The position numbers and the translations under genes were made by a program. The notes beneath the pieces were generated by a model. It saw only the letters and a program-made list of their open reading frames with translations. It was not told the DNA's origin and did not search any database. 64,000 nucleotides of DNA from Gemmatimonadota bacterium (GTDB lineage Bacteria > Gemmatimonadota > Gemmatimonadetes > Gemmatimonadales > Gemmatimonadaceae): positions 1 to 64,000 of the forward strand of contig VHBQ01000007.1 in the NCBI GenBank assembly GCA_016871855.1. The letters are read 5' to 3'. Every line of letters starts with the position of its first letter. The first letter of the stretch is position 1. Below, piece after piece: positions 1 to 64,000 of this stretch.

Positions 1-1410
1 CTGGGCGTCACGCTGGTGCCGTTCCTGCACCGAGCCAAGGTGTACACCGCGTATGAGTTCCTCGAGCGGCGCTTCGACGCCCGCACGCGGACGCTCACCT
101 CCGTGCTGTTCCTGCTTTCGCGCGGGCTCGCTTGCGGCACCATCATCGCGGCGCCGGCGGTTGTCTTCTCGGCGATTTTCGGCCTGTCCATTCCGTACGC
201 CGTGGCGCTCATCGGCGTGCCGACGGTGCTCTACACGATGATCGGCGGCATTCAGGCCGTCGCGTGGACCGACGTGAAGCAGATGCTCCTCATCATCACC
301 GCCATCGTGGCGGTGATCATTGTGCTGCTGCTGCGCATTCCGGTTGATCCGGACAGCGCGTTGCGCGTCGCCGGCGCCGCCGGCCGCCTGCAGGTATTCG
401 ACTTCGACCTCACGCTGACCAAGCAATACACGTTCTGGAGCGGGATCATCGGCGGCACGTTCCTGATGATGTCGTACTTCGGCACCGACCAGAGCCAAGT
501 GCAGCGCTACCTGACGGCGAAGTCGGTGGACGAAGCGCGCAGTTCGCATCTCGTCAGCGCCTACTGGAAGATTCCATTGCAAGCGCTAATCCTGCTGATC
601 GGCGTGTTGGTCTTCGTCTTCTACATCTTCACGGCGCCGCCGCTCTACTACAACCCGGCGCAGGCCGAGCGCGCCCGCGCGGCCGATCCGGCGGCGTACG
701 CGGCCGTCAGTCAGCGCTATGAGGACGCTGTGAAGCGGCGCGCCGACGCGGCGCACACGCTGGCCGCGTCAACGTACGGCGCCGATGCGGCGGCCCGGCA
801 GGCGCTGCGAGACGGCGACGCGGCCGTGGCGGCGGTGCGCGCTGAGGCGCTGGCCGCCGTGACGACGCCGGGGGCGAAGCCCGCGAATGACGTCAACTAC
901 ATCATTCCGCACTTCGTGCTCACGCAGCTGCCGCTCGGCCTGGCCGGCCTCTTCATCGCCGCCGTCTTCGCCGCCGCGATGTCGTCCGTCGCGGGTGAAC
1001 TTGCCGCGCTGTCGAGTACGACGGTGATCGACCTCTACCGCCGATGGGTGCGACGCGAGTCGGACGACGCGCACTTGCTCAAGGTCTCGCGCGCCGCCAC
1101 GGGGGCGTGGGGGATCTTTGCCTGCATCGTCGCGGTCTTTGCCGCCGACCTCGGGTCGCTCATCGAGGTCGTGAACCGCTTCGGTTCGTACTTCTACGGC
1201 TCCATCCTCGGCGTCTTCCTGCTCGCGATGGTCCCGCGTACGGGCGGCAGCGGCGCGTTCTACGGGCTGATCGCTGGCATGTCGGCCGTGGCCGGAGTCA
1301 ACTACTTCCTGCCGTCGGTGGCGTTTCTCTGGTACAACGTCATCGGCGCGGTGGTCGTGCTCATGGTGGGCACGCTGATTGGGCGCACGCCGCGCGAAGC
1401 TACGGTCTGA
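1..1410 (+). CDS. Sodium:solute symporter (SSS family), 5' partial
   Basis: C-terminal part of a Na+-coupled solute transporter of the SSS family in the inner membrane. The reading frame is open to base 1 (first codons read LGVTLVPFLHRAKVYTAYEF), so the true start lies upstream; the GTG at 16 is internal. Hydrophobic helices alternate with short loops, and the family-typical segment YEFLERRFD is followed by a GGIQAVAWTD region. LFIAAVFAAAMSSVAGEL matches the conserved helix near the Na+ site. An Ala-rich, charged stretch of about 75 residues (bases ~655-890) sits between two membrane helices and is probably an extracytoplasmic helical insert. The substrate cannot be assigned. The gene converges on the MFS gene and both share a hairpin. 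Confidence 0.9.
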   Translation: MGVTLVPFLHRAKVYTAYEFLERRFDARTRTLTSVLFLLSRGLACGTIIAAPAVVFSAIFGLSIPYAVALIGVPTVLYTMIGGIQAVAWTDVKQMLLIITAIVAVIIVLLLRIPVDPDSALRVAGAAGRLQVFDFDLTLTKQYTFWSGIIGGTFLMMSYFGTDQSQVQRYLTAKSVDEARSSHLVSAYWKIPLQALILLIGVLVFVFYIFTAPPLYYNPAQAERARAADPAAYAAVSQRYEDAVKRRADAAHTLAASTYGADAAARQALRDGDAAVAAVRAEALAAVTTPGAKPANDVNYIIPHFVLTQLPLGLAGLFIAAVFAAAMSSVAGELAALSSTTVIDLYRRWVRRESDDAHLLKVSRAATGAWGIFACIVAVFAADLGSLIEVVNRFGSYFYGSILGVFLLAMVPRTGGSGAFYGLIAGMSAVAGVNYFLPSVAFLWYNVIGAVVVLMVGTLIGRTPREATV

Positions 1411-1443
1411 GCGGCTGACCTGCGGGGCAGGCTCGACAGCGTT

Positions 1444-1470
1444 GAACCGGCCGCGTTAAGCGGCCGGTTC
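1444..1470. terminator. Bidirectional hairpin between symporter and MFS genes
   Basis: A perfect 11-bp stem (GAACCGGCCGC with its complement) and a 5-nt loop lie between two convergent genes. The stop codon of the MFS gene is in the loop. There is no T-tract, so termination may need Rho or a hairpin alone. Confidence 0.6.
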
Positions 1471-2733
1471 GCTTTCCGGCTTGCCGTACGACTCCATGTC
1501 GAGGCCGAGCGAGATCGTGAGCAGGACCACGACGGCGGCCGTAAGGAACGGCACGCGCGGCCCCAGGTGGTCGTATGCCCACCCGAAGTAGAGGGGACCG
1601 ACCACGCGGGCGACGCCACCGAACGTCTGCTGGACGCCCATGTACAGCCCGCGCTCATGCGCGGCCACCACGCGGCTGAGCAGTCCGGTGACGCACGGGA
1701 ACGTGAACGCCGTGCCAAGCGGCACGAGCGCCACGGAGACGGCGAGCGCCGGGATGTTCGGCGCGAACGGCATGCTGCCAAGCCCGAAAGCGAGCAGGGT
1801 CATCCCCAGCCGTGACAGGCGAGCCTCGCCGAACCGGTCCACCATCTTGCCGAGGACGAGCGCGCGCGTGAAGACCGAGATGACGCCGGTGTACGTGAAG
1901 AAGAAGCCGATGGTGGACGCCGTGACGCCAAACCGCCACGCCAGGAACAGCGCCAGCGTCGCCGACATCGCCTGGAACGATCCCATCGTGATGGCGTAGA
2001 TCCAGATCAGCCGCGAGGACGGCTCGGCGCCGTGCGACACCACGCGCCAGATCGCGTCGCTCGACCGGCGAACCCGCTTCCCCTCGGCGTGCGCCGCCGC
2101 CGCGTCGTGCGATTCGGTGAGATAGTGAAAGGCAAAGAGCATCGTGATGCACGACATCAGTGCGGCGGCCAGGCCGGGGCCACTCGTGCCCAGGAAGTGC
2201 ATGGCTGCGCCGCCGATCACCGGGCCAAGTGCGACGCCGGCGTTGGTGGAGGCGGAGAGCCAGCCGAGCGCCTTGGCGCGGTCCTCTGGACGCGTGGAGT
2301 CGGCCACGTAGGCTTGAATCACACCCACGGTGCCGCCGCCCGCTCCCTGCACGATGCGGCTGATGAACAGCCAGTCGAGCGTCGGGGCGTACGCGAAGAC
2401 GAGATACGCAAGCGCGGACCCGCCAAGGCCAATCATCATCGCCGGACGCCGCCCGAACCGGTCCGAGATCCGTCCCCAATACGGCGCGCTAATCAACTGC
2501 ACGATCGCGAACGTTGCGATGAGCAGCGAGACGGCCGCCCCTTCACCGCCCATCCCGATGCTGGCGAGCACGCGCCCCATCACGCCGCTCTCGTGCATGT
2601 CCTTCGCGTAGAACGGGAGCAGGGGCACGACCATCAGGATCCCGACCATGTCCATGAAGGCCGTGACCATCAGGACAACGAGCCGGCCGCGCGTGTCGCG
2701 GTCTGCGCCGGGTGGGAAGGAAGGCTGTGTCAT
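1456..2733 (-). CDS. MFS transporter, TCR/Tet-like drug exporter family
   Basis: A 425-residue inner-membrane permease with about 12 predicted hydrophobic segments, consistent with H+-coupled export of small molecules. It shows the MFS loop 2-3 signature GRISDRFGRRPAMM and an ARIVQGAGGG-like segment (here SRIVQGAGGGTVGV), both typical of the TCR/Tet subgroup. The start is the ATG at 2733, which overlaps the stop of the upstream CopD gene (ATGA), so translation is probably coupled. An in-frame extension upstream is Arg-rich and non-conserved. The substrate is unknown, and a tetracycline role should not be assumed. Confidence 0.85.
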   Translation of the reverse strand: MTQPSFPPGADRDTRGRLVVLMVTAFMDMVGILMVVPLLPFYAKDMHESGVMGRVLASIGMGGEGAAVSLLIATFAIVQLISAPYWGRISDRFGRRPAMMIGLGGSALAYLVFAYAPTLDWLFISRIVQGAGGGTVGVIQAYVADSTRPEDRAKALGWLSASTNAGVALGPVIGGAAMHFLGTSGPGLAAALMSCITMLFAFHYLTESHDAAAAHAEGKRVRRSSDAIWRVVSHGAEPSSRLIWIYAITMGSFQAMSATLALFLAWRFGVTASTIGFFFTYTGVISVFTRALVLGKMVDRFGEARLSRLGMTLLAFGLGSMPFAPNIPALAVSVALVPLGTAFTFPCVTGLLSRVVAAHERGLYMGVQQTFGGVARVVGPLYFGWAYDHLGPRVPFLTAAVVVLLTISLGLDMESYGKPESEPAA

Positions 2734-3629
2734 TCGGCGATCGGGGCGGTGCCGACCAGCACGGCGGTGACGACGAGCACAGCGACGGCGAACGCGCACT
2801 CAAGGAGCAGCGACCGCCACGTTGCGTCCGCGGGCACGGTCTTCAGTCGCTTGGTGGCGATCTTCGAATGGCCGATGCCGATGTACCCGGTCGCGCCGAC
2901 AAGCAGGAGCTTCGCCACGAAGAGGCCGCTGTACGTGGGCGCGGCAATGCCCTCCGGCACGCCCATGCGAAGCCAGGCCGTGAGGAGTCCCGTCGCGAAC
3001 ACCGTGGGCGCCGCAATCACCGCGATGGGATGGAAGGCCGCAATGAGCGTGGCCATGCGCGCCGGTCCCTCGGCCTCACGCCGGACAAGCGCCGCCGCCC
3101 ATGTCACGAGGGCGAGCGCGCCCACCCAAGCGCCGGCGGCGACAAGGTGCGTAATGTCCACCGCCACGGCGACGGCGCGCCACTCCGCGGCGCTGCCAGC
3201 ATGCGCGAGGAAGGGCGGCGTGACCGCGAGCACCACGAGCGCCCCCTCGGTAATCGCTGGCCATGCGCGCGATGCCCCGCGTGTCAGCAGCGCCGAAAGC
3301 GCGACCAGGGCGGCGGCGATCTGGAGCATCAGCACCCGGGGCGGATCGATGACCCCTACGGCCGAGGCCGCGCTGCTCACCGCCGTCGCCCCGCTGGCTA
3401 GCCAGGCGGTCAGGCGCGCGCTCGCGCTCAGCGCGAGCAGGGCGAGCCCGAACACTGCCGCGCGGTCGGCGAGGTGTCGAAGGGCGTCGGCGACCGTCGC
3501 ATCCGACGAACCCGCGGCGCGCGGCACCACGAACCGGCGGAAGACCCAGGCGCCGAGCGCCGTCGTCGTACCCGTGAGGAAACCGAATCGGGCCGCGATC
3601 TCGAACCAGCCGCCGGCGGCGTCAACCAT
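2730..3629 (-). CDS. CopD-domain integral membrane protein (copy A)
   Basis: A 299-residue polytopic membrane protein. Multiple hydrophobic helices and the pattern DITHLVAAGAWVGALALVTW (His and Trp in a membrane helix) followed by FHPIAV are typical of CopD/PcoD copper-resistance membrane proteins, thought to move copper across the inner membrane. The ATG at 3629 (MVDAAGGWFEIAARFGF) is chosen because membrane homology begins there. The gene overlaps the MFS gene by 4 bp and diverges from nadB. The second CopD protein at 5300 has the same fold, so the two may be paralogues. Copper as substrate is a family inference; no CopC or other copper gene is seen here. Confidence 0.75.
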   Translation of the reverse strand: MVDAAGGWFEIAARFGFLTGTTTALGAWVFRRFVVPRAAGSSDATVADALRHLADRAAVFGLALLALSASARLTAWLASGATAVSSAASAVGVIDPPRVLMLQIAAALVALSALLTRGASRAWPAITEGALVVLAVTPPFLAHAGSAAEWRAVAVAVDITHLVAAGAWVGALALVTWAAALVRREAEGPARMATLIAAFHPIAVIAAPTVFATGLLTAWLRMGVPEGIAAPTYSGLFVAKLLLVGATGYIGIGHSKIATKRLKTVPADATWRSLLLECAFAVAVLVVTAVLVGTAPIAE

Positions 3630-3750
3630 GACGATGTGTGCGACCGGGAAGCAAGCGCGCGAGCATCCTCCAAATCTCGCCTGCGCGCCGCCACGCGCCA
3701 ACCTCCCGCCCGGCCCTTCACTCACGCGCGCGGACATGCGAGCATTAGGC

Positions 3751-5262
3751 ATGACCCAGCGCATTCGCACCCGCTTCCTCGTCGTCGGCTCCGGCGTCGC
3801 CGGACTGCACACGGCGTGGCGCGCGTCGGCGCACGGCGAAGTCTACGTGCTGACCAAGCGGTCGCTGTTCGACTCGGCCACCGCCTATGCGCAGGGCGGG
3901 ATCGCCGCCGCCCTGGGGGCGGGCGACTCGCCGGACCTTCACCGCAAGGACACACTGGCCGCGGGGGCGGCGCTCTGCGATGCCGCGGCGGTCGAGGTGC
4001 TTACCTCCGAGGGCCCGGCGCGCGTCCGCGAGTTGGCCAGCGCCGGCGCGCAGTTCGACAAGGATCCCCATGGCCGGCTCTCCCTCGGCAAGGAGGCCGC
4101 CCACTCGCGTCATCGCATCGTGCACGCGCACGGCGACCAGACTGGTGCGGAAGTTGCGCGCACTCTCATCCGGCGCGTCACCGAGGCGCCCAACATCCAC
4201 GTGCTCGAGAGCGCGCGCGTGCTTGACCTGATCGTCCACGCCGACCGCTGCTGCGGCGTGCGAGCAAGCGTGATGGGGAGCGCGGTGGAACTCATCGCCG
4301 ACGCCACTGTGCTCGCCGCCGGCGGCTGTGGCCAGCTCTATCGCCACACGACGAATCCCGTCGTCGCGACGGGGGACGGCTACGCCATCGCCCATCGGGC
4401 CGGTGTCACGCTCGCCGACATGGAGTTCGTGCAGTTCCATCCCACGGCGCTCGACACGCCGGAGAACCCGTTGCAGCTCGTCTCCGAGGCAGTGCGCGGT
4501 GAGGGGGCGACCCTGGTCAACGAGCGCGGCGTGCGCTTCATGCTGAAGGCGCACCGCAGCGCAGAACTGGCGCCGCGCGACGTCGTGGCTCGCGCCATCT
4601 TCCGCGAGCAGCAAGCCGGCCGACGCGTCTTCCTCGATGCACGCAGCCTGAAGGGGAGTTTCGCCCGGCGCTTTCCCGGGATCTTCGCGCTGTGCGTCGC
4701 GCGCGGCATCGACCCGCGGCGCGATCGCATCCCGGTGACCCCTGCCGCGCACTACATGATGGGCGGCATCGCCACCGACCTGGCCGGACGCTCCTCGCTC
4801 GACCGGCTCTACGCGTGCGGTGAGGTCTCATGCACCGGCGTGCACGGAGCGAACCGTCTGGCGTCCAACTCGCTCCTCGAGGGACTCGTCTTCGCCGAGC
4901 GCGTTGCGCGCGACATGGGCACCCGGCCGCACCTGCCGCGCCTGCCGCGAAAGTCCGAATGGCGCGTGCCCGTCCTTCGCGACCGCGGCGCGGCACAGGT
5001 GGCCGCCGACACGGTGCGAATGCTCATGTGGGACTACGCGGGCATCGACCGCAGCGCCAAGGGATTGCGCACCTGCGTCGAGCGTCTCGACGGCCTTGTG
5101 GCGCGCCTCCCGGTGGGCGCGACGGAAGAGGCGAACATGATCGAAACCGCCCAGGTGATTGCGATGGCGGCGCTCCTGAGGCGCGAATCGCGCGGCGGGC
5201 ACTACCGCCGGGACTTCCCGCGCCCGAAGCACAAGTGGCGCGGGCGCCACATCGAGTTCTAG
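3751..5262 (+). CDS. nadB: L-aspartate oxidase
   Basis: FAD enzyme that oxidises L-aspartate to iminoaspartate, the first step of de novo NAD synthesis, with O2 or fumarate as acceptor; cytosolic. The 503-residue length is normal. The N-terminal dinucleotide fold has VVGSGVAGLHTAW (residues ~11-23). EFVQFHPTAL and RGEGATLVNERG are active-site segments of the fumarate-reductase/aspartate-oxidase family, and GGIATDLAGR with GEVSCTGVHGANRLASNSLL is the FAD-binding C-terminal motif. The ATG at 3751 is used; upstream the frame is open for 1.7 kb but has no conserved sequence. Its product feeds NadA (6348) and then NadC (7361). Confidence 0.95.
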   Translation: MTQRIRTRFLVVGSGVAGLHTAWRASAHGEVYVLTKRSLFDSATAYAQGGIAAALGAGDSPDLHRKDTLAAGAALCDAAAVEVLTSEGPARVRELASAGAQFDKDPHGRLSLGKEAAHSRHRIVHAHGDQTGAEVARTLIRRVTEAPNIHVLESARVLDLIVHADRCCGVRASVMGSAVELIADATVLAAGGCGQLYRHTTNPVVATGDGYAIAHRAGVTLADMEFVQFHPTALDTPENPLQLVSEAVRGEGATLVNERGVRFMLKAHRSAELAPRDVVARAIFREQQAGRRVFLDARSLKGSFARRFPGIFALCVARGIDPRRDRIPVTPAAHYMMGGIATDLAGRSSLDRLYACGEVSCTGVHGANRLASNSLLEGLVFAERVARDMGTRPHLPRLPRKSEWRVPVLRDRGAAQVAADTVRMLMWDYAGIDRSAKGLRTCVERLDGLVARLPVGATEEANMIETAQVIAMAALLRRESRGGHYRRDFPRPKHKWRGRHIEF

Positions 5263-5287
5263 GCGAGCCCCAACAGACTCCGCCGCT

Positions 5288-5316
5288 CGGCGCCTCGGCT
5301 TACCCGCGAGGCGCCG
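5288..5316. terminator. Hairpin between nadB and CopD copy B
   Basis: A perfect 10-bp stem (CGGCGCCTCG with its complement) with a 9-nt loop, between convergent genes. The stop codon of the minus-strand gene (5300-5302) is in the loop, the same arrangement as at 1444-1470. No T-tract. Confidence 0.5.
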
Positions 5317-6265
5317 TCCGGAAGACCTCGCTGCGCACTTCGTTGACGTCGGGGGGCGGCGTGTCCACCAGCAATGCGGTCAGCGCCATCACCAGCAGGA
5401 TCAGCGCGGCGTGAAAACGCAGCGTGTGCGCCAGCTGTGAGCGCTCCCCCGTCCGCGCCAGCCGTTCCGCGTGGCGGCGATGGTACTCGTTGAAGGCAAG
5501 CAGGATCATCACGATCCCGACCTTGCCGGCGAGCAGGCGGCCGTACGGCGACCCTTGGATGTCGTCGAAGCCGGTGAGATGCGTCGCAGAGCTGAACAAC
5601 CCGGTGAGCAGCACCGCGGTGCCCAACGCGCCGGATACGCGGAAATACCGGTCGATGATCGCCCCCATCGGATCGGTCCACGGTGAAGCGGTGTGCACCT
5701 GCACCTGACGTTCGGCCAGCACCAGGAGGAAGAACGACCCCAGCCAGCCGCCCACGCCAACGGCATGGAGGCCGTCGAAGATGGGCGCCATTGTCAGGGT
5801 CGAAAAAGCGTTGAAGGGGTGGCTCTGCAGTCCTGCGCCGATGGCTACGATCGGGATGCTCGTGAGCACCAATCCCCAGCCAATGGGGTGACGCCGCGCG
5901 GCCAGCAGGTAGCCCACGAATGCAATCACCCCGGCAAGCACTGACGCGGCGAATCCGATCCCCCATTCTGAACGGAGCATCAGCGCGGTCAGTCGGGCCG
6001 TCAGCGGAAAGCGCTCGTCGAGCATAGCCGCCACGCCCATCGCGCGCGGCAGGGCCAGCATGAGGTACGCGGCCGCGCCCCACGTGCCCCAGCGCACGAC
6101 GAGCGCGAACATCTGCGCGTCCGTGGCCTCACGCACCGGGCCGAGTGGGAGCGCCGTGCGGCGCCAGATGAGGAAGTGGAAGGCGGTGGCGCCGACGAGC
6201 ACCACGAGGGCCAGCAGGTACAGCACGCCGACCAGTTCAATGCCGAGAGCAGTCACGATTTCCAC
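5300..6265 (-). CDS. CopD-domain integral membrane protein (copy B)
   Basis: About 321 residues with some eight hydrophobic segments. The C-terminal half has the CopD pattern DGLHAVGVGGWLGSFFLLVL (His and Trp in one helix), a conserved RYFRVSGALGTAVLLTGLFS helix and LLAGKVGIVMILLAFNEYHR. Likely an inner-membrane metal or small-molecule permease. The start is uncertain among GTG codons at 6304, 6265 and 6256; none has a clear ribosome site, and 6265 is used because homology begins at GIELVGVLYLL. It lies between convergent nadB and divergent nadA. Function in copper uptake is a family inference only. Confidence 0.7.
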   Translation of the reverse strand: MEIVTALGIELVGVLYLLALVVLVGATAFHFLIWRRTALPLGPVREATDAQMFALVVRWGTWGAAAYLMLALPRAMGVAAMLDERFPLTARLTALMLRSEWGIGFAASVLAGVIAFVGYLLAARRHPIGWGLVLTSIPIVAIGAGLQSHPFNAFSTLTMAPIFDGLHAVGVGGWLGSFFLLVLAERQVQVHTASPWTDPMGAIIDRYFRVSGALGTAVLLTGLFSSATHLTGFDDIQGSPYGRLLAGKVGIVMILLAFNEYHRRHAERLARTGERSQLAHTLRFHAALILLVMALTALLVDTPPPDVNEVRSEVFRTAPRG

Positions 6266-6335
6266 ACGTGGATGATCGCGGGGCGGCGCCTTCTGCGCCA
6301 GCACCCCCCGCTCGCCCGGCCTTGGGGGACGTGGC

Positions 6336-6341
6336 TAGCTT
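6336..6341 (+). promoter_or_regulatory. -10-like hexamer, leaderless nadA
   Basis: TAGCTT lies 6 nt before the nadA ATG, which would place the transcription start at or next to the start codon. No Shine-Dalgarno sequence is present. No clear -35 is seen. Confidence 0.4.
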
Positions 6342-6347
6342 TCCCGC

Positions 6348-7364
6348 ATGGCGATCGATCACCCCGACCTCCCAGCCTCCGGCGCGCTCGTCGACGAGAT
6401 CCGGGCCCTCGCAAAGGAGCGCCGGGCGGTCATCCTGGCGCACAACTACGAGCGGCCCGAGGTGCAGGATCTGGCTGACTACGTCGGCGACTCGCTGGGG
6501 CTCTCCCGCGAGGCTGCGCGCACCGACGCCGAGGTCATCGTCTTCTGCGGCGTCCACTTCATGGCGGAGACCGCCGCGATCCTCTCGCCGTCGAAGACGG
6601 TGCTGCTGCCCGACCTCGCGGCCGGATGCTCGCTCGCCTCAACAATTGATGCCGCGCAGCTGCGGGCCTGGAAGGCGGAGCACCCGGACGCGGTCGTGGT
6701 CTCGTACGTGAACACGACCGCCGAGGTGAAGGCCGAGACGGACTACTGCTGCACTTCAGGCAACGCGGTCGAGGTGATCAACGCGATCCCAGCGGACCGC
6801 GAGATTCTGTTCCTGCCCGACATGTTCCTCGGCGCGCACGTGCGCCGCGTGACCGGCCGCGCGAACATCCACGTGTGGATGGGTGAGTGTCACGTGCACG
6901 CGGGCATCGATCCGGAGAACATCCGCCTCCAGCGCGCGCTGCACCCGGGCGCCGAGTTCCTGATTCACCCCGAATGCGGATGCGCCACCAGCGTGGTCGA
7001 GGCCGTGTCGGCCGGCGACGTGGACCCCGAGGGCGTGCACATTCTCTCGACCGAGGGGATGATCAAGCGGCCAGGTGAGAGCACCGCCGAGGCATTCATC
7101 GTGGCCACGGAAGTGGGCATCCTGCATCGCCTGCGGCGCGCGTATCCGGGCAAGCAGTTCTTCGCCGCGAACGAACGGGCGTCGTGCGCCTACATGAAGG
7201 TGACCACCCTGCCCAAGGTGCGTGACGCCCTGCGACACCTGCAGCACCGCATCACCGTGGCCCCCGATATCGCCGATCGCGCCCGGATGGCCATCGAGCG
7301 CATGGTGGCCATCGGCGGCGGCGCGCCCGCCCCGGCGTCCGAGGGCGTGGACCCGGGCGAATGA
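6348..7364 (+). CDS. nadA: Quinolinate synthase A
   Basis: A 4Fe-4S enzyme that condenses iminoaspartate with dihydroxyacetone phosphate to quinolinate. The 338 residues cover the whole family. Near the N-terminus [20 protein letters not shown] is the conserved substrate-binding start. The cluster-type cysteines are in [32 protein letters not shown] and [16 protein letters not shown] is another conserved active-site segment. The ATG at 6348 is preceded by a -10-like hexamer rather than a ribosome site. Its stop overlaps the nadC start (ATGA), so the two form an operon; nadB is separate but close. Confidence 0.95.
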
Positions 7365-8275
7365 CGCCGGATCGGGTGCCGCCGCGGGTAGTCCGAGCCG
7401 CTGATGCGCCGTCCTTCACGGCGGGCGAGCCGGATTTCCCGCTGACCGATGCGCAGGCCGCCCGACTGGTGAAGGCAGCGCTCGACGAGGACCAAGCCGC
7501 CAACGACATCACGACGCTGGCCACCGTGCCCCCGACGCGCCGCGCCCGCGCTGCGCTCGTGGCGCGCGAGCCTGGCTTCCTTTGTGGCATTCCGCTCGCC
7601 CTCGCCGCCTTCTGCCGCTGTGACGACAAGGTGGAGATCCGCGTGGACGCGGAAGATGGGGATCGCCTCGCGGCCGGCGCCACGGTGCTGTTCATCAGCG
7701 GCCGCGCGCGCGGCGTGCTCGCCGCCGAGCGGACGGCGCTGAACTTCCTCCAGCGCCTATCCGGCGTGGCCTCGCTGACCGGTCGCTTCGTCGATGCGGT
7801 GCGCGGAACCCGCGCGCGGATCGTGGACACGCGCAAAACGACGCCGGGCTGGCGACGCCTGGAGAAGTACGCCGTGCGCTGCGGCGGTGGCGCCAACCAC
7901 CGCGAGACCCTCGCCGATGCGGTGCTCGTCAAGGACAATCACCTTGCGGCGCTGGACGGTGACGTGGCGATGGCGGTGCGTCGCGCGCGCGAGCAGGCGC
8001 CGGCCGGGGTGTTCGTACAGATCGAGTGCGACCGCTTGGATCAGGTGCGCACGGCCGTTGAGGCCGGTGCTGACGGCGTCCTCCTCGACAACATGGGTCC
8101 CGAGCTGCTGCGTGAGGCGGTGGCCATCGCCGCCGGGCGCGCGCTGACCGAGGCGTCGGGCGGCGTCACGCTTGAGACAGTGCGCGCCATCGCCGAGGCG
8201 GGCGTCGATCGCATCTCGGTGGGCGCGCTCACGCATTCAGCGCCTGCGCTCAACCTCGCGCTCGACTTCGAGTAG
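7361..8275 (+). CDS. nadC: Nicotinate-nucleotide pyrophosphorylase (carboxylating)
   Basis: Converts quinolinate plus PRPP to nicotinate mononucleotide and CO2, the last step of the branch shared with nadB and nadA. At 304 residues it is slightly longer than usual, because about 25 residues precede the normal start region ([18 protein letters not shown]). Diagnostic segments are [41 protein letters not shown] (listed here as family landmarks at residues ~150-172), VLVKDNH and [11 protein letters not shown]. It overlaps nadA by 4 bp and its stop overlaps the next GTG. Confidence 0.95.
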
Positions 8276-8433
8276 TGGACGGCCGCGAGAACGCGTCCCG
8301 CGCCCCGCGTCCAGCGCCGCGCGCCGAGGACCTCCCCTGCGACTACTGCGGCGGCGGGCCGCTGGTCTGGCGCAAGTGCAAGCTGATCTGCGAGCAGTGC
8401 CGGCAGATCAACAAGTCCTGCGCCGACCTGTAG
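8275..8433 (+). CDS. 52-residue zinc-ribbon protein
   Basis: A small gene whose GTG start shares its G with the nadC stop codon, so it is probably translated by coupling. The product has two CxxC knuckles, CDYC and CEQC, about 17 residues apart, with further Cys in KCKL and KSCADL. This pattern suggests one zinc ribbon. The first 20 residues are Arg/Ala/Pro-rich and look disordered. It ends 3 bp before the convergent DUF255 gene. Function is unknown; position suggests a link with the NAD genes or simply use of their transcript. The reading frame, Cys spacing and tight coupling are the only evidence that it is real. Confidence 0.65.
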   Translation: MDGRENASRAPRPAPRAEDLPCDYCGGGPLVWRKCKLICEQCRQINKSCADL

Positions 8434-8436
8434 GGC

Positions 8437-10467
<2,031 letters not shown>

Positions 10468-10540
10468 GTGACGCGGGGCGGAGGGTCGCGCGGGGAGGTA
10501 GATTTTCCAACCTAACCGCCTCGTCCCCCGCCACCGTTCC

Positions 10541-12142
10541 ATGACGACCCACACCGCCGCGTCCCCATCGACTGGGCAGCCCTGGCGCCGTGCCCTGCAG
10601 GTGCTGGCCCTTGGCACCGTCCTGCGATTCGTGATGGCCGCGCTGGTGCCGCTCACGAGCGACGAGGCGTACTACTGGGAATGGAGCCGGCGCCTCGCCG
10701 CGGGCTACTTCGATCATCCCCCGGCGATCGCGTGGCTCGTGGCGCTGGGCGGAGACTCCCCACTGGGGATCCGGTTTGGTTCGGTACTGGCCGGCGCGCT
10801 GGCCGGGGTCGCGCTGCTGCGCACCGCGCGCCGCCTCGGCGGGGACGAAGCCGCGCTGTGGGCGTCGCTGATCTTCGCGTGCATGCCGCTGGCCGCCGCT
10901 GGCTACGTGCTGGCCACTCCTGACGCGCCGCTGTTCTGCGCGCTCGCTTGGACGCTCCACGCGGTCGTCGAGGCGCTTGAAGCGCCGGCGCGGTCACGCG
11001 CGTCGCTGCGATGGTGGTGCGTCGCCGGCGTGGCCATCGGCGTGGCGATGCTCTCCAAGTACACGGCGGTGCTCATTCCGGCGGCCATCGCACTCTCGTG
11101 CGCGGCGTACACCCCCCTGCGCCAACGCTTCCGCGAGCCCGGTCCCTACGCGGCAGTTGCGCTCGCGTCGCTCGTGCTGGCGCCGAACCTGTGGTGGAAT
11201 GCCACACACGACTGGATGGCGTTCGCATTCCAGCTCGGCCACGGGCTGGGCGCGCCCAAGCAGGCGGGCATCGGCGCGGTGCTGCAGCGAGAACTGAACC
11301 TCGTCGGCGGGCAGATGGGCCTCGCGTCGCCGATCCTGTTCGGGCTGTTCATCGGCGCCATATGGCGCGCCCTGCGCCAGCGTGACGACGCGCTCTTCCG
11401 TCTGCTTGGCACCATCGGCGTCTTCGTGCTGGCCTTCTTTGCGTGGAGCGCGACGCGCAAGAACGTCGAAGCCAACTGGCCCGCGTCGGCTTGGCTGCCG
11501 GCGATCCTGCTGGTATCAGTCGAAGCAGCGCGCGGAGCGCGGCGGCGCTGGATGCGCGCTGGACTCTGGCTGGGCGGTGCGCTCTCGGTCCTCGTCTACG
11601 TGGACGCGGCTTCGCTGCTCGCACCGCGGCTCGGCCTGCGTCCCGGGCGCGACCCGGTGAGCAAGGCGTACGGTTGGGATGCCGTCGCCTCCAGCGTGCG
11701 CGACGCCATCCGGCTTGGCCTGAGCGTCCGTCGCGGCGAGCCGGCGCCGCAACGGGTCTGGGTGGCGGCTGACCGGTACCAGGAAGCGGCACAACTCGCG
11801 TGGGGTCTGTCGCGCGCCGGACTCGACAGCATCGGCGTCTTCTCCACGAACCTTGGCGGGCGCCGCAACCAGTACGATGTCTGGACCACCTTCAGCGAAC
11901 GCGCCCAGGAAGGCGACGTCCTTGTGTTGATCCTGGACGACCCGGAGGGCGCGGGCGCGGGCGCGGGCGAGCCCGCCCCCATTGTGGCGCTCGCGCCGTA
12001 TTTTACACGCATAGATCAAGGCCCCCCCGTGGTGCGCACTGCCCACGGTCTTGTGCTCGGGCGCCAGCGCGCGTGGTTGCTGCGCTGGTGGCGTGGCGGT
12101 TGGCCCGGGCATTCCACGCCGTCTCTTTCGGAGTCTCGATGA
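10541..12142 (+). CDS. Membrane glycosyltransferase, GT39/ArnT-like
   Basis: A 533-residue inner-membrane protein with about ten hydrophobic helices, predicted to move a sugar from a polyprenyl-phosphate carrier to an acceptor on the outer face. The acidic motif [20 protein letters not shown] (residues ~39-58) is the conserved first loop of GT39/PMT and ArnT-type transferases and carries the catalytic Asp-Glu; HPP follows. A soluble C-terminal region ([18 protein letters not shown] onward) follows the membrane part, as in family members with a periplasmic domain. Acceptor and donor are unknown. The stop overlaps the M20 start (ATGA). Confidence 0.8.
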
Positions 12143-13515
12143 CCATTCCGGCCGATCTTGAAAAGCGATTCGCTGAGCGCGAGGGGCAACTGCTCAACGA
12201 CCTGTTCGACTTCCTGCGCATTCCCAGCGTCAGCGCGCGCTCCGAGCACAACGCCGACACGGCCCGCGCCGCGAAGTGGCTGCACGATCGCTTCGCGAAG
12301 ATGGGATTCGCTGTCGAGACGTGCCCGACGCCCGGGCACCCGGTGGTGCTCGCCGAGTGGCGCAAGGCCAAGGGGGCGCCGACCTACTTGGTGTACGGGC
12401 ACTATGACGTACAGCCGCCCGAACCGCTCAACCTGTGGACGACGCCGGCCTTCGAGCCGACCGTGCGCGACGGCAAGCTGTTCGCGCGCGGCAGCGTGGA
12501 CGACAAGGGCCAGCTGTTTGCCCACGTCGCGGCGCTGGAGGTCTTCCTCGAGGTGCGCGGTACGCTTCCTGTGAACATCATCGTCCTCGCCGAGGGCGAG
12601 GAGGAAGTCGGGAGCGAGAACCTCGCGCCGTTCATCGAGAAGCACAAACAGCGCCTCGCCTGCGAGGGCGTGGTGATCTCCGATTCGTCGATGTTCGCCC
12701 CGGGCATCCCAAGCATCCTGAGTTCGCTGCGCGGGCTGGCCTACTTCCAGATTGACGTCCGCGGCCCCGCCAGCGATCTGCATTCAGGGAGCTATGGCGG
12801 CGCCGTGGTGAACCCGGCGATGGCGCTGGCGCGCATCCTCGCCACGATGCACGACGCCAACGGCAAGATCATGATCGACGGCTTCTACGACGACGTCCTG
12901 CCGTTCCCACCGGCGGTCATCGATGGAATGCGAAAGCTCCCGTTCGACGAAGAGCACTTCCGCCAGGAGGTCGGCGCGTCATCGCTGGGCGGCGAACCGC
13001 AGTTCACCGTGCTCGAGAAGCTGTGGACGCGCCCGACGTGCGAGGTCAATGGCTTGCTGAGCGGCTACACCGGCGAAGGAGCCAAGACGGTGCTTCCCGG
13101 CGTGAGCATGGCGAAGGTCAGCTGCCGGTTGGTGCCCAAGCAGGAGCCGGCGAAGATCGAGGCCCTGATGAAGGCGCACGTGGCGAAGGTCGCCCCCAAG
13201 GGCGTGGCCGTCACGGTGACGCACCTCCACGGCGGCAAGCCGTGGCGCGCGGACCTCGAAGGGCCGCTCTTCGAGGCGGCCAAGCGCGCGCTGCACGCCG
13301 CGTTCGGGCGGAATCCGGAGGTGACCGGCGAAGGCGGCTCAATCCCGGTCGTTGGCGATTTCGAACGCATCCTCGGCGTGCCCGTCCTGCTGATGGGCTT
13401 TGGCCTGCCGGGCGAGAACGCCCACGCCCCCGACGAGTGGATGAGCGTCGAGAACTTCAACAAGGGGATGCGCGCGATCGCCGACCTGTTCGAAGAGCTT
13501 GGGGCGAAGCGGTAG
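12139..13515 (+). CDS. M20 family metallopeptidase (dipeptidase type)
   Basis: A 458-residue Zn-dependent peptidase of the CNDP/PepV-like branch, expected to cleave dipeptides or N-acyl amino acids in the cytosol. Metal ligands are visible: the first His/Asp in YGHYDVQPPEPLNLW, the bridging Asp in GSVDDKGQ, the catalytic Glu pair in AEGEEEVGS, an Asp in ISDSSMF, and a late His in GENAHAPDEWM. A dimerisation (lid) domain occupies roughly residues 200-370, with DLHSGSYGG at its border. It is coupled to the glycosyltransferase by a 4-bp overlap, although no functional link is obvious. Confidence 0.9.
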   Translation: MTIPADLEKRFAEREGQLLNDLFDFLRIPSVSARSEHNADTARAAKWLHDRFAKMGFAVETCPTPGHPVVLAEWRKAKGAPTYLVYGHYDVQPPEPLNLWTTPAFEPTVRDGKLFARGSVDDKGQLFAHVAALEVFLEVRGTLPVNIIVLAEGEEEVGSENLAPFIEKHKQRLACEGVVISDSSMFAPGIPSILSSLRGLAYFQIDVRGPASDLHSGSYGGAVVNPAMALARILATMHDANGKIMIDGFYDDVLPFPPAVIDGMRKLPFDEEHFRQEVGASSLGGEPQFTVLEKLWTRPTCEVNGLLSGYTGEGAKTVLPGVSMAKVSCRLVPKQEPAKIEALMKAHVAKVAPKGVAVTVTHLHGGKPWRADLEGPLFEAAKRALHAAFGRNPEVTGEGGSIPVVGDFERILGVPVLLMGFGLPGENAHAPDEWMSVENFNKGMRAIADLFEELGAKR

Positions 13516-13540
13516 GTCTCGGACGGAGCTTCAACTGCTT

Positions 13541-13687
13541 CACCACGGAGACACGGAGGGCACGGAGAACTGCAACTGCAAATACTGGGGGTAACGACAG
13601 TGCTCCACGCAGGGGCGTGAGTCGCGAGCGCTGTTCCTCCAAGATTTTTCAGTTGCCGTTCTCCGTGCTCTCCGTGTCTCCGTGGTG
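13541..13687. repeat. 147-bp palindromic element with 30-bp terminal inverted repeats
   Basis: The left arm 13541-13570 (begins CACCACGGAGACACGG) matches the complement of 13658-13687 at 29 of 30 positions. The similarity continues inward imperfectly (TGCAACTG against GGCAACTG, then CAGTGCTC against CAGCGCTC), so the whole unit can fold into one long hairpin. It contains no gene and lies between the convergent M20 and rho ends, where it may also act as a terminator. The arms resemble the repeats around the GxxExxY gene at 28.3-28.8 kb in style (CACCAC, then purine-rich steps of about 8-9 nt). Confidence 0.8.
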
Positions 13688-13709
13688 ATGTCGTTCTCGT
13701 CCCTCGTCC

Positions 13710-15257
<1,548 letters not shown>

Positions 15258-15680
15258 GCGTGTGTGTGAAGTGGTGGATCAATGCGATGCGGGCCCGAGC
15301 CGCGAATGCGCGGCCCGCCCACGTGAGGAGTGGACACTCCGACTGCTGCTTGGGGATCAGGGTCCGTGCCTTCCACGGACCGCGCGCTTACGGCGCGCCG
15401 AACTGCGAACCAATGCTGACAGGCTACGAGACGAGGCGCCCGAAGGGCCTCGCACTGCCAAGCCACGGAACGTCACGGAGCCCGGCGGGATCGAACGGAC
15501 ACACCGTCACTCGCGGCGGGAACTGGCCGGAGTCGCTCGCCGTCAACGGACGGCTGGGCGGAGGGGGGTGTACTGCGGGCGTGCGCAAGGCGCAGGCCGA
15601 CTGGCGTGGAGTATGGCGGCCCCGCTGCGTTCGCGCAACCCTCCCCACCCACACTGAACGCTGTGGGTAAATTGCGCGCC
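15258..15680. promoter_or_regulatory. 423-bp gap: rho leader with tandem hairpins
   Basis: The divergent region between rho and the TPR-like gene has no convincing coding frame. A perfect 8-bp hairpin (GGTCCGTG, loop CCTTC) is at 15361-15381, and a second short GC hairpin (GCGCGC arms) follows at about 15382-15398. Both would be transcribed in the rho leader about 105-140 nt before its start and could serve autoregulation, as known for rho in other bacteria. The right edge holds the promoter of the plus-strand gene. No other signal was recognised. Confidence 0.4.
15668..15673 (+). promoter_or_regulatory. -10-like hexamer, leaderless TPR-like gene
   Basis: TAAATT ends 7 nt before the ATG at 15681. 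No ribosome site is present in the short interval (GCGCGCC). Confidence 0.4.
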
Positions 15681-16268
15681 ATGCGCCCCACTCCCGGATC
15701 CGTCCTCACCCGGCTGACGGCGATCGTGGATGCGTACAAGAGCGATGGAGACACGCGTCGCCTCCTCGACTCGCTGACGGCGCTAGCCGCCGACGCGCCC
15801 ACCGACGAACTGTTCGCGGCGGCCGATGCGCACGCTGCGATGCCCGAGGTGCTGGGGCCACTGATGGAGATCGTCGTGGATCGCGAGCCCTCAGATGCCC
15901 GGGCGCTGGTCCGCTTGGCGAACGCCTACTGGCTCACCGGACGGGGCCCCGACGTCGTCGGCAATCTCGCGTCGCGGGCGATTGCGGCCGACCCAACCCA
16001 CCGCGGGGCGTGGCACCTGTGGGCGCTCACCGAGACCGATCCGCGCGCCCGGATGAACCGCTGGCTGCAGGTCACGGAACGGTTTCCGGACGATGACCTC
16101 GCCCGGGCCAACCTCGCCGACAACGCCGCGTCGGTGGCCGCGACGGAGGACGATCCCGTCGCCCTGAGCCTGGCAATCGACACCTTCCGGGAGCTGCGCC
16201 GCCGTGCCCTCCACTCGGCGCAGCGCGAGGCGATCGACCGCGCGCTGGAAGCCCTGCGCGGGCGCTGA
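15681..16268 (+). CDS. TPR-like helical repeat protein, unknown function
   Basis: A 195-residue soluble, helical protein with no signal peptide. Segments such as PSDARALVRLANAYWLTGRG, NLASRAIAADPTHRGAWHLW and FPDDDLARANLADNAASVA are spaced about 34 residues apart and carry the small/large pattern of tetratricopeptide repeats, so a protein-binding scaffold is likely. No catalytic motif is seen. The ATG at 15681 is preferred to an earlier GTG because a -10 hexamer lies just upstream and the extra N-terminus is low complexity. It diverges from rho and converges on a deacetylase. Confidence 0.65.
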   Translation: MRPTPGSVLTRLTAIVDAYKSDGDTRRLLDSLTALAADAPTDELFAAADAHAAMPEVLGPLMEIVVDREPSDARALVRLANAYWLTGRGPDVVGNLASRAIAADPTHRGAWHLWALTETDPRARMNRWLQVTERFPDDDLARANLADNAASVAATEDDPVALSLAIDTFRELRRRALHSAQREAIDRALEALRGR

Positions 16269-16271
16269 TCC

Positions 16272-16300
16272 GCGCCGCCTTTGAAGGGATGATGCGGCGC
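16272..16300. terminator. Short hairpin between convergent genes
   Basis: Arms GCGCCGC and GCGGCGC (7 bp) with a 15-nt loop between the TPR-like and deacetylase stop codons. No T-tract. Confidence 0.35.
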
Positions 16301-17205
16301 TAGCGCGCCGACGCGGGCCGCGGCCGGAACCGCTTGGGCTCGATGGCGTCGAGCAGCCTGCCGAGGTTCTCGCCGATGATCTGCGTCCGCGGAATGGAGA
16401 GCGGGTTGAACCCCGGGCCGTACGGCGTGCCCTGCAGAGCGCCGGTCACCTCGAGAATGGCGTCGAACCGATAGGCGATCGTGCGCGTGGTCTTGGGATC
16501 CGTCCATTGACCGGCGCGCGCAAGCTCGCGATTGCGCGGCCAGAGTCCGAGCGGGAGCGCGAAGGTTCGCACGCGATGGCCGGCAACGGCCGAGTCGATG
16601 GCTAGCACGCCGCGCGCGATCTGCTCCTGCACGGCGGCGTCGCCCAGCCGGTCCAGACGCGCGTGGTACAGCGTGTGGTTGCAGAGCTCAAACCCCTGCT
16701 GGGCGAGGAATCGCACCTTCGGCAGGCGCCACGCCGACTTCTGTCCCGCCACGCCGGTGTCGCCAAAAAAGGCGTGTCCCTCCGAGGCGCCGGACAGCGT
16801 GCAGAAGGTCGCCCGCGGCTTCCAATCGGGGTGCCGCTTGCTGAAGGCCAGCCAGATGCCCAGTGCGCTGTTCGGATCGATATCGAGCTTGCCGTCGCGC
16901 TCGACATAAGAGAACTGCCCCGGCGACGCGTCATCGAACGTGAAGACGACGGGTGACGTGCCGGGCGGGATGTCGAAGTCGCGATCAATCAGCTGGGCGA
17001 CCGTGATGGGGCGATAGCCGCGGTCGTAAAGCAGCTGCAGGTCGCGGCGAAATCCGTCGCGCGAGCGCTTCCACCGGCTGTCGGTGTCGCCGATGAGATG
17101 GTACTGGAGGACCGGGATCCGGTAGGGCAGCGCCGGCGCAGGCTGGGCTGGCGCGGAACGCGCCAGCAGGAACGCGGCGAGGGCGAGGAGATGACGGGGT
17201 CGCAT
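16300..17205 (-). CDS. Secreted polysaccharide deacetylase (NodB fold)
   Basis: A 301-residue exported protein with a signal peptide (MRPRHLLALAAFLLARSAPA, probable cleavage after an Ala near residue 20). The NodB domain shows the metal motifs VFTFDDAS (first Asp pair) and LCNHTLYH (HxxxH), and the opening PVLQYHLIGD is typical of YadE/PgaB-like carbohydrate esterase 4 enzymes. It probably removes acetyl groups from a cell-surface glycan in the periplasm or outside. A TAACTT hexamer lies 9 nt before the ATG, so the leader would be very short. No partner glycan genes are adjacent. Confidence 0.85.
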   Translation of the reverse strand: MRPRHLLALAAFLLARSAPAQPAPALPYRIPVLQYHLIGDTDSRWKRSRDGFRRDLQLLYDRGYRPITVAQLIDRDFDIPPGTSPVVFTFDDASPGQFSYVERDGKLDIDPNSALGIWLAFSKRHPDWKPRATFCTLSGASEGHAFFGDTGVAGQKSAWRLPKVRFLAQQGFELCNHTLYHARLDRLGDAAVQEQIARGVLAIDSAVAGHRVRTFALPLGLWPRNRELARAGQWTDPKTTRTIAYRFDAILEVTGALQGTPYGPGFNPLSIPRTQIIGENLGRLLDAIEPKRFRPRPASAR

Positions 17206-17513
17206 GCGAACGGAAAGTTACCCGGACGCGTGGCGGCTTTTGAAGCGTCCGACGCAGGAAGCGCTCGGCGCCGGATCCGGCCCGCGGCCCCGTGCGTTGT
17301 GCGTGGAGCCTCGCAGGGTGCGACGGTGTACAAGAACGCGAGCCACGGCCCGCGAAGCGCGAGGCAGGCGCATCGCAGGCGACGCGCTGCCGCGCGTCAG
17401 AGGGAAGAACGGACATCGCGGCCTCGCGTGACACGCTCGTGACGAAGCGCCCGTGACACGGCGCGGGACTTGCAGGTAATCATCAATGAAGGATCGCCCC
17501 CTGTGGAGGAAGG
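17206..17513. other. Non-coding divergent region, 308 bp
   Basis: No credible gene is seen. The region is GC-rich with many small direct and inverted GC words (GCGAAGCGCG, GCGCGTC). The right end has a strong ribosome site for the orphan gene at 17514 and a more AT-rich stretch (GGTAATCATCAATGA) that may contain its promoter, although no hexamer pair is convincing. Confidence 0.4.
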
Positions 17514-18059
17514 ATGGACGTTCTCGTCATGGTCGAGGAGCAGCCGCCCGAACATTCGAGCGTGCTGGCGCACGTCAATACCGTGCCGTCCCCGCTCACG
17601 ATGGAACGTCCGTCGCGCGATGTGGTGACGCTCTACGGCATTCCGAGCCCGGAGTCGCTGGCCCTCGCCCTCGCTGCCGCGCTCGAGTCGCGGCGCTCCG
17701 CCGATGACCGCGCCGACACCGTGCGCCACGTCGGGGTCTGGCCAGAGCGCGGGGCGGTCGGAGATGCCGCATGGCGGGACGAAGTGACCGGGGAACTGAT
17801 CTCGCGCGACCTGCAGATTCCCCTGGCCGTCCTTGCCGAAACAGCGCAGGCACTCCTTGCCGAGTGCGGCCAGGGCATCCGGCGGCTGGTCGGTGGCCTG
17901 CTGATGCCCGACTGGCCTGAGGGGACGCGCCGCGCGGTTTCGTTCTCCTTCCGTCCCACGCCCGCCTTTGCCATGCGAGCTGTCCCGCCAGACACGATGC
18001 TGGCCGCCCTGCGCGAGGCCGAGGGGCTGGCGTTCGATCAAGAGACGGAGCAGGACTAG
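17514..18059 (+). CDS. Orphan protein, 181 residues, unknown function
   Basis: The ATG is preceded by GGAGGAAGG, one of the strongest ribosome sites in the window, which supports this frame over the opposite strand. The product is soluble and acidic, has no signal peptide or membrane segment, and mixes helical stretches (PESLALALAAALESRRSADD; ETAQALLAECGQGIRRL) with the segment RRAVSFSFRPTPAFAM. No catalytic motif or known family was recognised. It stands alone, followed by a good terminator. Confidence 0.6.
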   Translation: MDVLVMVEEQPPEHSSVLAHVNTVPSPLTMERPSRDVVTLYGIPSPESLALALAAALESRRSADDRADTVRHVGVWPERGAVGDAAWRDEVTGELISRDLQIPLAVLAETAQALLAECGQGIRRLVGGLLMPDWPEGTRRAVSFSFRPTPAFAMRAVPPDTMLAALREAEGLAFDQETEQD

Positions 18060-18080
18060 GACAACTTGTCCAGTGAGTTC

Positions 18081-18106
18081 CGCGGCCCGCCGGATGGCGG
18101 GCCGCG
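18081..18106 (+). terminator. Terminator hairpin after the orphan gene
   Basis: A perfect 11-bp stem (CGCGGCCCGCC with its complement) and a GGAT tetraloop, followed by GGTGTTTC. It lies 22 bp after the stop codon. Confidence 0.65.
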
Positions 18107-18280
18107 GGTGTTTCTGGGAGGGCGGAGGGAGGAGGGCGGGGTGCGGAGGTTTGGTGCGGGGGGAAGAGTGGGGGGAGGAGACGGAGGGACGTGTCCCCTC
18201 GCCCTGCTCTCCTTTCTCCACTCCTCCCCCCCCCCCCCAACCTCCTCCCTCCCTACCCTACACCCCCGTCAGGGTCGGCC
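18107..18280. repeat. Purine tract followed by pyrimidine tract, with 13-C run
   Basis: About 80 bp of almost pure G/A on the plus strand (18107-18189) is followed by about 85 bp of almost pure C/T (18194-18275), including a run of 13 C at 18226-18238. The two halves are imperfectly complementary. G-runs of 3-6 on both strands allow G-quadruplex or triplex folding. It lies between an orphan gene's terminator and the EF-G-like gene, so it may be in the leader or promoter region of the latter. Confidence 0.7.
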
Positions 18281-18356
18281 ACCCTTGACGTCAGCGTGAA
18301 CTAATTGGATGCTCCCGTATCTATTAAGCGACGCCGATTCTAGCGGCGGAGGGAGC

Positions 18357-20462
18357 ATGAAAGAGTACAGAAGCGAGGCCATCAGAAATGTCGCGGTAGT
18401 GGGACACGGGACGAGCGGCAAGACCACACTGGTAGACGCCCTCGCCTTCGTGTCCGGCAGCAGCAAGCGACATGGCCAAGTCAAGGATGGAACCGCGTTG
18501 ACCGTGACCTCACCCGAGGAAATCGAGCGCGGTTTTTCTATCTCCATCGGATGCGCCTTCGCCGAGTGGCGTGACACGAAGATCAACATGATCGACACGC
18601 CCGGGTTCCTCGACTTCCAGGGCGACGCGATCGCCGGCCTCACCGCCGCCGACGGCGCGCTGATCACCGTGGCCGCCGCCGCGGGCGTCGAGGTGGGGAC
18701 GGAGCGCATGTTCCGCGAGGCGCTCACCCGCCGCGATCCGGTCCTCTTCGCCGTCACGTTGATGGACAAGGAGCACGCCGACTTCGACGCGGCCTACGCC
18801 GCGATCAAGGAGAAGCTGACCTCCAAGGTCGTCCCCGTGGAGATCCCGATCGGCGCCGGCCCGAACTTCAAGGGGATCATCAACCTCTTCACCAAGAAGG
18901 CGCACCTCTTCACGGCCGGGACGAAGTCGGGCGAGTACACCGAGACGGACATCCCGGACTCGGAGAAGGCGCGCTTCGAGAAGTACCATCAAGAAATGGT
19001 CGAGGCCGTCGCCGCCACCGACGACGCGCTCCTCGAGCGCTTCTTCGGCGGCGAGGAAATCCCGGGCGACGAAGAGATGGCGGCAATGAAGGAGGCGATG
19101 AAGCGCCAGGAGCTCTTCCCGCTTCTGTGCTGCTCCGCCCAGCTCACGTGGGGGATCCGCACCGTCCTCGACTTCCTCGTCCAGCTCATGCCATCGGCCT
19201 ACGAGATGGAGGAGCAGAAGGCGTTCAAGGGCGCCGAAGGGAACAAGACCGTCGAGATTCACCCAGACGAAAAGGCCACGTTCTCTGCGCTCTGCTTCAA
19301 GACGACGGCTGAGCCCCACGTCGGCGAGGTGACGTTCTTCCGGACGTTCAGCGGCGTCGTGGAGAACGGCGCCGAGGTCTACAACGCCACGCGCGACGTG
19401 GCGGAGAAGCTGGTGCACCTGGCCGTGCCGCAGGGGAAGGAGCGCATCGAGGTGACGAAGCTCTACCCCGGCGACATCGGCTGCATCGCCAAGCTGAAGA
19501 ACACGCACACCAACGACACGCTCTCGACGAAGGAGCACCCGGTCCGCCTGCCGCAGGTCGAGTTCCCGCAGCCGCTCGTGACCTACGCGGTGAAGGCCAC
19601 CGCGCGCGCCGACGAGGAGAAGCTGCAGGTCGGCATGCACCGCATCCACGACGAGGACCCGACGTTCGAGACGCACTACGACGCCGAGACGCACGAGACG
19701 ATCCTCAGCGGGATGGGCGAGCGGCACATTGAAGTGGCGATGTCGCGCCTCAAGCGGCAGTTCAATGTCTCGGCCCAGCTCAAGGTGCCGCGCATCGCCT
19801 ACCGCGAGACGATCACGGCGGCGGCGGAAGGGCAGGGGCGGCACAAGAAGCAGTCCGGCGGCCGCGGCCAGTTCGGCGACTGCTGGGTGAAGCTGCGGCC
19901 CGGGCCGCGCGGCACGGGCTACCAGTACGTGGACGCCATCAAGGGCGGCGTCATCCCGCGGCAGTTCATCCCCGCCGTGGACAAGGGTGTGCAGGAAGCG
20001 TCCGAGCGCGGCATCCTCGCCGGCTATCCGGTGGTGGACTTCATTTGCGAGTGCTTCGACGGATCGTCACACTCCGTGGACTCCAACGAAGCGTCGTTCA
20101 AGATGGCTGGCATCCTGGCCTTCAAGAACATCGCGCCCAAGTGCCGGCCGGTGCTGCTCGAGCCGCTGCACGAAGTGGAGATCCTCACCCCCGACCTCTA
20201 CCTCGGCGACGTGATGGGCGACATCTCCGGCCGCCGCGGGCAGATCCTGGGCTCGGAGAACCTCGAGGGGATCGGCACCAAGGTGAAGGCGATCGTGCCG
20301 CAGGCCGAGTTGTACCTCTACGCCACGAAGCTGCAGAGCATGACGCAGGGACGCGGCACCTTCACGCACAAGTTCCACACGTACGAACTGATGCCGCACG
20401 AGGCGGCGCTCAAGGTGATCGCCGAGGCGGAGAAGGAGAAGGAGGAGGAGAAGGAGGAGTGA
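18357..20462 (+). CDS. Elongation factor G-like GTPase (EF-G paralogue)
   Basis: A 701-residue translational GTPase with all five EF-G domains. The G domain has a P-loop GHGTSGKTTL (residues ~18-27), switch II DTPGFLDFQGD and TLMDKEHAD for base recognition. Domain IV is shown by KKQSGGRGQFGDCW and domain V by GDVMGDISGRRGQILG. Canonical EF-G has AHIDAGKTTT and DTPGHVDF; here the catalytic His of switch II is Phe, as seen with other residues in EF-G2-type paralogues. A second role (recycling, specialised translation) is therefore likelier than the main translocase. The ATG at 18357 follows GGAGGG. A TTGACG at 18285 could be a -35, but no clear -10 follows. The tail is Glu/Lys-rich. Confidence 0.85.
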   Translation: MKEYRSEAIRNVAVVGHGTSGKTTLVDALAFVSGSSKRHGQVKDGTALTVTSPEEIERGFSISIGCAFAEWRDTKINMIDTPGFLDFQGDAIAGLTAADGALITVAAAAGVEVGTERMFREALTRRDPVLFAVTLMDKEHADFDAAYAAIKEKLTSKVVPVEIPIGAGPNFKGIINLFTKKAHLFTAGTKSGEYTETDIPDSEKARFEKYHQEMVEAVAATDDALLERFFGGEEIPGDEEMAAMKEAMKRQELFPLLCCSAQLTWGIRTVLDFLVQLMPSAYEMEEQKAFKGAEGNKTVEIHPDEKATFSALCFKTTAEPHVGEVTFFRTFSGVVENGAEVYNATRDVAEKLVHLAVPQGKERIEVTKLYPGDIGCIAKLKNTHTNDTLSTKEHPVRLPQVEFPQPLVTYAVKATARADEEKLQVGMHRIHDEDPTFETHYDAETHETILSGMGERHIEVAMSRLKRQFNVSAQLKVPRIAYRETITAAAEGQGRHKKQSGGRGQFGDCWVKLRPGPRGTGYQYVDAIKGGVIPRQFIPAVDKGVQEASERGILAGYPVVDFICECFDGSSHSVDSNEASFKMAGILAFKNIAPKCRPVLLEPLHEVEILTPDLYLGDVMGDISGRRGQILGSENLEGIGTKVKAIVPQAELYLYATKLQSMTQGRGTFTHKFHTYELMPHEAALKVIAEAEKEKEEEKEE

Positions 20463-20489
20463 CCTCGGCGTCGGTTGGCCGGGACACGG

Positions 20490-20522
20490 CACGGGGCGCG
20501 AAGCGTGGCTTCGCGCCCCGTG
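20490..20522. terminator. Strong bidirectional terminator
   Basis: A perfect 14-bp stem (CACGGGGCGCGAAG with its complement) and a 5-nt loop between the EF-G-like gene and the convergent regulator gene. No long T-tract on either side. Confidence 0.7.
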
Positions 20523-20535
20523 TGGCGTCGTGAGT

Positions 20536-23500
20536 CTACCGACGCGATTCGGGTGGCGCCAACGCGTCGAGTCTCGTCCAGTCCACGCCGCCGCGCACGC
20601 CGCTCCACGCTTCGAGCGGGCCGATCACCAGGCGACCGTCGAAGGCCGAGTGGCCGACGATATGCAGGAAGACTCCATTCTGTGGCGGCGGGCTGCTGCC
20701 ACGCGTTACTCCAACGGGCACGCCGTCGATGGCCATCGCGCACCGCCCGTCGGGCAGGAGCTGGACGCGCACTCGGCGCCACGCGCCGTTGTAGAGCGTC
20801 GTGTCGACATCGATGGCGATGACCGTGCCCTGCTCGCCGACCGCAGCCAACTTGCGCGCTCGTCCCCCTTCGTCTCCAGGAAACGTTCCCCAGCAAGCCT
20901 GGAAGAGGCCCGGTGTGCCGTCCCCCGTGCGGTGGTCCCATCGCCGCAGCGCGGCGAGCGTCTCGGCTCGGCCGAAGTTCAGCGAGATGGACTGCCACTG
21001 CAGGCGCGTGACCGGCATGCTGACCAGAGCTTCAAGGCCGGCCCCCATCGCGCTCGGGATGATCACGCTGGAATACGCGCCGGACTGGTACGAGCCGTCC
21101 CCGTTGGGGAGAAAGGCCGGGCCGCGCGGTGTGCTCACGATGCGGGGGCGTGGGTCGCCGAACGGGGTCCACCGCGACGTCCACGCGGCATCCCACCGCT
21201 CCCGGATGAGCACTCGCGATGTCGCCGCGGTGATCTCGATCAGCGCCGAGTCGGTGCGCCATCCGCCGGCGCTGACGATCACCCAGACCCTGCCGATGCG
21301 CCGCGGGCGCAGGACGCCCAGCGAATCCACCGTGGCGACCGTTGAGTCGCGCGAACTCCACCGGAGATCGTGCACGCGCGCGGGCGCGCCGTTGGCGCGG
21401 CGCCCTTCCACGCGCAGGCTATGCGTGTTTTCGACGGAGAGTCCGCGCGATGGCCGCTCCAGGCGCAGCGTGTCCAGCCAACTCCGCGCTGTGAACAGCG
21501 GCCCGATGTAGGCCAGCGTCCCCCGCAACGGTTGGCCCCGGTACAGCACCGGTCGCGCCGCCGCCGGATCGGTTGCTGGGAAAAGGTACAGCGAAGGTTC
21601 GGAGCCGACGGCGGTGCTGCACCAGCAACTCCTCACGTCGCCCTCGTAGCCGACAACTTGTCCGTACAGGTCCGGAATGGGCGTCAGCTGCCCGGTGATA
21701 GCATCGAATCGAAACAGCCTCCCGTCGCCGTACGAACCCAGCAGCGTCCGGTGGTCAATCCACCCGAAGAGACTGCCCCCTACCATCAAGGGAGCGCTCA
21801 GGCAGCGTTCATTGCTCCCGTCGAAGTCCACGAAGCAGATCGCATCGTCACTCGTGCGGCTGAAATACCGCCGGATGAACTGGACCTGTGCGCCGTCAGG
21901 CCGCCACACTGGGTGGTAGTCTGCCTCCACGTTCTTCGTGAGCCGGCGCGTGGCGCCGGTGCGAGGATCGACGACGACCAACTGGCCATGATCGGTCAAC
22001 GTGTCGTACCGACTGCTGATGCCCACCGCGAAGCGCCCATCGGGCGAACTCGTGACAATCGCATCGTCCCCAGTCCCCGTGAGCAGCGGATGAATCTGTC
22101 CCAGCGAGTCGATGCGCAGTACTTCGTCACCGCCGTTCGGCAATACAGCATGTGCCCGCCACTCTCGCCCACTCGGCAGGCGGCGCAGCGCGGTCGCGAC
22201 CCCCGCGGGAAACGCCGGGAAGTCCGTCGAATCCAGCTCGACCGCGTGCAGCGGCTCCCCCGCGAGCCACGGCTCGTTCGGATCAATGCGCACGCCCACG
22301 AGCCGACGCGTCCCGTGCGCGCTGTCGGCGACCCACACGGCGAAATCCGACGTGAGTTTCGCCGGACGAAGCGCCGCCATCCCGATCGCCGCCCCCGCCA
22401 CGGCGAAAAGCACTCCGGCTGCTGCGAACCACCGCGTCCGCTGCCGCTTCCACCACGGCGTCGCCGCCACCAGCGCCAGCACCGCGCGCTGCTCCGCGGC
22501 CACGCCAAGAAAATCGGCGGCGATGCGGCGCGTACCCCGCCGGTCCCCCTGCTGGCGGCGCAACGGGAGGAAGCGATGCCATGCCAGTTGGAGCAGCGGT
22601 CGGTCATCGGCCGCCGCGGCGTGCTCCGCGGCTAGCCGCAGCGGCATCTCGTCGCTCGCCCGCGCGAGCATCTCGCGGGCGACGTCGGCGTGCACCGCCC
22701 GCCGCTCGTCGTCCGAAGCGCCCTCCACCACCGCGTCGGCGATCTCATCGTGCGCCGTCACGAGATGCGCCCCGTCACGCATGACGAAGCCGCCGCGCTC
22801 CAGTGTCTCCACGAGCTCGCCGCCATCGCGCGTGTCGCCGCCGGCCATCGCCGACGCTTCCTCGGCCTCCACCGGCCGGCCGACCACGGAAAGCACCAGC
22901 AGCAGGCGCCGCGCGGCGGGCGCCAGCCGTTGCACGCGCTGACGCACGGCGCTCCCTTCGCGCAGCGAGGCGGTGATGCGGGCAGGGTCGTCGCAATGCC
23001 ACGCCCCGTCATCTCCACACGAGAGCCATCCCTGCTCCAGCGCGTCGTGCAGCGTCTCGACCAGCAGCAACGGCGACCCGCCGGTGGCCAGCAGCAGCTG
23101 CTGCGGCAGGACGTCGGCCCACGGCGTGGACGGAAGTTCCGCCACCTGGGTGACAAAAGCGGAGACGGCGGCGAGATCGAGCGGCGGCAGGTCCAGCCGC
23201 TCGAACGGCGCGAAGAGCGCCCGTGGATCGGCCGACGGACGCTTGGCGATCACCACAAGTAGGCGCGCGTCCTCGAAATGCGAAAAGGCCGCCGCCAGTA
23301 CGCGCGCCGAGTGCTCATCGGCCCAGTGCAGGTCGTCGAGCAGCAGCGCGGCGGGGTGCTCGTCGCTCACAGCACGCGCCAGGTCCACCAGCGCCAACGC
23401 CCGCCGCCGCGTGGCGTCCTCGCCCTCGGTGGGATCCGGCGACGCCGACGGGTAGGTGGAGGCCAGGGCCGGCGCCAGCGCGACCAGCACGCCGGCTGTG

Positions 23501-24531
23501 CCCGTTGAGACCGCCGCGGCCCCGGGAAACGACACGAGCTGAGAAACCACCTCAGCCAGGAAGCCACCGCTGAGGTGGCGGTCGCCCGGATTCGCGCGGG
23601 TCAGCACGCAGCGCGACCGCGACGCGCGCAGTCGCGCGCACACGTCCCGTAGCAGCCGAGTCTTCCCGAGTCCTGCCCCCGCCGAGATCACCAGAACGCG
23701 CGGCGTCCCCGCACGCGCAGATTCCCACGCCGAGAGCACCCGACTGAACTCCACCTCGCGCCCCACGAGTTGTGCGGCGATCGCCGCCGACGGACTGGCC
23801 GTGATGGGAGCACCGGCCGTCGGGGTGCGGCGTGCCGCCCGAAGCGCCGCCAGAGACGCGACCTCCGCCTCCTGCTCCTCGCGCGCCAAGAAGGACTCGA
23901 AATGCTCGGCCTCGCTGGCCGCGCCCAGCCCGTCGCTCCCCGCCATCAGCGCCTCGAGGAGCAGGCGCCACGTCGCCTGATCCATTGGATCCACATCCCG
24001 CGCCCGGCGGGCGAGTTCCTGCGCGTCACGGAAACGCCCCTCACTCAGCCACTGGCGCGTCAGCGCGTCAGCGCAGCGCAGGAACGTCACCATCAGGCGC
24101 CGGCGCTCCAGTTCGCACCACTGCTCGAACTCAGCGGCGCCCGGGGCGGCGAAGTCTGGGATGAAGGGGCCCGTGTAGCGCTCGATAGCCGCGGCGAAAT
24201 CCGCCCGCTGCGCGGCGGCCACAAACTCATCGCGATCGCACGCGCAGGGCACTGCGAGGCCGATCATCTCGCCCGTGACGTCCAGCAGGCCGTCGCCGAG
24301 CTTCTTCTTCAGGTACCAGATGGTCTGCCGCAGGTTCTGGCGCGCGGCGTCGCTATCCACGTCGCCCCACAGCAGCGCCGCGAGATGCTCGCGGCTCGCC
24401 CGATGCCCCGGGATGCAGGCCAGATAGGCAAGCATTGCCACCGGCTTGCCGCGGCCCAGGGGGCGCACCGTCCCCTCGCGGTCCGTCGAGGTCGCCTGCA
24501 GGGAGCCGAGCGTGGCGAGCGTCAGTTGCAT
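20536..24531 (-). CDS. Transmembrane SARP/BTAD-STAND regulator with propeller, BIG and LamG-like domains
   Basis: A 1331-residue one-component regulator. Residues 1-95 form an OmpR/SARP winged helix (REHLAALLWGDVDSDAARQN, LRQTIWYLKKKLGD) and 96-240 a BTAD helical domain. Residues ~250-690 are a STAND/AAA ATPase: Walker A GAGLGKTR (285-292), Walker B LLLDDLHW (396-403). A single membrane helix (~700-722) follows. Outside lie a TolB/PD40-like propeller (SSPDGRFAVG, WRPDGAQVQF), a BIG2-like domain (~1037-1101, RDSTVATVDSLGVL) and a LamG/concanavalin-like end (~1110-1310). It would sense an extracytoplasmic ligand and act on DNA directly. The ATG at 24531 is chosen at the start of the winged helix. 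It is monocistronic and its target is unknown. Confidence 0.85.
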   Translation of the reverse strand: MQLTLATLGSLQATSTDREGTVRPLGRGKPVAMLAYLACIPGHRASREHLAALLWGDVDSDAARQNLRQTIWYLKKKLGDGLLDVTGEMIGLAVPCACDRDEFVAAAQRADFAAAIERYTGPFIPDFAAPGAAEFEQWCELERRRLMVTFLRCADALTRQWLSEGRFRDAQELARRARDVDPMDQATWRLLLEALMAGSDGLGAASEAEHFESFLAREEQEAEVASLAALRAARRTPTAGAPITASPSAAIAAQLVGREVEFSRVLSAWESARAGTPRVLVISAGAGLGKTRLLRDVCARLRASRSRCVLTRANPGDRHLSGGFLAEVVSQLVSFPGAAAVSTGTAGVLVALAPALASTYPSASPDPTEGEDATRRRALALVDLARAVSDEHPAALLLDDLHWADEHSARVLAAAFSHFEDARLLVVIAKRPSADPRALFAPFERLDLPPLDLAAVSAFVTQVAELPSTPWADVLPQQLLLATGGSPLLLVETLHDALEQGWLSCGDDGAWHCDDPARITASLREGSAVRQRVQRLAPAARRLLLVLSVVGRPVEAEEASAMAGGDTRDGGELVETLERGGFVMRDGAHLVTAHDEIADAVVEGASDDERRAVHADVAREMLARASDEMPLRLAAEHAAAADDRPLLQLAWHRFLPLRRQQGDRRGTRRIAADFLGVAAEQRAVLALVAATPWWKRQRTRWFAAAGVLFAVAGAAIGMAALRPAKLTSDFAVWVADSAHGTRRLVGVRIDPNEPWLAGEPLHAVELDSTDFPAFPAGVATALRRLPSGREWRAHAVLPNGGDEVLRIDSLGQIHPLLTGTGDDAIVTSSPDGRFAVGISSRYDTLTDHGQLVVVDPRTGATRRLTKNVEADYHPVWRPDGAQVQFIRRYFSRTSDDAICFVDFDGSNERCLSAPLMVGGSLFGWIDHRTLLGSYGDGRLFRFDAITGQLTPIPDLYGQVVGYEGDVRSCWCSTAVGSEPSLYLFPATDPAAARPVLYRGQPLRGTLAYIGPLFTARSWLDTLRLERPSRGLSVENTHSLRVEGRRANGAPARVHDLRWSSRDSTVATVDSLGVLRPRRIGRVWVIVSAGGWRTDSALIEITAATSRVLIRERWDAAWTSRWTPFGDPRPRIVSTPRGPAFLPNGDGSYQSGAYSSVIIPSAMGAGLEALVSMPVTRLQWQSISLNFGRAETLAALRRWDHRTGDGTPGLFQACWGTFPGDEGGRARKLAAVGEQGTVIAIDVDTTLYNGAWRRVRVQLLPDGRCAMAIDGVPVGVTRGSSPPPQNGVFLHIVGHSAFDGRLVIGPLEAWSGVRGGVDWTRLDALAPPESRR

Positions 24532-24694
24532 GCTGGGTCCGGTATCATCAGCCACCGTCGAAGACCGTCGCTGGCGGACTAATAGTAGCGAAGGCAGGGC
24601 ACTCTGGCCCGCGAACTTCTGACGCAACCGTCAGATGAGCGTCAAGCGCGTCAGAACGCGCCGCACCGGGTGCGACGTCACGATGAAACTGAAC

Positions 24695-24722
24695 GCGGAG
24701 GCCGCCCGTGGGCAGCCTCCGC
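24695..24722 (-). terminator. Terminator after thyX
   Basis: An 8-bp stem (GCGGAGGC with its complement) and a 12-nt loop begin about 30 bp after the thyX stop on the minus strand. Confidence 0.5.
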
Positions 24723-24752
24723 GCGCAACGGTCGGTCCCGTTGAGGCCGCGC

Positions 24753-25508
24753 CTACACTTTGTGGTACGAAATCCGCGCCGACTCCACGCGGTCCTCGGC
24801 GGTGTAGATCTCGAAGTCCGAGAAGAAACCCGGCGCTTCCTGCTGGAGCGTGCGCAGCACCAGCACCGCCAGCCGGCGGATCTCCTGCTCGGCCCCCTCG
24901 CCCGTGCGCAGTTCGAGCATCGTGCGCCACGCGCGCACGTTGGCCGTCACGACAATCTTGGTCTCGGTGGAGTTCGGCAGCACGCCGCGCGCCGCTTCGC
25001 GGGCCATCTTGCGGCGGTGCACCTTGTCGGCGACCCAGCTGTAACGCTCCATCAGCTTCTCGACGAGCGCGATGTACGTGGCCTGCGCTCCTTCCACCTG
25101 CCCCTTCCACTGCGCCACCAGCGCCTCGTCGCCGAGGATGGCGGGCGGCACCACGAAAGCCGCGTCACTCTCGTCTACGTAGCGCTGCGACAGTTGCGAG
25201 TACGCGAACCCTGCGCGGTGCCGAACCAGCTCGTGGGTCAGCGACCGGCTGATCCCCTCGAGCAGCAGCGAGTAGTTCGCGTGCTCGAGCACCGACCCGT
25301 GTCCCTGCTTCTTGATGTTCTCCAGGTAGTCGCGCGTCGTGCGGCTGGCCGGGTTCTTCTGGCTCATGTAGCACAGGCGCCCTGCGAACTCCGCCAACCG
25401 CTCGCCGTCGGTGCTTTCCCCCTGCCACTGCACGGGGAGGTGGGCCGGCTCCGCGAACAACGGCCGGGAGAGAACGGTGACCTTGGGCTCGGTATAGAAG
25501 TGCGGCAT
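24753..25508 (-). CDS. thyX: FAD-dependent thymidylate synthase
   Basis: Methylates dUMP to dTMP using methylenetetrahydrofolate and FAD/NADPH; cytosolic tetramer. The ThyX signature RHRxxxFxxxS is present as RHRAGFAYSQLSQRY, preceded by HGSVLEHANYSLLLEGISRS. ETKIVVTANVRAWRTMLELR is the second conserved block. The 251-residue length is normal. The ATG at 25508 (MPHFYTEPKVTVLSRP) is used. A TAGATT hexamer lies about 23 nt upstream. Presence of ThyX is common in bacteria lacking ThyA. Confidence 0.95.
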   Translation of the reverse strand: MPHFYTEPKVTVLSRPLFAEPAHLPVQWQGESTDGERLAEFAGRLCYMSQKNPASRTTRDYLENIKKQGHGSVLEHANYSLLLEGISRSLTHELVRHRAGFAYSQLSQRYVDESDAAFVVPPAILGDEALVAQWKGQVEGAQATYIALVEKLMERYSWVADKVHRRKMAREAARGVLPNSTETKIVVTANVRAWRTMLELRTGEGAEQEIRRLAVLVLRTLQQEAPGFFSDFEIYTAEDRVESARISYHKV

Positions 25509-25584
25509 CGGCGGGGTGTTGAGGGTGCGCGGAAATCTAGAATGGGAACGACGGTGATGTGAGGGTGCGACGCCCACCCGCCCC

Positions 25585-27231
25585 CTACTGCGCGTCCAGC
25601 AGCCCCAGCCGGTACGATGCCCACGCCTTCTCCCGCACCACGTGGTCGAGCACCGCCCGCGCCTCCGGTGGCAGCGGCGGCAGGGTGGGATCGTACTTCA
25701 CCGCGGCGAGCGGATCCTGCCCCGGCTGGGGCACCTTCACCCCGGGATTGAGAATCCCAACTGGATCGAACGCCTGCTTCACCCGCGCGAAGAGCGCCAT
25801 CGCGCGCGCGTCCCACACGCGGAACATCAGCGGCGTGCGCAACCGGCCGTCGCCGTGCTCCGCGGCGAGCGTGCCGCCGAGCAGCGTCACGAGGGCCGTC
25901 ACCTCGTCGAGCAGCGCACGCGCGCGATCTCGCCAGTCCGGCTCGCGCACGTCGAGCAGCGCGTTCACGTGGGCGTGCGCGTCGCCGGCGTGCCCGAAGA
26001 TCACGCCCCGGACGCGGTGCCGCTCGAGCGCCGCGCGCACGCCGCGCACGTAGTCGGCAAAGGCGGCCGGCGGCACCGCGCCGTCCTCGATGAGCTGCAT
26101 CGAGGCGAGGTGCGGGTCGAGGGCGTTCAAAATGGGGCTGGCCGCGTGGCGAATTGCCCAGATACGATCGGCGGTGGCCTCGTCGGGCGCGGCCAACACG
26201 GCCAGCGCGCGCGCGGTGCGGCAGGCGTCGCCAAGGCGCAGGGTGAGCGTGTCGGCGGCGGCGGGCGTGTCGCCCTCGGCCTCCATCAACAGCACGGCCT
26301 CTGCAGCAGGTGGAATCGACAGTTGCGACGCGTGGGTCCGCACAACGTCGAGGAACGTGCGGTCGAGCAGTTCCACGGCGCTGGCGCCAATGCCCGCGGC
26401 ACCCCCCGCGGCCTCGACGGCGTCCTCCAACGAGCCGAACGCGGCCAGCAGCGACGCGCGCACGGCGGGGAGCGGAGCGAGCCCGAGCTCGACGCCGACA
26501 AAGACGGCCAGCGTCCCCTCGCTTCCCACGAGCACGTCCACGAGGTCGCCACTGCGCGCGTAATCGGCGAGTCCGTAGCCGCTCGACTCCTTGCGCACGC
26601 CAGGGCGCGTGAGCGCCGAGCCGCGGTCGAGGACGTCGCGCGCGACGTCGTGCTGGAACGTGCGCAGCGCCTCAACCTTCGGCCGCGCCTCGCCCCGGCG
26701 CACCCACGCACGCGATCCATCGGCGAAGACGCAGTCGAGGCCGCGCACCCACGCGCGCATGGCTCCGAGCTTCACGGTGCGCGTGCCGGCCGCGTTCGTG
26801 GCGGTCATCCCGCCGATCGTCGCGAAGGTGCCGGAAGACGGATCCACCGCCACGCGCAGTCCGTGTAGACGCGCCGCGCCGTCCACCGCATCGCGCAGGG
26901 CGCCCGGCCCGCAGGCGATCATCGCACGCTCGGCGTCCACCGGGCCGATCGCATCCAGCCGCGATAGATCGAGTGCCACGCCGCGCCCCACGGCGCCGTT
27001 TGCCATCGAACTCGCCGAACCCCTCGGCACCAGCGGCACGCGATGCTCGGCGGCCCACTGCACCAGCGTGACGACGTCGTCGGCATCGGCCGGCACGGCC
27101 ACCGCATCGGGGATGATGCGCGCGATCCCCGCCCCTTCGCTGTACACGGCGCAGGCGCGGGCGTCGGTCCGGAAGACGCCGCGGAACTCGGGCGGCGGCG
27201 CGGGCAGGGCCATCGGCGGCCGTTCGCTCAT
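25585..27231 (-). CDS. FAD-linked oxidase, D-lactate/glycolate dehydrogenase type
   Basis: A 548-residue flavoprotein with an N-terminal PCMH FAD-binding domain and a C-terminal FAD-oxidase domain, as in D-lactate dehydrogenase (cytochrome), GlcD and related enzymes that oxidise alpha-hydroxy acids. VPRGSASSMANGAVGRGVAL and DPSSGTFATIGGMTATNAAG are the FAD pyrophosphate-binding segments; KESSGYGL and SEGTLAVFVGVELGL follow. HAGDAHAHVN and LAAEHGDGRLR carry the active-site His residues. No iron-sulfur extension is present. The ATG at 27231 overlaps the squalene/phytoene synthase stop (ATGA), so the genes are co-translated. The substrate is unproven. Confidence 0.85.
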   Translation of the reverse strand: MSERPPMALPAPPPEFRGVFRTDARACAVYSEGAGIARIIPDAVAVPADADDVVTLVQWAAEHRVPLVPRGSASSMANGAVGRGVALDLSRLDAIGPVDAERAMIACGPGALRDAVDGAARLHGLRVAVDPSSGTFATIGGMTATNAAGTRTVKLGAMRAWVRGLDCVFADGSRAWVRRGEARPKVEALRTFQHDVARDVLDRGSALTRPGVRKESSGYGLADYARSGDLVDVLVGSEGTLAVFVGVELGLAPLPAVRASLLAAFGSLEDAVEAAGGAAGIGASAVELLDRTFLDVVRTHASQLSIPPAAEAVLLMEAEGDTPAAADTLTLRLGDACRTARALAVLAAPDEATADRIWAIRHAASPILNALDPHLASMQLIEDGAVPPAAFADYVRGVRAALERHRVRGVIFGHAGDAHAHVNALLDVREPDWRDRARALLDEVTALVTLLGGTLAAEHGDGRLRTPLMFRVWDARAMALFARVKQAFDPVGILNPGVKVPQPGQDPLAAVKYDPTLPPLPPEARAVLDHVVREKAWASYRLGLLDAQ

Positions 27232-28292
27232 TGTTCCGCGCTCGCCGTCGCCGCGAACGGCGCAAACGGCCGCGTCCGCACCGACGATACGAGTCGTCGC
27301 AACAGGGTGTTGCTGCCAAGCGCCGCCAACCCCGCGGCCATCAGCGCGCGCACCTCGGCCCGGCTGATCTTCACGACGCCGCCGGGGCGCAGCATCGCAT
27401 CGCTGTGCGAAAGCTCGCGGAGCGTCGCATACGCGTAGAGCATCGGCAGGACGCAGAACGCGCGGATCGACACCGCCCGGCGCGGCAGGAGCAACAGGTA
27501 CTCGAAGGCCAGGTCGAGGTCGGTCCACGCCAGGGCGATGAAGTCGCCGACGGCGGCGCGGTTCGCCGCGAGACAGGCCGGATCGAGCAGAGTGGCCTGC
27601 GACGCGCCGTGCGCGCGCAGGGTGGACTCCGGGATGTAGATCGCGTTCTCCCGCTCGGCGTCGGCGGCGATGTCCTTCAGGATGTTAACCGTCTGCAGCG
27701 CCTCGCCGAAGCTCTTGCACCGCGCCCACAGCGCGTCGTAGCGCGCGGGCGGTACGTGCCCGTGCTCGCGCCACAGCTCGGTGAGCATGCACCCCACCGT
27801 CCCGGCCACGTAGTAGCAGTACTCGCGGTATTCCTCCACGGTCTGGATGCGCAGCCCCGCCGGATGCCGCAGCGTGAACGCCGCCATCCCGCGCCCCATC
27901 TCGCGCACCCAGTGCGCCACGCACGCGCGCGATCCCTCGGGAAGCGAACGAAAGAGCACGCACACCAGGTCTGTGCTGCGCAGCAGGCGCACGTGAGCCG
28001 CGTCACCCTCGATGTGCCGGACGCGCGTGGGGAAGGCGTCGGCGGCCGCGGCGTCGTCGAGGCAGGCGAGAAACTCGCCGAGCAGGCGCGCCTTGTCGTC
28101 CGGCGCGGCGTGCCCGTCGTCCTCAATGGTGTCCGCGATGCGGCAGAGCAGGTACGCGCACAGCACCGAGCGCCCCAGTTCTCCGCGCAGCAGTTGCACC
28201 GACAGCGCAAACGTGCGCGACACGGCCGGCAAGACCTCGCGGCCAAACGCCTCGGCGGCGCGGACGCGTGCGGGCGTGTCGGTGGCGGCCAT
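27228..28292 (-). CDS. Squalene/phytoene synthase family protein
   Basis: A trans-isoprenyl diphosphate synthase of the head-to-head type, joining two farnesyl or geranylgeranyl diphosphates to squalene or phytoene. The two Mg-binding motifs are CRIADTIEDD (residues ~50-59) and VNILKDIAADAEREN (~205-219). YCYYVAGTVGCMLTEL is the conserved central helix. SRTFALSVQLL near the N-terminus is also typical. These details look closer to squalene than to phytoene synthases, but sequence alone does not decide. No hopene cyclase or carotenoid gene is adjacent. The 354-residue protein starts at an ATG only 6 nt after a TAGATT hexamer. Confidence 0.85.
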   Translation of the reverse strand: MAATDTPARVRAAEAFGREVLPAVSRTFALSVQLLRGELGRSVLCAYLLCRIADTIEDDGHAAPDDKARLLGEFLACLDDAAAADAFPTRVRHIEGDAAHVRLLRSTDLVCVLFRSLPEGSRACVAHWVREMGRGMAAFTLRHPAGLRIQTVEEYREYCYYVAGTVGCMLTELWREHGHVPPARYDALWARCKSFGEALQTVNILKDIAADAERENAIYIPESTLRAHGASQATLLDPACLAANRAAVGDFIALAWTDLDLAFEYLLLLPRRAVSIRAFCVLPMLYAYATLRELSHSDAMLRPGGVVKISRAEVRALMAAGLAALGSNTLLRRLVSSVRTRPFAPFAATASAEQ

Positions 28293-28298
28293 GCGGCA

Positions 28299-28304
28299 AA
28301 TCTA
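28299..28304 (-). promoter_or_regulatory. -10-like hexamer, leaderless squalene/phytoene synthase
   Basis: On the minus strand TAGATT is followed by six bases (TGCCGC) and the ATG at 28292. No ribosome site. This is the clearest leaderless candidate in the window. Confidence 0.45.
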
Positions 28305-28341
28305 CCGATGCCGCGTTGGGAACTGCCACCACAGGACGGCC

Positions 28342-28372
28342 TTCACCACAAAGCCACGAAGTTCACGAAGGC
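28342..28372. repeat. Left inverted repeat of the GxxExxY element
   Basis: TTCACCACAAAGCCACGAAG and the following 11 bases match, with one indel and a few mismatches, the complement of 28746-28779. The last base overlaps the stop codon of the GxxExxY gene. Confidence 0.75.
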
Positions 28373-28788
28373 TACAGTGCGCGCCGCACGATCCCGTGTC
28401 GCAGTACCGGCACGCAGAAATTGAGCAGGAGACCCAGGCGGTACCCTCCGAGCCTTAGGTACGTCAGAAGTTGGGCCTCATGCACGGCCTGTAGGCGCTC
28501 GACGGCCTTTATCTCGACGACAAGCAAACCACCAACCAGAAAGTCGATGCGGTAGTGCGCGTCGAGAGCCCGGTGACGATACACGACGGGCAAGAAGCGT
28601 TCGCGCTCAAAGGGAACACCTCGGATCTCAAGTTCCAGCGCGAGAGCGGCCTGATACGCCGACTCGAGCAACCCTGGGCCGAGTGCGCGGTGCACCGTAA
28701 TCGCGGCCCCAATGACGTGCGATGACCAAGGATCCGCGGGCGGACGCCTTTGTGCACCTTCGTGACTTTGTGGTGAGTCGTTGGACAT
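28372..28788 (-). CDS. GxxExxY family protein (PD-(D/E)XK-like)
   Basis: About 138 residues. The defining motif is GLLESAY in RALGPGLLESAYQAALALEL, and DFLVGGLLVVEIKAVERL gives the D...ExK core of the PD-(D/E)XK nuclease superfamily; ESAYQ also contributes a conserved Glu. No activity is established for the family. The gene is enclosed by inverted repeats that meet its stop codon and lie just inside its start. With the ATG at 28788 the right repeat is translated (N-terminus MSNDSPQSHEGAQRR), so the repeat itself would form the protein's start; no better start exists downstream before the conserved IGAAITVHRALG. It looks like the cargo of a small repetitive element. Confidence 0.75.
   Translation of the reverse strand: MSNDSPQSHEGAQRRPPADPWSSHVIGAAITVHRALGPGLLESAYQAALALELEIRGVPFERERFLPVVYRHRALDAHYRIDFLVGGLLVVEIKAVERLQAVHEAQLLTYLRLGGYRLGLLLNFCVPVLRHGIVRRAL
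28746..28779. repeat. Right inverted repeat of the GxxExxY element
   Basis: GCCTTTGTGCACCTTCGTGA and the next 14 bases; the complement begins GACTCACCACAAAGTCACGA and pairs with 28342-28372. Together the arms define a unit of about 440 bp. Confidence 0.75.
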
Positions 28789-28849
28789 ACACCACGATGC
28801 CAACGGCGCCGCGAGCGCCCGTCACCAATCCGCCGCCAGCTGGATCGCC

Positions 28850-29680
28850 CTATTTCGGCGGCAACAACGTCCGGGCGAGGCCGTCGAACAGCTGCTGCGT
28901 CGGCGACGGCTTGTCGGGATACTCGAGCTTGTCGAGCAGCCGCTCCATCGACACAAGCACCTGCCGGCGCAGCGCGCGCCAGGAGTTGCGCGCCCAACGC
29001 CAGCCGATCCACCCGAGCACCACCGGCGGCACGGCGCCGAGCCACGGGAAGACCGTCAACAGGGCAAGCGGCACGCCGGCGACAAGGCCAAGCAGGAGGA
29101 ACAGCACGACCGGCGTCACCAGCTGTCCGGTGCGGGCGCGCGCGAGGTCGGCGGCGAGCGCCACGTGCGTGCGGCGCGCGTCCACCGCGCCCACGCTGAC
29201 GACCACTTCGCTCGCCCGCGACAGGTAATAGCCCTTGCCACCGAAGTCCATGCCGCGGGCTAGCTGGTCGAGCATGCCGCGTCGGGCCTCGAGCACCAGC
29301 CGGTCGGGATACCGTCGGATGACACCCAGAGACTCGTCACGCACGAGCATCGCCTCGGCGCGGCCCAGCAGGTCGTCCGGCGCGCCGGGCACCAGCCGCG
29401 CTGCCGACACTGCGGGGTCGCTGAGCATCGCGTCGCTCTCGCGCTGCGACAGGTTCAGCGGCTCCCGCGCGCGCTCCTCCGCGATCGCCTGCCGTACCGC
29501 CTCAGGGGTGATGCCCACCTCACGCGCGATCTCCAGCACGCGCGACTCGCTCACCGACTCGGCGCGCGCGTCATCGGCGGTGTCGCCGCGGACATGCAGT
29601 TCCATCGCGCGCGCCAGCACGCGCTCCAGCGCCGCGCGATTCAGCGCGCGATCATCGGGCGGGGTGGGCGAGGTGGGCAT
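28850..29680 (-). CDS. Two-helix membrane protein of unknown function
   Basis: A 276-residue protein. The first ~85 residues look helical and soluble (VLEIAREVGITPEAVRQAIA resembles a small helix-turn-helix). A central beta-rich part (LEARRGMLDQLARGMDFGGKG) precedes two adjacent membrane helices (~185-230: PVVLFLLLGLVAGVPLALL, then AVPPVVLGWIGWRW). A basic cytosolic tail (RNSWRALRRQVLVSMERLL) follows. No catalytic motif is visible. It heads toward the GxxExxY element and lies downstream of the zinc-ribbon gene, separated by 100 bp without other features. The helix-turn-helix reading is tentative. Confidence 0.6.
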   Translation of the reverse strand: MPTSPTPPDDRALNRAALERVLARAMELHVRGDTADDARAESVSESRVLEIAREVGITPEAVRQAIAEERAREPLNLSQRESDAMLSDPAVSAARLVPGAPDDLLGRAEAMLVRDESLGVIRRYPDRLVLEARRGMLDQLARGMDFGGKGYYLSRASEVVVSVGAVDARRTHVALAADLARARTGQLVTPVVLFLLLGLVAGVPLALLTVFPWLGAVPPVVLGWIGWRWARNSWRALRRQVLVSMERLLDKLEYPDKPSPTQQLFDGLARTLLPPK

Positions 29681-29780
29681 CAGCGGGTGAGGGCGACGGT
29701 CGGTGGTGCGGGACGGCCGGACGCCGGGCGGGCGCGCCGCCGTCCGTCCACTCTACGGCCAGCGCCCCGTCGAGGTTCCG

Positions 29781-30605
29781 TCAGACGACGGTGTTCGCCC
29801 GCCCGCACGTGACGCAGAACTTCCACGACGGGTCCACCTCGGCGCTGCATCCCGGACAGCGGCGCACCTTGAGGTTCTGGCCGCAGTGCGGGCAGAACGT
29901 CACCTCGCGCCCTTCGGAGAGCATCTGGCCGCAGAACCGGCACCCCGGTCGCGGCGGGCGCACCGCGGTGTCGGCGGTCGGATCCGGGATGCGCGTCCCT
30001 CGCGCCTGATACGGGACGTGCGGCTTCGCCGGAGCGGCGGCGCTCATCGCCTCGCCGAGTTCGGCGAGCGTGGGCGGGAGTTGCCGCTGCAGCGCCTCGA
30101 GCGCATCGGCGACGGGCGCGGTGACGGGAAGTCCCGCGGTTGGCGGCCGTGAAGCGCCGACCCGCGCCGACGTGTCCCACATCTCCATCGGCACCGGCTC
30201 CGGTGCCGTCGGCTCGCTCCCGCGTGCCGCCGACACCGTCGAGGCGGCCGGGGGCGGCGCCGACTCCAGCACCTGACGCATCGCGTACTGCGCCAACGTG
30301 ACCTTCGCCGTGCCGTACGCGCGCAGCGCCTTCAGGTCCGGGTTGCCCGACTCCAGTTCGCGCCGGAGATCGTCCTGCATCACGTCGTCGGCGAACACGA
30401 ACCCGCGCTCGCCGGAGATCAGCCGCATCACCAGGACCTCGTAGTCCTCGGCCGCCTCGGTGCCCACCTCTGCACGCGTGGTGCGATACGGCACGAAGGT
30501 CTGGAGGATGTCGGCGACCTCGAACGGACGCGACAGGTGCTCCGGGCGCACGTCGCGTATGCGCCGGACCAGGACGTGGAACAGGTGCTCGAGTTGGTCT
30601 GCCAT
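29781..30605 (-). CDS. Zinc-ribbon protein with conserved N-terminal domain
   Basis: A 274-residue soluble protein. The N-terminal ~115 residues form a helical domain (LVRRIRDVRPEHLSRPFEVA, LVMRLISGERGFVFADDV) of no recognised family. A Pro/Ala-rich linker follows. The C-terminal ~50 residues are a double zinc ribbon: CRFCGQ, CPHCGQN, CPGC and CVTCG, four CxxC pairs. Such domains often mediate protein contacts. The ATG follows immediately after the stop of the small membrane-protein gene upstream, so the two are co-transcribed. Confidence 0.7.
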   Translation of the reverse strand: MADQLEHLFHVLVRRIRDVRPEHLSRPFEVADILQTFVPYRTTRAEVGTEAAEDYEVLVMRLISGERGFVFADDVMQDDLRRELESGNPDLKALRAYGTAKVTLAQYAMRQVLESAPPPAASTVSAARGSEPTAPEPVPMEMWDTSARVGASRPPTAGLPVTAPVADALEALQRQLPPTLAELGEAMSAAAPAKPHVPYQARGTRIPDPTADTAVRPPRPGCRFCGQMLSEGREVTFCPHCGQNLKVRRCPGCSAEVDPSWKFCVTCGRANTVV

Positions 30606-30821
30606 CTACTGGGCCGCCTTCATTTTCTCGTTCGCGTTTCGCTGCAGCTTCGCCTCGGCGTCCGCCTTCAGCGACTCGGCGTGCTGAACGGCCGACGCGC
30701 CCGGACTCTTGAACCCCTTCACCAGGCGCACGACGGTCGGCTGTGTATTGTGGCGGCCGTCGTAGAAGCCGTAGGAATAGCCGGCGGCGAGCCCCAGCAG
30801 GAGTCCCACAAGGATGCGCAT
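30606..30821 (-). CDS. Small single-pass membrane protein (71 residues)
   Basis: N-terminal membrane helix MRILVGLLLGLAAGYSYGFY followed by a charged, helical tail (LKADAEAKLQRNANEKMKAAQ). The ATG at 30821 has GGAGGGG just upstream, which fixes the start; an earlier in-frame start would add a non-conserved 22-residue stretch. Topology is probably N-in, with the tail outside or the protein exported and anchored. Function unknown. Its stop abuts the zinc-ribbon start. Confidence 0.6.
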   Translation of the reverse strand: MRILVGLLLGLAAGYSYGFYDGRHNTQPTVVRLVKGFKSPGASAVQHAESLKADAEAKLQRNANEKMKAAQ

Positions 30822-30840
30822 GTGCCCCTCCGGCGCGCGA

Positions 30841-31452
30841 TCATCCGATACGAGGCAAAGATGCGTGCGGAGCGAACGTCGCGCCATCCGGGAACGCGTC
30901 CGGAACGCCCGCCTTTCCCCCCCGCGCGCGGTATGCCTCGAGCCACGCGTCGAAGGCCGACTCCACGAGCCCGCCGCTCGACGTCTGGTCGGCCGCCGCC
31001 CGCGTCGCCAAGTGATTGGCGTATTCGTTCTGCGCGTGGCCGGCGTGCCCGCGCACCCAGCGCCACATCACCGCGTGTCCGTCACAGGCGGCGATCGCGT
31101 CGTGCCAGAGCGCGAGGTTTTCGATGGGGCCCGTCTTTCGCTTCCAGCCGTTGCGCGCCCAGCCGTGCACCCATCCCGTCATGCCGTCCACGATGTAGCG
31201 CGAGTCGGAGGTGAACACGACGCGAAAGCGTGCCCCCTTCGCGCCGATGGCGCGCATCGCCTCGATCACCGAACGCAGGGCCATGCGGTTGTTGGTCGTC
31301 GCCGGTTCGCTCACCCACAGATCGCGCCGCACGAGCGAGCCATCGGGGCGCTGATACTCGATCAGCACGCCGGCCGCGCCGGGGTTGTCTCCCGTCTGCC
31401 CGTTGCCGAGGCACGATTCGTCGGCATAGAGGGCCACCAGCTCGGCGCTCAT
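30841..31452 (-). CDS. rnhA: Ribonuclease HI
   Basis: Cleaves RNA in RNA-DNA hybrids. The 203-residue protein has the RNase H fold: first acidic residue in LYADESCLGNGQTGDNPGAA, the catalytic Glu in MALRSVIEAMR, Asp in VFTSDSRYIVDGM, and the His loop in WRWVRGHAGHAQNEYANHLA. The fourth acidic position (Asp134 of E. coli RNase HI) aligns with Asn in YANHLA. The E. coli D134N variant is known to keep activity, so the enzyme is probably functional. About 30 extra residues follow the fold. The ATG overlaps the stop of the gene upstream (ATGA). Confidence 0.85.
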   Translation of the reverse strand: MSAELVALYADESCLGNGQTGDNPGAAGVLIEYQRPDGSLVRRDLWVSEPATTNNRMALRSVIEAMRAIGAKGARFRVVFTSDSRYIVDGMTGWVHGWARNGWKRKTGPIENLALWHDAIAACDGHAVMWRWVRGHAGHAQNEYANHLATRAAADQTSSGGLVESAFDAWLEAYRARGGKAGVPDAFPDGATFAPHASLPRIG

Positions 31453-31664
31453 CGCACGACCTCGAGCGCGTCCACCTCGTCGAGCCAAAGCGACAGGTGG
31501 TCGCCCGTCGTCGGATGCCGCGCCTCGACGCACTCGCGGCGGTTGCGCATCACGAGCCGCTCCGGGATGACCACGAACTCGGTGCCGCGCCGCGTCACGG
31601 CAATGCGCTGGCCGCGCGTGATGGCCTGTTCGAGCGCGTCGTACTGGCGAACAGTCAGGTGCAC
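31449..31664 (-). CDS. Small conserved-looking protein, 71 residues
   Basis: A soluble, charged protein (starts MHLTVRQYDALEQAITRGQR) with a central IAVTRRGTEFVVIPERL that could form a beta-hairpin. The start overlaps almost the peptidase stop and its own stop overlaps the RNase H start, so it sits in an operon with both. It recalls small antitoxin-like or AbrB-like proteins only in size; no family is claimed. Confidence 0.55.
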   Translation of the reverse strand: MHLTVRQYDALEQAITRGQRIAVTRRGTEFVVIPERLVMRNRRECVEARHPTTGDHLSLWLDEVDALEVVR

Positions 31665-32831
31665 TTAGCGGACCCCGAACCAGTCAACGGCCGACTGCGC
31701 CAGCACCGCGGTGGCGCGGCGCACTTCGCTGACCGGCACCCATTCGGTGGCGCTGTGCGCCAGCCGGATATCCCCCGGGCCGTAGCAGATGGCGGGGATG
31801 CCCGCCGCGGAGAGCAGGGCGGCATCGGTCCAGTAGGACAGCCCCTCGATGGTGGAAGGGGCGCCCTCTACCGCTTCGACGGCACGCACGAGCGACTGCA
31901 CGATGGGCGCGTCGACCGGGACATCATTCGCGGCCTGCACGAACGTCACCTCGATGTCGGCCCGGAAGCGCGGCTCGCGGGCGGCCACGCGGTCGCAGGC
32001 CGCGCGCAGCTCCGCGGCAAACGTGTCGCCGTCCTCGCCGGGCAGCGTGCGACGCTCGAACTCCACGCGGCAGGCGTCGGCATACGTGGAGAGGCCCAAG
32101 CCTCCCGAGATGCGCGCGGCGTGAAAGGAGCCGCGTCCGAGCAGCGCATGCGTGCGCTGCGGCAGCGCCGACTGCTGATACGCCTCGAGTTCGGCGAGCA
32201 GGAGACCGGCCATCGTGTTGGCATCCACGCCCACATCGTAGCGCGACCCGTGCGCCGCGATGCCGTGCACGGTGACGACCGCCCAGGCGAAGCCACGGTG
32301 CGCCGGCCCGATGGCCAGGCGCGTCGGCTCCGTGACGATGGCCGCGTCGGCGCGCACGCCGCCGGCGATGAGCGCTGAGGTGCCCGCAGACTGCCACTCT
32401 TCGTCGGTGACCGCCGCGATCACGATCTCACCGTCGACCCCGGCATCCGCGGCGAGCACCGCGCCGGCGCACATGGCGGCGACGCCGCCCTTCATGTCGC
32501 AGCTCCCGCGGCCGTAGAGATTGCCGTCCTGAATGACCGGGTCGAACGGCGGGTGCGTCATCCCGGCGATCCCCACGGTGTCGAGATGCCCGTTGAACAT
32601 CAGCGAGCGACCCCCGGGTTGGCCGATGCGCGCGATCACGTTTGGACGGTTCGGCGCGCTCTCCTGCAGCGCGACGCGGAATCCCCACGCGTCGAGGATG
32701 GAGGCCAGCGTCCGGGCGCACTCGCCCTCGCCGGCGGCTTCGGGGACGAGGCGCGGATTGCGCGAGTCCACGCCCACCAGGGCGCTGGTCAGGGCGATGG
32801 CGTCTCCACGTGGCGGCGGAATGACGGGCAC
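31665..32831 (-). CDS. M20 family peptidase/deacylase (ArgE/DapE type)
   Basis: A 388-residue di-zinc hydrolase, expected to remove N-acyl groups from amino acids or similar amide substrates. Metal ligands: FNGHLDTVG (His, Asp), RGSCDMKGG (bridging Asp), VTDEEWQSAG (catalytic Glu pair), IVTEPTRL (Glu), and a late His in IRLAHSATEWVPV. Lid domain about residues 180-295. The start codon is GTG at 32831; no ribosome site is evident. It is the first gene of a tight minus-strand chain with the 71-residue gene and rnhA. Substrate unknown; no arginine or lysine gene is nearby. Confidence 0.85.
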   Translation of the reverse strand: MPVIPPPRGDAIALTSALVGVDSRNPRLVPEAAGEGECARTLASILDAWGFRVALQESAPNRPNVIARIGQPGGRSLMFNGHLDTVGIAGMTHPPFDPVIQDGNLYGRGSCDMKGGVAAMCAGAVLAADAGVDGEIVIAAVTDEEWQSAGTSALIAGGVRADAAIVTEPTRLAIGPAHRGFAWAVVTVHGIAAHGSRYDVGVDANTMAGLLLAELEAYQQSALPQRTHALLGRGSFHAARISGGLGLSTYADACRVEFERRTLPGEDGDTFAAELRAACDRVAAREPRFRADIEVTFVQAANDVPVDAPIVQSLVRAVEAVEGAPSTIEGLSYWTDAALLSAAGIPAICYGPGDIRLAHSATEWVPVSEVRRATAVLAQSAVDWFGVR

Positions 32832-32853
32832 GATCGGAGCGAGTGAAATGTGA

Positions 32854-32886
32854 AACGGGCGCGCCCCCTGAAGGTGCGCGCCCGTT
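32854..32886 (-). terminator. Terminator after the phasin/H1-like gene
   Basis: A perfect 11-bp stem (AACGGGCGCGC with its complement) and an 11-nt loop, 24 bp downstream of the stop on the minus strand and before the peptidase gene. Confidence 0.6.
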
Positions 32887-32909
32887 GGCGCAACTGGAAG
32901 CGGCCCGTC

Positions 32910-33446
32910 CTACTTCTTGGGGGCCGGCTTCTTCGCCGGCGCCTTCTTGGCTGGCGCCTTCTTGGCGGCCGGCTTCTTCGTCGGCGCCTTCTTTGCCGCC
33001 GGCTTCTTGGCCGGGGCGCTCTTCTTGGCTGGCGCCTTCTTGGCGGCCGGCTTGTGGGCGACGGGCTTATGGGCCGTGTGCTTGTGCGCCTCCGGCTTCG
33101 CGACCGACTTCGCGGCCGGCTTCGCGCCCTTGTGCTTGCGGTTCCACGCCTCCTCGACACCGTGCAGCAACTTGTCCGCTTCGTCCTGCGTCATCTGGCC
33201 ACGCCGCACCATGAACTGCACCACGTCGCGCGCGCTCTCGATCGCGAAGCCGGTCAATCCGGCGGCGGCGTTGATGACTTCCTTCATCGCTGCCGCCATC
33301 TTGCTGCCGGCTTCCATCGAGATCTCGGCGGCCTTGGCGGCCATTTCGGCGACGGCGTCACGCACATCCTGGCCACGGTGGCCGGGGTGACGACGTGGGA
33401 GCACAGTGCCGCTCCCTTCTGGCTTCGCCGGGGTCTTCTCGGTCAT
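32910..33446 (-). CDS. Phasin-like protein with histone H1-like tail
   Basis: A 178-residue protein in two parts. Residues ~25-100 are amphipathic helices (VRDAVAEMAAKAAEISMEAG, then FMVRRGQMTQDEADKLLHG), like PhaF/PhaI-type granule proteins. Residues ~105-178 are Lys/Ala/Pro-rich with AAKKAPAKK-type repeats, like histone H1 and the DNA-binding tail of PhaF. In known PhaF this design tethers storage granules to the nucleoid; a pure nucleoid protein is the alternative. No PHA synthase is in the window. It has its own promoter (33578-33605) and ribosome site (AAAGGAG, 8 nt before the ATG), followed by a terminator. Confidence 0.7.
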   Translation of the reverse strand: MTEKTPAKPEGSGTVLPRRHPGHRGQDVRDAVAEMAAKAAEISMEAGSKMAAAMKEVINAAAGLTGFAIESARDVVQFMVRRGQMTQDEADKLLHGVEEAWNRKHKGAKPAAKSVAKPEAHKHTAHKPVAHKPAAKKAPAKKSAPAKKPAAKKAPTKKPAAKKAPAKKAPAKKPAPKK

Positions 33447-33577
33447 CTTGGTACTCCTTTGCTCGAGCCACCGGACTGGATCGCCGGTGTCAGTCCTCGT
33501 CGCATCGAGCAGGGCGCGGCGAGGGAAGTGGCGCTCCGAAACTCACCTTGGGAACGCACACCTGTTGATCGGGGCCA

Positions 33578-33605
33578 AGTATATGATTTTTTTGGACATA
33601 ATCAA
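33578..33605 (-). promoter_or_regulatory. Sigma70-type promoter of the phasin/H1-like gene
   Basis: On the minus strand TTGATT (33605-33600), a 16-bp spacer and TATACT (33583-33578) form the best consensus promoter in the window. The start would be about 33571, giving a leader of about 125 nt. The surrounding 33.55-33.70 kb is unusually AT-rich. Confidence 0.6.
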
Positions 33606-33689
33606 GGTGACGAGAACGGATTTCTCGACCCCCAGATCCACACGAAATCTTGCCATTCGTTTCACATTTATGCGCCAGTATTACGCCAA

Positions 33690-33695
33690 TATATC
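33690..33695 (+). promoter_or_regulatory. -10-like hexamer, leaderless CoA-transferase
   Basis: TATATC is followed by six bases (GTCACT) and the ATG at 33702. No ribosome site. It lies in the AT-rich divergent region. Confidence 0.4.
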
Positions 33696-33701
33696 GTCAC
33701 T

Positions 33702-34808
33702 ATGAAGACACTTCCGCTTTCAGGCATCAGAATTCTGGATCTGAGTCGGGTGCTCGCAGGCCCAATGTGCACCATGATCCTCGGTGATCTCGGCGCGGAT
33801 GTCATTAAGGTCGAACGTCCCGGTGCCGGAGATGACACGCGCGGTTGGGGGCCTCCGTTCGACCAGGCGGGGCAGAGCGCCTACTTCCTCTCGGTCAACC
33901 GGAACAAGCTCTCCGCCGCCGTCACCATGACCGATCCAGACGGTCAGGCGCTCGTTCGGCGACTTCTGGTCGACGCCGACGTGGTGGTGGACAACTTCCT
34001 TCCCGGGACGCTGGAGCGCTGGGGTTTCCGTCCTGCGGAACTGCTCGAGCGGCACCCACGACTCATCTGGTGCACGATCACGGGTTTTGGCTCGGACAGC
34101 GACCGCCCCGGCTACGACTTTGTCGTGCAGGCCGAATCCGGGTGGATGGCGATCACGGGCGAGCCGTCGGGATCGCCGATGAAGATCGGGGTCGCCCTCG
34201 CCGACGTCATCGCCGGCAAGGATGCCGCCGTCGCGGTTCTGGCGGCGCTCGTCCAACGCGAGCGCACGCCGGAGCCATCCGCGAGGCGCCTCTCGATCTC
34301 CCTGGCGCACAGCGCCACAGCCGCGCTCGTGAACGTCGCGCAGAACGCCCTGGTGTCGGGGCGAGAGGCCGCGCGTTGGGGGAACGCGCATCCGAACCTG
34401 GTGCCCTACGAGCTGTTCGAGGCGGCGGATCGCCCTCTCGTGATCGCCGTGGGCAGCGACGCGCAGTTCGCCGCCTGTGTGCGCGCGCTGGGCCTCGACG
34501 CGCTGGCCGCCGACGAACGCTGCCGCACCAACGCGGGGCGTCTCGCGCACCGCGAAATGATCGTCGGCGCCATTCGAGAGCGCGTGCGCACCCAACCGGC
34601 TGCCGTCTGGCTGGCGGCGCTGGAGCGTGCGGGCGTGCCGTGTGGCGTGGTGAAGCCGGTGCTCGAGGCGCTGCAGGCCGTGGAGGCGTCACCGCTCACC
34701 GGGGTCGCGCCGCAGGCGCCGGGGGCCGTCCGGCGTCCGCCGCCGGCGCTCGATCAGCATGGCGCGCTGGTGCGCACGCATGGATGGAACGCGTTCGGCG
34801 TCGTCTAG
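33702..34808 (+). CDS. Family III CoA-transferase (CaiB/BaiF)
   Basis: Moves CoA between carboxylic acids. A 368-residue protein, slightly short for the family. The N-terminus SGIRILDLSRVLAGPMCTMI is the family signature, followed by LGDLGADVIKVERPGAGDDT, SVNRNKLSAAV and VDNFLPGTLERWGF. The catalytic Asp should be that in VALADVIAGKDAA. AHSATAALVNVAQN and FEAADRPLVIAVGSD follow. Donor and acceptor acids are unknown; neighbours give no hint. The ATG at 33702 is preferred: earlier in-frame sequence overlaps the minus-strand gene. Confidence 0.9.
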   Translation: MKTLPLSGIRILDLSRVLAGPMCTMILGDLGADVIKVERPGAGDDTRGWGPPFDQAGQSAYFLSVNRNKLSAAVTMTDPDGQALVRRLLVDADVVVDNFLPGTLERWGFRPAELLERHPRLIWCTITGFGSDSDRPGYDFVVQAESGWMAITGEPSGSPMKIGVALADVIAGKDAAVAVLAALVQRERTPEPSARRLSISLAHSATAALVNVAQNALVSGREAARWGNAHPNLVPYELFEAADRPLVIAVGSDAQFAACVRALGLDALAADERCRTNAGRLAHREMIVGAIRERVRTQPAAVWLAALERAGVPCGVVKPVLEALQAVEASPLTGVAPQAPGAVRRPPPALDQHGALVRTHGWNAFGVV

Positions 34809-34849
34809 GAACTCCCGCGGCCGCGCTGTGTTTCACTCTTCTCGGCGCC

Positions 34850-34855
34850 CATATT
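34850..34855 (+). promoter_or_regulatory. -10-like hexamer before lipoprotein gene
   Basis: CATATT ends 7 nt before the ATG at 34863. The interval CCTCCTG has no ribosome site in the sense strand. Weaker match than the other leaderless candidates. Confidence 0.3.
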
Positions 34856-34862
34856 CCTCCTG

Positions 34863-36098
34863 ATGTCCTCTCGTCTTCTCTTCGCGCTTGCCGCCGTGAT
34901 CAGCCTCGCGGCGTGCTCCGGCGACGCGCGCGTCACGGCGCCCGAGGGGAGCGACGCGTTCGCCCGCTTCGTCGCGGTGGGGACCGGGCTAACGATGGGC
35001 GAGCAATCGGGCGGCGTGGTCTACGAGACGCAGGCGGCCGCGTGGCCGGTGCGCTTGGCGTTGCGGATGGAGGCGCCGTTCCGAGTGCCCGCGTTGCGGG
35101 CGCCGGGATGCACGCCGCCGCTCGTGGCGCCGCTCGCACTCTATCGCGATCTGGCCGGCGCGATCACGTCGGGCGCCAGCTCCTGCGCGGGCCGACTGGG
35201 CTCCGATGCACTGCCAGCGAACAACGTGGCCATCGCCGGCGCCACCGCCTGGGATGCGCTGCACACCTCGCCACGTTCCTTCGTTACGCAGGCGGCGTCG
35301 CTTGCGCAGACGCGCTATCCCCTGGTGCTGCCGTCGGTGCAAACGCAGGTGCAGGCGCTGCAGGGTCAGCGTCCGACCCTCGTCGCCGTCGAATTGGGTG
35401 CCGCGGAAGTGCTGCGCGCGGCGACCTCGGGGCAGGTGATCGTGGGCACGAGCTACACGCAGAAAGCCGCGTGGACACTGCTCCCCGCCTCGGTCTTTTC
35501 GCCGGTGTTCGATTCGATTGCCGACAGCGTGAAGGCTACCGGGGCCAAGGCGGTCTTCCTCGGCGTCCCGCAGGTGATGTCGCTTCCCGCGTGGCGCGCG
35601 GGCGACGTGCTGTGGCAGCAGCGCGCCGCGCTCGCCTTGTACGGAGTTGCCGTGGAGGCGGACTGCCAGGGGAGCGGCAACCTCATGAACACCGTGGCGG
35701 TGCTGCCTTCGCGCGTCGCGGCCGCGCGCGCGTCCGGGACGGCCCAAGCGCTCTCGTGCGCCGACCGTCCGGGCGAGGCGGACTATGTGCTCACCCCGAC
35801 TGACGCCGCGCTGATCACGCAGACGGTGACGGCGATCAACGCGGCCATCAAGGCGGCGGCGGACAAGCGCCAGTTCGCCTTCGTGGATGTGCCGCTCTTC
35901 TCCAGCGAGGTTCCCTTCCACGCGCCGCCCTTCACGGCGGCCGGCGTCCTGGGCGGGGATGCTCCGTTCGGCATGGCCACGTCGCTCGACGGGATGCAGC
36001 CGAGCGCGTACGGCCATGAGCTGTTGGCCGACGCCGTCGCCACCGCGTTGAACACGCGGTACGGCTGGCGCATCCCGGTTCCGCCGCGGCCGCTGTAG
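34863..36098 (+). CDS. Lipoprotein resembling an inactive SGNH/GDSL hydrolase
   Basis: A 411-residue exported lipoprotein with signal peptide and lipobox LAAC (Cys at residue 19). The order of blocks matches the SGNH fold but the catalytic residues differ: block I FVAVGTGLTMG aligns with FGDSLTxG (Ser lost), block III VELGAAEVL with the GxND block (Asn lost), and block V SLDGMQPSAYGHELLAD with DGxHPS (His is Gln). The C-terminal sequence pattern, YGHELLADAVATALN, is otherwise normal. It is therefore probably a non-catalytic binding or structural protein on the inner leaflet of the outer membrane. The alignment is by eye. It follows the CoA-transferase by 54 bp but has its own putative promoter. 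Confidence 0.7.
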   Translation: MSSRLLFALAAVISLAACSGDARVTAPEGSDAFARFVAVGTGLTMGEQSGGVVYETQAAAWPVRLALRMEAPFRVPALRAPGCTPPLVAPLALYRDLAGAITSGASSCAGRLGSDALPANNVAIAGATAWDALHTSPRSFVTQAASLAQTRYPLVLPSVQTQVQALQGQRPTLVAVELGAAEVLRAATSGQVIVGTSYTQKAAWTLLPASVFSPVFDSIADSVKATGAKAVFLGVPQVMSLPAWRAGDVLWQQRAALALYGVAVEADCQGSGNLMNTVAVLPSRVAAARASGTAQALSCADRPGEADYVLTPTDAALITQTVTAINAAIKAAADKRQFAFVDVPLFSSEVPFHAPPFTAAGVLGGDAPFGMATSLDGMQPSAYGHELLADAVATALNTRYGWRIPVPPRPL

Positions 36099-36208
36099 CT
36101 CGCCGCCGTTACCCCCGAGGCGCCGGCTCGTCCATAGGAATGCGACACCCCGACGTGGCCTGTTAGGCGGCGGCGGGGGGTGGGCTGTCCCCGACGCGCG
36201 TATCGGGT

Positions 36209-36214
36209 TACACT
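36209..36214 (+). promoter_or_regulatory. -10-like hexamer, leaderless sigma-factor gene
   Basis: TACACT is followed by six bases (AGCGTC) and the GTG at 36221. No ribosome site. Confidence 0.4.
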
Positions 36215-36220
36215 AGCGTC

Positions 36221-36787
36221 GTGAAACAGACCCAGCCCTCACCGCAGCAAGAACAGGCGGATGCGGACCAGGCCGTCATAGACCGCGTGCTCGCCGGGGA
36301 CCGGAACGCCTTCGGCATTCTCATCCAGCGCTACAGCGACCCGCTGTATCGCCACGCGGTGGGAATGACGGGGAGTCCCGACGTCGCCGAGGACATCCTG
36401 CAGGTCTCGTTCATCAAGGCGTTCAACCACCTCAGTGAGGTGCGCGGACGCTTCGATGCCTGGGCGTTCCGCATCGTGGCCAACGGGTGCAAGGACTGGC
36501 TGAAGAACATCCGGCGCACCCACCTGAGTTACGAAGAGGACGATCAGCCGTCTGGATACGAGACCCCGGAGGAAGAGCTGGACCGGGGCGAGCTGCGATC
36601 CGACCTGGACCGCGCGCTCGCGGCGCTCCCGGCGTCGTTGCGGGAAGCGTTCGTCATGAAGCACGTCGAGGGGCGGTCGTACGAGGAGATGGCCGAGTTG
36701 CTCGACACCACCGTGGGTGCCCTGAAGATGCGCGTGCACCGTGCACGTGAGGCGCTTCAGGCGCTGCTGGAGGAGCGATATCAGTGA
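36221..36787 (+). CDS. ECF-type RNA polymerase sigma factor
   Basis: A 188-residue sigma-70 family protein of the ECF group. Region 2: FGILIQRYSDPLYRHAVGM, then DVAEDILQVSFIKAFNHLSE and FDAWAFRIVANGCKDWLKN. Region 4: ALAALPASLREAFVMKHVEG, then SYEEMAELLDTTVGALKMRV and HRAREAL, a clear helix-turn-helix. The linker is acidic (YEEDDQPSGYETPEEELD). The GTG start follows a -10-like hexamer by 6 nt. The next gene begins at the stop codon and probably encodes its partner. Regulon unknown. Confidence 0.9.
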   Translation: MKQTQPSPQQEQADADQAVIDRVLAGDRNAFGILIQRYSDPLYRHAVGMTGSPDVAEDILQVSFIKAFNHLSEVRGRFDAWAFRIVANGCKDWLKNIRRTHLSYEEDDQPSGYETPEEELDRGELRSDLDRALAALPASLREAFVMKHVEGRSYEEMAELLDTTVGALKMRVHRAREALQALLEERYQ

Positions 36788-37062
36788 TGCAGAACAACCT
36801 TGATCCGCGCGACGGGCTCGAGACGCCCCGGACGCCAAAGGCCGAGCCCGCCGACCAGGAGCTTGCGCCGACGGGACGCATTTCCGACGCGGTGCATGCG
36901 TGGCTCGACGGCGAGCCGGTGAGCGAGGCCGCGCTGAACGCGGCGCCGCGCGAGGTCGCCTTCTGGAAGAAGGTCGAGACCGAAACGACCGCCCGTCGCC
37001 GGATGGTGACGCCGGCGAGCATGCCGGCGCAGATTCTCGCGAAGCTGCCCGAGAAGCGCTGA
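36784..37062 (+). CDS. Small putative anti-sigma partner (92 residues)
   Basis: Translationally coupled to the sigma gene: GTG at 36784 or ATG at 36787 overlaps its stop codon. The central part ISDAVHAWLDGEPVSEAALN resembles the first helix of many anti-sigma factors (the Leu-Asp-Gly-Glu motif), followed by AFWKKVETETTARRR. There is no Cys or His zinc motif and no membrane helix, so a classical ZAS or membrane anti-sigma is excluded. The anti-sigma role is inferred from position and this short match. Confidence 0.55.
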   Translation: MMQNNLDPRDGLETPRTPKAEPADQELAPTGRISDAVHAWLDGEPVSEAALNAAPREVAFWKKVETETTARRRMVTPASMPAQILAKLPEKR

Positions 37063-37080
37063 ACGCCGTGATGGGATTCT

Positions 37081-37112
37081 CGACGGCCGTCCGCATCCGC
37101 GGGCGGCCGTCG
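37081..37112 (+). terminator. Terminator after the sigma-factor operon
   Basis: A perfect 9-bp stem (CGACGGCCG with its complement) and a 14-nt loop, 19 bp after the stop codon, followed by GACTTTCT. Confidence 0.6.
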
Positions 37113-37206
37113 GACTTTCTGGGCCTGCAGGCAATGCCCGGGCGTTCGAGCACCGGTCACCAAGTCTTGGGGTAACGTGAGCGTCGCAGTGAGCGTCCAA
37201 CGGAGT

Positions 37207-38349
37207 ATGAAACGGGCCTGGCTGGTCGCCGCGGTCGCCGTGTTCGGTGCCGGGTGTGGTGGGGGCGCTTCCTCGGATGCGCCCCCCACGGGTCCTGGCG
37301 CGCCGCAACCTCCCGTCGATGGCGCCGACGTTCGGTCGTTGCCGATGTACTTCCCGCCACTGGCGGGGGATGCGTGGACCACCGTGAGCGCCCAAGGGCT
37401 GGGGTATGACACCACGGCGCTGCGCAGCGCTCTGGACTGGGCGGGGACGCAGCGGAGCACCGCGGTGATCGTGCTATGGCGCGGGCGCATTGTCGCCGAG
37501 CGCTACTGGCAGGGGTGGACCATCACCAAGGACTCGATCATCGCGTCGGCGGGGAAGACGGTCAGCGCGTTCCTCGTGGGACAACTTCAGGAGCAGGGAC
37601 GGCTGCGGATCACACAAACCGTGTCGTCGCTGGTGGGCAGCGGGTGGTCGCGCGCTCCGGCTTCTGAGGGGCGCATCACGGTGCAGCATCTGCTCAGCAT
37701 GAGTTCGGGAACGGACGACTCGCTGAAGTACGTCGCCGAGCCCGGAACGCGCTTCTACTACAACAACCCGGCGTACTACCAGACCTTCGACGTCATGTTG
37801 CGGGCCGCGGGACAGCCGCTGACGTCAACGGCGGCGATGAACGCGCTCGCCCGGCCCTTGCTCTTCGACCGCATCGGCATGCGCACGGCGGGATGGGTGC
37901 CCAACCTCGATACGGGGCAGTTGGGGTTCATCCTGAGTTGCAGCGCCCGCGACATGGCGCGCTTCGGGCTATTGTTGTTAAACCGCGGTCGGTGGGACGG
38001 CACGGCGATTCTGGCGGACACCGCGTATCTGCGCGCGATGACGTCGTCGTCCACCGAGAACAACCCGTCGTACGGCTATCTCACCTGGCTGAACGGCAAG
38101 GCGCAGCACCGGATTCCCGGGCCGTACGCGCTGCCCACGCTCAGCGGCCCGATCATCCCGAGCGCGCCGAGCGATTTGTGGGCCGCGCTGGGGAAGGGCG
38201 ACAAGAAGATCTACGTGTCGCCGTCGCTGGAGCTTGTCGTGGTGCGTCACGGCCAAGAGGCGGACGGCAACGAGCTGAACAACCCCCTCGCGGTGTCGAG
38301 TTTCGACGAGCAGTTCTGGCAGCGGCTTCGGCTGGCCCTCAAGTACTAG
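37207..38349 (+). CDS. Serine hydrolase lipoprotein, beta-lactamase class C family
   Basis: A 380-residue exported lipoprotein (lipobox around FGAGC). The beta-lactamase/DD-peptidase fold is indicated by the SxxK motif in IIASAGKTVSAFLVGQL, the Tyr motif in RFYYNNPAYYQTFDVM, and a late VVVRHGQEADG in place of KTG. LSMSSGTDD is another family segment. Probable role: hydrolysis of esters, amides or peptidoglycan peptides in the periplasm or at the outer membrane. The start is uncertain: ATG at 37207 has GGAG only 1-2 nt away, and GTG at 37177 would add ten residues before the signal peptide. It ends at the left direct repeat of the purine cluster. Confidence 0.8.
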   Translation: MKRAWLVAAVAVFGAGCGGGASSDAPPTGPGAPQPPVDGADVRSLPMYFPPLAGDAWTTVSAQGLGYDTTALRSALDWAGTQRSTAVIVLWRGRIVAERYWQGWTITKDSIIASAGKTVSAFLVGQLQEQGRLRITQTVSSLVGSGWSRAPASEGRITVQHLLSMSSGTDDSLKYVAEPGTRFYYNNPAYYQTFDVMLRAAGQPLTSTAAMNALARPLLFDRIGMRTAGWVPNLDTGQLGFILSCSARDMARFGLLLLNRGRWDGTAILADTAYLRAMTSSSTENNPSYGYLTWLNGKAQHRIPGPYALPTLSGPIIPSAPSDLWAALGKGDKKIYVSPSLELVVVRHGQEADGNELNNPLAVSSFDEQFWQRLRLALKY

Positions 38350-38391
38350 ACCAACCCGGCGGCGCGTCGTGCGCCTCACCTCAGCGATGTC

Positions 38392-38422
38392 CCTCGTGGG
38401 CCGTTCGGCCTGGGGCCGGGCG
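38392..38422. repeat. Left copy of 31-bp direct repeat flanking the purine cluster
   Basis: CCTC, two variable bases, then GGGCCGTTCGGCCTGGGGCC plus GGGCG. It is identical at 29 of 31 positions to 55147-55177, including 25 identical bases in a row. GGCC-GTTC-GGCC can form a short hairpin. It lies between the convergent ends of the serine hydrolase and xdhB. Confidence 0.85.
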
Positions 38423-38455
38423 GTGGCCCGGGTCGATCGGGGACTCCGCGGTCGT

Positions 38456-39277
38456 TCAGGCGGTCGTTTCCCAGAACTCTCCCAGCAGGTTCGCCGAGAC
38501 CTGCCGACGATAGGCGGCAGTGGAGCGCAGGTCGTCTATCGGCTGAATCTCAGCCTTCAACACTCGTTGCGCTTCCACAATGCCTGCCCCCGAGGCAAGC
38601 GTCGCCTCCGTCCGCGGGAGCCGCACCACGGTGGGTGCAACGCTCCCCAGGGCGATTCGAGGATGCGGCGAACGTACCGCCGCCATCACCACCTTGGAGA
38701 TTGCCTGCGCCGCGCGGGTTCCCACCTTCCGGAACCACTGCGCTCCGTCAACGGGCGGTATCTCAACGGCGACGATTAACTCATCGGACTTCAGCACACT
38801 GCTCCGGTAACCCGTGTAGAACTCTGCGAACGGCACGCGTCGCTCTCCGTCGGCATTCGCCAGCACCACCACGGCTTCGGCCACCGCGAGCACCGGCAGC
38901 GAGTCCCCGGCCGGCGAGCCATTGGCGATGTTGCCGCCAATCGTGCCGCGATGCTGGATCTGCGGACCTCCGATCTCGCGCGCGGCGGCAACCAGCATGG
39001 GCAGCGACTTTCGCACCAGTCGCGAGCGGATGATGTCGGTGAAGGTGGCGAGCGCGCCGACGACGAGCACATCACCCTGCCGACGGATCTTCTTGAGCGG
39101 CGAGAGGCGCGACAGGTCCAGGTACGCCACGGCAGGCTGCGTACCGAACTGCAGCTGCACGTACACGTCGGTGCAGCCGGCTATGGGCACGAGCGGGCCG
39201 GCACGGCGCATGAGCGTGAGCGCCGTGGTCAGCGTACGCGGTTCGTGCAGCGTCAGGCGGCTGAGCGCGGTCCTCAT
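38456..39277 (-). CDS. xdhB: Molybdenum hydroxylase FAD subunit
   Basis: FAD-binding subunit of a xanthine-dehydrogenase-family enzyme; passes electrons from the 2Fe-2S centres to the acceptor. The 273 residues contain the two FAD segments PIAGCTDVYVQLQFG and QIQHRGTIGGNIANGSPAGD, the typical hallmarks, and CO-DH C-terminal features. It corresponds to E. coli XdhB/YgfM. The ATG overlaps the xdhC stop by 4 bp. Last gene of the xdhA-xdhC-xdhB unit. Confidence 0.9.
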   Translation of the reverse strand: MRTALSRLTLHEPRTLTTALTLMRRAGPLVPIAGCTDVYVQLQFGTQPAVAYLDLSRLSPLKKIRRQGDVLVVGALATFTDIIRSRLVRKSLPMLVAAAREIGGPQIQHRGTIGGNIANGSPAGDSLPVLAVAEAVVVLANADGERRVPFAEFYTGYRSSVLKSDELIVAVEIPPVDGAQWFRKVGTRAAQAISKVVMAAVRSPHPRIALGSVAPTVVRLPRTEATLASGAGIVEAQRVLKAEIQPIDDLRSTAAYRRQVSANLLGEFWETTA

Positions 39278-39753
39278 TCAGCGATCCCAGAGCGTTCGAA
39301 CGCCGCTTTCTGCACGGCCCGGTAGATGGCCTCGTAGCCGGTACAGCGGCAGAGGTTCCCGGCAAGCCCAGCGCGTACGGCATCCAACGAAGGGCGCGCC
39401 GGCAGTGACAACGCGGCCATGATCATCCCCGGAGTACACATTCCGCACTGTGCGCCACCTTCTTCCACAAAGGCGCGCTTCAGGGGGTGGTCGGCGGGGA
39501 CGCCCTCTATGGTGACCACGTCGCGCCCCCGCGCCTGCGCCAGCGGTACCAGGCACGAACAGACGGGCTCGCCGTCCAGCAACACCGTGCAGGCGCCGCA
39601 CTCTCCCTCGCCGCACCCCTCCTTGGTTCCCGTGAGTTGCAGGTCTTCGCGCAGGACGTCGAGCAGACGCACCATGGGCGCACGATCAACGGTCACCGCC
39701 TGCCCGTTGACGGTCAGCTCCACGGATCGGGGCAACCGACTACGCGCGGCCAC
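39274..39753 (-). CDS. xdhC: Molybdenum hydroxylase 2Fe-2S subunit
   Basis: Electron-transfer subunit with two 2Fe-2S clusters. The plant-ferredoxin-type cluster is bound by GTKEGCGEGECGACTVLLDG and a following CSCL; the second by GAQCGMCTPGMIM and GNLCRCTGYEAIY. At 159 residues the length is normal for CoxS/XdhC-type subunits. The start overlaps the end of xdhA by 14 bp and its stop overlaps xdhB by 4 bp, so the three subunits are co-translated. Confidence 0.95.
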   Translation of the reverse strand: MAARSRLPRSVELTVNGQAVTVDRAPMVRLLDVLREDLQLTGTKEGCGEGECGACTVLLDGEPVCSCLVPLAQARGRDVVTIEGVPADHPLKRAFVEEGGAQCGMCTPGMIMAALSLPARPSLDAVRAGLAGNLCRCTGYEAIYRAVQKAAFERSGIAE

Positions 39754-41848
39754 GCGACGCCTCCATCACGCATTCGGGGGTCGCCGGCAGTTGCCGCACA
39801 TCAAGCCCGAGGTGGCGCAGCGCGTTCACGATGGCGGGGCCAGGGCCGTTCATGGGCAACTCGCCGAGTCCCTTTGCACCGAACGCGCCGTGCGGAAACG
39901 GGTTTTCGACCATCACTGTTTCAACGCGAGGCATGTCGAGCGTGGTCGGGATGGTGTAGTTGGTGAGCTGGGCGTTGGCCATGGCGCCGTCCTGCATCAC
40001 CACGTCTTCGATGAGCGCCCAGCCCACGCCTTGTGCGCTTCCGCCCTCAATCTGCCCGCGCGCCAGCACGGGATTAACCGGCCGTCCGAACTCCTGCACC
40101 GCAGTGAGCTTCGTGGCAACTGCAGCGTAGGTCACGGGGTCGTACTCCACCTCCGCCACGTCGCACCCCCAGCCATATGTGGCGTAGGCGTCGCCGCGGT
40201 AGGTGTCGTCGTCCCAGTGCAGGCCAGGCGGTTGTTGGTACTCCCTCGTGATGCTGGTTTCGCCGTGCTGGGCGAAGTGCTCGGCGGGCGACAGAGCACC
40301 CAACTGTTCACGCAGCGATTTCGCCGCACGCTCCAGAATGCCGCCGACCACCATCACGGTGCGCGACGCAACGGTGGGGCCGCTGTTGGGAACATCGGCC
40401 GTATCCGGCACCGAGAACGCCACCTCCTCCATGGGCACGCCGAGCGCGTCGGCGACAATCTGCGCGAGGACGGTGGTCGCACCCTGGCCGATCTCGGTGG
40501 TCGCGACGCGGATGCGCACGCCTTGCGCGGTGGTCGTGAGCGTGCAACGCGATGCGAGGCGCACCTCCCCCGATCCGGTGAACCCTGCGCCGTGGCGGAA
40601 CAACGCCAGCCCGATGCCGCGATTCGTGCCCTTCCAGGCCACGCGCTTCCGCCGCCACCCCGACTGCTTCAGCGCTTGCCTCAGCACGGTCTCGGCGGTG
40701 GAGTCGCGCAATACCTGCCCGGTGGCGGTGCGGTCGCCGGCGCGGAGAACATTCCGCAGCCGCAGTTTCGCCGGGTCCATTCCCAGCGCTTCGGCGATTC
40801 GCTCCATGTGGACTTCCAGGGCGAACTGCGTCTGCGGCGCACCAAACCCGCGGAACGCTCCGTTCGGCGGCGTGTTGGTCATGGCGGCGCGCCCTTCAAT
40901 GCGCACGTTGGGACACCGATATGCGCCCTGCGCGTGCAAGCAGGCGCGGGAGAGCACGACAGGGCTGAGCGTGACGTAGGCGCCGCCGTCGAGGATGACC
41001 TCAATGGCCATGGCGACGAGCTGTCCGGCCCTGGTCACGCCGGTACGGTGGCGCACGACCGACGGATGGCGCTTCGTGGTCGCGAGCATGTCTTCGGCGC
41101 GGTCGTAGATGAGCTTGACCGGCCGTTTCGCCTTGAGCGCAAGCAGTGCCGCGTGCCCGGCAATTACCGACGGGTAGTCTTCCTTGCCGCCGAAACCACC
41201 GCCGTTCACCGACGGCACCACGCGCACAAGCTCGCCGGGCAGGCCGAGGAGGTTGGCGAGCGCGTGGTGCACGTAGTACGGGCATTGGAGCGATCCGTAG
41301 ATCGTGACACCACCGCTTGACTCGGGAACCGCGATGATGCCATGGGTTTCGATGTACGTGTGTTCCTGCGCCCCGGTGCGGTACTCGCCCTCCACCACGA
41401 CCGCTGATGCACGCAGGCCTCGCTCCACGTCGCCGTCGCGGATGACGATGTGCGCGTGATTGTGCGACGCCGTGAGAGGGTCGAGCACCGGCTCCACGCG
41501 CTCCTGCATCAACTCCACGTGCGCGCTCCACAGCGAGTCGCGGTCTTCGTGCGCGAGCAGCAGCACCGGTTCGGCTGCGTGCCGGATGTCGTCCTGCACC
41601 AGACACGGCTGGTCGTCGGTGATGTGCAGGGTGCAGTTGCGGCCGGGGATGTCGCGCCAATCAACGACGGTGAAGCCGGCGGGATCGAAGTTGAGCCGAA
41701 TCCCGGAGAGACGGCCGTGTGGGATTGTCGTGCGGATCGTGCGGGCGTGGAGCATTCCGGGAAAGACGAGATCGTCCACATAGCGGGCGGTGCCGCCGAC
41801 CTTGGCAGGCCCGTCTACCCGCGGAACGCTGAGTCCGACGATTCCCAT
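39740..41848 (-). CDS. xdhA: Molybdenum hydroxylase large (Mo) subunit
   Basis: Catalytic subunit binding molybdopterin, 702 residues. The catalytic Glu is in GAKGLGELPMNG near the C-terminus. NGAFRGFGAPQTQFALEVHM includes the Arg that faces the purine in xanthine dehydrogenase (AFRGFGGPQ there). VNGGGFGGKEDYP and TTEIGQGATTVLAQI are Moco-binding segments. The N-terminus GLSVPRVDGPAKVGGTARYV is normal. The ATG at 41848 follows GGAGGTGGC, a good ribosome site. First gene of the unit, divergent from xdhD across 156 bp. Purine specificity is inferred from cluster and motif; other N-heterocycles are possible. No Sec codon is seen. Confidence 0.9.
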   Translation of the reverse strand: MGIVGLSVPRVDGPAKVGGTARYVDDLVFPGMLHARTIRTTIPHGRLSGIRLNFDPAGFTVVDWRDIPGRNCTLHITDDQPCLVQDDIRHAAEPVLLLAHEDRDSLWSAHVELMQERVEPVLDPLTASHNHAHIVIRDGDVERGLRASAVVVEGEYRTGAQEHTYIETHGIIAVPESSGGVTIYGSLQCPYYVHHALANLLGLPGELVRVVPSVNGGGFGGKEDYPSVIAGHAALLALKAKRPVKLIYDRAEDMLATTKRHPSVVRHRTGVTRAGQLVAMAIEVILDGGAYVTLSPVVLSRACLHAQGAYRCPNVRIEGRAAMTNTPPNGAFRGFGAPQTQFALEVHMERIAEALGMDPAKLRLRNVLRAGDRTATGQVLRDSTAETVLRQALKQSGWRRKRVAWKGTNRGIGLALFRHGAGFTGSGEVRLASRCTLTTTAQGVRIRVATTEIGQGATTVLAQIVADALGVPMEEVAFSVPDTADVPNSGPTVASRTVMVVGGILERAAKSLREQLGALSPAEHFAQHGETSITREYQQPPGLHWDDDTYRGDAYATYGWGCDVAEVEYDPVTYAAVATKLTAVQEFGRPVNPVLARGQIEGGSAQGVGWALIEDVVMQDGAMANAQLTNYTIPTTLDMPRVETVMVENPFPHGAFGAKGLGELPMNGPGPAIVNALRHLGLDVRQLPATPECVMEASRGRA

Positions 41849-41925
41849 GCCACCTCCATTCCTTTCGACAATTGTGCCTCCACGTGCGCTCAGTCGCCAG
41901 CGTTGGCACGTCGAGCATGTTTGCG

Positions 41926-41954
41926 TTGACGGTCTCTGACCGAGGGGATAACGT
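41926..41954 (+). promoter_or_regulatory. Probable promoter of the xdhD operon
   Basis: TTGACG (41926-41931), 17-bp spacer, TAACGT (41949-41954); GATAAC two bases upstream is an alternative -10. The start would be near 41961 with a leader of about 45 nt. It lies in the divergent xdhA-xdhD region, where a shared regulator could bind; no operator was recognised. Confidence 0.45.
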
Positions 41955-42004
41955 CAGTCTGGAACACCAACGACGCGGTTGTGATTCGGTGCGTCCGGAG
42001 CAAC

Positions 42005-44623
42005 ATGGCAATGGAGTTCTCACTAAACGGAACCACGCAGCGGGTTGCGCCGCGGCCCGGAGAGTCGCTTCTCGAGACGTTGCGCGAGCGCTGTGGGATC
42101 ACGTCACTCAAGGATGGATGCCGGCCGCAAGGTCAGTGTGGCTGCTGCCTGGCGCTGGTTGATGGGAATCCCAAGGTGACGTGCGCCATGCCCGCCGAGG
42201 CGGCCGCCGGCAAGACGGTGGTTACGCTCGAGGGCGTGGCTCCCGCCGAGCGCGCGTTGATTGCCAACAGCTTTGCGGCGGCCACGGGGCTCCAGTGCGG
42301 ATTCTGCATCCCGGGCATTGCGCTCCGCGCCAAGGCCATCACCGACAAGAACCCGGATCCGACCCGCGAAGCGATTGCCAAGGCGATTGACGTGCATTTG
42401 TGCCGATGCACCGGCTACGTGAAGATCGTGGACGCCATTCAACTGCTGGCGCGGGCCAAGCGTGGCGAGGCGGTTCCGGCGCCTTGCACTGACGGTCACG
42501 TGGGGCAGTCGCTCGCCCGCGTGGAGGCCGGTCGCAGCGTGCTGGGTGAGCGCCCGTACATTGACGATTTGTCCGTCCCGGGCATGCTGCACGGCGCGCT
42601 GACGCTTTCACCGCACGCGCGCGCACGAGTGAAGCGCATTGACACGACGCGGGCCCGCGCGCTCGCCGGCGTGCAGGCGGTGGTGACGGCGGCGGACGTG
42701 CCGGGTGAGCGCTGGCACGGGCTTCTCTACAATGATTGGCCGGCGTTCGTGGCGGAGGGCGAGGAGGTGCGGTACGTGGGTGACGTGCTCGCGGCGGTGG
42801 CAGCCGACGACCGGCACACGGCGCGCGAGGCGGCGGCACTGGTTGACGTGGAGTACGAAGTGCTCCCGCCCGTCCTTGACCCCGAGGTTGCGCTCGATCC
42901 CGGCGCGCCGCAGGTGAACCCGGCGCATGCCAACCTGCTCTCGAAGTCCGTCATCAAGCGTGGCGATGTGGAGGGTGCGCTGGCGTCGAGTGCGCATGTG
43001 GTGAGCGGCACGTGGGCGACGCAGCGCATCGAACATCTCTTCTTGGAGCCGGAGAGCGCCTTCGCCGAACCGCTGGCCGACGGGCGGCTGCGTCTCTGCT
43101 CGCAGGGACAGGGCGTGTTTGACGATCGGCGGCAGGTAGCGCGGCTCCTCGACATCTCCGAAGAGCGGCTCTTTGTTGAGCTGGTGCCGAATGGCGGCGC
43201 GTTCGGCGGCAAGGAAGACCTGTCGGTGCAGGCGCGCACCGCGCTCCTTGCGCACGTGACGCAGCGTCCGGTGAAGCTGACGCTAAGCCGCGAGGAGTCT
43301 ATCCGGATGCACCCCAAGCGCCATCCGATCACGATGCACTACACGGTGGGGTGCGATGCGTCCGGGCGATTGACCGCAGTGAAGGCGCGGATGCTCGGCG
43401 ATTCGGGTGCGTACGCGTCGGTGGGCGGAAAGGTGCTCGAACGCGCGGCGGGCCACGCCTGCGGCGCGTATCGCGTGGGGGCAGTGGACGTCGAGTCGGT
43501 GGCCGTCTACACCAACAACCCGCCCTGCGGCGCCATGCGTGGCTTCGGCGCGAACCAGGCGCACTTCGCCATGGAAGCGTGCATGGACCTGTTGGCGAAG
43601 AAGGCGCAGCTCGACCCGTGGGAGATGCGCTGGCGAAACGCGCTCGACGTCGGCGACCCGGTGACCACCGGGCAGATTCTCGAGAAGTCGGTGGGCATCA
43701 AGCAGACACTCGCCGCGGTGAAGGAGCAGTACTACGAAGCGAAGCGCACAGGACGCGCCGTCGGCATTGCCTGTGGCATCAAGAACAGCGGCATCGGCAA
43801 CGGCGTGGAGGAGTGGGGAAAGGCGCGGCTCGTGGTGGAGGCGGATGGCACGATCTCGCTCTACAACGGCTACACCGAGATGGGCCAGGGCTTGTTCACG
43901 GTGCTGGTGCAGTTCGCGGCAGAGGCGACAGGGCTCCCTGCGGCACGCTTCACGCCGAAGGTGAACTCCACGTTCGACCTCGGCTGCGGGCAGACGACCG
44001 GTTCGCGCGGTACGCTCTTCGGCGGGCGTGCAATGCTCTCCGCCGCCGCCAAGCTCCGGGCAGACCTTGATGCGGGTCACTCACTGGCGGATCTCATCGG
44101 CCGCGTGTATGCCAGCGATGTGGTCACGCGCGACACGACGGCGCTGGGTGCCACGGTTGATCGCGTCAAGACGCACACGGCGTATGGATTCGCCACGCAG
44201 GTGGTGATGCTCGATGCCGAGGGCCGCGTTGACCGTGTGATCGCCGCGCACGATGTGGGTCGCGTGGTGAACCCGGCGCTCTGCGAGGGCCAGATTGAGG
44301 GCGCCATCCACATGGGACTGGGCTACGCGCTCACCGAGGAGTTGCCGACGGTCAACGGGATGCCAACCACCTTCAAGCTGCGCGATCTCGGCGTGCTGCG
44401 CGCGCGCGACATGCCGGACGTCGAGGTGATCTTGGTGGAAGACCCGGAGCCCGAGGGACCGATGGGTGCCAAGGGCGTGGGTGAGATAGGTCTCGTCCCA
44501 ACGGCCGCCGCTGTCGCAGCAGCGCTCGAGGCGTTCGATGGCGTTCGCCGCATGACGCTTCCAATGCGAGATTCGCCCGCCGCGCGGGCGATGAGCGTCG
44601 GCCGCGTGCGGGTACCGTCCTGA
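42005..44623 (+). CDS. xdhD: Fused 2Fe-2S/Mo hydroxylase, XdhD type
   Basis: An 872-residue molybdenum hydroxylase joining the 2Fe-2S domain (residues ~1-165: [36 protein letters not shown]) to the Mo domain (~175-872), without a FAD domain. It matches E. coli XdhD in layout. [30 protein letters not shown] and [10 protein letters not shown] are the Moco, substrate and catalytic Glu segments. In E. coli-type clusters XdhD accompanies YgfK and SsnA and is linked to purine turnover. ATG at 42005 has GGAG 4 nt upstream; ATG at 42011 is possible. The stop overlaps ssnA (TGATG). Confidence 0.9.
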
Positions 44624-45611
44624 TGCCGGCCGGGTTTGTCAACGCGCACACGCACATTTACTCGGCGCTGGCGCCCTTCGGGATGCCCGAACCGGCACAG
44701 GCGCCCGAGAACTTTGTGCAGATCCTGGAGCGCATTTGGTGGCGGCTGGACCGCGCGCTCGACGCGCAGGCGCTGCATGCCGCGGCGCGGTGGTATGTGG
44801 CCGAGTCGCTGCGACTCGGCACGGTTGGCCTCGTGGACCACCACGAGTCGCCCGAGTTGATTGAGGGATCGTTGGACATCCTCGCCGACGCATGCCAGGC
44901 GCTGGGAATGCCAGCAGTGCTCTGTTTCGGCGCCACCGAGCGCAACGGCGGGCGGCGAGAGGCGCAGCGCGGCCTGGCCGAGTGCGCGCGGTTCATCACC
45001 GAGAACACGCGACCGCTCGTGCGCGGCGTTGTCGGTTTGCACGCGTCGTTCACGGTGTCGGACGAGACCGTGCGGGAGGCGGGCGCGTGGTGTCGCGCGT
45101 TGGGCACGGTGATGCATGTGCACGTGGCCGAGGACCGCGCCGACGTTGAAGACGCACGGCGTCGCGGCTTCCGTGGACCGCTCGAGCGCCTTGAAGCCCT
45201 TGGCGCACTGCCCTCGGGTTCGATCATGGCGCATGGCGTCCACCTTGCCGTCGAGCAGGTGCAGCACGCCGGGCGCATTGGCTGTTGGCTGGTGCAGAAC
45301 CCGCGATCCAATCGTGGCAACCGTGTTGGCTATGCGGGCAGCTTGCGCGCCAGCGCTCGCGTGGCACTCGGCACCGATGGGTATCCATCGGAGTTGGCCG
45401 CCGAGCGCGAGGCACTCATGGACGAGGCCGCAGGGCACGGGGACGACATGGACGCTGCCGCGCGGCGCCCGGATGCCGGTCACGTCCTCTTCGCCGAGCG
45501 GTTCGGGGGCATGGTGCCCACCGCGCGCGCCGTGCCCGGTGTTGACTTTGAAGCGCTGCGGGCCGAGGCGGCGGCGGAAGCCTCCCGGCTCTGGCGGCGC
45601 ATGGCGAATCT

Positions 45612-45615
<4 letters not shown>
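44623..45615 (+). CDS. ssnA: SsnA-type aminohydrolase, short form
   Basis: Metal-dependent amidohydrolase of the SsnA family, expected to deaminate or open a purine-derived ring. The metal ligands are present: NAHTHIYS (residues 7-14), [22 protein letters not shown] and [19 protein letters not shown] and [12 protein letters not shown] match SsnA closely. E. coli SsnA has about 440 residues; this one has 330. It starts 8 residues before the HxH motif and lacks the usual N- and C-terminal beta-sandwich strands, although the final WRRM is kept. The ATG shares a base with the xdhD stop. The next gene overlaps by ATGA. Confidence 0.85.
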
Positions 45616-47089
<1,474 letters not shown>

Positions 47090-47093
<4 letters not shown>

Positions 47094-48409
47094 CCGCCGC
47101 AGTGGACCGGGCCTTGCGCCTCGTGTGCTCCGGATGCGGCTGGACGTTGCCGGATACGGACGGTGTCCGTCACCCCTTCCGGTGCCCGAACGTCGGCTCC
47201 GACGACGCCGACCACATCATCACGCGGCAGTTCGACGCGCGCGGTGTCCTGGTTCCACCAAACGACGACCCCAATCCGTTCGTCCGCTATCGCGCGTCGT
47301 TCACTGCGTGGCACGCCGCTCAGGACCTCGGCATGGCCGATGCGGCGTACGTGGATCTCGTGCGGGTGCTGGACGAGAGGGTGGCCGCGGTGGACGGTCA
47401 CGGGTTCCGCGCCACGCCGTTTATGCGTGCCCGGGCGCTCGGTGAGCACTTGGATCTCGATCTCTGGGTGAAGGACGAGACCGGCAATGTCGCTGGCTCA
47501 CACAAGAGCCGGCATTTGTTTGGCATCTTGCTCTATTTGGCAGTGACGGAGCAAGGCGACCAGCCTCCGCTCGCCATCGCGAGCTGCGGGAACGCGGCGC
47601 TCGCCGCAGCGGTGCTGGCGCGTGCCGTGGAGCGTGCGCTCACGGTGTTCGTGCCTCCGCACGCGGATGCGTCGGTGTTGGAGCGACTGCACGCACTGGG
47701 GGCACGCGTTGTTCCGTGCCCTCGTGTTGCCGGGCGCATGGGCGATCCGTGCGTGCACGGCTTCCACAACGCACTCCGTGCGGGAGCCCTGCCGTTCTGC
47801 GTGCAGGGCAGCGAGAACGGCCTCACGATCGAGGGCGGCGAGACGCTGGTGGAGGAGATACTCGCCGTCGGCGATTCGCCGTTTGATCATCTGGTCGTTC
47901 AGGTGGGTGGCGGTGCGCTCGCCAGCAGTTGTGCACAAGCGTTCGCCCGTGCGGCGGCGGACGGTCGACTGTCACGCCTGCCGCGCCTGCACACGGTACA
48001 GACCGAGGGGGCGTGGCCGCTGCGGCGCGCGTGGGGGCTTTGGCAGGAGCGTCAGCGCCATACCGGAGTGTCGCCGGAGGAGGCGCTGCGGTACGCGAGC
48101 ACGCACCGCGCGGAGTTCATGTGGCCGTGGGCGGAAGAGCCACGGAGCGTCGCCGAGGGCATTCTCGACGACGAGACCTACGATTGGCTTGCCGTGCTGA
48201 GGGGGATGGCAGAGTCGGGGGGCGTGCCCGTGGTGGCGGACGAAGCGACGCTGGAGGAAGCCCACGATCTGGCGGTGGCACACACGGGCGTGGCCGTCAG
48301 CCACACCGGCTCGGCTGGACTCGCCGGCTTGCTGCGATTGCAGCGCGATGGCGTCATCAAGGCAGGCGAGCGGGTGGCTCTCGTCTTTTCGGGCGTCGAG
48401 CGGCGCTGA
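47090..48409 (+). CDS. PLP-dependent lyase, threonine-synthase-like (PLP2)
   Basis: A 439-residue fold-type II PLP enzyme. The N-terminus has a small Cys knuckle ([19 protein letters not shown], then RCPNVG) as in threonine synthases and related lyases. The Schiff-base Lys is K139 in [31 protein letters not shown] the substrate loop and [15 protein letters not shown] the phosphate loop. The GTG start overlaps the PLP1 stop (GTGA). Substrate unknown; the two PLP enzymes may act in sequence or as a pair. It ends 9 bp from convergent ygeW. Confidence 0.8.
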
Positions 48410-48418
48410 CGTCCCGCG

Positions 48419-49567
48419 CTACCCCGCGCGGCGCGGCCGCGCCTCCCTGGCCAATCGGTTTACCAACTCCGTTGGATCGGCGAATCGCGTGAGCAGGATC
48501 ATCGCCGCTACAATGAACGGTTTGTGGCCCGCCTCGCGGTACGTGTCCACGCGTGCCTTCTCGAAGACGGCCTTGCTCACTTCCCCCGTGACGCACGACA
48601 CATCGGTGACGTCGGCCGGCAGGCAGTGCATGTAGTGCGCGCTGCCTCCCGTGGTGCCGCGCATCATCGCCTCGTTGCACTCCCAGTCCTTGTGCTTTGC
48701 GTTCGTCGCCAGCGCTTCGCGCTCCAGCGCCTTCAGCGAGTCGGTCTCACCCGCATGCAGGATTCGCGTGCGTTCGCGCATGACGGCCGCCGGCGCCCAG
48801 CTCTTGGGATACACGACGTCGGCATTCTCGAACGCCGCGGCCATCGCATCGGTGACGGCGAATGATCCGCCGCTGGACGCCGCGAAACGACGGGCTGTTT
48901 CGACCGTTTCGTCCACGAGGTCATAGCCCGGCGGATGCGCGAGCACAACGTCCATGCCGAATCGCGTCATTAGCGTGATCACGCCCTGCGGTACCGACAG
49001 CGGCTTTCCGTAGCTCGGCGAGTACGCCCAGCTCATCGCGAGCTTCTTCCCCTTCAGGTTCTCAATGCCCCCGAACACCTCCACGAGGTGCGCGAGGTCG
49101 GCCAAGCTTTGCGTCGGGTGGTCGAGGTCGGACTGGAGATTGATGACCGCGGGACGCTGCATCAACACCCCTTCCCGGTGGCTCTCGGCGAGGGCCGCGG
49201 CTACTTCGCGCTGGTACTTGTCGCCTTCGCCAAGGAAGATGTCGTCACGGATACCGATGACTTCGGTGAGAAACCCGATCATCGCCGCCGTCTCGCGCAC
49301 GGTCTCGCCGTGCGCGATCTGCGATGTGGATTCGTCCAGTTCTTCCGTCATCAGGCCGAGCAGGTTGCACCCGGAGCGAAAGGCGTAGCGCGTGCGCGTG
49401 GAGTTGTCGCGGAAGATCGAGACGCCGAGGCCGGTGTCGAACACCTTGCAGGAGACGCCAGCCCGGGCGAGGTCTTCGAGCGCTTGGGCGGTATCGAGCA
49501 CGGCGCGGAGGGTGGCATCATCCTGGTCCCACGTGAGGAGGAAGTCACCGTTGTGGAGGCGGTTCAT
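48419..49567 (-). CDS. ygeW: Carbamoyltransferase YgeW
   Basis: A 382-residue member of the aspartate/ornithine carbamoyltransferase superfamily. The carbamoyl-phosphate motif is FRDNSTRTRYAF; DLDHPTQSLADLAHL gives HPxQ and YMHCLPADV the HCLP motif. SWAYSPSYGKPLSVPQG is typical of the YgeW subgroup, which forms knotted trimers. In this cluster it would run in reverse, splitting a carbamoylated (ureido) compound to carbamoyl phosphate for the carbamate kinase at 54150. It overlaps ygeY by 4 bp. Last gene of the hyuA unit. Confidence 0.9.
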   Translation of the reverse strand: MNRLHNGDFLLTWDQDDATLRAVLDTAQALEDLARAGVSCKVFDTGLGVSIFRDNSTRTRYAFRSGCNLLGLMTEELDESTSQIAHGETVRETAAMIGFLTEVIGIRDDIFLGEGDKYQREVAAALAESHREGVLMQRPAVINLQSDLDHPTQSLADLAHLVEVFGGIENLKGKKLAMSWAYSPSYGKPLSVPQGVITLMTRFGMDVVLAHPPGYDLVDETVETARRFAASSGGSFAVTDAMAAAFENADVVYPKSWAPAAVMRERTRILHAGETDSLKALEREALATNAKHKDWECNEAMMRGTTGGSAHYMHCLPADVTDVSCVTGEVSKAVFEKARVDTYREAGHKPFIVAAMILLTRFADPTELVNRLAREARPRRAG

Positions 49568-50781
49568 CGGGTGGCCTCCAGGTACGCCTGCGGGAAGGCC
49601 GCGTAGAAGCGCGCCGCGAGCGTGAGGTCATTCACGGGGCATTGGTCGTCCGGCGAGTGCGCCCAGATCTCGTCGCTCGGTCCGAACCCGATGGTCGGCA
49701 CACCGAACATCCCGGCGGTCGCGATACCGTTGGTGCTGAAGCCCCACTTCCCGACCACCGGCTTCTTCCCCAATGCAGTTTCGGCGGCGCGCACTCCGGC
49801 GAGCACCGCCGGGTGATCCTCAGGGAACAGCCAGGTCGGATAGAACTTCTTGGTTGGATACGTAAGCCCGGTGTACGAAGGCACGGCGTAGTCGAGCACC
49901 GTCACGGTGGCGCCGGCCTGAACGACGCTGTCCAGCGCTTCAATCTGCTTCACCGCGCCTTCCCATGTCTCGCCATGCGTCAGCCGCCGGTCCACGTGAA
50001 TCGTCGCGCTGTCGGCCACCGCACAGAGCGACGGCGAGGTTGAGCGGATGGCGGAGATCGTGCACGAGCCTTTCCCGAGAAACGGATCCGCTGTTGCGGC
50101 CAGCGCGTCGTTGAGCCGCTCGATGTCGGCGATGATCGGGCCCATCTTGTAGACCGCGTTGACGCCGCGTTCGGGCGCGGAGCCGTGCGCCGAACGCCCT
50201 TGCGTGCGGATTTCGATCTCCATCCGCCCTCGATGCCCGCGGTAGACGCCGAGCTTCGTGGGCTCAGTGATCACGACGACATCGGGCGCCAGGACTTTCT
50301 CGCGCAGGATGTATTGCCAGCAAAGGCCGTCACAGTCTTCTTCCATGACCGTGCCCGTGACCCAGAGCTGCACACCGTCGAGCAGGCCAAGTTCTCTGGC
50401 GATCCGCGCGCCGTAGACGGAAGCGGCAAACCCTCCTTCCATATCGCCTGCGCCGCGGCCGTAGATGATCCCGTCCTTCAGCTCGCCCTTGTAAGGGTCG
50501 CGCGTCCATGTGGAGGGGTCACCCACGCCGACGGTGTCGAGGTGCGCGTCGAGCGCAATGACGGTCTTCCCCGTCCCCACGCGCCCGAGGACGTTTCCCA
50601 TGCCGTCCACCTTGATCTCGTCGAACCCGCAGGCCTCCAGTTCGGCGCGGGCGCATGCCATGACCTCCCCTTCCTGCGTGCTCTCCGATGGGATGGCGAT
50701 CATTGCGCGGAGGAAGCGCACCATGTCCGGAGTGTACTGCGCGGCCTTTTGCGCGATGTCAGCGGTCGGAATTGGCGTCAT
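49564..50781 (-). CDS. ygeY: YgeY family M20 hydrolase
   Basis: A 405-residue di-metal M20 amidohydrolase of the YgeY group. Ligands: ALDAHLDTVGVGDPSTW, GRGAGDMEGGFAASVYG, TVMEEDCDG (Glu pair followed by Asp-Cys, a YgeY feature), VITEPTKL, and IWAHSPDDQCPV at the end. Lid domain about residues 190-305 with RGHRGRMEIEIRTQGRSAHG at the boundary. Expected role: amide hydrolysis of a ring-opened purine product. It overlaps ygfK and ygeW by 4 bp on each side. Confidence 0.9.
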   Translation of the reverse strand: MTPIPTADIAQKAAQYTPDMVRFLRAMIAIPSESTQEGEVMACARAELEACGFDEIKVDGMGNVLGRVGTGKTVIALDAHLDTVGVGDPSTWTRDPYKGELKDGIIYGRGAGDMEGGFAASVYGARIARELGLLDGVQLWVTGTVMEEDCDGLCWQYILREKVLAPDVVVITEPTKLGVYRGHRGRMEIEIRTQGRSAHGSAPERGVNAVYKMGPIIADIERLNDALAATADPFLGKGSCTISAIRSTSPSLCAVADSATIHVDRRLTHGETWEGAVKQIEALDSVVQAGATVTVLDYAVPSYTGLTYPTKKFYPTWLFPEDHPAVLAGVRAAETALGKKPVVGKWGFSTNGIATAGMFGVPTIGFGPSDEIWAHSPDDQCPVNDLTLAARFYAAFPQAYLEATR

Positions 50782-52571
50782 TGCACCAGACTCTGGTTCA
50801 CGTAGTTGATTTCGGTAGGCGCCAGCAGCGCGTCGCGCAACTGGCGCAGGATAGGTACGTACGGTCCATCGGCGGCGTCTGTCTCGTCTGTCACGCGCAC
50901 CTCCACGCCGTCGAAGCGTCCGGTGATCGCGTCGCGCTCCACGAGGATCGCGTCCCGTGGGGCGTCAGCCAACCACCGCTCGCTGCTGACGAAGAACCGC
51001 GGCTTCAGCCGGTACGGTCCGCCGTCCTCGGGGCAGAACGTATCGCAGTTCCCGCAGTCGTTGCAGAGGTCCGCAAAGTTGCCGATCTGCCGCGCCTCGG
51101 ACAGCGGCACCTCGGGCGTCGACGGCATCGCGAAGGTGAAGTTCGCGTCATTCGGACAGACCGGAATGCACTTGTCGCAGGTCAGGCAGTCGAAGAGCTT
51201 GAGCTGGCGGCCGATCTTGCGCGGCACCTTGCGGCGCGTGGCCGCCGCGTAGCGCGGATCGCCCGTGGCGCGCTCCACGTAGAGGTCGGTGTTCCGGATT
51301 TTCGCCGCGGCGAGCTCCGTCGGTCCGTCGGCGCCGTAGGCGCGCACGATGAACTCGTTGACCGACGCTGCGCCCACGACATCCATCCGCTTCTTCAGTT
51401 CGTCGAAGTAGCCCAAGGGGCGGCCGTACCCTCCGGGCTGCAGCAGATCGGTGCAGGCGGTGACCGGCACGAGTCCCAGCGCCACGGCATCGGGAAAGTT
51501 CGCGCGTTCGATTCCGGCCGAGAAGGAAATGGGGAACCGATCGCCAAAGGTGCGGCGGACGCGACGCACCAGATGCATGGCGAGGACATGCAGCGGCGCC
51601 CCCGAGAGATACATGGCCGGTTCAGTCTTCGGGAACACGTGGCGATGATTCTCGACGATCAACGTGTTGGTGAGCTTCACGCCGACGTCGAGGTCCAGCG
51701 CCCTGGCCGTGCCGTCCAGCCGATCCATGAACGCCGCCGCCTGTTCCCACTGCGTGTCCTTGGCGAACGCGTCGCCGGGAACACGCAGATCGGCGTAGCC
51801 GAGGGCATCGGTGAGGAGCGCCTGCAGCGCCGTTGCGCCGAGGAGCGTGGGATTCAGCTTTACCACGCAGGCAAGATGCCGCTCCCGCATCAAGAACTCG
51901 ACAATCTGCTCGATCTCGTGCGGCGGGCAGCCGTGGAAGGTGCTCAGCGTCAGCGTGTCGGAGAGGCGCGTCACGAAGTCGAGGTCGCGCAGGGGGCCAA
52001 GTTCTTTCGGCAACGCCCTGCGCAGGCGTTCGACGACCGCCGTGGCGTCCATCATCCCGGCAATGAAGGCCTGCACGCGCTCGCTGCGAATGCCGGCGAG
52101 GTCGTACCCGACGCTCATGTCAAAGACCGTCCGTTCAAAACCCGGCGCGAGCGCCAACTGGCCGCTGGCTTCCAGGATGCGGATGAGCATCGCCGCCTTC
52201 ACGTACTCTTCGAGCGATTCCTCCAGCGTGAGCTCCTGCGACCACTCCACGTTGTAGCCCACCGTTTGCATGTCGATGCAGGGGCGCGGGATCGTGAGGC
52301 GGTCGTTCAGCTGCACCGTCTTCAATTCGAGGATGCGGCCACCCGCGAGCCAGGCCAGGACAATGTTCTGCGCCAGCTGGGTGTTGGGACCGGCGGCGGG
52401 GCCAAACGGCGTGGCGGCGACGTGACTGTGAAAGCGGACTGAATAGTCGTGCGACGGGTCGCCGCGGACGAACTTCCGGGTGGGCAGGTCGAAGATGCTC
52501 TCCTTCGCATCCAACTCGCGCAGCATTCGCCGCACGAGCGTCGCGATGGGCATCGGCGCGAGGATTGCCAT
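50778..52571 (-). CDS. ygfK: YgfK-type iron-sulfur oxidoreductase, short form
   Basis: A 597-residue relative of E. coli YgfK (about 1030 residues). Residues ~20-430 form a dihydroorotate-dehydrogenase-like barrel (HVAATPFGPAAGPNTQLAQN, STFHGCPPHEIEQI, VVKLNPTLLG, DVGVKLTNTLIVEN, CTDLLQPGGYGR). Residues ~460-520 hold two 4Fe-4S motifs, CLTCDKCIPVCPNDANF (C462, 465, 468, 472) and CNDCGNCDTFCPEDGG (C503, 506, 509, 513). The GltD-like FAD/NAD(P) region expected for the long form is absent; no GxGxxG pyridine nucleotide fold is visible. The electron donor must then be a ferredoxin or a separate subunit. Probable role: reduction of a purine intermediate. Confidence 0.85.
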   Translation of the reverse strand: MAILAPMPIATLVRRMLRELDAKESIFDLPTRKFVRGDPSHDYSVRFHSHVAATPFGPAAGPNTQLAQNIVLAWLAGGRILELKTVQLNDRLTIPRPCIDMQTVGYNVEWSQELTLEESLEEYVKAAMLIRILEASGQLALAPGFERTVFDMSVGYDLAGIRSERVQAFIAGMMDATAVVERLRRALPKELGPLRDLDFVTRLSDTLTLSTFHGCPPHEIEQIVEFLMRERHLACVVKLNPTLLGATALQALLTDALGYADLRVPGDAFAKDTQWEQAAAFMDRLDGTARALDLDVGVKLTNTLIVENHRHVFPKTEPAMYLSGAPLHVLAMHLVRRVRRTFGDRFPISFSAGIERANFPDAVALGLVPVTACTDLLQPGGYGRPLGYFDELKKRMDVVGAASVNEFIVRAYGADGPTELAAAKIRNTDLYVERATGDPRYAAATRRKVPRKIGRQLKLFDCLTCDKCIPVCPNDANFTFAMPSTPEVPLSEARQIGNFADLCNDCGNCDTFCPEDGGPYRLKPRFFVSSERWLADAPRDAILVERDAITGRFDGVEVRVTDETDAADGPYVPILRQLRDALLAPTEINYVNQSLVQ

Positions 52572-52574
52572 CGG

Positions 52575-53927
52575 CTAGACCGGACGCCGGGCGCGAGGCA
52601 GGAACCGGCCGGCCCCCGCGACGCCAGCGAAGGCGCCGTGCTCAACGATGAGCTGGCCGCGAAGCAGCACCATGTCGGGCGCCCCCTTCAGCACCCGCCC
52701 TTCGTACGGGCTATGGTCCACACGCATGTGGTGCGTGGCGGCGCTGATGGTCTGCGCCCGCTCCGCATCCCAGATCACCAGGTCGGCATCGGAACCGGGG
52801 GCGATCGTGCCCTTCTTGGGATAGAGTCCGAAGAGCCGAGCCGGCTCCGTGGCCGTCACGGCGACGAAACGCTCGAGCGGAAGTCGCCCTGCGTCGAAGA
52901 GAAGCGCCATGCGTGTCTCGATCGTCGCTGCGCCGCCCGGCACTTGGTTGAACGCGGCGTGGCGATGCTTCTCGGCGAGCGTGAAGGGACAATGATCGGT
53001 CCCCACCGTCTGCAACTGATCCGCGAGCAGGCCGCGCCACAGACGCTCCTGTGCCCGCTCATCGCGAAGCGGCGGGCTCATGATGAAGCGCGCCCCGTCC
53101 TGCTGGTATGCGGCATCAGTAAGGAAGAGGTACTGCGGGCAGGTCTCGCCGAAGACGGGGCGGCCGCGGGCGCGCGCGGCCGCGATTTCGTCAACGGTCT
53201 CGGCCGCCGATACATGAACGATGTACAGCGGGGCACCCGCCATCTCGGCCAATGCGATGGCGCGATGTGCGGCTTCCGCCTCCACCAGCGGCGGGCGCGT
53301 GAGGGCATGCTGCATCGGCTCCGTGTGACCTGCCGCCAGCGCACGTTCCTGGAGCACCTCGATGACGCTTCCGTTCTCGGCGTGCATCATCACCATGCCG
53401 CCGTTCGTGGCCGTGGCGAGGAGCGCACGGAAGATGGCCGCGTCGTCCAGCATGAGGCGGCCGGGATAGGCCATGAAGAGCTTGAAGGTCGTGATTCCTT
53501 CGTTGACCAGCTCGTCCATCTCCCGCAGCACGGCGGGTGTGACATCGGAGACGATTACGTGGAAACCGTAATCAATGGCGGCCTTGCCGCTGGCCTTCGC
53601 CTTCCACGTCTGCACCGCTGCGTGCAGCGTGCCGCCGCGGTCCTGCACGGCGAAGTCCACGATGGTCGTCGTGCCACCCATTGCGGCGGCAATGGTGCCG
53701 GAGGCGAAGTCGTCGGCCGAAACCGCGTCACCGTACGGCATGTCGAGATGCGTGTGAACGTCCACCCCGCCGGGGATCACGAGCCGGGCCGTGGCGTCAA
53801 CCACGCGATCAGCCGATGCGGTAATTCCAGGCGCGACCTGCACGATGGTCTCGCCGTCGACGAGCACATCGGCTGCACCGGTGCCCTCAGCGGTGACCAC
53901 TACACCGTTGCGGATCAGGATTCGCAT
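52575..53927 (-). CDS. hyuA: Dihydropyrimidinase/hydantoinase (HyuA type)
   Basis: A 450-residue cyclic amidohydrolase with a binuclear metal site: VDVHTHLDMPYGD (HxH, residues ~56-60), the carboxylated Lys in GITTFKLFMAYPG, VMMHAENGSV, APLYIVHVSAAET and QTVGTDHCPF (Asp). GGTTTIVDF is another D-hydantoinase landmark, and KKGTIAPGSDADLVIWD closes the beta-sandwich. It opens hydantoin- or imide-type rings; here the ring would be a purine-derived imidazole or pyrimidine. First gene of hyuA-ygfK-ygeY-ygeW, 3 bp before ygfK and divergent from yqeA. Confidence 0.9.
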   Translation of the reverse strand: MRILIRNGVVVTAEGTGAADVLVDGETIVQVAPGITASADRVVDATARLVIPGGVDVHTHLDMPYGDAVSADDFASGTIAAAMGGTTTIVDFAVQDRGGTLHAAVQTWKAKASGKAAIDYGFHVIVSDVTPAVLREMDELVNEGITTFKLFMAYPGRLMLDDAAIFRALLATATNGGMVMMHAENGSVIEVLQERALAAGHTEPMQHALTRPPLVEAEAAHRAIALAEMAGAPLYIVHVSAAETVDEIAAARARGRPVFGETCPQYLFLTDAAYQQDGARFIMSPPLRDERAQERLWRGLLADQLQTVGTDHCPFTLAEKHRHAAFNQVPGGAATIETRMALLFDAGRLPLERFVAVTATEPARLFGLYPKKGTIAPGSDADLVIWDAERAQTISAATHHMRVDHSPYEGRVLKGAPDMVLLRGQLIVEHGAFAGVAGAGRFLPRARRPV

Positions 53928-54149
53928 GAGATGATGTCACGTCTCAACCGGAGAAGTACCACGAGGTGCTTGATCGAGTGCTTCATGCGGCAGTCTGAGC
54001 GGAGTCGAGTCTTCTTCGCCCGAGACCAAGGAGAGTATGGCGCGTGCCACGACCCGCCGCCACACGCCGGGGCGTGGCGGGGCATCGGGTGTCCGGCCAT
54101 ACTTGCACCAGTCCCATACGGCGCTGAGGATGGGCCCAGGAGACGGGTG
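53928..54149. promoter_or_regulatory. Divergent hyuA-yqeA control region
   Basis: 222 bp without a gene. A bulged hairpin (CCGCCACACGCC against GGCGTGGCGG) lies at about 54048-54080. TTGCAC at 54103 is a possible -35 for yqeA, without a good -10. The yqeA ribosome site GGAG is at 54139. No regulator site could be recognised. Confidence 0.35.
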
Positions 54150-55097
54150 ATGGTCACGTCCACGCTGGTCATTGCCATTGGCGGCAACTCACTCATCAAG
54201 GACCGGCAGCATTTGAGCGTGCCGGATCAGTACCTCGCGCTGGGTGAGACCAGCGGGCACATTGCCCGCATCATCGCGGACGGCTGGCGCGTCGCCATTG
54301 GTCACGGCAACGGACCGCAGGTGGGCTTCATCCTGCGCCGTTCCGAGCTGGCCGCGCACGAGCTGCACGAGGTGCCGCTCGACGTGTGCGACGCCGACAC
54401 GCAGGGCGCCATTGGCTACGAACTGCAGCAGAACCTGGGAAATGACTTCCGGCGCATGCGGCTTGACCGCCATGCAGTCACCGTTGTGACACAGGTGGAG
54501 GTCGATCCTGACGACCCGGCATTTCACGCGCCCAGCAAGCCCATCGGCTCGTTCATGGACGAGGCGCAGGCGCGACAACGGGTGGAACAGGATGGTTGGA
54601 ACGTGCGCGAGGACGCGGGGCGGGGCTGGCGGCGCGTGGTGGCCTCGCCACGGCCGGTGCGAATCGTCGAGGAACGTGCCATCACGTCGCTTCTGCAGAG
54701 TGGTTTCGTCGTCATTACCGTGGGCGGTGGCGGGATCCCGGTGGTCGCCGATGTACACGGCAACTTGCACGGCGTCGCGGCCGTCGTTGACAAGGACTTC
54801 GCCGCGGCGCTGCTGGCCACCGTCATTCGCGCCGACGTGTTCATGATCACGACCTCGGTGGATCGAGTGGCCCTCGACTGGGGGCGCGCAACGCAGCGCT
54901 GGATCGACCGGATGACGCTCGCCGAGGCCAAGGCTTACCTCGCGGTGGGCAGCCACTTTGCGCCGGGGAGCATGGCGCCCAAGATCGAGGCGTGCATCGA
55001 GTTTCTGGAGCGCGGCGGTCGCGAGGCCGTGATCACGAACCCGGCGAACATGGAGCAAGCACTCGCTGGCCACGCGGGGACGCGAATCGTCGCTTGA
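54150..55097 (+). CDS. yqeA: Carbamate kinase (YqeA type)
   Basis: Transfers phosphate from carbamoyl phosphate to ADP, giving ATP, CO2 and NH3: the energy-yielding end of the pathway. The 315 residues have LVIAIGGNSLIKD (N-terminal amino-acid-kinase loop), IGHGNGPQVGFILRRSELA, VITVGGGGIPVVAD and AVVDKDFAAALLATVIRADV, ending with GSMAPKIEACIEFLERGG, all carbamate-kinase signatures. The ATG at 54150 follows GGAG by 7 nt. It has its own promoter region and would use carbamoyl phosphate made by YgeW. Confidence 0.9.
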   Translation: MVTSTLVIAIGGNSLIKDRQHLSVPDQYLALGETSGHIARIIADGWRVAIGHGNGPQVGFILRRSELAAHELHEVPLDVCDADTQGAIGYELQQNLGNDFRRMRLDRHAVTVVTQVEVDPDDPAFHAPSKPIGSFMDEAQARQRVEQDGWNVREDAGRGWRRVVASPRPVRIVEERAITSLLQSGFVVITVGGGGIPVVADVHGNLHGVAAVVDKDFAAALLATVIRADVFMITTSVDRVALDWGRATQRWIDRMTLAEAKAYLAVGSHFAPGSMAPKIEACIEFLERGGREAVITNPANMEQALAGHAGTRIVA

Positions 55098-55146
55098 GTC
55101 CGTATTGAGGGAACCGGGTTGGCGCGCCCGCCACCGCGCCAAGTTG

Positions 55147-55177
55147 CCTCACGGGCCGTTCGGCCTGGGGCCGGGCG
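55147..55177. repeat. Right copy of 31-bp direct repeat flanking the purine cluster
   Basis: Same orientation as 38392-38422, 29 of 31 identical (two central-left bases differ, AC against GT). It lies between the convergent ends of yqeA and the fusion gene at 55206. Confidence 0.85.
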
Positions 55178-55205
55178 TGACACCCGTTGCTGATGGTGCC
55201 GCCGC

Positions 55206-57695
55206 CTACCGTGCGCCGAAGTACACCATGCTCCGCGCACCAGAGCGCGCGACCACGATGTCGTTCGCGCCGTCCTTGTCGAGGTCCGCCACCGCGAACC
55301 CGTACACCACACCGTCGGCGTCGCCGAACGGCACCGGGGTGAATCGCCCGGGCGCGTCATTGAAGAACACGATCGAGCGGCCGCCGGTGTAGCCCACCAG
55401 CACGTCCGCGCGGCCGTTGCCGTCCACGTCGTGCACCGTCAGGGCGTACGGACGCGCGCCCGCAGGACCGAGCAGCACGGGCGCGGCGAACGCGCCGCCG
55501 CGCAATCCCGTCATCGTCATCGCGCTGCCGAGTTCATCGATCGCCGCAAGGTCCATCAGCCCATCACCATCGAAGTCGGCCGCGTACGCGCTGCGCATGG
55601 TGGCGTTCGCCGGACCGAATGGCTCGCGACGCGCGAATGTGCCGCGTCGATCATTGAAGAGCACGTAGCCCTGACCTCCGTCGCGGTGCGGTACGATCAG
55701 ATCGAGCGCCCCGTCCTGGTTCACATCGGCCATCGTGATCGTCGTGGCGGATCCCCTCGACACCTCCGTGCACGTCTCAGCGATGCGACCGTCGCTGCGG
55801 CCGAGGCAGAGAAAGCTCGGCGTCGGCTCGCGGCCCCCGCGATTCGCCAACACCGCATCCGGGATGCCATCGCCGTTCACGTCACCCACCGCCACGTGCC
55901 GGGTGGTCCACTCCGGGCGCCCGAACGTCGAGAGCAGCGTGAACCGCCCCGATCCGTCGTTGCGATACACCTTCTTGGCATCCGGCGAATCATTGCTGAC
56001 CACGAGGTCCAACGCGCCGTCGCGATCGAGGTCCACGAGGACGCCGGAATACGATCGGTCGGCGGCGGTGTCCACGGGGACCGCGGCGCGAAACGTCCCG
56101 TTGCCGTTGCCCAGCCTCACCAGGTTGCGCAACGGCCAATGGCGACCCTTCACGAGGACGATATCGAGGTTGCCATCGCGGTTCACGTCGCCCACGCTGG
56201 CATTCGCTGAGGTGAAGGCGGAATCCTCAAGTGCGAGGGCGCGGGCGAAGGTCCGCGCACCGTGCGCACCGGCCGATGCGGGAGTCGCGGAGGTCGGACG
56301 CGTCCGCCGCGCGCTGCACTTGATCTCGACCAGCGCGGCCGGCCGCGGCATCGCGGTCACGGCGAGCGTCGCGCGCGCCGGCGGATTGACCGGGAAGAAC
56401 GTGAGGTACTCGGCGTTCATCGCGGCGTAATCCGCCATGTCCTTCAGGAACACCGTACACTCCGCGACGTCCGCCATCGTCGCGCCGGCGGACATCAACG
56501 CCGTCCGAATGTTCGTCAGCGTCTGTCGCGTCTGCGCGGCCGCTCCACCGTCGACAATGTCCTGCGTGCCGGGCTTGACGCCCGTCATCCCAGAGACGAA
56601 CACCCAATCGCCGTCGCGGATCGCGACTGAATACGCCGGGACCAGCGGCGAGAGGCCGGGTGGGTTGATCACGTCGCGGCCACTGGTGCCGCCGCCGGCC
56701 GGCTGCGCCCGTGCCGCGGAGCGCGCGGGCACGATGATCGGTACGAACCACTCGGGCGAGATCGTCCGGCTCTCCGGCGAGGCCGCGCGCACTTCGTCGA
56801 GGAACTTGGCCCCGTCCGCGAGCGCGGCGGCGCTCGGCTTCGGGTTTCCATACCCATCGGCGTGGCTCGGGATCACGAGCGCCGGGTAGCCGAGCGCGCG
56901 CATCAGCCGTCCGGTGAAGTCGTAAATCTCAAGGCGTTGGCTGTTGGCGCCCACGAGGGCGATGTCGGGCCGGAGCCCTTGCATCTCCCGTTCGATGAAG
57001 TTCATCGACCCCATCATCAGCACTTCGTGGCCGCTCATCCGGAGCAGATACGCGAAGCTCTCCCCTTCCTGATAGTCGCGGCGCCGGAGCGGTGCCTTGA
57101 GTCCGCGCGGGGCGTTGCCGGCGATGTCGCGGCCGTTGCTGAAGTAGCGCTTGTCGTCCAGCGCGCTGTGGATGCTGGGGACCACGCGCAACGAGAAGTC
57201 GTCGAACTCGTAGTCCTCGCCCCCGCGCACGGTGATGAGCTGTGGCTCCGCGACGGCGTACGCGCGTGCGAGGTTGGCGACGGTCTCGCTGCCGACGATC
57301 GCCGCGCCCGTCTTGCGGGCGATGTAGCCGGCGTCGAGCGCATGATCGGAATGCCCGTGCGTGATGAGGATGTAGTCCGCGCGGCTCACGTGCTGGTTGA
57401 TGAGCGCGGTATCCGGCACGTACGGCGCGTTCGGATCCGGACCGTCCGGGGTCGCCCCCGGACGCCAGCGCGCGAACTGCGTGAGGAACGGGTCGACGAG
57501 TATGACGCGCTTGCCGTCGGTGATCTCCCAGCCGGCATTGCCGAGGTAGGTGAGCCGGAGTTCACCGGGCGCGAGCGTTGCCACGGGCGGTCTTGCCGTC
57601 GGCTGATCGCTGCGCGTGGCGGGCTGTTGCGCGAAGGCGACGGCGGCGACGCTCGATACGAGTCCGACCGAGATGCTGCGAAGGGTGGTGGTCAT
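55206..57695 (-). CDS. Secreted metallo-beta-lactamase / RidA / FG-GAP propeller fusion
   Basis: An 829-residue exported protein with a signal peptide (residues 1-22). Residues ~40-300 are a metallo-beta-lactamase fold: ILITHGHSDHALDAGY (112-118 HxHxDH), His in PSIHSALDD and VIPSHADGYG. Residues ~341-463 are a RidA/YjgF domain (VFVSGMTGVKPGTQDIVDGG, ECTVFLKDMADYAAMN, and the substrate Arg in NPPARATLAV). Residues ~480-829 carry seven Ca-binding FG-GAP motifs (DVNRDGNLD, DLDRDGALD, DVNGDGIPD, DVNQDGALD, DFDGDGLMD, DVDGNGRAD, DLDKDGAND), which fits one seven-bladed propeller. The whole is a single open frame. RidA removes reactive imines or enamines in the cytosol; an exported, fused form is unusual. 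Substrate unknown. Confidence 0.85.
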   Translation of the reverse strand: MTTTLRSISVGLVSSVAAVAFAQQPATRSDQPTARPPVATLAPGELRLTYLGNAGWEITDGKRVILVDPFLTQFARWRPGATPDGPDPNAPYVPDTALINQHVSRADYILITHGHSDHALDAGYIARKTGAAIVGSETVANLARAYAVAEPQLITVRGGEDYEFDDFSLRVVPSIHSALDDKRYFSNGRDIAGNAPRGLKAPLRRRDYQEGESFAYLLRMSGHEVLMMGSMNFIEREMQGLRPDIALVGANSQRLEIYDFTGRLMRALGYPALVIPSHADGYGNPKPSAAALADGAKFLDEVRAASPESRTISPEWFVPIIVPARSAARAQPAGGGTSGRDVINPPGLSPLVPAYSVAIRDGDWVFVSGMTGVKPGTQDIVDGGAAAQTRQTLTNIRTALMSAGATMADVAECTVFLKDMADYAAMNAEYLTFFPVNPPARATLAVTAMPRPAALVEIKCSARRTRPTSATPASAGAHGARTFARALALEDSAFTSANASVGDVNRDGNLDIVLVKGRHWPLRNLVRLGNGNGTFRAAVPVDTAADRSYSGVLVDLDRDGALDLVVSNDSPDAKKVYRNDGSGRFTLLSTFGRPEWTTRHVAVGDVNGDGIPDAVLANRGGREPTPSFLCLGRSDGRIAETCTEVSRGSATTITMADVNQDGALDLIVPHRDGGQGYVLFNDRRGTFARREPFGPANATMRSAYAADFDGDGLMDLAAIDELGSAMTMTGLRGGAFAAPVLLGPAGARPYALTVHDVDGNGRADVLVGYTGGRSIVFFNDAPGRFTPVPFGDADGVVYGFAVADLDKDGANDIVVARSGARSMVYFGAR

Positions 57696-57702
57696 GGGAT
57701 AA

Positions 57703-57708
57703 ATAGTA
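57703..57708 (-). promoter_or_regulatory. -10-like hexamer, leaderless fusion gene
   Basis: On the minus strand TACTAT is followed by seven bases (TTATCCC) and the ATG at 57695. No ribosome site. Confidence 0.4.
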
Positions 57709-57747
57709 GCGCGTCCCGCGACACTCGCACGGTCGGCGCCGACGCCG

Positions 57748-57753
57748 TATACT
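57748..57753 (+). promoter_or_regulatory. Possible -10 of the M24-M1 peptidase operon
   Basis: TATACT in an otherwise GC-rich divergent region, about 65 nt before the M24 ATG. No matching -35 is seen. Confidence 0.3.
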
Positions 57754-57817
57754 CGATCGACCCCGCGTGCACCCGCGCGAGCGTTCGCGCGGTTTCGATC
57801 TCCCAACCCCGTTCCCG

Positions 57818-59284
57818 ATGCGACACCACTACGGGTGGCTGGCGGCCGCCGTGCTGTTGATCACTCCAAGCCCCTCCGCCGCACAACGACCGCATTGGTA
57901 CCAGAAGGATTTCTCCGCCGCCGAGCTCGCCGGGCGACGCGCCAAGGTACTCGACGCCATCGGAGCGCAAGGCATCGCGCTGGTGCAAGGCGCCAGCGGA
58001 GTGCCCGGATTCAGCGTGTTCCGGCAGGCCAACGACTTCTACTACCTCACGGGGGTGGAGTCGCCGCACGCGTACCTGCTGCTGAATGGCCGCTCGCGGA
58101 GTGCGACGCTGTACTTGCCGCACCAGGACGCGGCGCGTGAACAGGGCGAGGGCGCACTCCTCTCCGCCGAGGACGCGTCGCTCGTGCGGGAACTCACGGG
58201 CGTCGAGCAGGTGCGTGCGCTCGAGAAGCTCGCCGAGGATCTCGTCGGGGCCAACCTGATTCGGCCACCCGCATTCACGCTGTACACGCCGCTCAGTCCG
58301 GCCGAGGTTGGCAACGATAGCCGCGACGAACTCCTCGCTGGCCAGGCCCGTGCGGCCAGCGATCCGTGGGACGGTCGTCCCAGCCGTGAGGCGCACTTCG
58401 TGCGCCTGGTGCGGGAGCGGTTTCCACAGTTCGAGGTGCGCGATCTGTCGCCGACACTCGACGCGATGCGCGTCATCAAGAGCCCGGCCGAGGTGGCGCT
58501 GATTCGCGAGGCGACGCGCGTCGCCGGACTCGGCATCATCGAGGCGATGCGGTCCTCCGCGCCGGGCGTGTACGAGTATCAGTTGGATGCCGCGGCCAAG
58601 TACGTGTTCCATCTCCACGGTGCGCGCGGCGATGGCTATTCGTCCATCATCGGCGGCGGCGCCAACGCCTTTCTGGGTCACTATTTTCGCAAGAGCGATG
58701 TACTCAAAAGCGGCGACTTGGTGCTGATGGACTACGCGCCGGACTATCGCTACTACACCAGTGACGTCACGCGCATCTGGCCGGTGAATGGCAGTTTCAC
58801 GGCGCCTCAGAAGGCGCTGTACGAGTACATCGTCGCGTACCGCGATGCGCTCTTTCGCTACATCAAGCCGGGTGTCACGGCGGATGAGGTGCTCGATCGC
58901 GCCGCGACCGAGATGCGGTCGTACCTCGCGGGCAGGCGATTCGACTCGGCGGCGCACCAGCGGGCCGTTGAAGCGGGCGTCCTGTTCCGTGGGCACTTCC
59001 AGCATCCCGTCGGCATGGCGGTGCACGACGTGGGCCGCGTGCGGGGAGTGCCGCTGCAGGCGGGGATGGTGTTTACGATCGATCCGATGATCTGGATCCC
59101 GGAGGAGCGGCTCTACATCCGGATCGAGGACGTCGCGCTCGTCACCGCGGACGGCGTCGAGAACCTCAGCGGCTTCGTGCCCTCGCGCGTCGCCGATGTG
59201 GAACGCACGATCGCGGAGGCCGGGGTCATCCAACTGCGCCCTCCAGTGCTGTCGGCCCCCAACCAGAGGAACCCCGAGCGATGA
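57818..59284 (+). CDS. Exported M24 peptidase (Xaa-Pro aminopeptidase family)
   Basis: A 488-residue protein with a signal peptide (MRHHYGWLAAAVLLITPSPS). Pita-bread fold: N-terminal creatinase-like domain to about residue 240 (VPGFSVFRQANDFYYLTGVE) and catalytic domain after it. Metal ligands are Asp in LVLMDYAPDYRYYTSDVTRI, His in FQHPVGMAVHDVGRV, and Glu in IDPMIWIPEERLYIRIEDVA. It should release N-terminal residues next to proline in the periplasm or outside. The ATG at 57818 is used because the signal peptide begins there; GTG at 57767 is less likely. Its stop overlaps the M1 gene start (ATGA). Confidence 0.9.
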   Translation: MRHHYGWLAAAVLLITPSPSAAQRPHWYQKDFSAAELAGRRAKVLDAIGAQGIALVQGASGVPGFSVFRQANDFYYLTGVESPHAYLLLNGRSRSATLYLPHQDAAREQGEGALLSAEDASLVRELTGVEQVRALEKLAEDLVGANLIRPPAFTLYTPLSPAEVGNDSRDELLAGQARAASDPWDGRPSREAHFVRLVRERFPQFEVRDLSPTLDAMRVIKSPAEVALIREATRVAGLGIIEAMRSSAPGVYEYQLDAAAKYVFHLHGARGDGYSSIIGGGANAFLGHYFRKSDVLKSGDLVLMDYAPDYRYYTSDVTRIWPVNGSFTAPQKALYEYIVAYRDALFRYIKPGVTADEVLDRAATEMRSYLAGRRFDSAAHQRAVEAGVLFRGHFQHPVGMAVHDVGRVRGVPLQAGMVFTIDPMIWIPEERLYIRIEDVALVTADGVENLSGFVPSRVADVERTIAEAGVIQLRPPVLSAPNQRNPER

Positions 59285-60933
59285 CTCTGTGGCATGCGTC
59301 CGCGACGGCGTGCGCGGCGCTCATCGGTGCCCTGTGGTCGCCGGCGCCGCGGGCCGACACCTACCCGAAGAACCCGGGCATCGATGCGGTCCACTACGCG
59401 TTCACCATCGAGCTCTCTGATACCACGGATGCCATCGCGGCCGCGCTGGCACTCGACGTGCGCTTCGCGGCGGCCGGACAGCGCGCGGTGCGGCTCGATC
59501 TGATCAACGCCAGTGCGGCACAGGGCGGGAAGGGAATGACGGTGTCCGCCGTCACGGTGGATGGCGTGCCGGTCGCCTTTACGCACGCGAACGACGAGCT
59601 GGTGATCCCGTTGCGTGCGCCGTCGACGCTCGAGCAGCGCGTGCGTGTGGTCGTGCGGTATCGCGGCATCCCGGCGACCGGGCTCAAGATCGGCAACAAC
59701 AAGTACGGCGATCGCACGTTCTTCAGCGACAACTGGCCCGACAAGGCGCGCCATTGGTTGCCGACGATCGATCACCCCTCCGACAAGGCGACGAGCGAGT
59801 TCATCGTGACCGCCCCCAATCAGTATCAGGTCGTGTCGAATGGGTTGCAGATCGAAGTGACGGATGTCCCCGGCGGACGCCGCCGCACGCACTGGAAGAA
59901 CTCGGTGCCGATCTCGCCGTGGCTGTACGTGCTGGGGGTGGCGCGTTTCGCGATGCAGCGCGTCGACACCTTCGAGGGTAAGGCGATCGAGACGTGGGTG
60001 TACGCGCAGGACCGCGATGCGGGCTTCGCGGACTTCGCCTCGCCGACCAAGCAGGTGCTCGCCTTCTACAGCGACTATGTCGGGCCCTTCGCGTATGAGC
60101 GGCTGGCCAACATCCAGTCGAATAGCGTGAGCGGTGGCATGGAGGCCGCCTCGGCGATCCTGTACAGCGAGCGCTCGGTCACCGGAACGCAGAGTGTCCG
60201 CTGGCGCAATGTGGTGATCCACGAGATCGCGCATCAGTGGTTCGGCAATGCGGTCACGGAGGGCGACTGGGACGACGTGTGGCTGAGCGAGGGGTTCGCG
60301 ACGTACTTCACCCTGCTGTACATCGAGCACGCGTACGGGCGGGATGAATTCCTGCGTGGCCTCGCCGCGAGCCGGCAGAGCGTGATGGCGTATTCCGCAC
60401 AGCACCCGACCTACACGGTGGTGCACCGCAATCTGGCGCGGATGGAGGACGTCACCAGCTCGCAGACCTATCAGAAGGGAAGCTGGATCCTGCACATGCT
60501 GCGCGGCGTGATGGGGGCGGACGCGTTCCGACGCGGCATTCGGAGCTACTACCAGCGCTACTTCAACGGCACCGCCTCCACGGCCGACTTTCGGCGCGCA
60601 ATGGAAGCGGCGGCGGGGCGCGACCTCGGCTGGTTCTTCGAGCAGTGGCTGTACGCGCCGGGGACGCTCAAGATCGCTGGCACGTGGACCTACGACGCGC
60701 CCACGCAGCAGCTCCGGCTGACCCTCGACCAGCAGCAAGGCGACGGGCTCTTTCGGATGCCCATGGAGGTCGGGGTGTACCTCAAGGGCCAGGACACGCC
60801 CATCCTCCATCGTGTCGAGGTCTCGGCGCAGTCGCAGTCCTTCACCTTCGCGGTGGCAGCGGAGCCGGCGGCCGTGCGGCTCGATCCGAATCAGTGGGTG
60901 CTGATGGAGGCCAGTGTGGAGCGGCGACGGTAG
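59281..60933 (+). CDS. Exported M1 family aminopeptidase
   Basis: A 550-residue zinc aminopeptidase with a signal peptide (TACAALIGALWSPAPRA). The active site is VVIHEIAHQWFGNAV (HExxH) followed by WLSEGFATYF (third ligand Glu). SGGMEAASAILYSER corresponds to the GxMEN substrate motif, here GGMEA. The shorter length implies a missing or reduced C-terminal helical domain, as in several bacterial M1 enzymes. It is co-translated with the M24 peptidase, so the two probably degrade extracellular peptides together. Confidence 0.9.
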   Translation: MTLWHASATACAALIGALWSPAPRADTYPKNPGIDAVHYAFTIELSDTTDAIAAALALDVRFAAAGQRAVRLDLINASAAQGGKGMTVSAVTVDGVPVAFTHANDELVIPLRAPSTLEQRVRVVVRYRGIPATGLKIGNNKYGDRTFFSDNWPDKARHWLPTIDHPSDKATSEFIVTAPNQYQVVSNGLQIEVTDVPGGRRRTHWKNSVPISPWLYVLGVARFAMQRVDTFEGKAIETWVYAQDRDAGFADFASPTKQVLAFYSDYVGPFAYERLANIQSNSVSGGMEAASAILYSERSVTGTQSVRWRNVVIHEIAHQWFGNAVTEGDWDDVWLSEGFATYFTLLYIEHAYGRDEFLRGLAASRQSVMAYSAQHPTYTVVHRNLARMEDVTSSQTYQKGSWILHMLRGVMGADAFRRGIRSYYQRYFNGTASTADFRRAMEAAAGRDLGWFFEQWLYAPGTLKIAGTWTYDAPTQQLRLTLDQQQGDGLFRMPMEVGVYLKGQDTPILHRVEVSAQSQSFTFAVAAEPAAVRLDPNQWVLMEASVERRR

Positions 60934-61038
60934 CGGGGCGCACGGGCGGCGCCGCAGTCCCCGCCGCCGCCCTGGCGCGATCGCCGCCATTGCGCGCGCC
61001 GAGGGGAAAGATCAGGTTGGCGTGTGCAAGCACCCACG

Positions 61039-62628
61039 ATGACCACCTATCCCAGCATCTTCAACGACGTCATCGGCCCCGTCATGCGGGGCCCGTCGAG
61101 TTCTCACTGCGCCGCCTCGCTGCGCATCGGCCGGATCTGCCGCGACCTCATGGACGGCGAGATCGCTGACGCCTACATCGAGTACGACCCCAACGGCTCG
61201 CTCGCCACCACCCACAAGGGCCAGGGCTCCGACATGGGGCTCTTCAGCGGCTTCCTCGGCTGGGAGGCCGACGACGAGCGTCTCCCCGGATACCTCCAGG
61301 GGCTTGCCGAGGCCGGGCTCACCACGACGATCGACATCCACCCGATCGGCGCGACGCACCCGAACACCTACAAGCTCACGCTGCGTAATGCGCGCGAGAC
61401 ACGCACACTGACCGCCATCTCCACCGGCGGCGGCATGATCGAGGTGCTCGAGATCGACGGCGCGGCCGTCTCCTTGGCCGGCGATTTCTACGTGACGCTC
61501 GTCTACGTGCGGGCACCGGGCGACATCCCGGAGCTGATCGCCCGCGCCATGCCGTGCGACGGGATCGCGGTGCGGCGGGGCACGGCCACGTTCATTGAAG
61601 TGCGCGCCTCGCGCTTCCTCCCCGACGAGCTCTGCGCCGCGCTCGCGTCCCGGCAGGACGTGCTCGCCATCCGGAGGATTCACCCGGTGCTGCCGGTGCT
61701 CTCGCGCAAGGACCTTGCGGTCCCCTTCATCACCTGTGAGGAGATGCTCGAGTACAATCGCGACCGCGACCTGCGGCTCTGGGAGCTCGCGGTGGAGTAC
61801 GAGAGTGCGCGCGGCGCGATCCCGAGGGCCGAGGTGGTGGCGCGGATGCGCGACATCGTGCGGATCATGCAGCGCGCGATCTCGCTCGGCCTGCAAGGCA
61901 CCTCCTACGCCGACCGGATCCTCGGGCCGCAGTCGCTGGGCTACCAGCAGCAGCTGCAGGAGGGGACGCTGCTCGCGGGCGACCTGCTCAATCAAGTCGT
62001 CATGCGGACGTCGGCGATGATGGAGGTCAAGAGCTCAATGGGCGTGATCGTGGCCGCGCCGACGGCTGGCTCCTGCGGCGCGCTCCCCGGCGTTGTGCTC
62101 GGCGCCGGCGCCACGTTCGGGCTCTCGGAGGACGAGATGGTGCAGGCGATGCTCGCCGCTGGCCTCATCGGCGTGTTCATCGCTGCCCATGCGACGTTCG
62201 CCGCCGAGGTGGGTGGATGCATGGCGGAGTGCGGATCCGGTTCAGGGATGGCCGCAGCCGCGCTCGTGGAGCTCAAGCAGGGCACGCTCGACCAGTCGCT
62301 CGCGGCGGCGTCGTTGGCGCTGCAGTCGTCGCTCGGCCTCATCTGCGACATGATTGCCGACCGCGTCGAGGCCCCTTGCCTCAACCGCAACGTGATGGCG
62401 GCCACCACCGCCATCTCCTGCGCGAACATGGCGCTCTCGGACTACGATCCCCTCATCCCGCTCGACGAGGTGATCGAGACCATGAAGCGCGTGGGCGATG
62501 CCATACCGAACACGCTGCGCTGCACCGGGCTCGGCGGCCTTGCCATCACGCGGGCGGCTAAGCGCATCGAGGCCGAACTCGGGCGGGGCGAAGGCGAGCG
62601 AACGCAGTCGGCATTCAAGGTCTGCTAG
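61039..62628 (+). CDS. sdaA: L-serine dehydratase, iron-sulfur type, single chain
   Basis: Deaminates L-serine to pyruvate with a catalytic 4Fe-4S cluster. Order of domains is beta (residues ~1-190) then alpha. The N-terminus IGPVMRGPSSSHCAASLRIG matches the MxGPSSSHTxGP motif of the family. Cluster and active-site segments are PTAGSCGALPGVV, VGGCMAECGSGSGMAAA, EAPCLNRNVMA and LRCTGLGG. At 529 residues it is longer than the usual ~455, with extra sequence around residues 180-275. ATG at 61039 is used; GTG at 61024 is possible. The 105 bp before it hold no recognised signal. Confidence 0.9.
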   Translation: MTTYPSIFNDVIGPVMRGPSSSHCAASLRIGRICRDLMDGEIADAYIEYDPNGSLATTHKGQGSDMGLFSGFLGWEADDERLPGYLQGLAEAGLTTTIDIHPIGATHPNTYKLTLRNARETRTLTAISTGGGMIEVLEIDGAAVSLAGDFYVTLVYVRAPGDIPELIARAMPCDGIAVRRGTATFIEVRASRFLPDELCAALASRQDVLAIRRIHPVLPVLSRKDLAVPFITCEEMLEYNRDRDLRLWELAVEYESARGAIPRAEVVARMRDIVRIMQRAISLGLQGTSYADRILGPQSLGYQQQLQEGTLLAGDLLNQVVMRTSAMMEVKSSMGVIVAAPTAGSCGALPGVVLGAGATFGLSEDEMVQAMLAAGLIGVFIAAHATFAAEVGGCMAECGSGSGMAAAALVELKQGTLDQSLAAASLALQSSLGLICDMIADRVEAPCLNRNVMAATTAISCANMALSDYDPLIPLDEVIETMKRVGDAIPNTLRCTGLGGLAITRAAKRIEAELGRGEGERTQSAFKVC

Positions 62629-62662
62629 TTCCCGGTTCACCTCACCCCGGTCTTCCGCTTCG

Positions 62663-63517
62663 ATGATCGCCTTCATCTGGGCCTCGCTCGCGCTGCTGAC
62701 CGTCTGGTACCTCGCCGTCCTCGCGCGCGACGTCGCGCGTCACCGGCAGGGCCTCGCGGAGGGCCGCTGGGGAGCGACCGGCCTCGTCGGCTTCGTGACG
62801 AACTTCTTCGACGTGCTCGGCATCGGCGCGTTCGCGCCGCAGACGGCGGCGCTGAAGTTCATGCGGCAGGCGGACGATCGGTTGATCCCGGGCACGCTGA
62901 ACGTGTCCAACACGCTCCCGGTGCTGTTGCAGGCGCTGATCTTCATCACCATCGTCGAGGTCGAACCACTGACGCTCGTGCTCATGCTCCTCGCGGCGGC
63001 GGTGGGCGCGGTGTTCGGGGCGGACGTGGTGGCGCGGCTCAGCGAGCGGCGGATCCGAATGACGATGGGCATCGCCCTGCTCGTCACCGCCGGGTTCATG
63101 GTCGCGCGGAGCCTCGACTGGATCCAGGGCGGCGGCGACGCGATCGGGCTGCATGGCGCGAAGCTCGCGATCGCCGTCGTGGCCAACGCGCTGCTCGGCG
63201 CACTTAATACCGCCGGCGTCGGGCTGTACGCGCCGTGCATGGCGCTCGTCTTCGCCCTCGGCATGTCGCCGCGCGTCGCCTTCCCCATCATGATGGGCTC
63301 GTGCGCGTTCCTGATGCCGCCCGCCTCCGTGCGGTTCATCGGGGCGGGCGCCTACAACCGGAGGGCCGCGGTCGCGATCGCGATCGGGGGGCTCGTCGCG
63401 GTGCCGATCGCCGCGTTCGTCGTGAAGGAGCTGCCACTCGACGTGCTGCGATGGGTGGTGATCGCGGTCATCCTCTACACAGCGGGCGTGATGCTGCGCG
63501 CCGCGTTCTCCAAGTAG
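62663..63517 (+). CDS. TauE/SafE family permease
   Basis: A 284-residue inner-membrane protein with about eight hydrophobic helices in two similar halves, as in the TauE/SafE (DUF81) family of sulfite, sulfonate or small organic acid exporters. GFVTNFFDVLGIGAFAPQTA and NALLGALNTAGVGLYAPCMA are the paired Gly/Asn-rich helix starts typical of the fold. Substrate unknown. The ATG at 62663 is 35 bp after sdaA and 5 bp separate its stop from the next gene, so it may be co-transcribed with both. Confidence 0.8.
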   Translation: MIAFIWASLALLTVWYLAVLARDVARHRQGLAEGRWGATGLVGFVTNFFDVLGIGAFAPQTAALKFMRQADDRLIPGTLNVSNTLPVLLQALIFITIVEVEPLTLVLMLLAAAVGAVFGADVVARLSERRIRMTMGIALLVTAGFMVARSLDWIQGGGDAIGLHGAKLAIAVVANALLGALNTAGVGLYAPCMALVFALGMSPRVAFPIMMGSCAFLMPPASVRFIGAGAYNRRAAVAIAIGGLVAVPIAAFVVKELPLDVLRWVVIAVILYTAGVMLRAAFSK

Positions 63518-63521
63518 TCCC

Positions 63522-64000
63522 ATGGAGTTGCTGCTGCTCGACCAGGAAGAGATCCGGGCGCTGCTCGACCCGGACGAACTGCTGGCCGCGCTCGCCGACG
63601 GGTTCATCGCGCTCAGCGAAGGTGCGGTCCAGGCGCCGCCTCGGAGCGCGCTCGGCACGGACACCGGCCATCTCCTCGTGAAGCCGGCCTGGATTCCCGG
63701 GCACCCGATGGCGGTGAAGCTCGTCTCGACCTTCCCGGACAACCGCGAACGCGCGATGCCGACGATTCAGGCGGTGATCGCGCTGGTAGATGCGACGAAC
63801 GGGGCGCCGCTCGCGATCATGGATGGCTCGCACATCACCGCAATGCGCACCGCTGGTGGCGCGGCGCTCTCGGCCCGTTGCCTCGCGCGCGAAGACGCCC
63901 GTGTGCTCGCGATCGTGGGCGCGGGGGTGCAGGGGAACGCGCACCTACAGTTGATGCAGCGTGTGCGCGCGTTCCGCGAAGTCCGGATCGCGTCTTTGCT
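63522..64000 (+). CDS. Ornithine cyclodeaminase/mu-crystallin family protein, 3' partial
   Basis: The first 159 residues of a NAD(P)-binding enzyme of the ornithine cyclodeaminase/mu-crystallin/ketimine reductase group; the gene runs off the window. LDPDELLAALADGFIALSEG, VKLVSTFPDN, GAPLAIMDGSHITAMRTAGG (Arg and Thr in the substrate site) and the Rossmann start LAIVGAGVQGNAHLQLMQRV identify it. Members include alanine dehydrogenase, ketimine reductase and ornithine cyclodeaminase. The proximity of sdaA suggests amino-acid catabolism. Confidence 0.85.
   Translation, partial: MELLLLDQEEIRALLDPDELLAALADGFIALSEGAVQAPPRSALGTDTGHLLVKPAWIPGHPMAVKLVSTFPDNRERAMPTIQAVIALVDATNGAPLAIMDGSHITAMRTAGGAALSARCLAREDARVLAIVGAGVQGNAHLQLMQRVRAFREVRIASL

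Follow-up and report, generated by a model that had tools for sequence, protein, structure and literature searches.

A predicted exported fusion of a ThnS-like metallo-beta-lactamase-fold domain, a RidA domain and an FG-GAP propeller as part of a recurrent module in Gemmatimonadota

Mammalian renal dehydropeptidase cleaves dehydropeptides as well as carbapenems. In the uracil pathway, RutB and RutC are separate cytosolic proteins, and RutB is not a metallo-beta-lactamase-fold (MBL) enzyme. Their reactions are consecutive, with a hydrolase step followed by a Rid step on the released enamine (PMC8113886). Arg105 is essential for imine hydrolysis by RidA (PMC4433059), and the RutC R104A variant gave the corresponding result (PMC8113886). 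Among MBL-fold proteins, the human enzymes have Asp221 and His84 as motifs, and both are missing from the beta-lactamases (superfamily review, PMC4819959); the B3 beta-lactamase set consists of H116/H118/H196 and D120/H121/H263 together with Ser221 (PMC5531557). ThnS reportedly hydrolyses imipenem comparably to NDM-1 and penicillin G and cefotaxime more slowly, does not hydrolyse nitrocefin, and also acts on ascorbate and nucleic acids (PMC8115136). The opening of a carbapenem yields an enamine/imine (PMC6754457).

The window analysed here is a stretch of 64,000 nucleotides from a Gemmatimonadota bacterium (contig VHBQ01000007.1). The original prediction had placed at 55206-57695 a single frame joining a signal peptide, an MBL, a RidA and an FG-GAP domain. 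The coordinates were right, the gene lying on the minus strand with its ATG at 57695 and its stop codon at 55208-55206, and the 829-codon composition was confirmed by the ORF and by Pfam matches to Lactamase_B_3 (residues 47-250), Ribonuc_L-PSP (354-462) and, in the C-terminal part, FG-GAP_3 (4.3e-39). The features are collected in Table 1. A signal-like stretch was also present at the N-terminus of the homologues. The GC content by codon position (0.68/0.52/0.87) presented the pattern of a coding gene. Purifying selection acts on all three domains: dN/dS relative to two homologous fusions was 0.07-0.15 in each of them, against 0.5-0.6 for the linkers together with the N-terminal region. Structure prediction, proposed earlier as a check, was performed with AlphaFold, which folded all three domains confidently (mean pLDDT 86.6) and left their mutual placement uncertain (pTM 0.50). 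Foldseek matched all three to solved structures, namely UPF0173/UlaG-type MBLs, RidA/RutC, and the propellers of ITFG2 (KICSTOR), CRTAC1, PVL lectin and integrin alpha.

Table 1. Location of the fusion gene, its parts, its neighbours and related arrangements in other loci
Feature	Sequence	Position	Strand	Basis or remark
Whole fusion gene, 829 aa	Window	55206..57695	(-)	ORF and Pfam; kept in L022 and L024
Predicted Sec-type signal peptide MTTTLRSISVGLVSSVAAVAFA, followed by QQ; residues 1-22	Window	57630..57695	(-)	By eye
ThnS-like metallo-beta-lactamase-fold domain, residues 41-325	Window	56721..57575	(-)	
HxHxDH metal motif, residues 113-118	Window	57342..57359	(-)	H176 and H278 are further ligand candidates
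GSMN, residues 229-232, where G-Asp221 usually stands	Window	57000..57011	(-)	Invariant in the family
RidA domain, residues 345-464	Window	56304..56663	(-)	
R441, equivalent of the essential RidA Arg105	Window	56373..56375	(-)	Alignment; PMC4433059
Seven-bladed FG-GAP propeller, seven DxDxDG-type loops, residues 483-829	Window	55209..56249	(-)	
M24 aminopeptidase P family, signal-like N-terminus, divergent neighbour	Window	57818..59284	(+)	
M1 aminopeptidase neighbour	Window	59281..60933	(+)	
PF14588-type Rid, then MBL	L144	17604-19004	(+)	
PF14588-type Rid, then MBL	L156	9341-10768	(+)	
PF14588-type Rid, then MBL	L159	9727-11007	(-)	
Triple RidA, signal-like N-terminus, directly beside a same-family MBL	L158	1876-3024	(-)	

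A search of other genomes for the same domain order, also proposed earlier, revealed MBL–RidA–FG-GAP intact in two further Gemmatimonadota genomes from independent assemblies (L022, 82% identity; L024, 77%) and split over two contig ends in genome G279 (L128/L129). In the MBL tree the window fusion and its homologues in L022, L024, G279 and L021 formed one clade of five with a support of 100/98. The L021 homologue (genome G018) carries a frameshift and misses a propeller stretch (at 4368-4423), and is a pseudogene or an assembly error. A permuted order, FG-GAP–MBL–RidA, was found as a single continuous ORF in three genomes (L028, L029, L031). On the single-contig chromosome of G077, RidA–FG-GAP stands behind a signal-like stretch, with an MBL match absent at E 1e-40 (L130). 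Two other apparent orders, MBL–FG–RidA in L021 and RidA–MBL in L043, arose from overlapping match bounds and are not true.

Separate genes in relatives, which had been named as the sign of a chance read-through, were indeed present, yet they are adjacent, and the fusion is kept in other genomes; the outcome is thus mixed and adds to the evidence for a functional link. MBL-RidA was found with FG-GAP downstream (L023, L025) or convergent (L030, L033), separate MBL and RidA genes with a divergent FG-GAP (L038, L040, L042), RidA adjoining FG-GAP (L046, L146-L148) and, in another family of the class, MBL adjoining FG-GAP (L150, L151). Where both members of a pair were found in a genome, they were fused or at most 1.5 kb apart in 14/14 genomes for MBL-RidA, 15/25 for MBL-FG-GAP and 14/22 for RidA-FG-GAP; these counts use no more than two matches from each genome and come from a non-exhaustive match list, fragmented assemblies and related, non-independent genomes, and are a guide rather than a statistic. 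It is common for MBLs from other families of the class to lack an adjoining Rid gene (L150, L151, L161), which weighs against the reading proposed below.

In deeper lineages (L144, L156, L159) the order is reversed, a PF14588-type Rid being fused in front of an MBL of the ThnS-like family, and the gene next to the L159 fusion is FG-GAP. By eye, an extra domain was not apparent in the large FG-GAP open frames of the deeper relatives. In L158 the Rid partner is a triple RidA, which has lost the Arg in its third repeat; triple RidAs as such are already known (PMC4433059). Given that these deeper lineages join the MBL family to other Rid types, the MBL–Rid pairing evidently had more than one origin, or else persisted through an exchange of its Rid partner. 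Two further arrangements were observed. A 982-aa fusion of a PQQ propeller and an FG-GAP propeller (L136, 6592-9540, plus strand) is convergent with an MBL of the ThnS-like family. Outside Gemmatimonadota, an MBL-RidA fusion occurs in a Sphingomonas (L034, 6001-7299, plus strand), and its rarity (1/200 genomes of the bacterial family to which this Sphingomonas belongs) suggests horizontal transfer.

Since the relatives fuse the parts otherwise or keep them adjoining, the three modules are very probably functionally linked and cooperate outside the cytoplasm. The export and functional link that had been proposed, and also the idea of two successive steps, are supported by the conservation of the fusion, by its permuted form and by the adjoining separate genes. 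On comparative grounds, the window protein is a real, conserved fusion, predicted to be exported, and part of a recurrent three-component module. The domain families are known and their combination is apparently undescribed: no description of MBL-RidA fusions or of exported Rid proteins was found in the literature searched, the coverage of which was partial.

The metal site of the hydrolase was only partly as predicted. The HxHxDH motif is present, whereas Asp221, the metal-bridging residue of most MBL-fold enzymes, is replaced by S230. The alignment showed that the domain also keeps His196 and His263 and is without His84. Throughout the MBL family of the module, the His84 place is N, A or T (N in the window protein), an invariant GSMN stands instead of GDT, and the six other metal ligands are retained; genuine UPF0173 proteins of related genomes carry both His84 and the Asp221 of GDT. 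In the alignment, the window MBL thus carries the B3 ligand set with its Ser221. A search for sequence kinship to B3 beta-lactamases gave nothing beyond chance-level matches along the HxHxDH stretch, the best at E 0.2. The sequence kinship lies with the UlaG/UPF0173-like branch, the nearest solved relatives being UPF0173 enzymes, and the best fold match was the UPF0173/PRK00685 protein TM1162 (PDB 3x2y; TM-score 0.83, normalised to TM1162). Membership of UPF0173 itself (NF001911) was rejected, at 61.6 bits against a cut-off of 144; UPF0173 enzymes have His84 and Asp221 (GDT), and the window MBL has neither.

The best plasmid homologue of the window MBL (40% identity, BLASTP 5e-56) is encoded on the S. 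cattleya plasmid pSCAT, flanked by Nudix and S58-peptidase genes and near B12-radical-SAM, Asn-synthase-type, aldehyde-dehydrogenase and PhyH genes. The pSCAT sequence record is unannotated at this place; the gene context and the plasmid named in PMC8115136 identify the homologue as ThnS of the thienamycin cluster. In the tree, ThnS fell within the module MBL clade on a 100/100 branch, apart from UPF0173. The 40% identity extends over 287 aligned positions and includes the same six metal ligands; both proteins are without Asp221 and His84 and have an exported-type N-terminus, and position 221 is Thr in ThnS and Ser in the window MBL. ThnS is a single-domain protein from a biosynthetic cluster of Streptomyces cattleya, whereas the window MBL is fused, and no Rid or propeller partner was seen among the genes neighbouring thnS on pSCAT. 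This level of identity leaves the substrate unfixed, because ThnS is promiscuous. The altered metal site and the ThnS kinship, both missed in the original prediction, favour amide/lactam over lactone chemistry.

The substrate Arg claimed for the RidA domain was located at R441. R441 and E457 align with Arg105 and Glu120 of RidA, and both were conserved in all aligned module members having the positions, the triple RidA of L158 being left aside. The domain presented the Rid fold and matched PF01042 with 95.6 bits; it scored below the cut-off for the archetypal detoxifying Rid (TIGR00004; 87.8 against 106.25 bits) and below that for RutC. The fold and the two equivalent residues are common to the RidA and RutC deaminases, from which the window domain differs in its fusion and predicted export. 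M370, T371, E412 and K459 are pocket residues typical of the module Rids, and suggest a particular substrate. The fusion RidA is not the sole Rid of its genome, given four further RidA-family genes. The standalone RidAs of the module have lipobox-like or Sec-like N-termini and are often predicted lipoproteins. It is common in Gemmatimonadota for a standalone RidA to begin with a Sec- or lipoprotein-like stretch (L007-L013, L015, L018, L020), and the exported Rids may form a larger group that has been overlooked. A disulfide as a mark of exported RidA was considered and dropped, as Cys413 and Cys460 also occur in control RidAs, most of them themselves exported.

A pattern scan bore out the count of seven calcium-type motifs in the propeller, with exactly seven D-x-[DN]-x-[DN]-G-x-x-D matches, at 503, 555, 605, 657, 707, 756 and 804. 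The seven-bladed fold and calcium-type loops are shared with CRTAC1, ITFG2, PVL lectin and integrin alpha, from which a KGRHW motif (residue 516) sets the window propeller's own family apart; a sequence match in the PDB was not found at 0.001. Judged from the loop motif, the propeller would bind calcium, and it may bind a surface or the substrate, as had been suggested.

The M24 neighbour has homologues close to the module in L033/L137 and L025/L133, and the M1 neighbour in L038, L040, L042, L126 and L133. M24, M1 and M28 aminopeptidases were found near the module in several loci, the aminopeptidases there being exported. L042 holds a cis-3-hydroxyproline dehydratase that has a homologue in L040, and the window contains an L-serine dehydratase-like gene. 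The metabolic neighbours vary among loci and none is universal; this context agrees loosely with a hydrolase acting before a Rid enzyme. Two kinds of neighbour with twin-arginine-like starts were also observed. A spermidine dehydrogenase (L022, 3796-5694, plus strand; E 6e-150 to SpdH in the PDB) begins the list, encoded 237 bp upstream of the fusion most similar to that of the window. Class-V aminotransferase-fold proteins, with periplasmic PvdN as their best NCBIfam match, below its cut-off, are encoded near RidA or Rid-MBL genes (L048, 1668-2951, plus strand; L144, 6745-7974, minus strand).

The window also holds, at 39274-55097, a selenium-type purine catabolism cluster with a Se-dependent-type xanthine dehydrogenase, YgeW, YgeY, a YgfK-like protein (597 aa against 1012 in the model, with a score below the cut-off), dihydropyrimidinase and carbamate kinase. 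Elsewhere, Rid genes cluster with carbamoyl-phosphate genes (PMC4433059). A link of the fusion to the adjacent cluster (ygeW, ygeY, ygfK, carbamate kinase) was rejected as coincidental, because the recurrent neighbour families of other module loci do not come from it.

Hydrolysis of an N-acyl enamine amide frees an enamine/imine, and RutB-RutC provide the precedent of a hydrolase feeding a Rid deaminase, an analogy of logic. We therefore propose, with a probability of roughly 0.4, that the exported ThnS-type MBL opens an N-acyl enamine amide or lactam, that RidA hydrolyses the released enamine/imine and that the propeller docks the enzyme. The fusion would be an exported enzyme with its three domains belonging to one conserved extracytoplasmic module. 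Its MBL, a metallohydrolase of the ThnS type whose metal site resembles that of beta-lactamases, would cut the amide/lactam bond, the candidate substrate being a dehydropeptide or a carbapenem-like lactam, as carbapenems amount to dehydropeptides in cyclic form. The RidA domain, of a kind that is trimeric in solved Rid proteins, would convert the freed product to a carbonyl and an amine, and the calcium-type loops of the propeller would hold the enzyme to a substrate, surface or partner. What we infer here comprises the trimer, the reactions and the order in which they take place, the substrate and the role of the propeller. The chemistry of a hydrolase followed by a Rid step is plausible and an extracytoplasmic nitrogen compound, as originally predicted, would fit as the substrate; RidA is not known to act on cyclic imines such as those derived from carbapenems.

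It is unlikely, in our estimate, that the two enzymes have separate jobs and are only co-localised by the fusion, RidA clearing extracytoplasmic imines made by other enzymes (amine/polyamine dehydrogenases, Tat-exported PLP enzymes) and the MBL performing, for example, lactone hydrolysis. The apparently Tat-exported spermidine dehydrogenase beside the nearest homologue, the PvdN-like proteins near L048 and L144, and the clustering of amine oxidases with Rid genes (PMC4433059) are what such a division would predict, but these neighbours do not recur in most loci, and the repeated partnership with the same MBL family is left unexplained. Antibiotic detoxification, in which a secreted carbapenemase and a RidA destroying its reactive enamine/imine product protect against natural carbapenems, appears quite unlikely. 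It draws on the ThnS kinship with the B3-like metal set, on imipenem hydrolysis by ThnS and on the enamine/imine nature of carbapenem products; however, the ThnS evidence is a single study with slow end-point assays, further resistance genes were not recognised beside the fusion within the window, and the wide vertical retention in Gemmatimonadaceae together with the peptidase neighbours resembles metabolism. We regard as improbable a Rid domain serving mainly as a trimerisation scaffold that multiplies hydrolase and propeller, its catalysis being irrelevant. Solved Rid proteins are trimers (PMC4433059) and multivalent propellers would bind more tightly, but the conservation of R441 and E457 speaks against this role, separate adjacent RidA genes are harder to explain as scaffolds, and in L158, where the partner is a triple RidA, fused MBLs would not be brought together as a trimer. 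Chance read-through, a frameshift or an assembly artefact, for which the frequent separate genes in relatives and the frameshifted L021 propeller might speak, is ruled out by the recurrence of this order, with 77-82% identity, among independent assemblies, by the well supported clade and by the purifying selection on all domains.

Rid proteins have been studied as cytosolic guards against reactive enamines and imines. The repeated joining of an exported Rid to one type of metallohydrolase indicates that such compounds probably also arise outside the cytoplasm, and points to the MBL partner as an enzyme that may produce them. A wider reading, which we hold tentatively and on balance doubt, is that Gemmatimonadota repeatedly assembled an extracytoplasmic module in which a carbapenemase-type hydrolase and a Rid enzyme on the same particle open a lactam or dehydropeptide and hydrolyse the resulting enamine/imine. 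This would be the first extracytoplasmic Rid function in the literature searched, and would point to dehydropeptide metabolism as one root of ThnS-type carbapenem hydrolysis. Through the kinship of its hydrolase with an enzyme that opens carbapenems, the module offers a way to test whether the environmental carbapenemases of this branch come from dehydropeptide metabolism and whether their lactam products are processed further.
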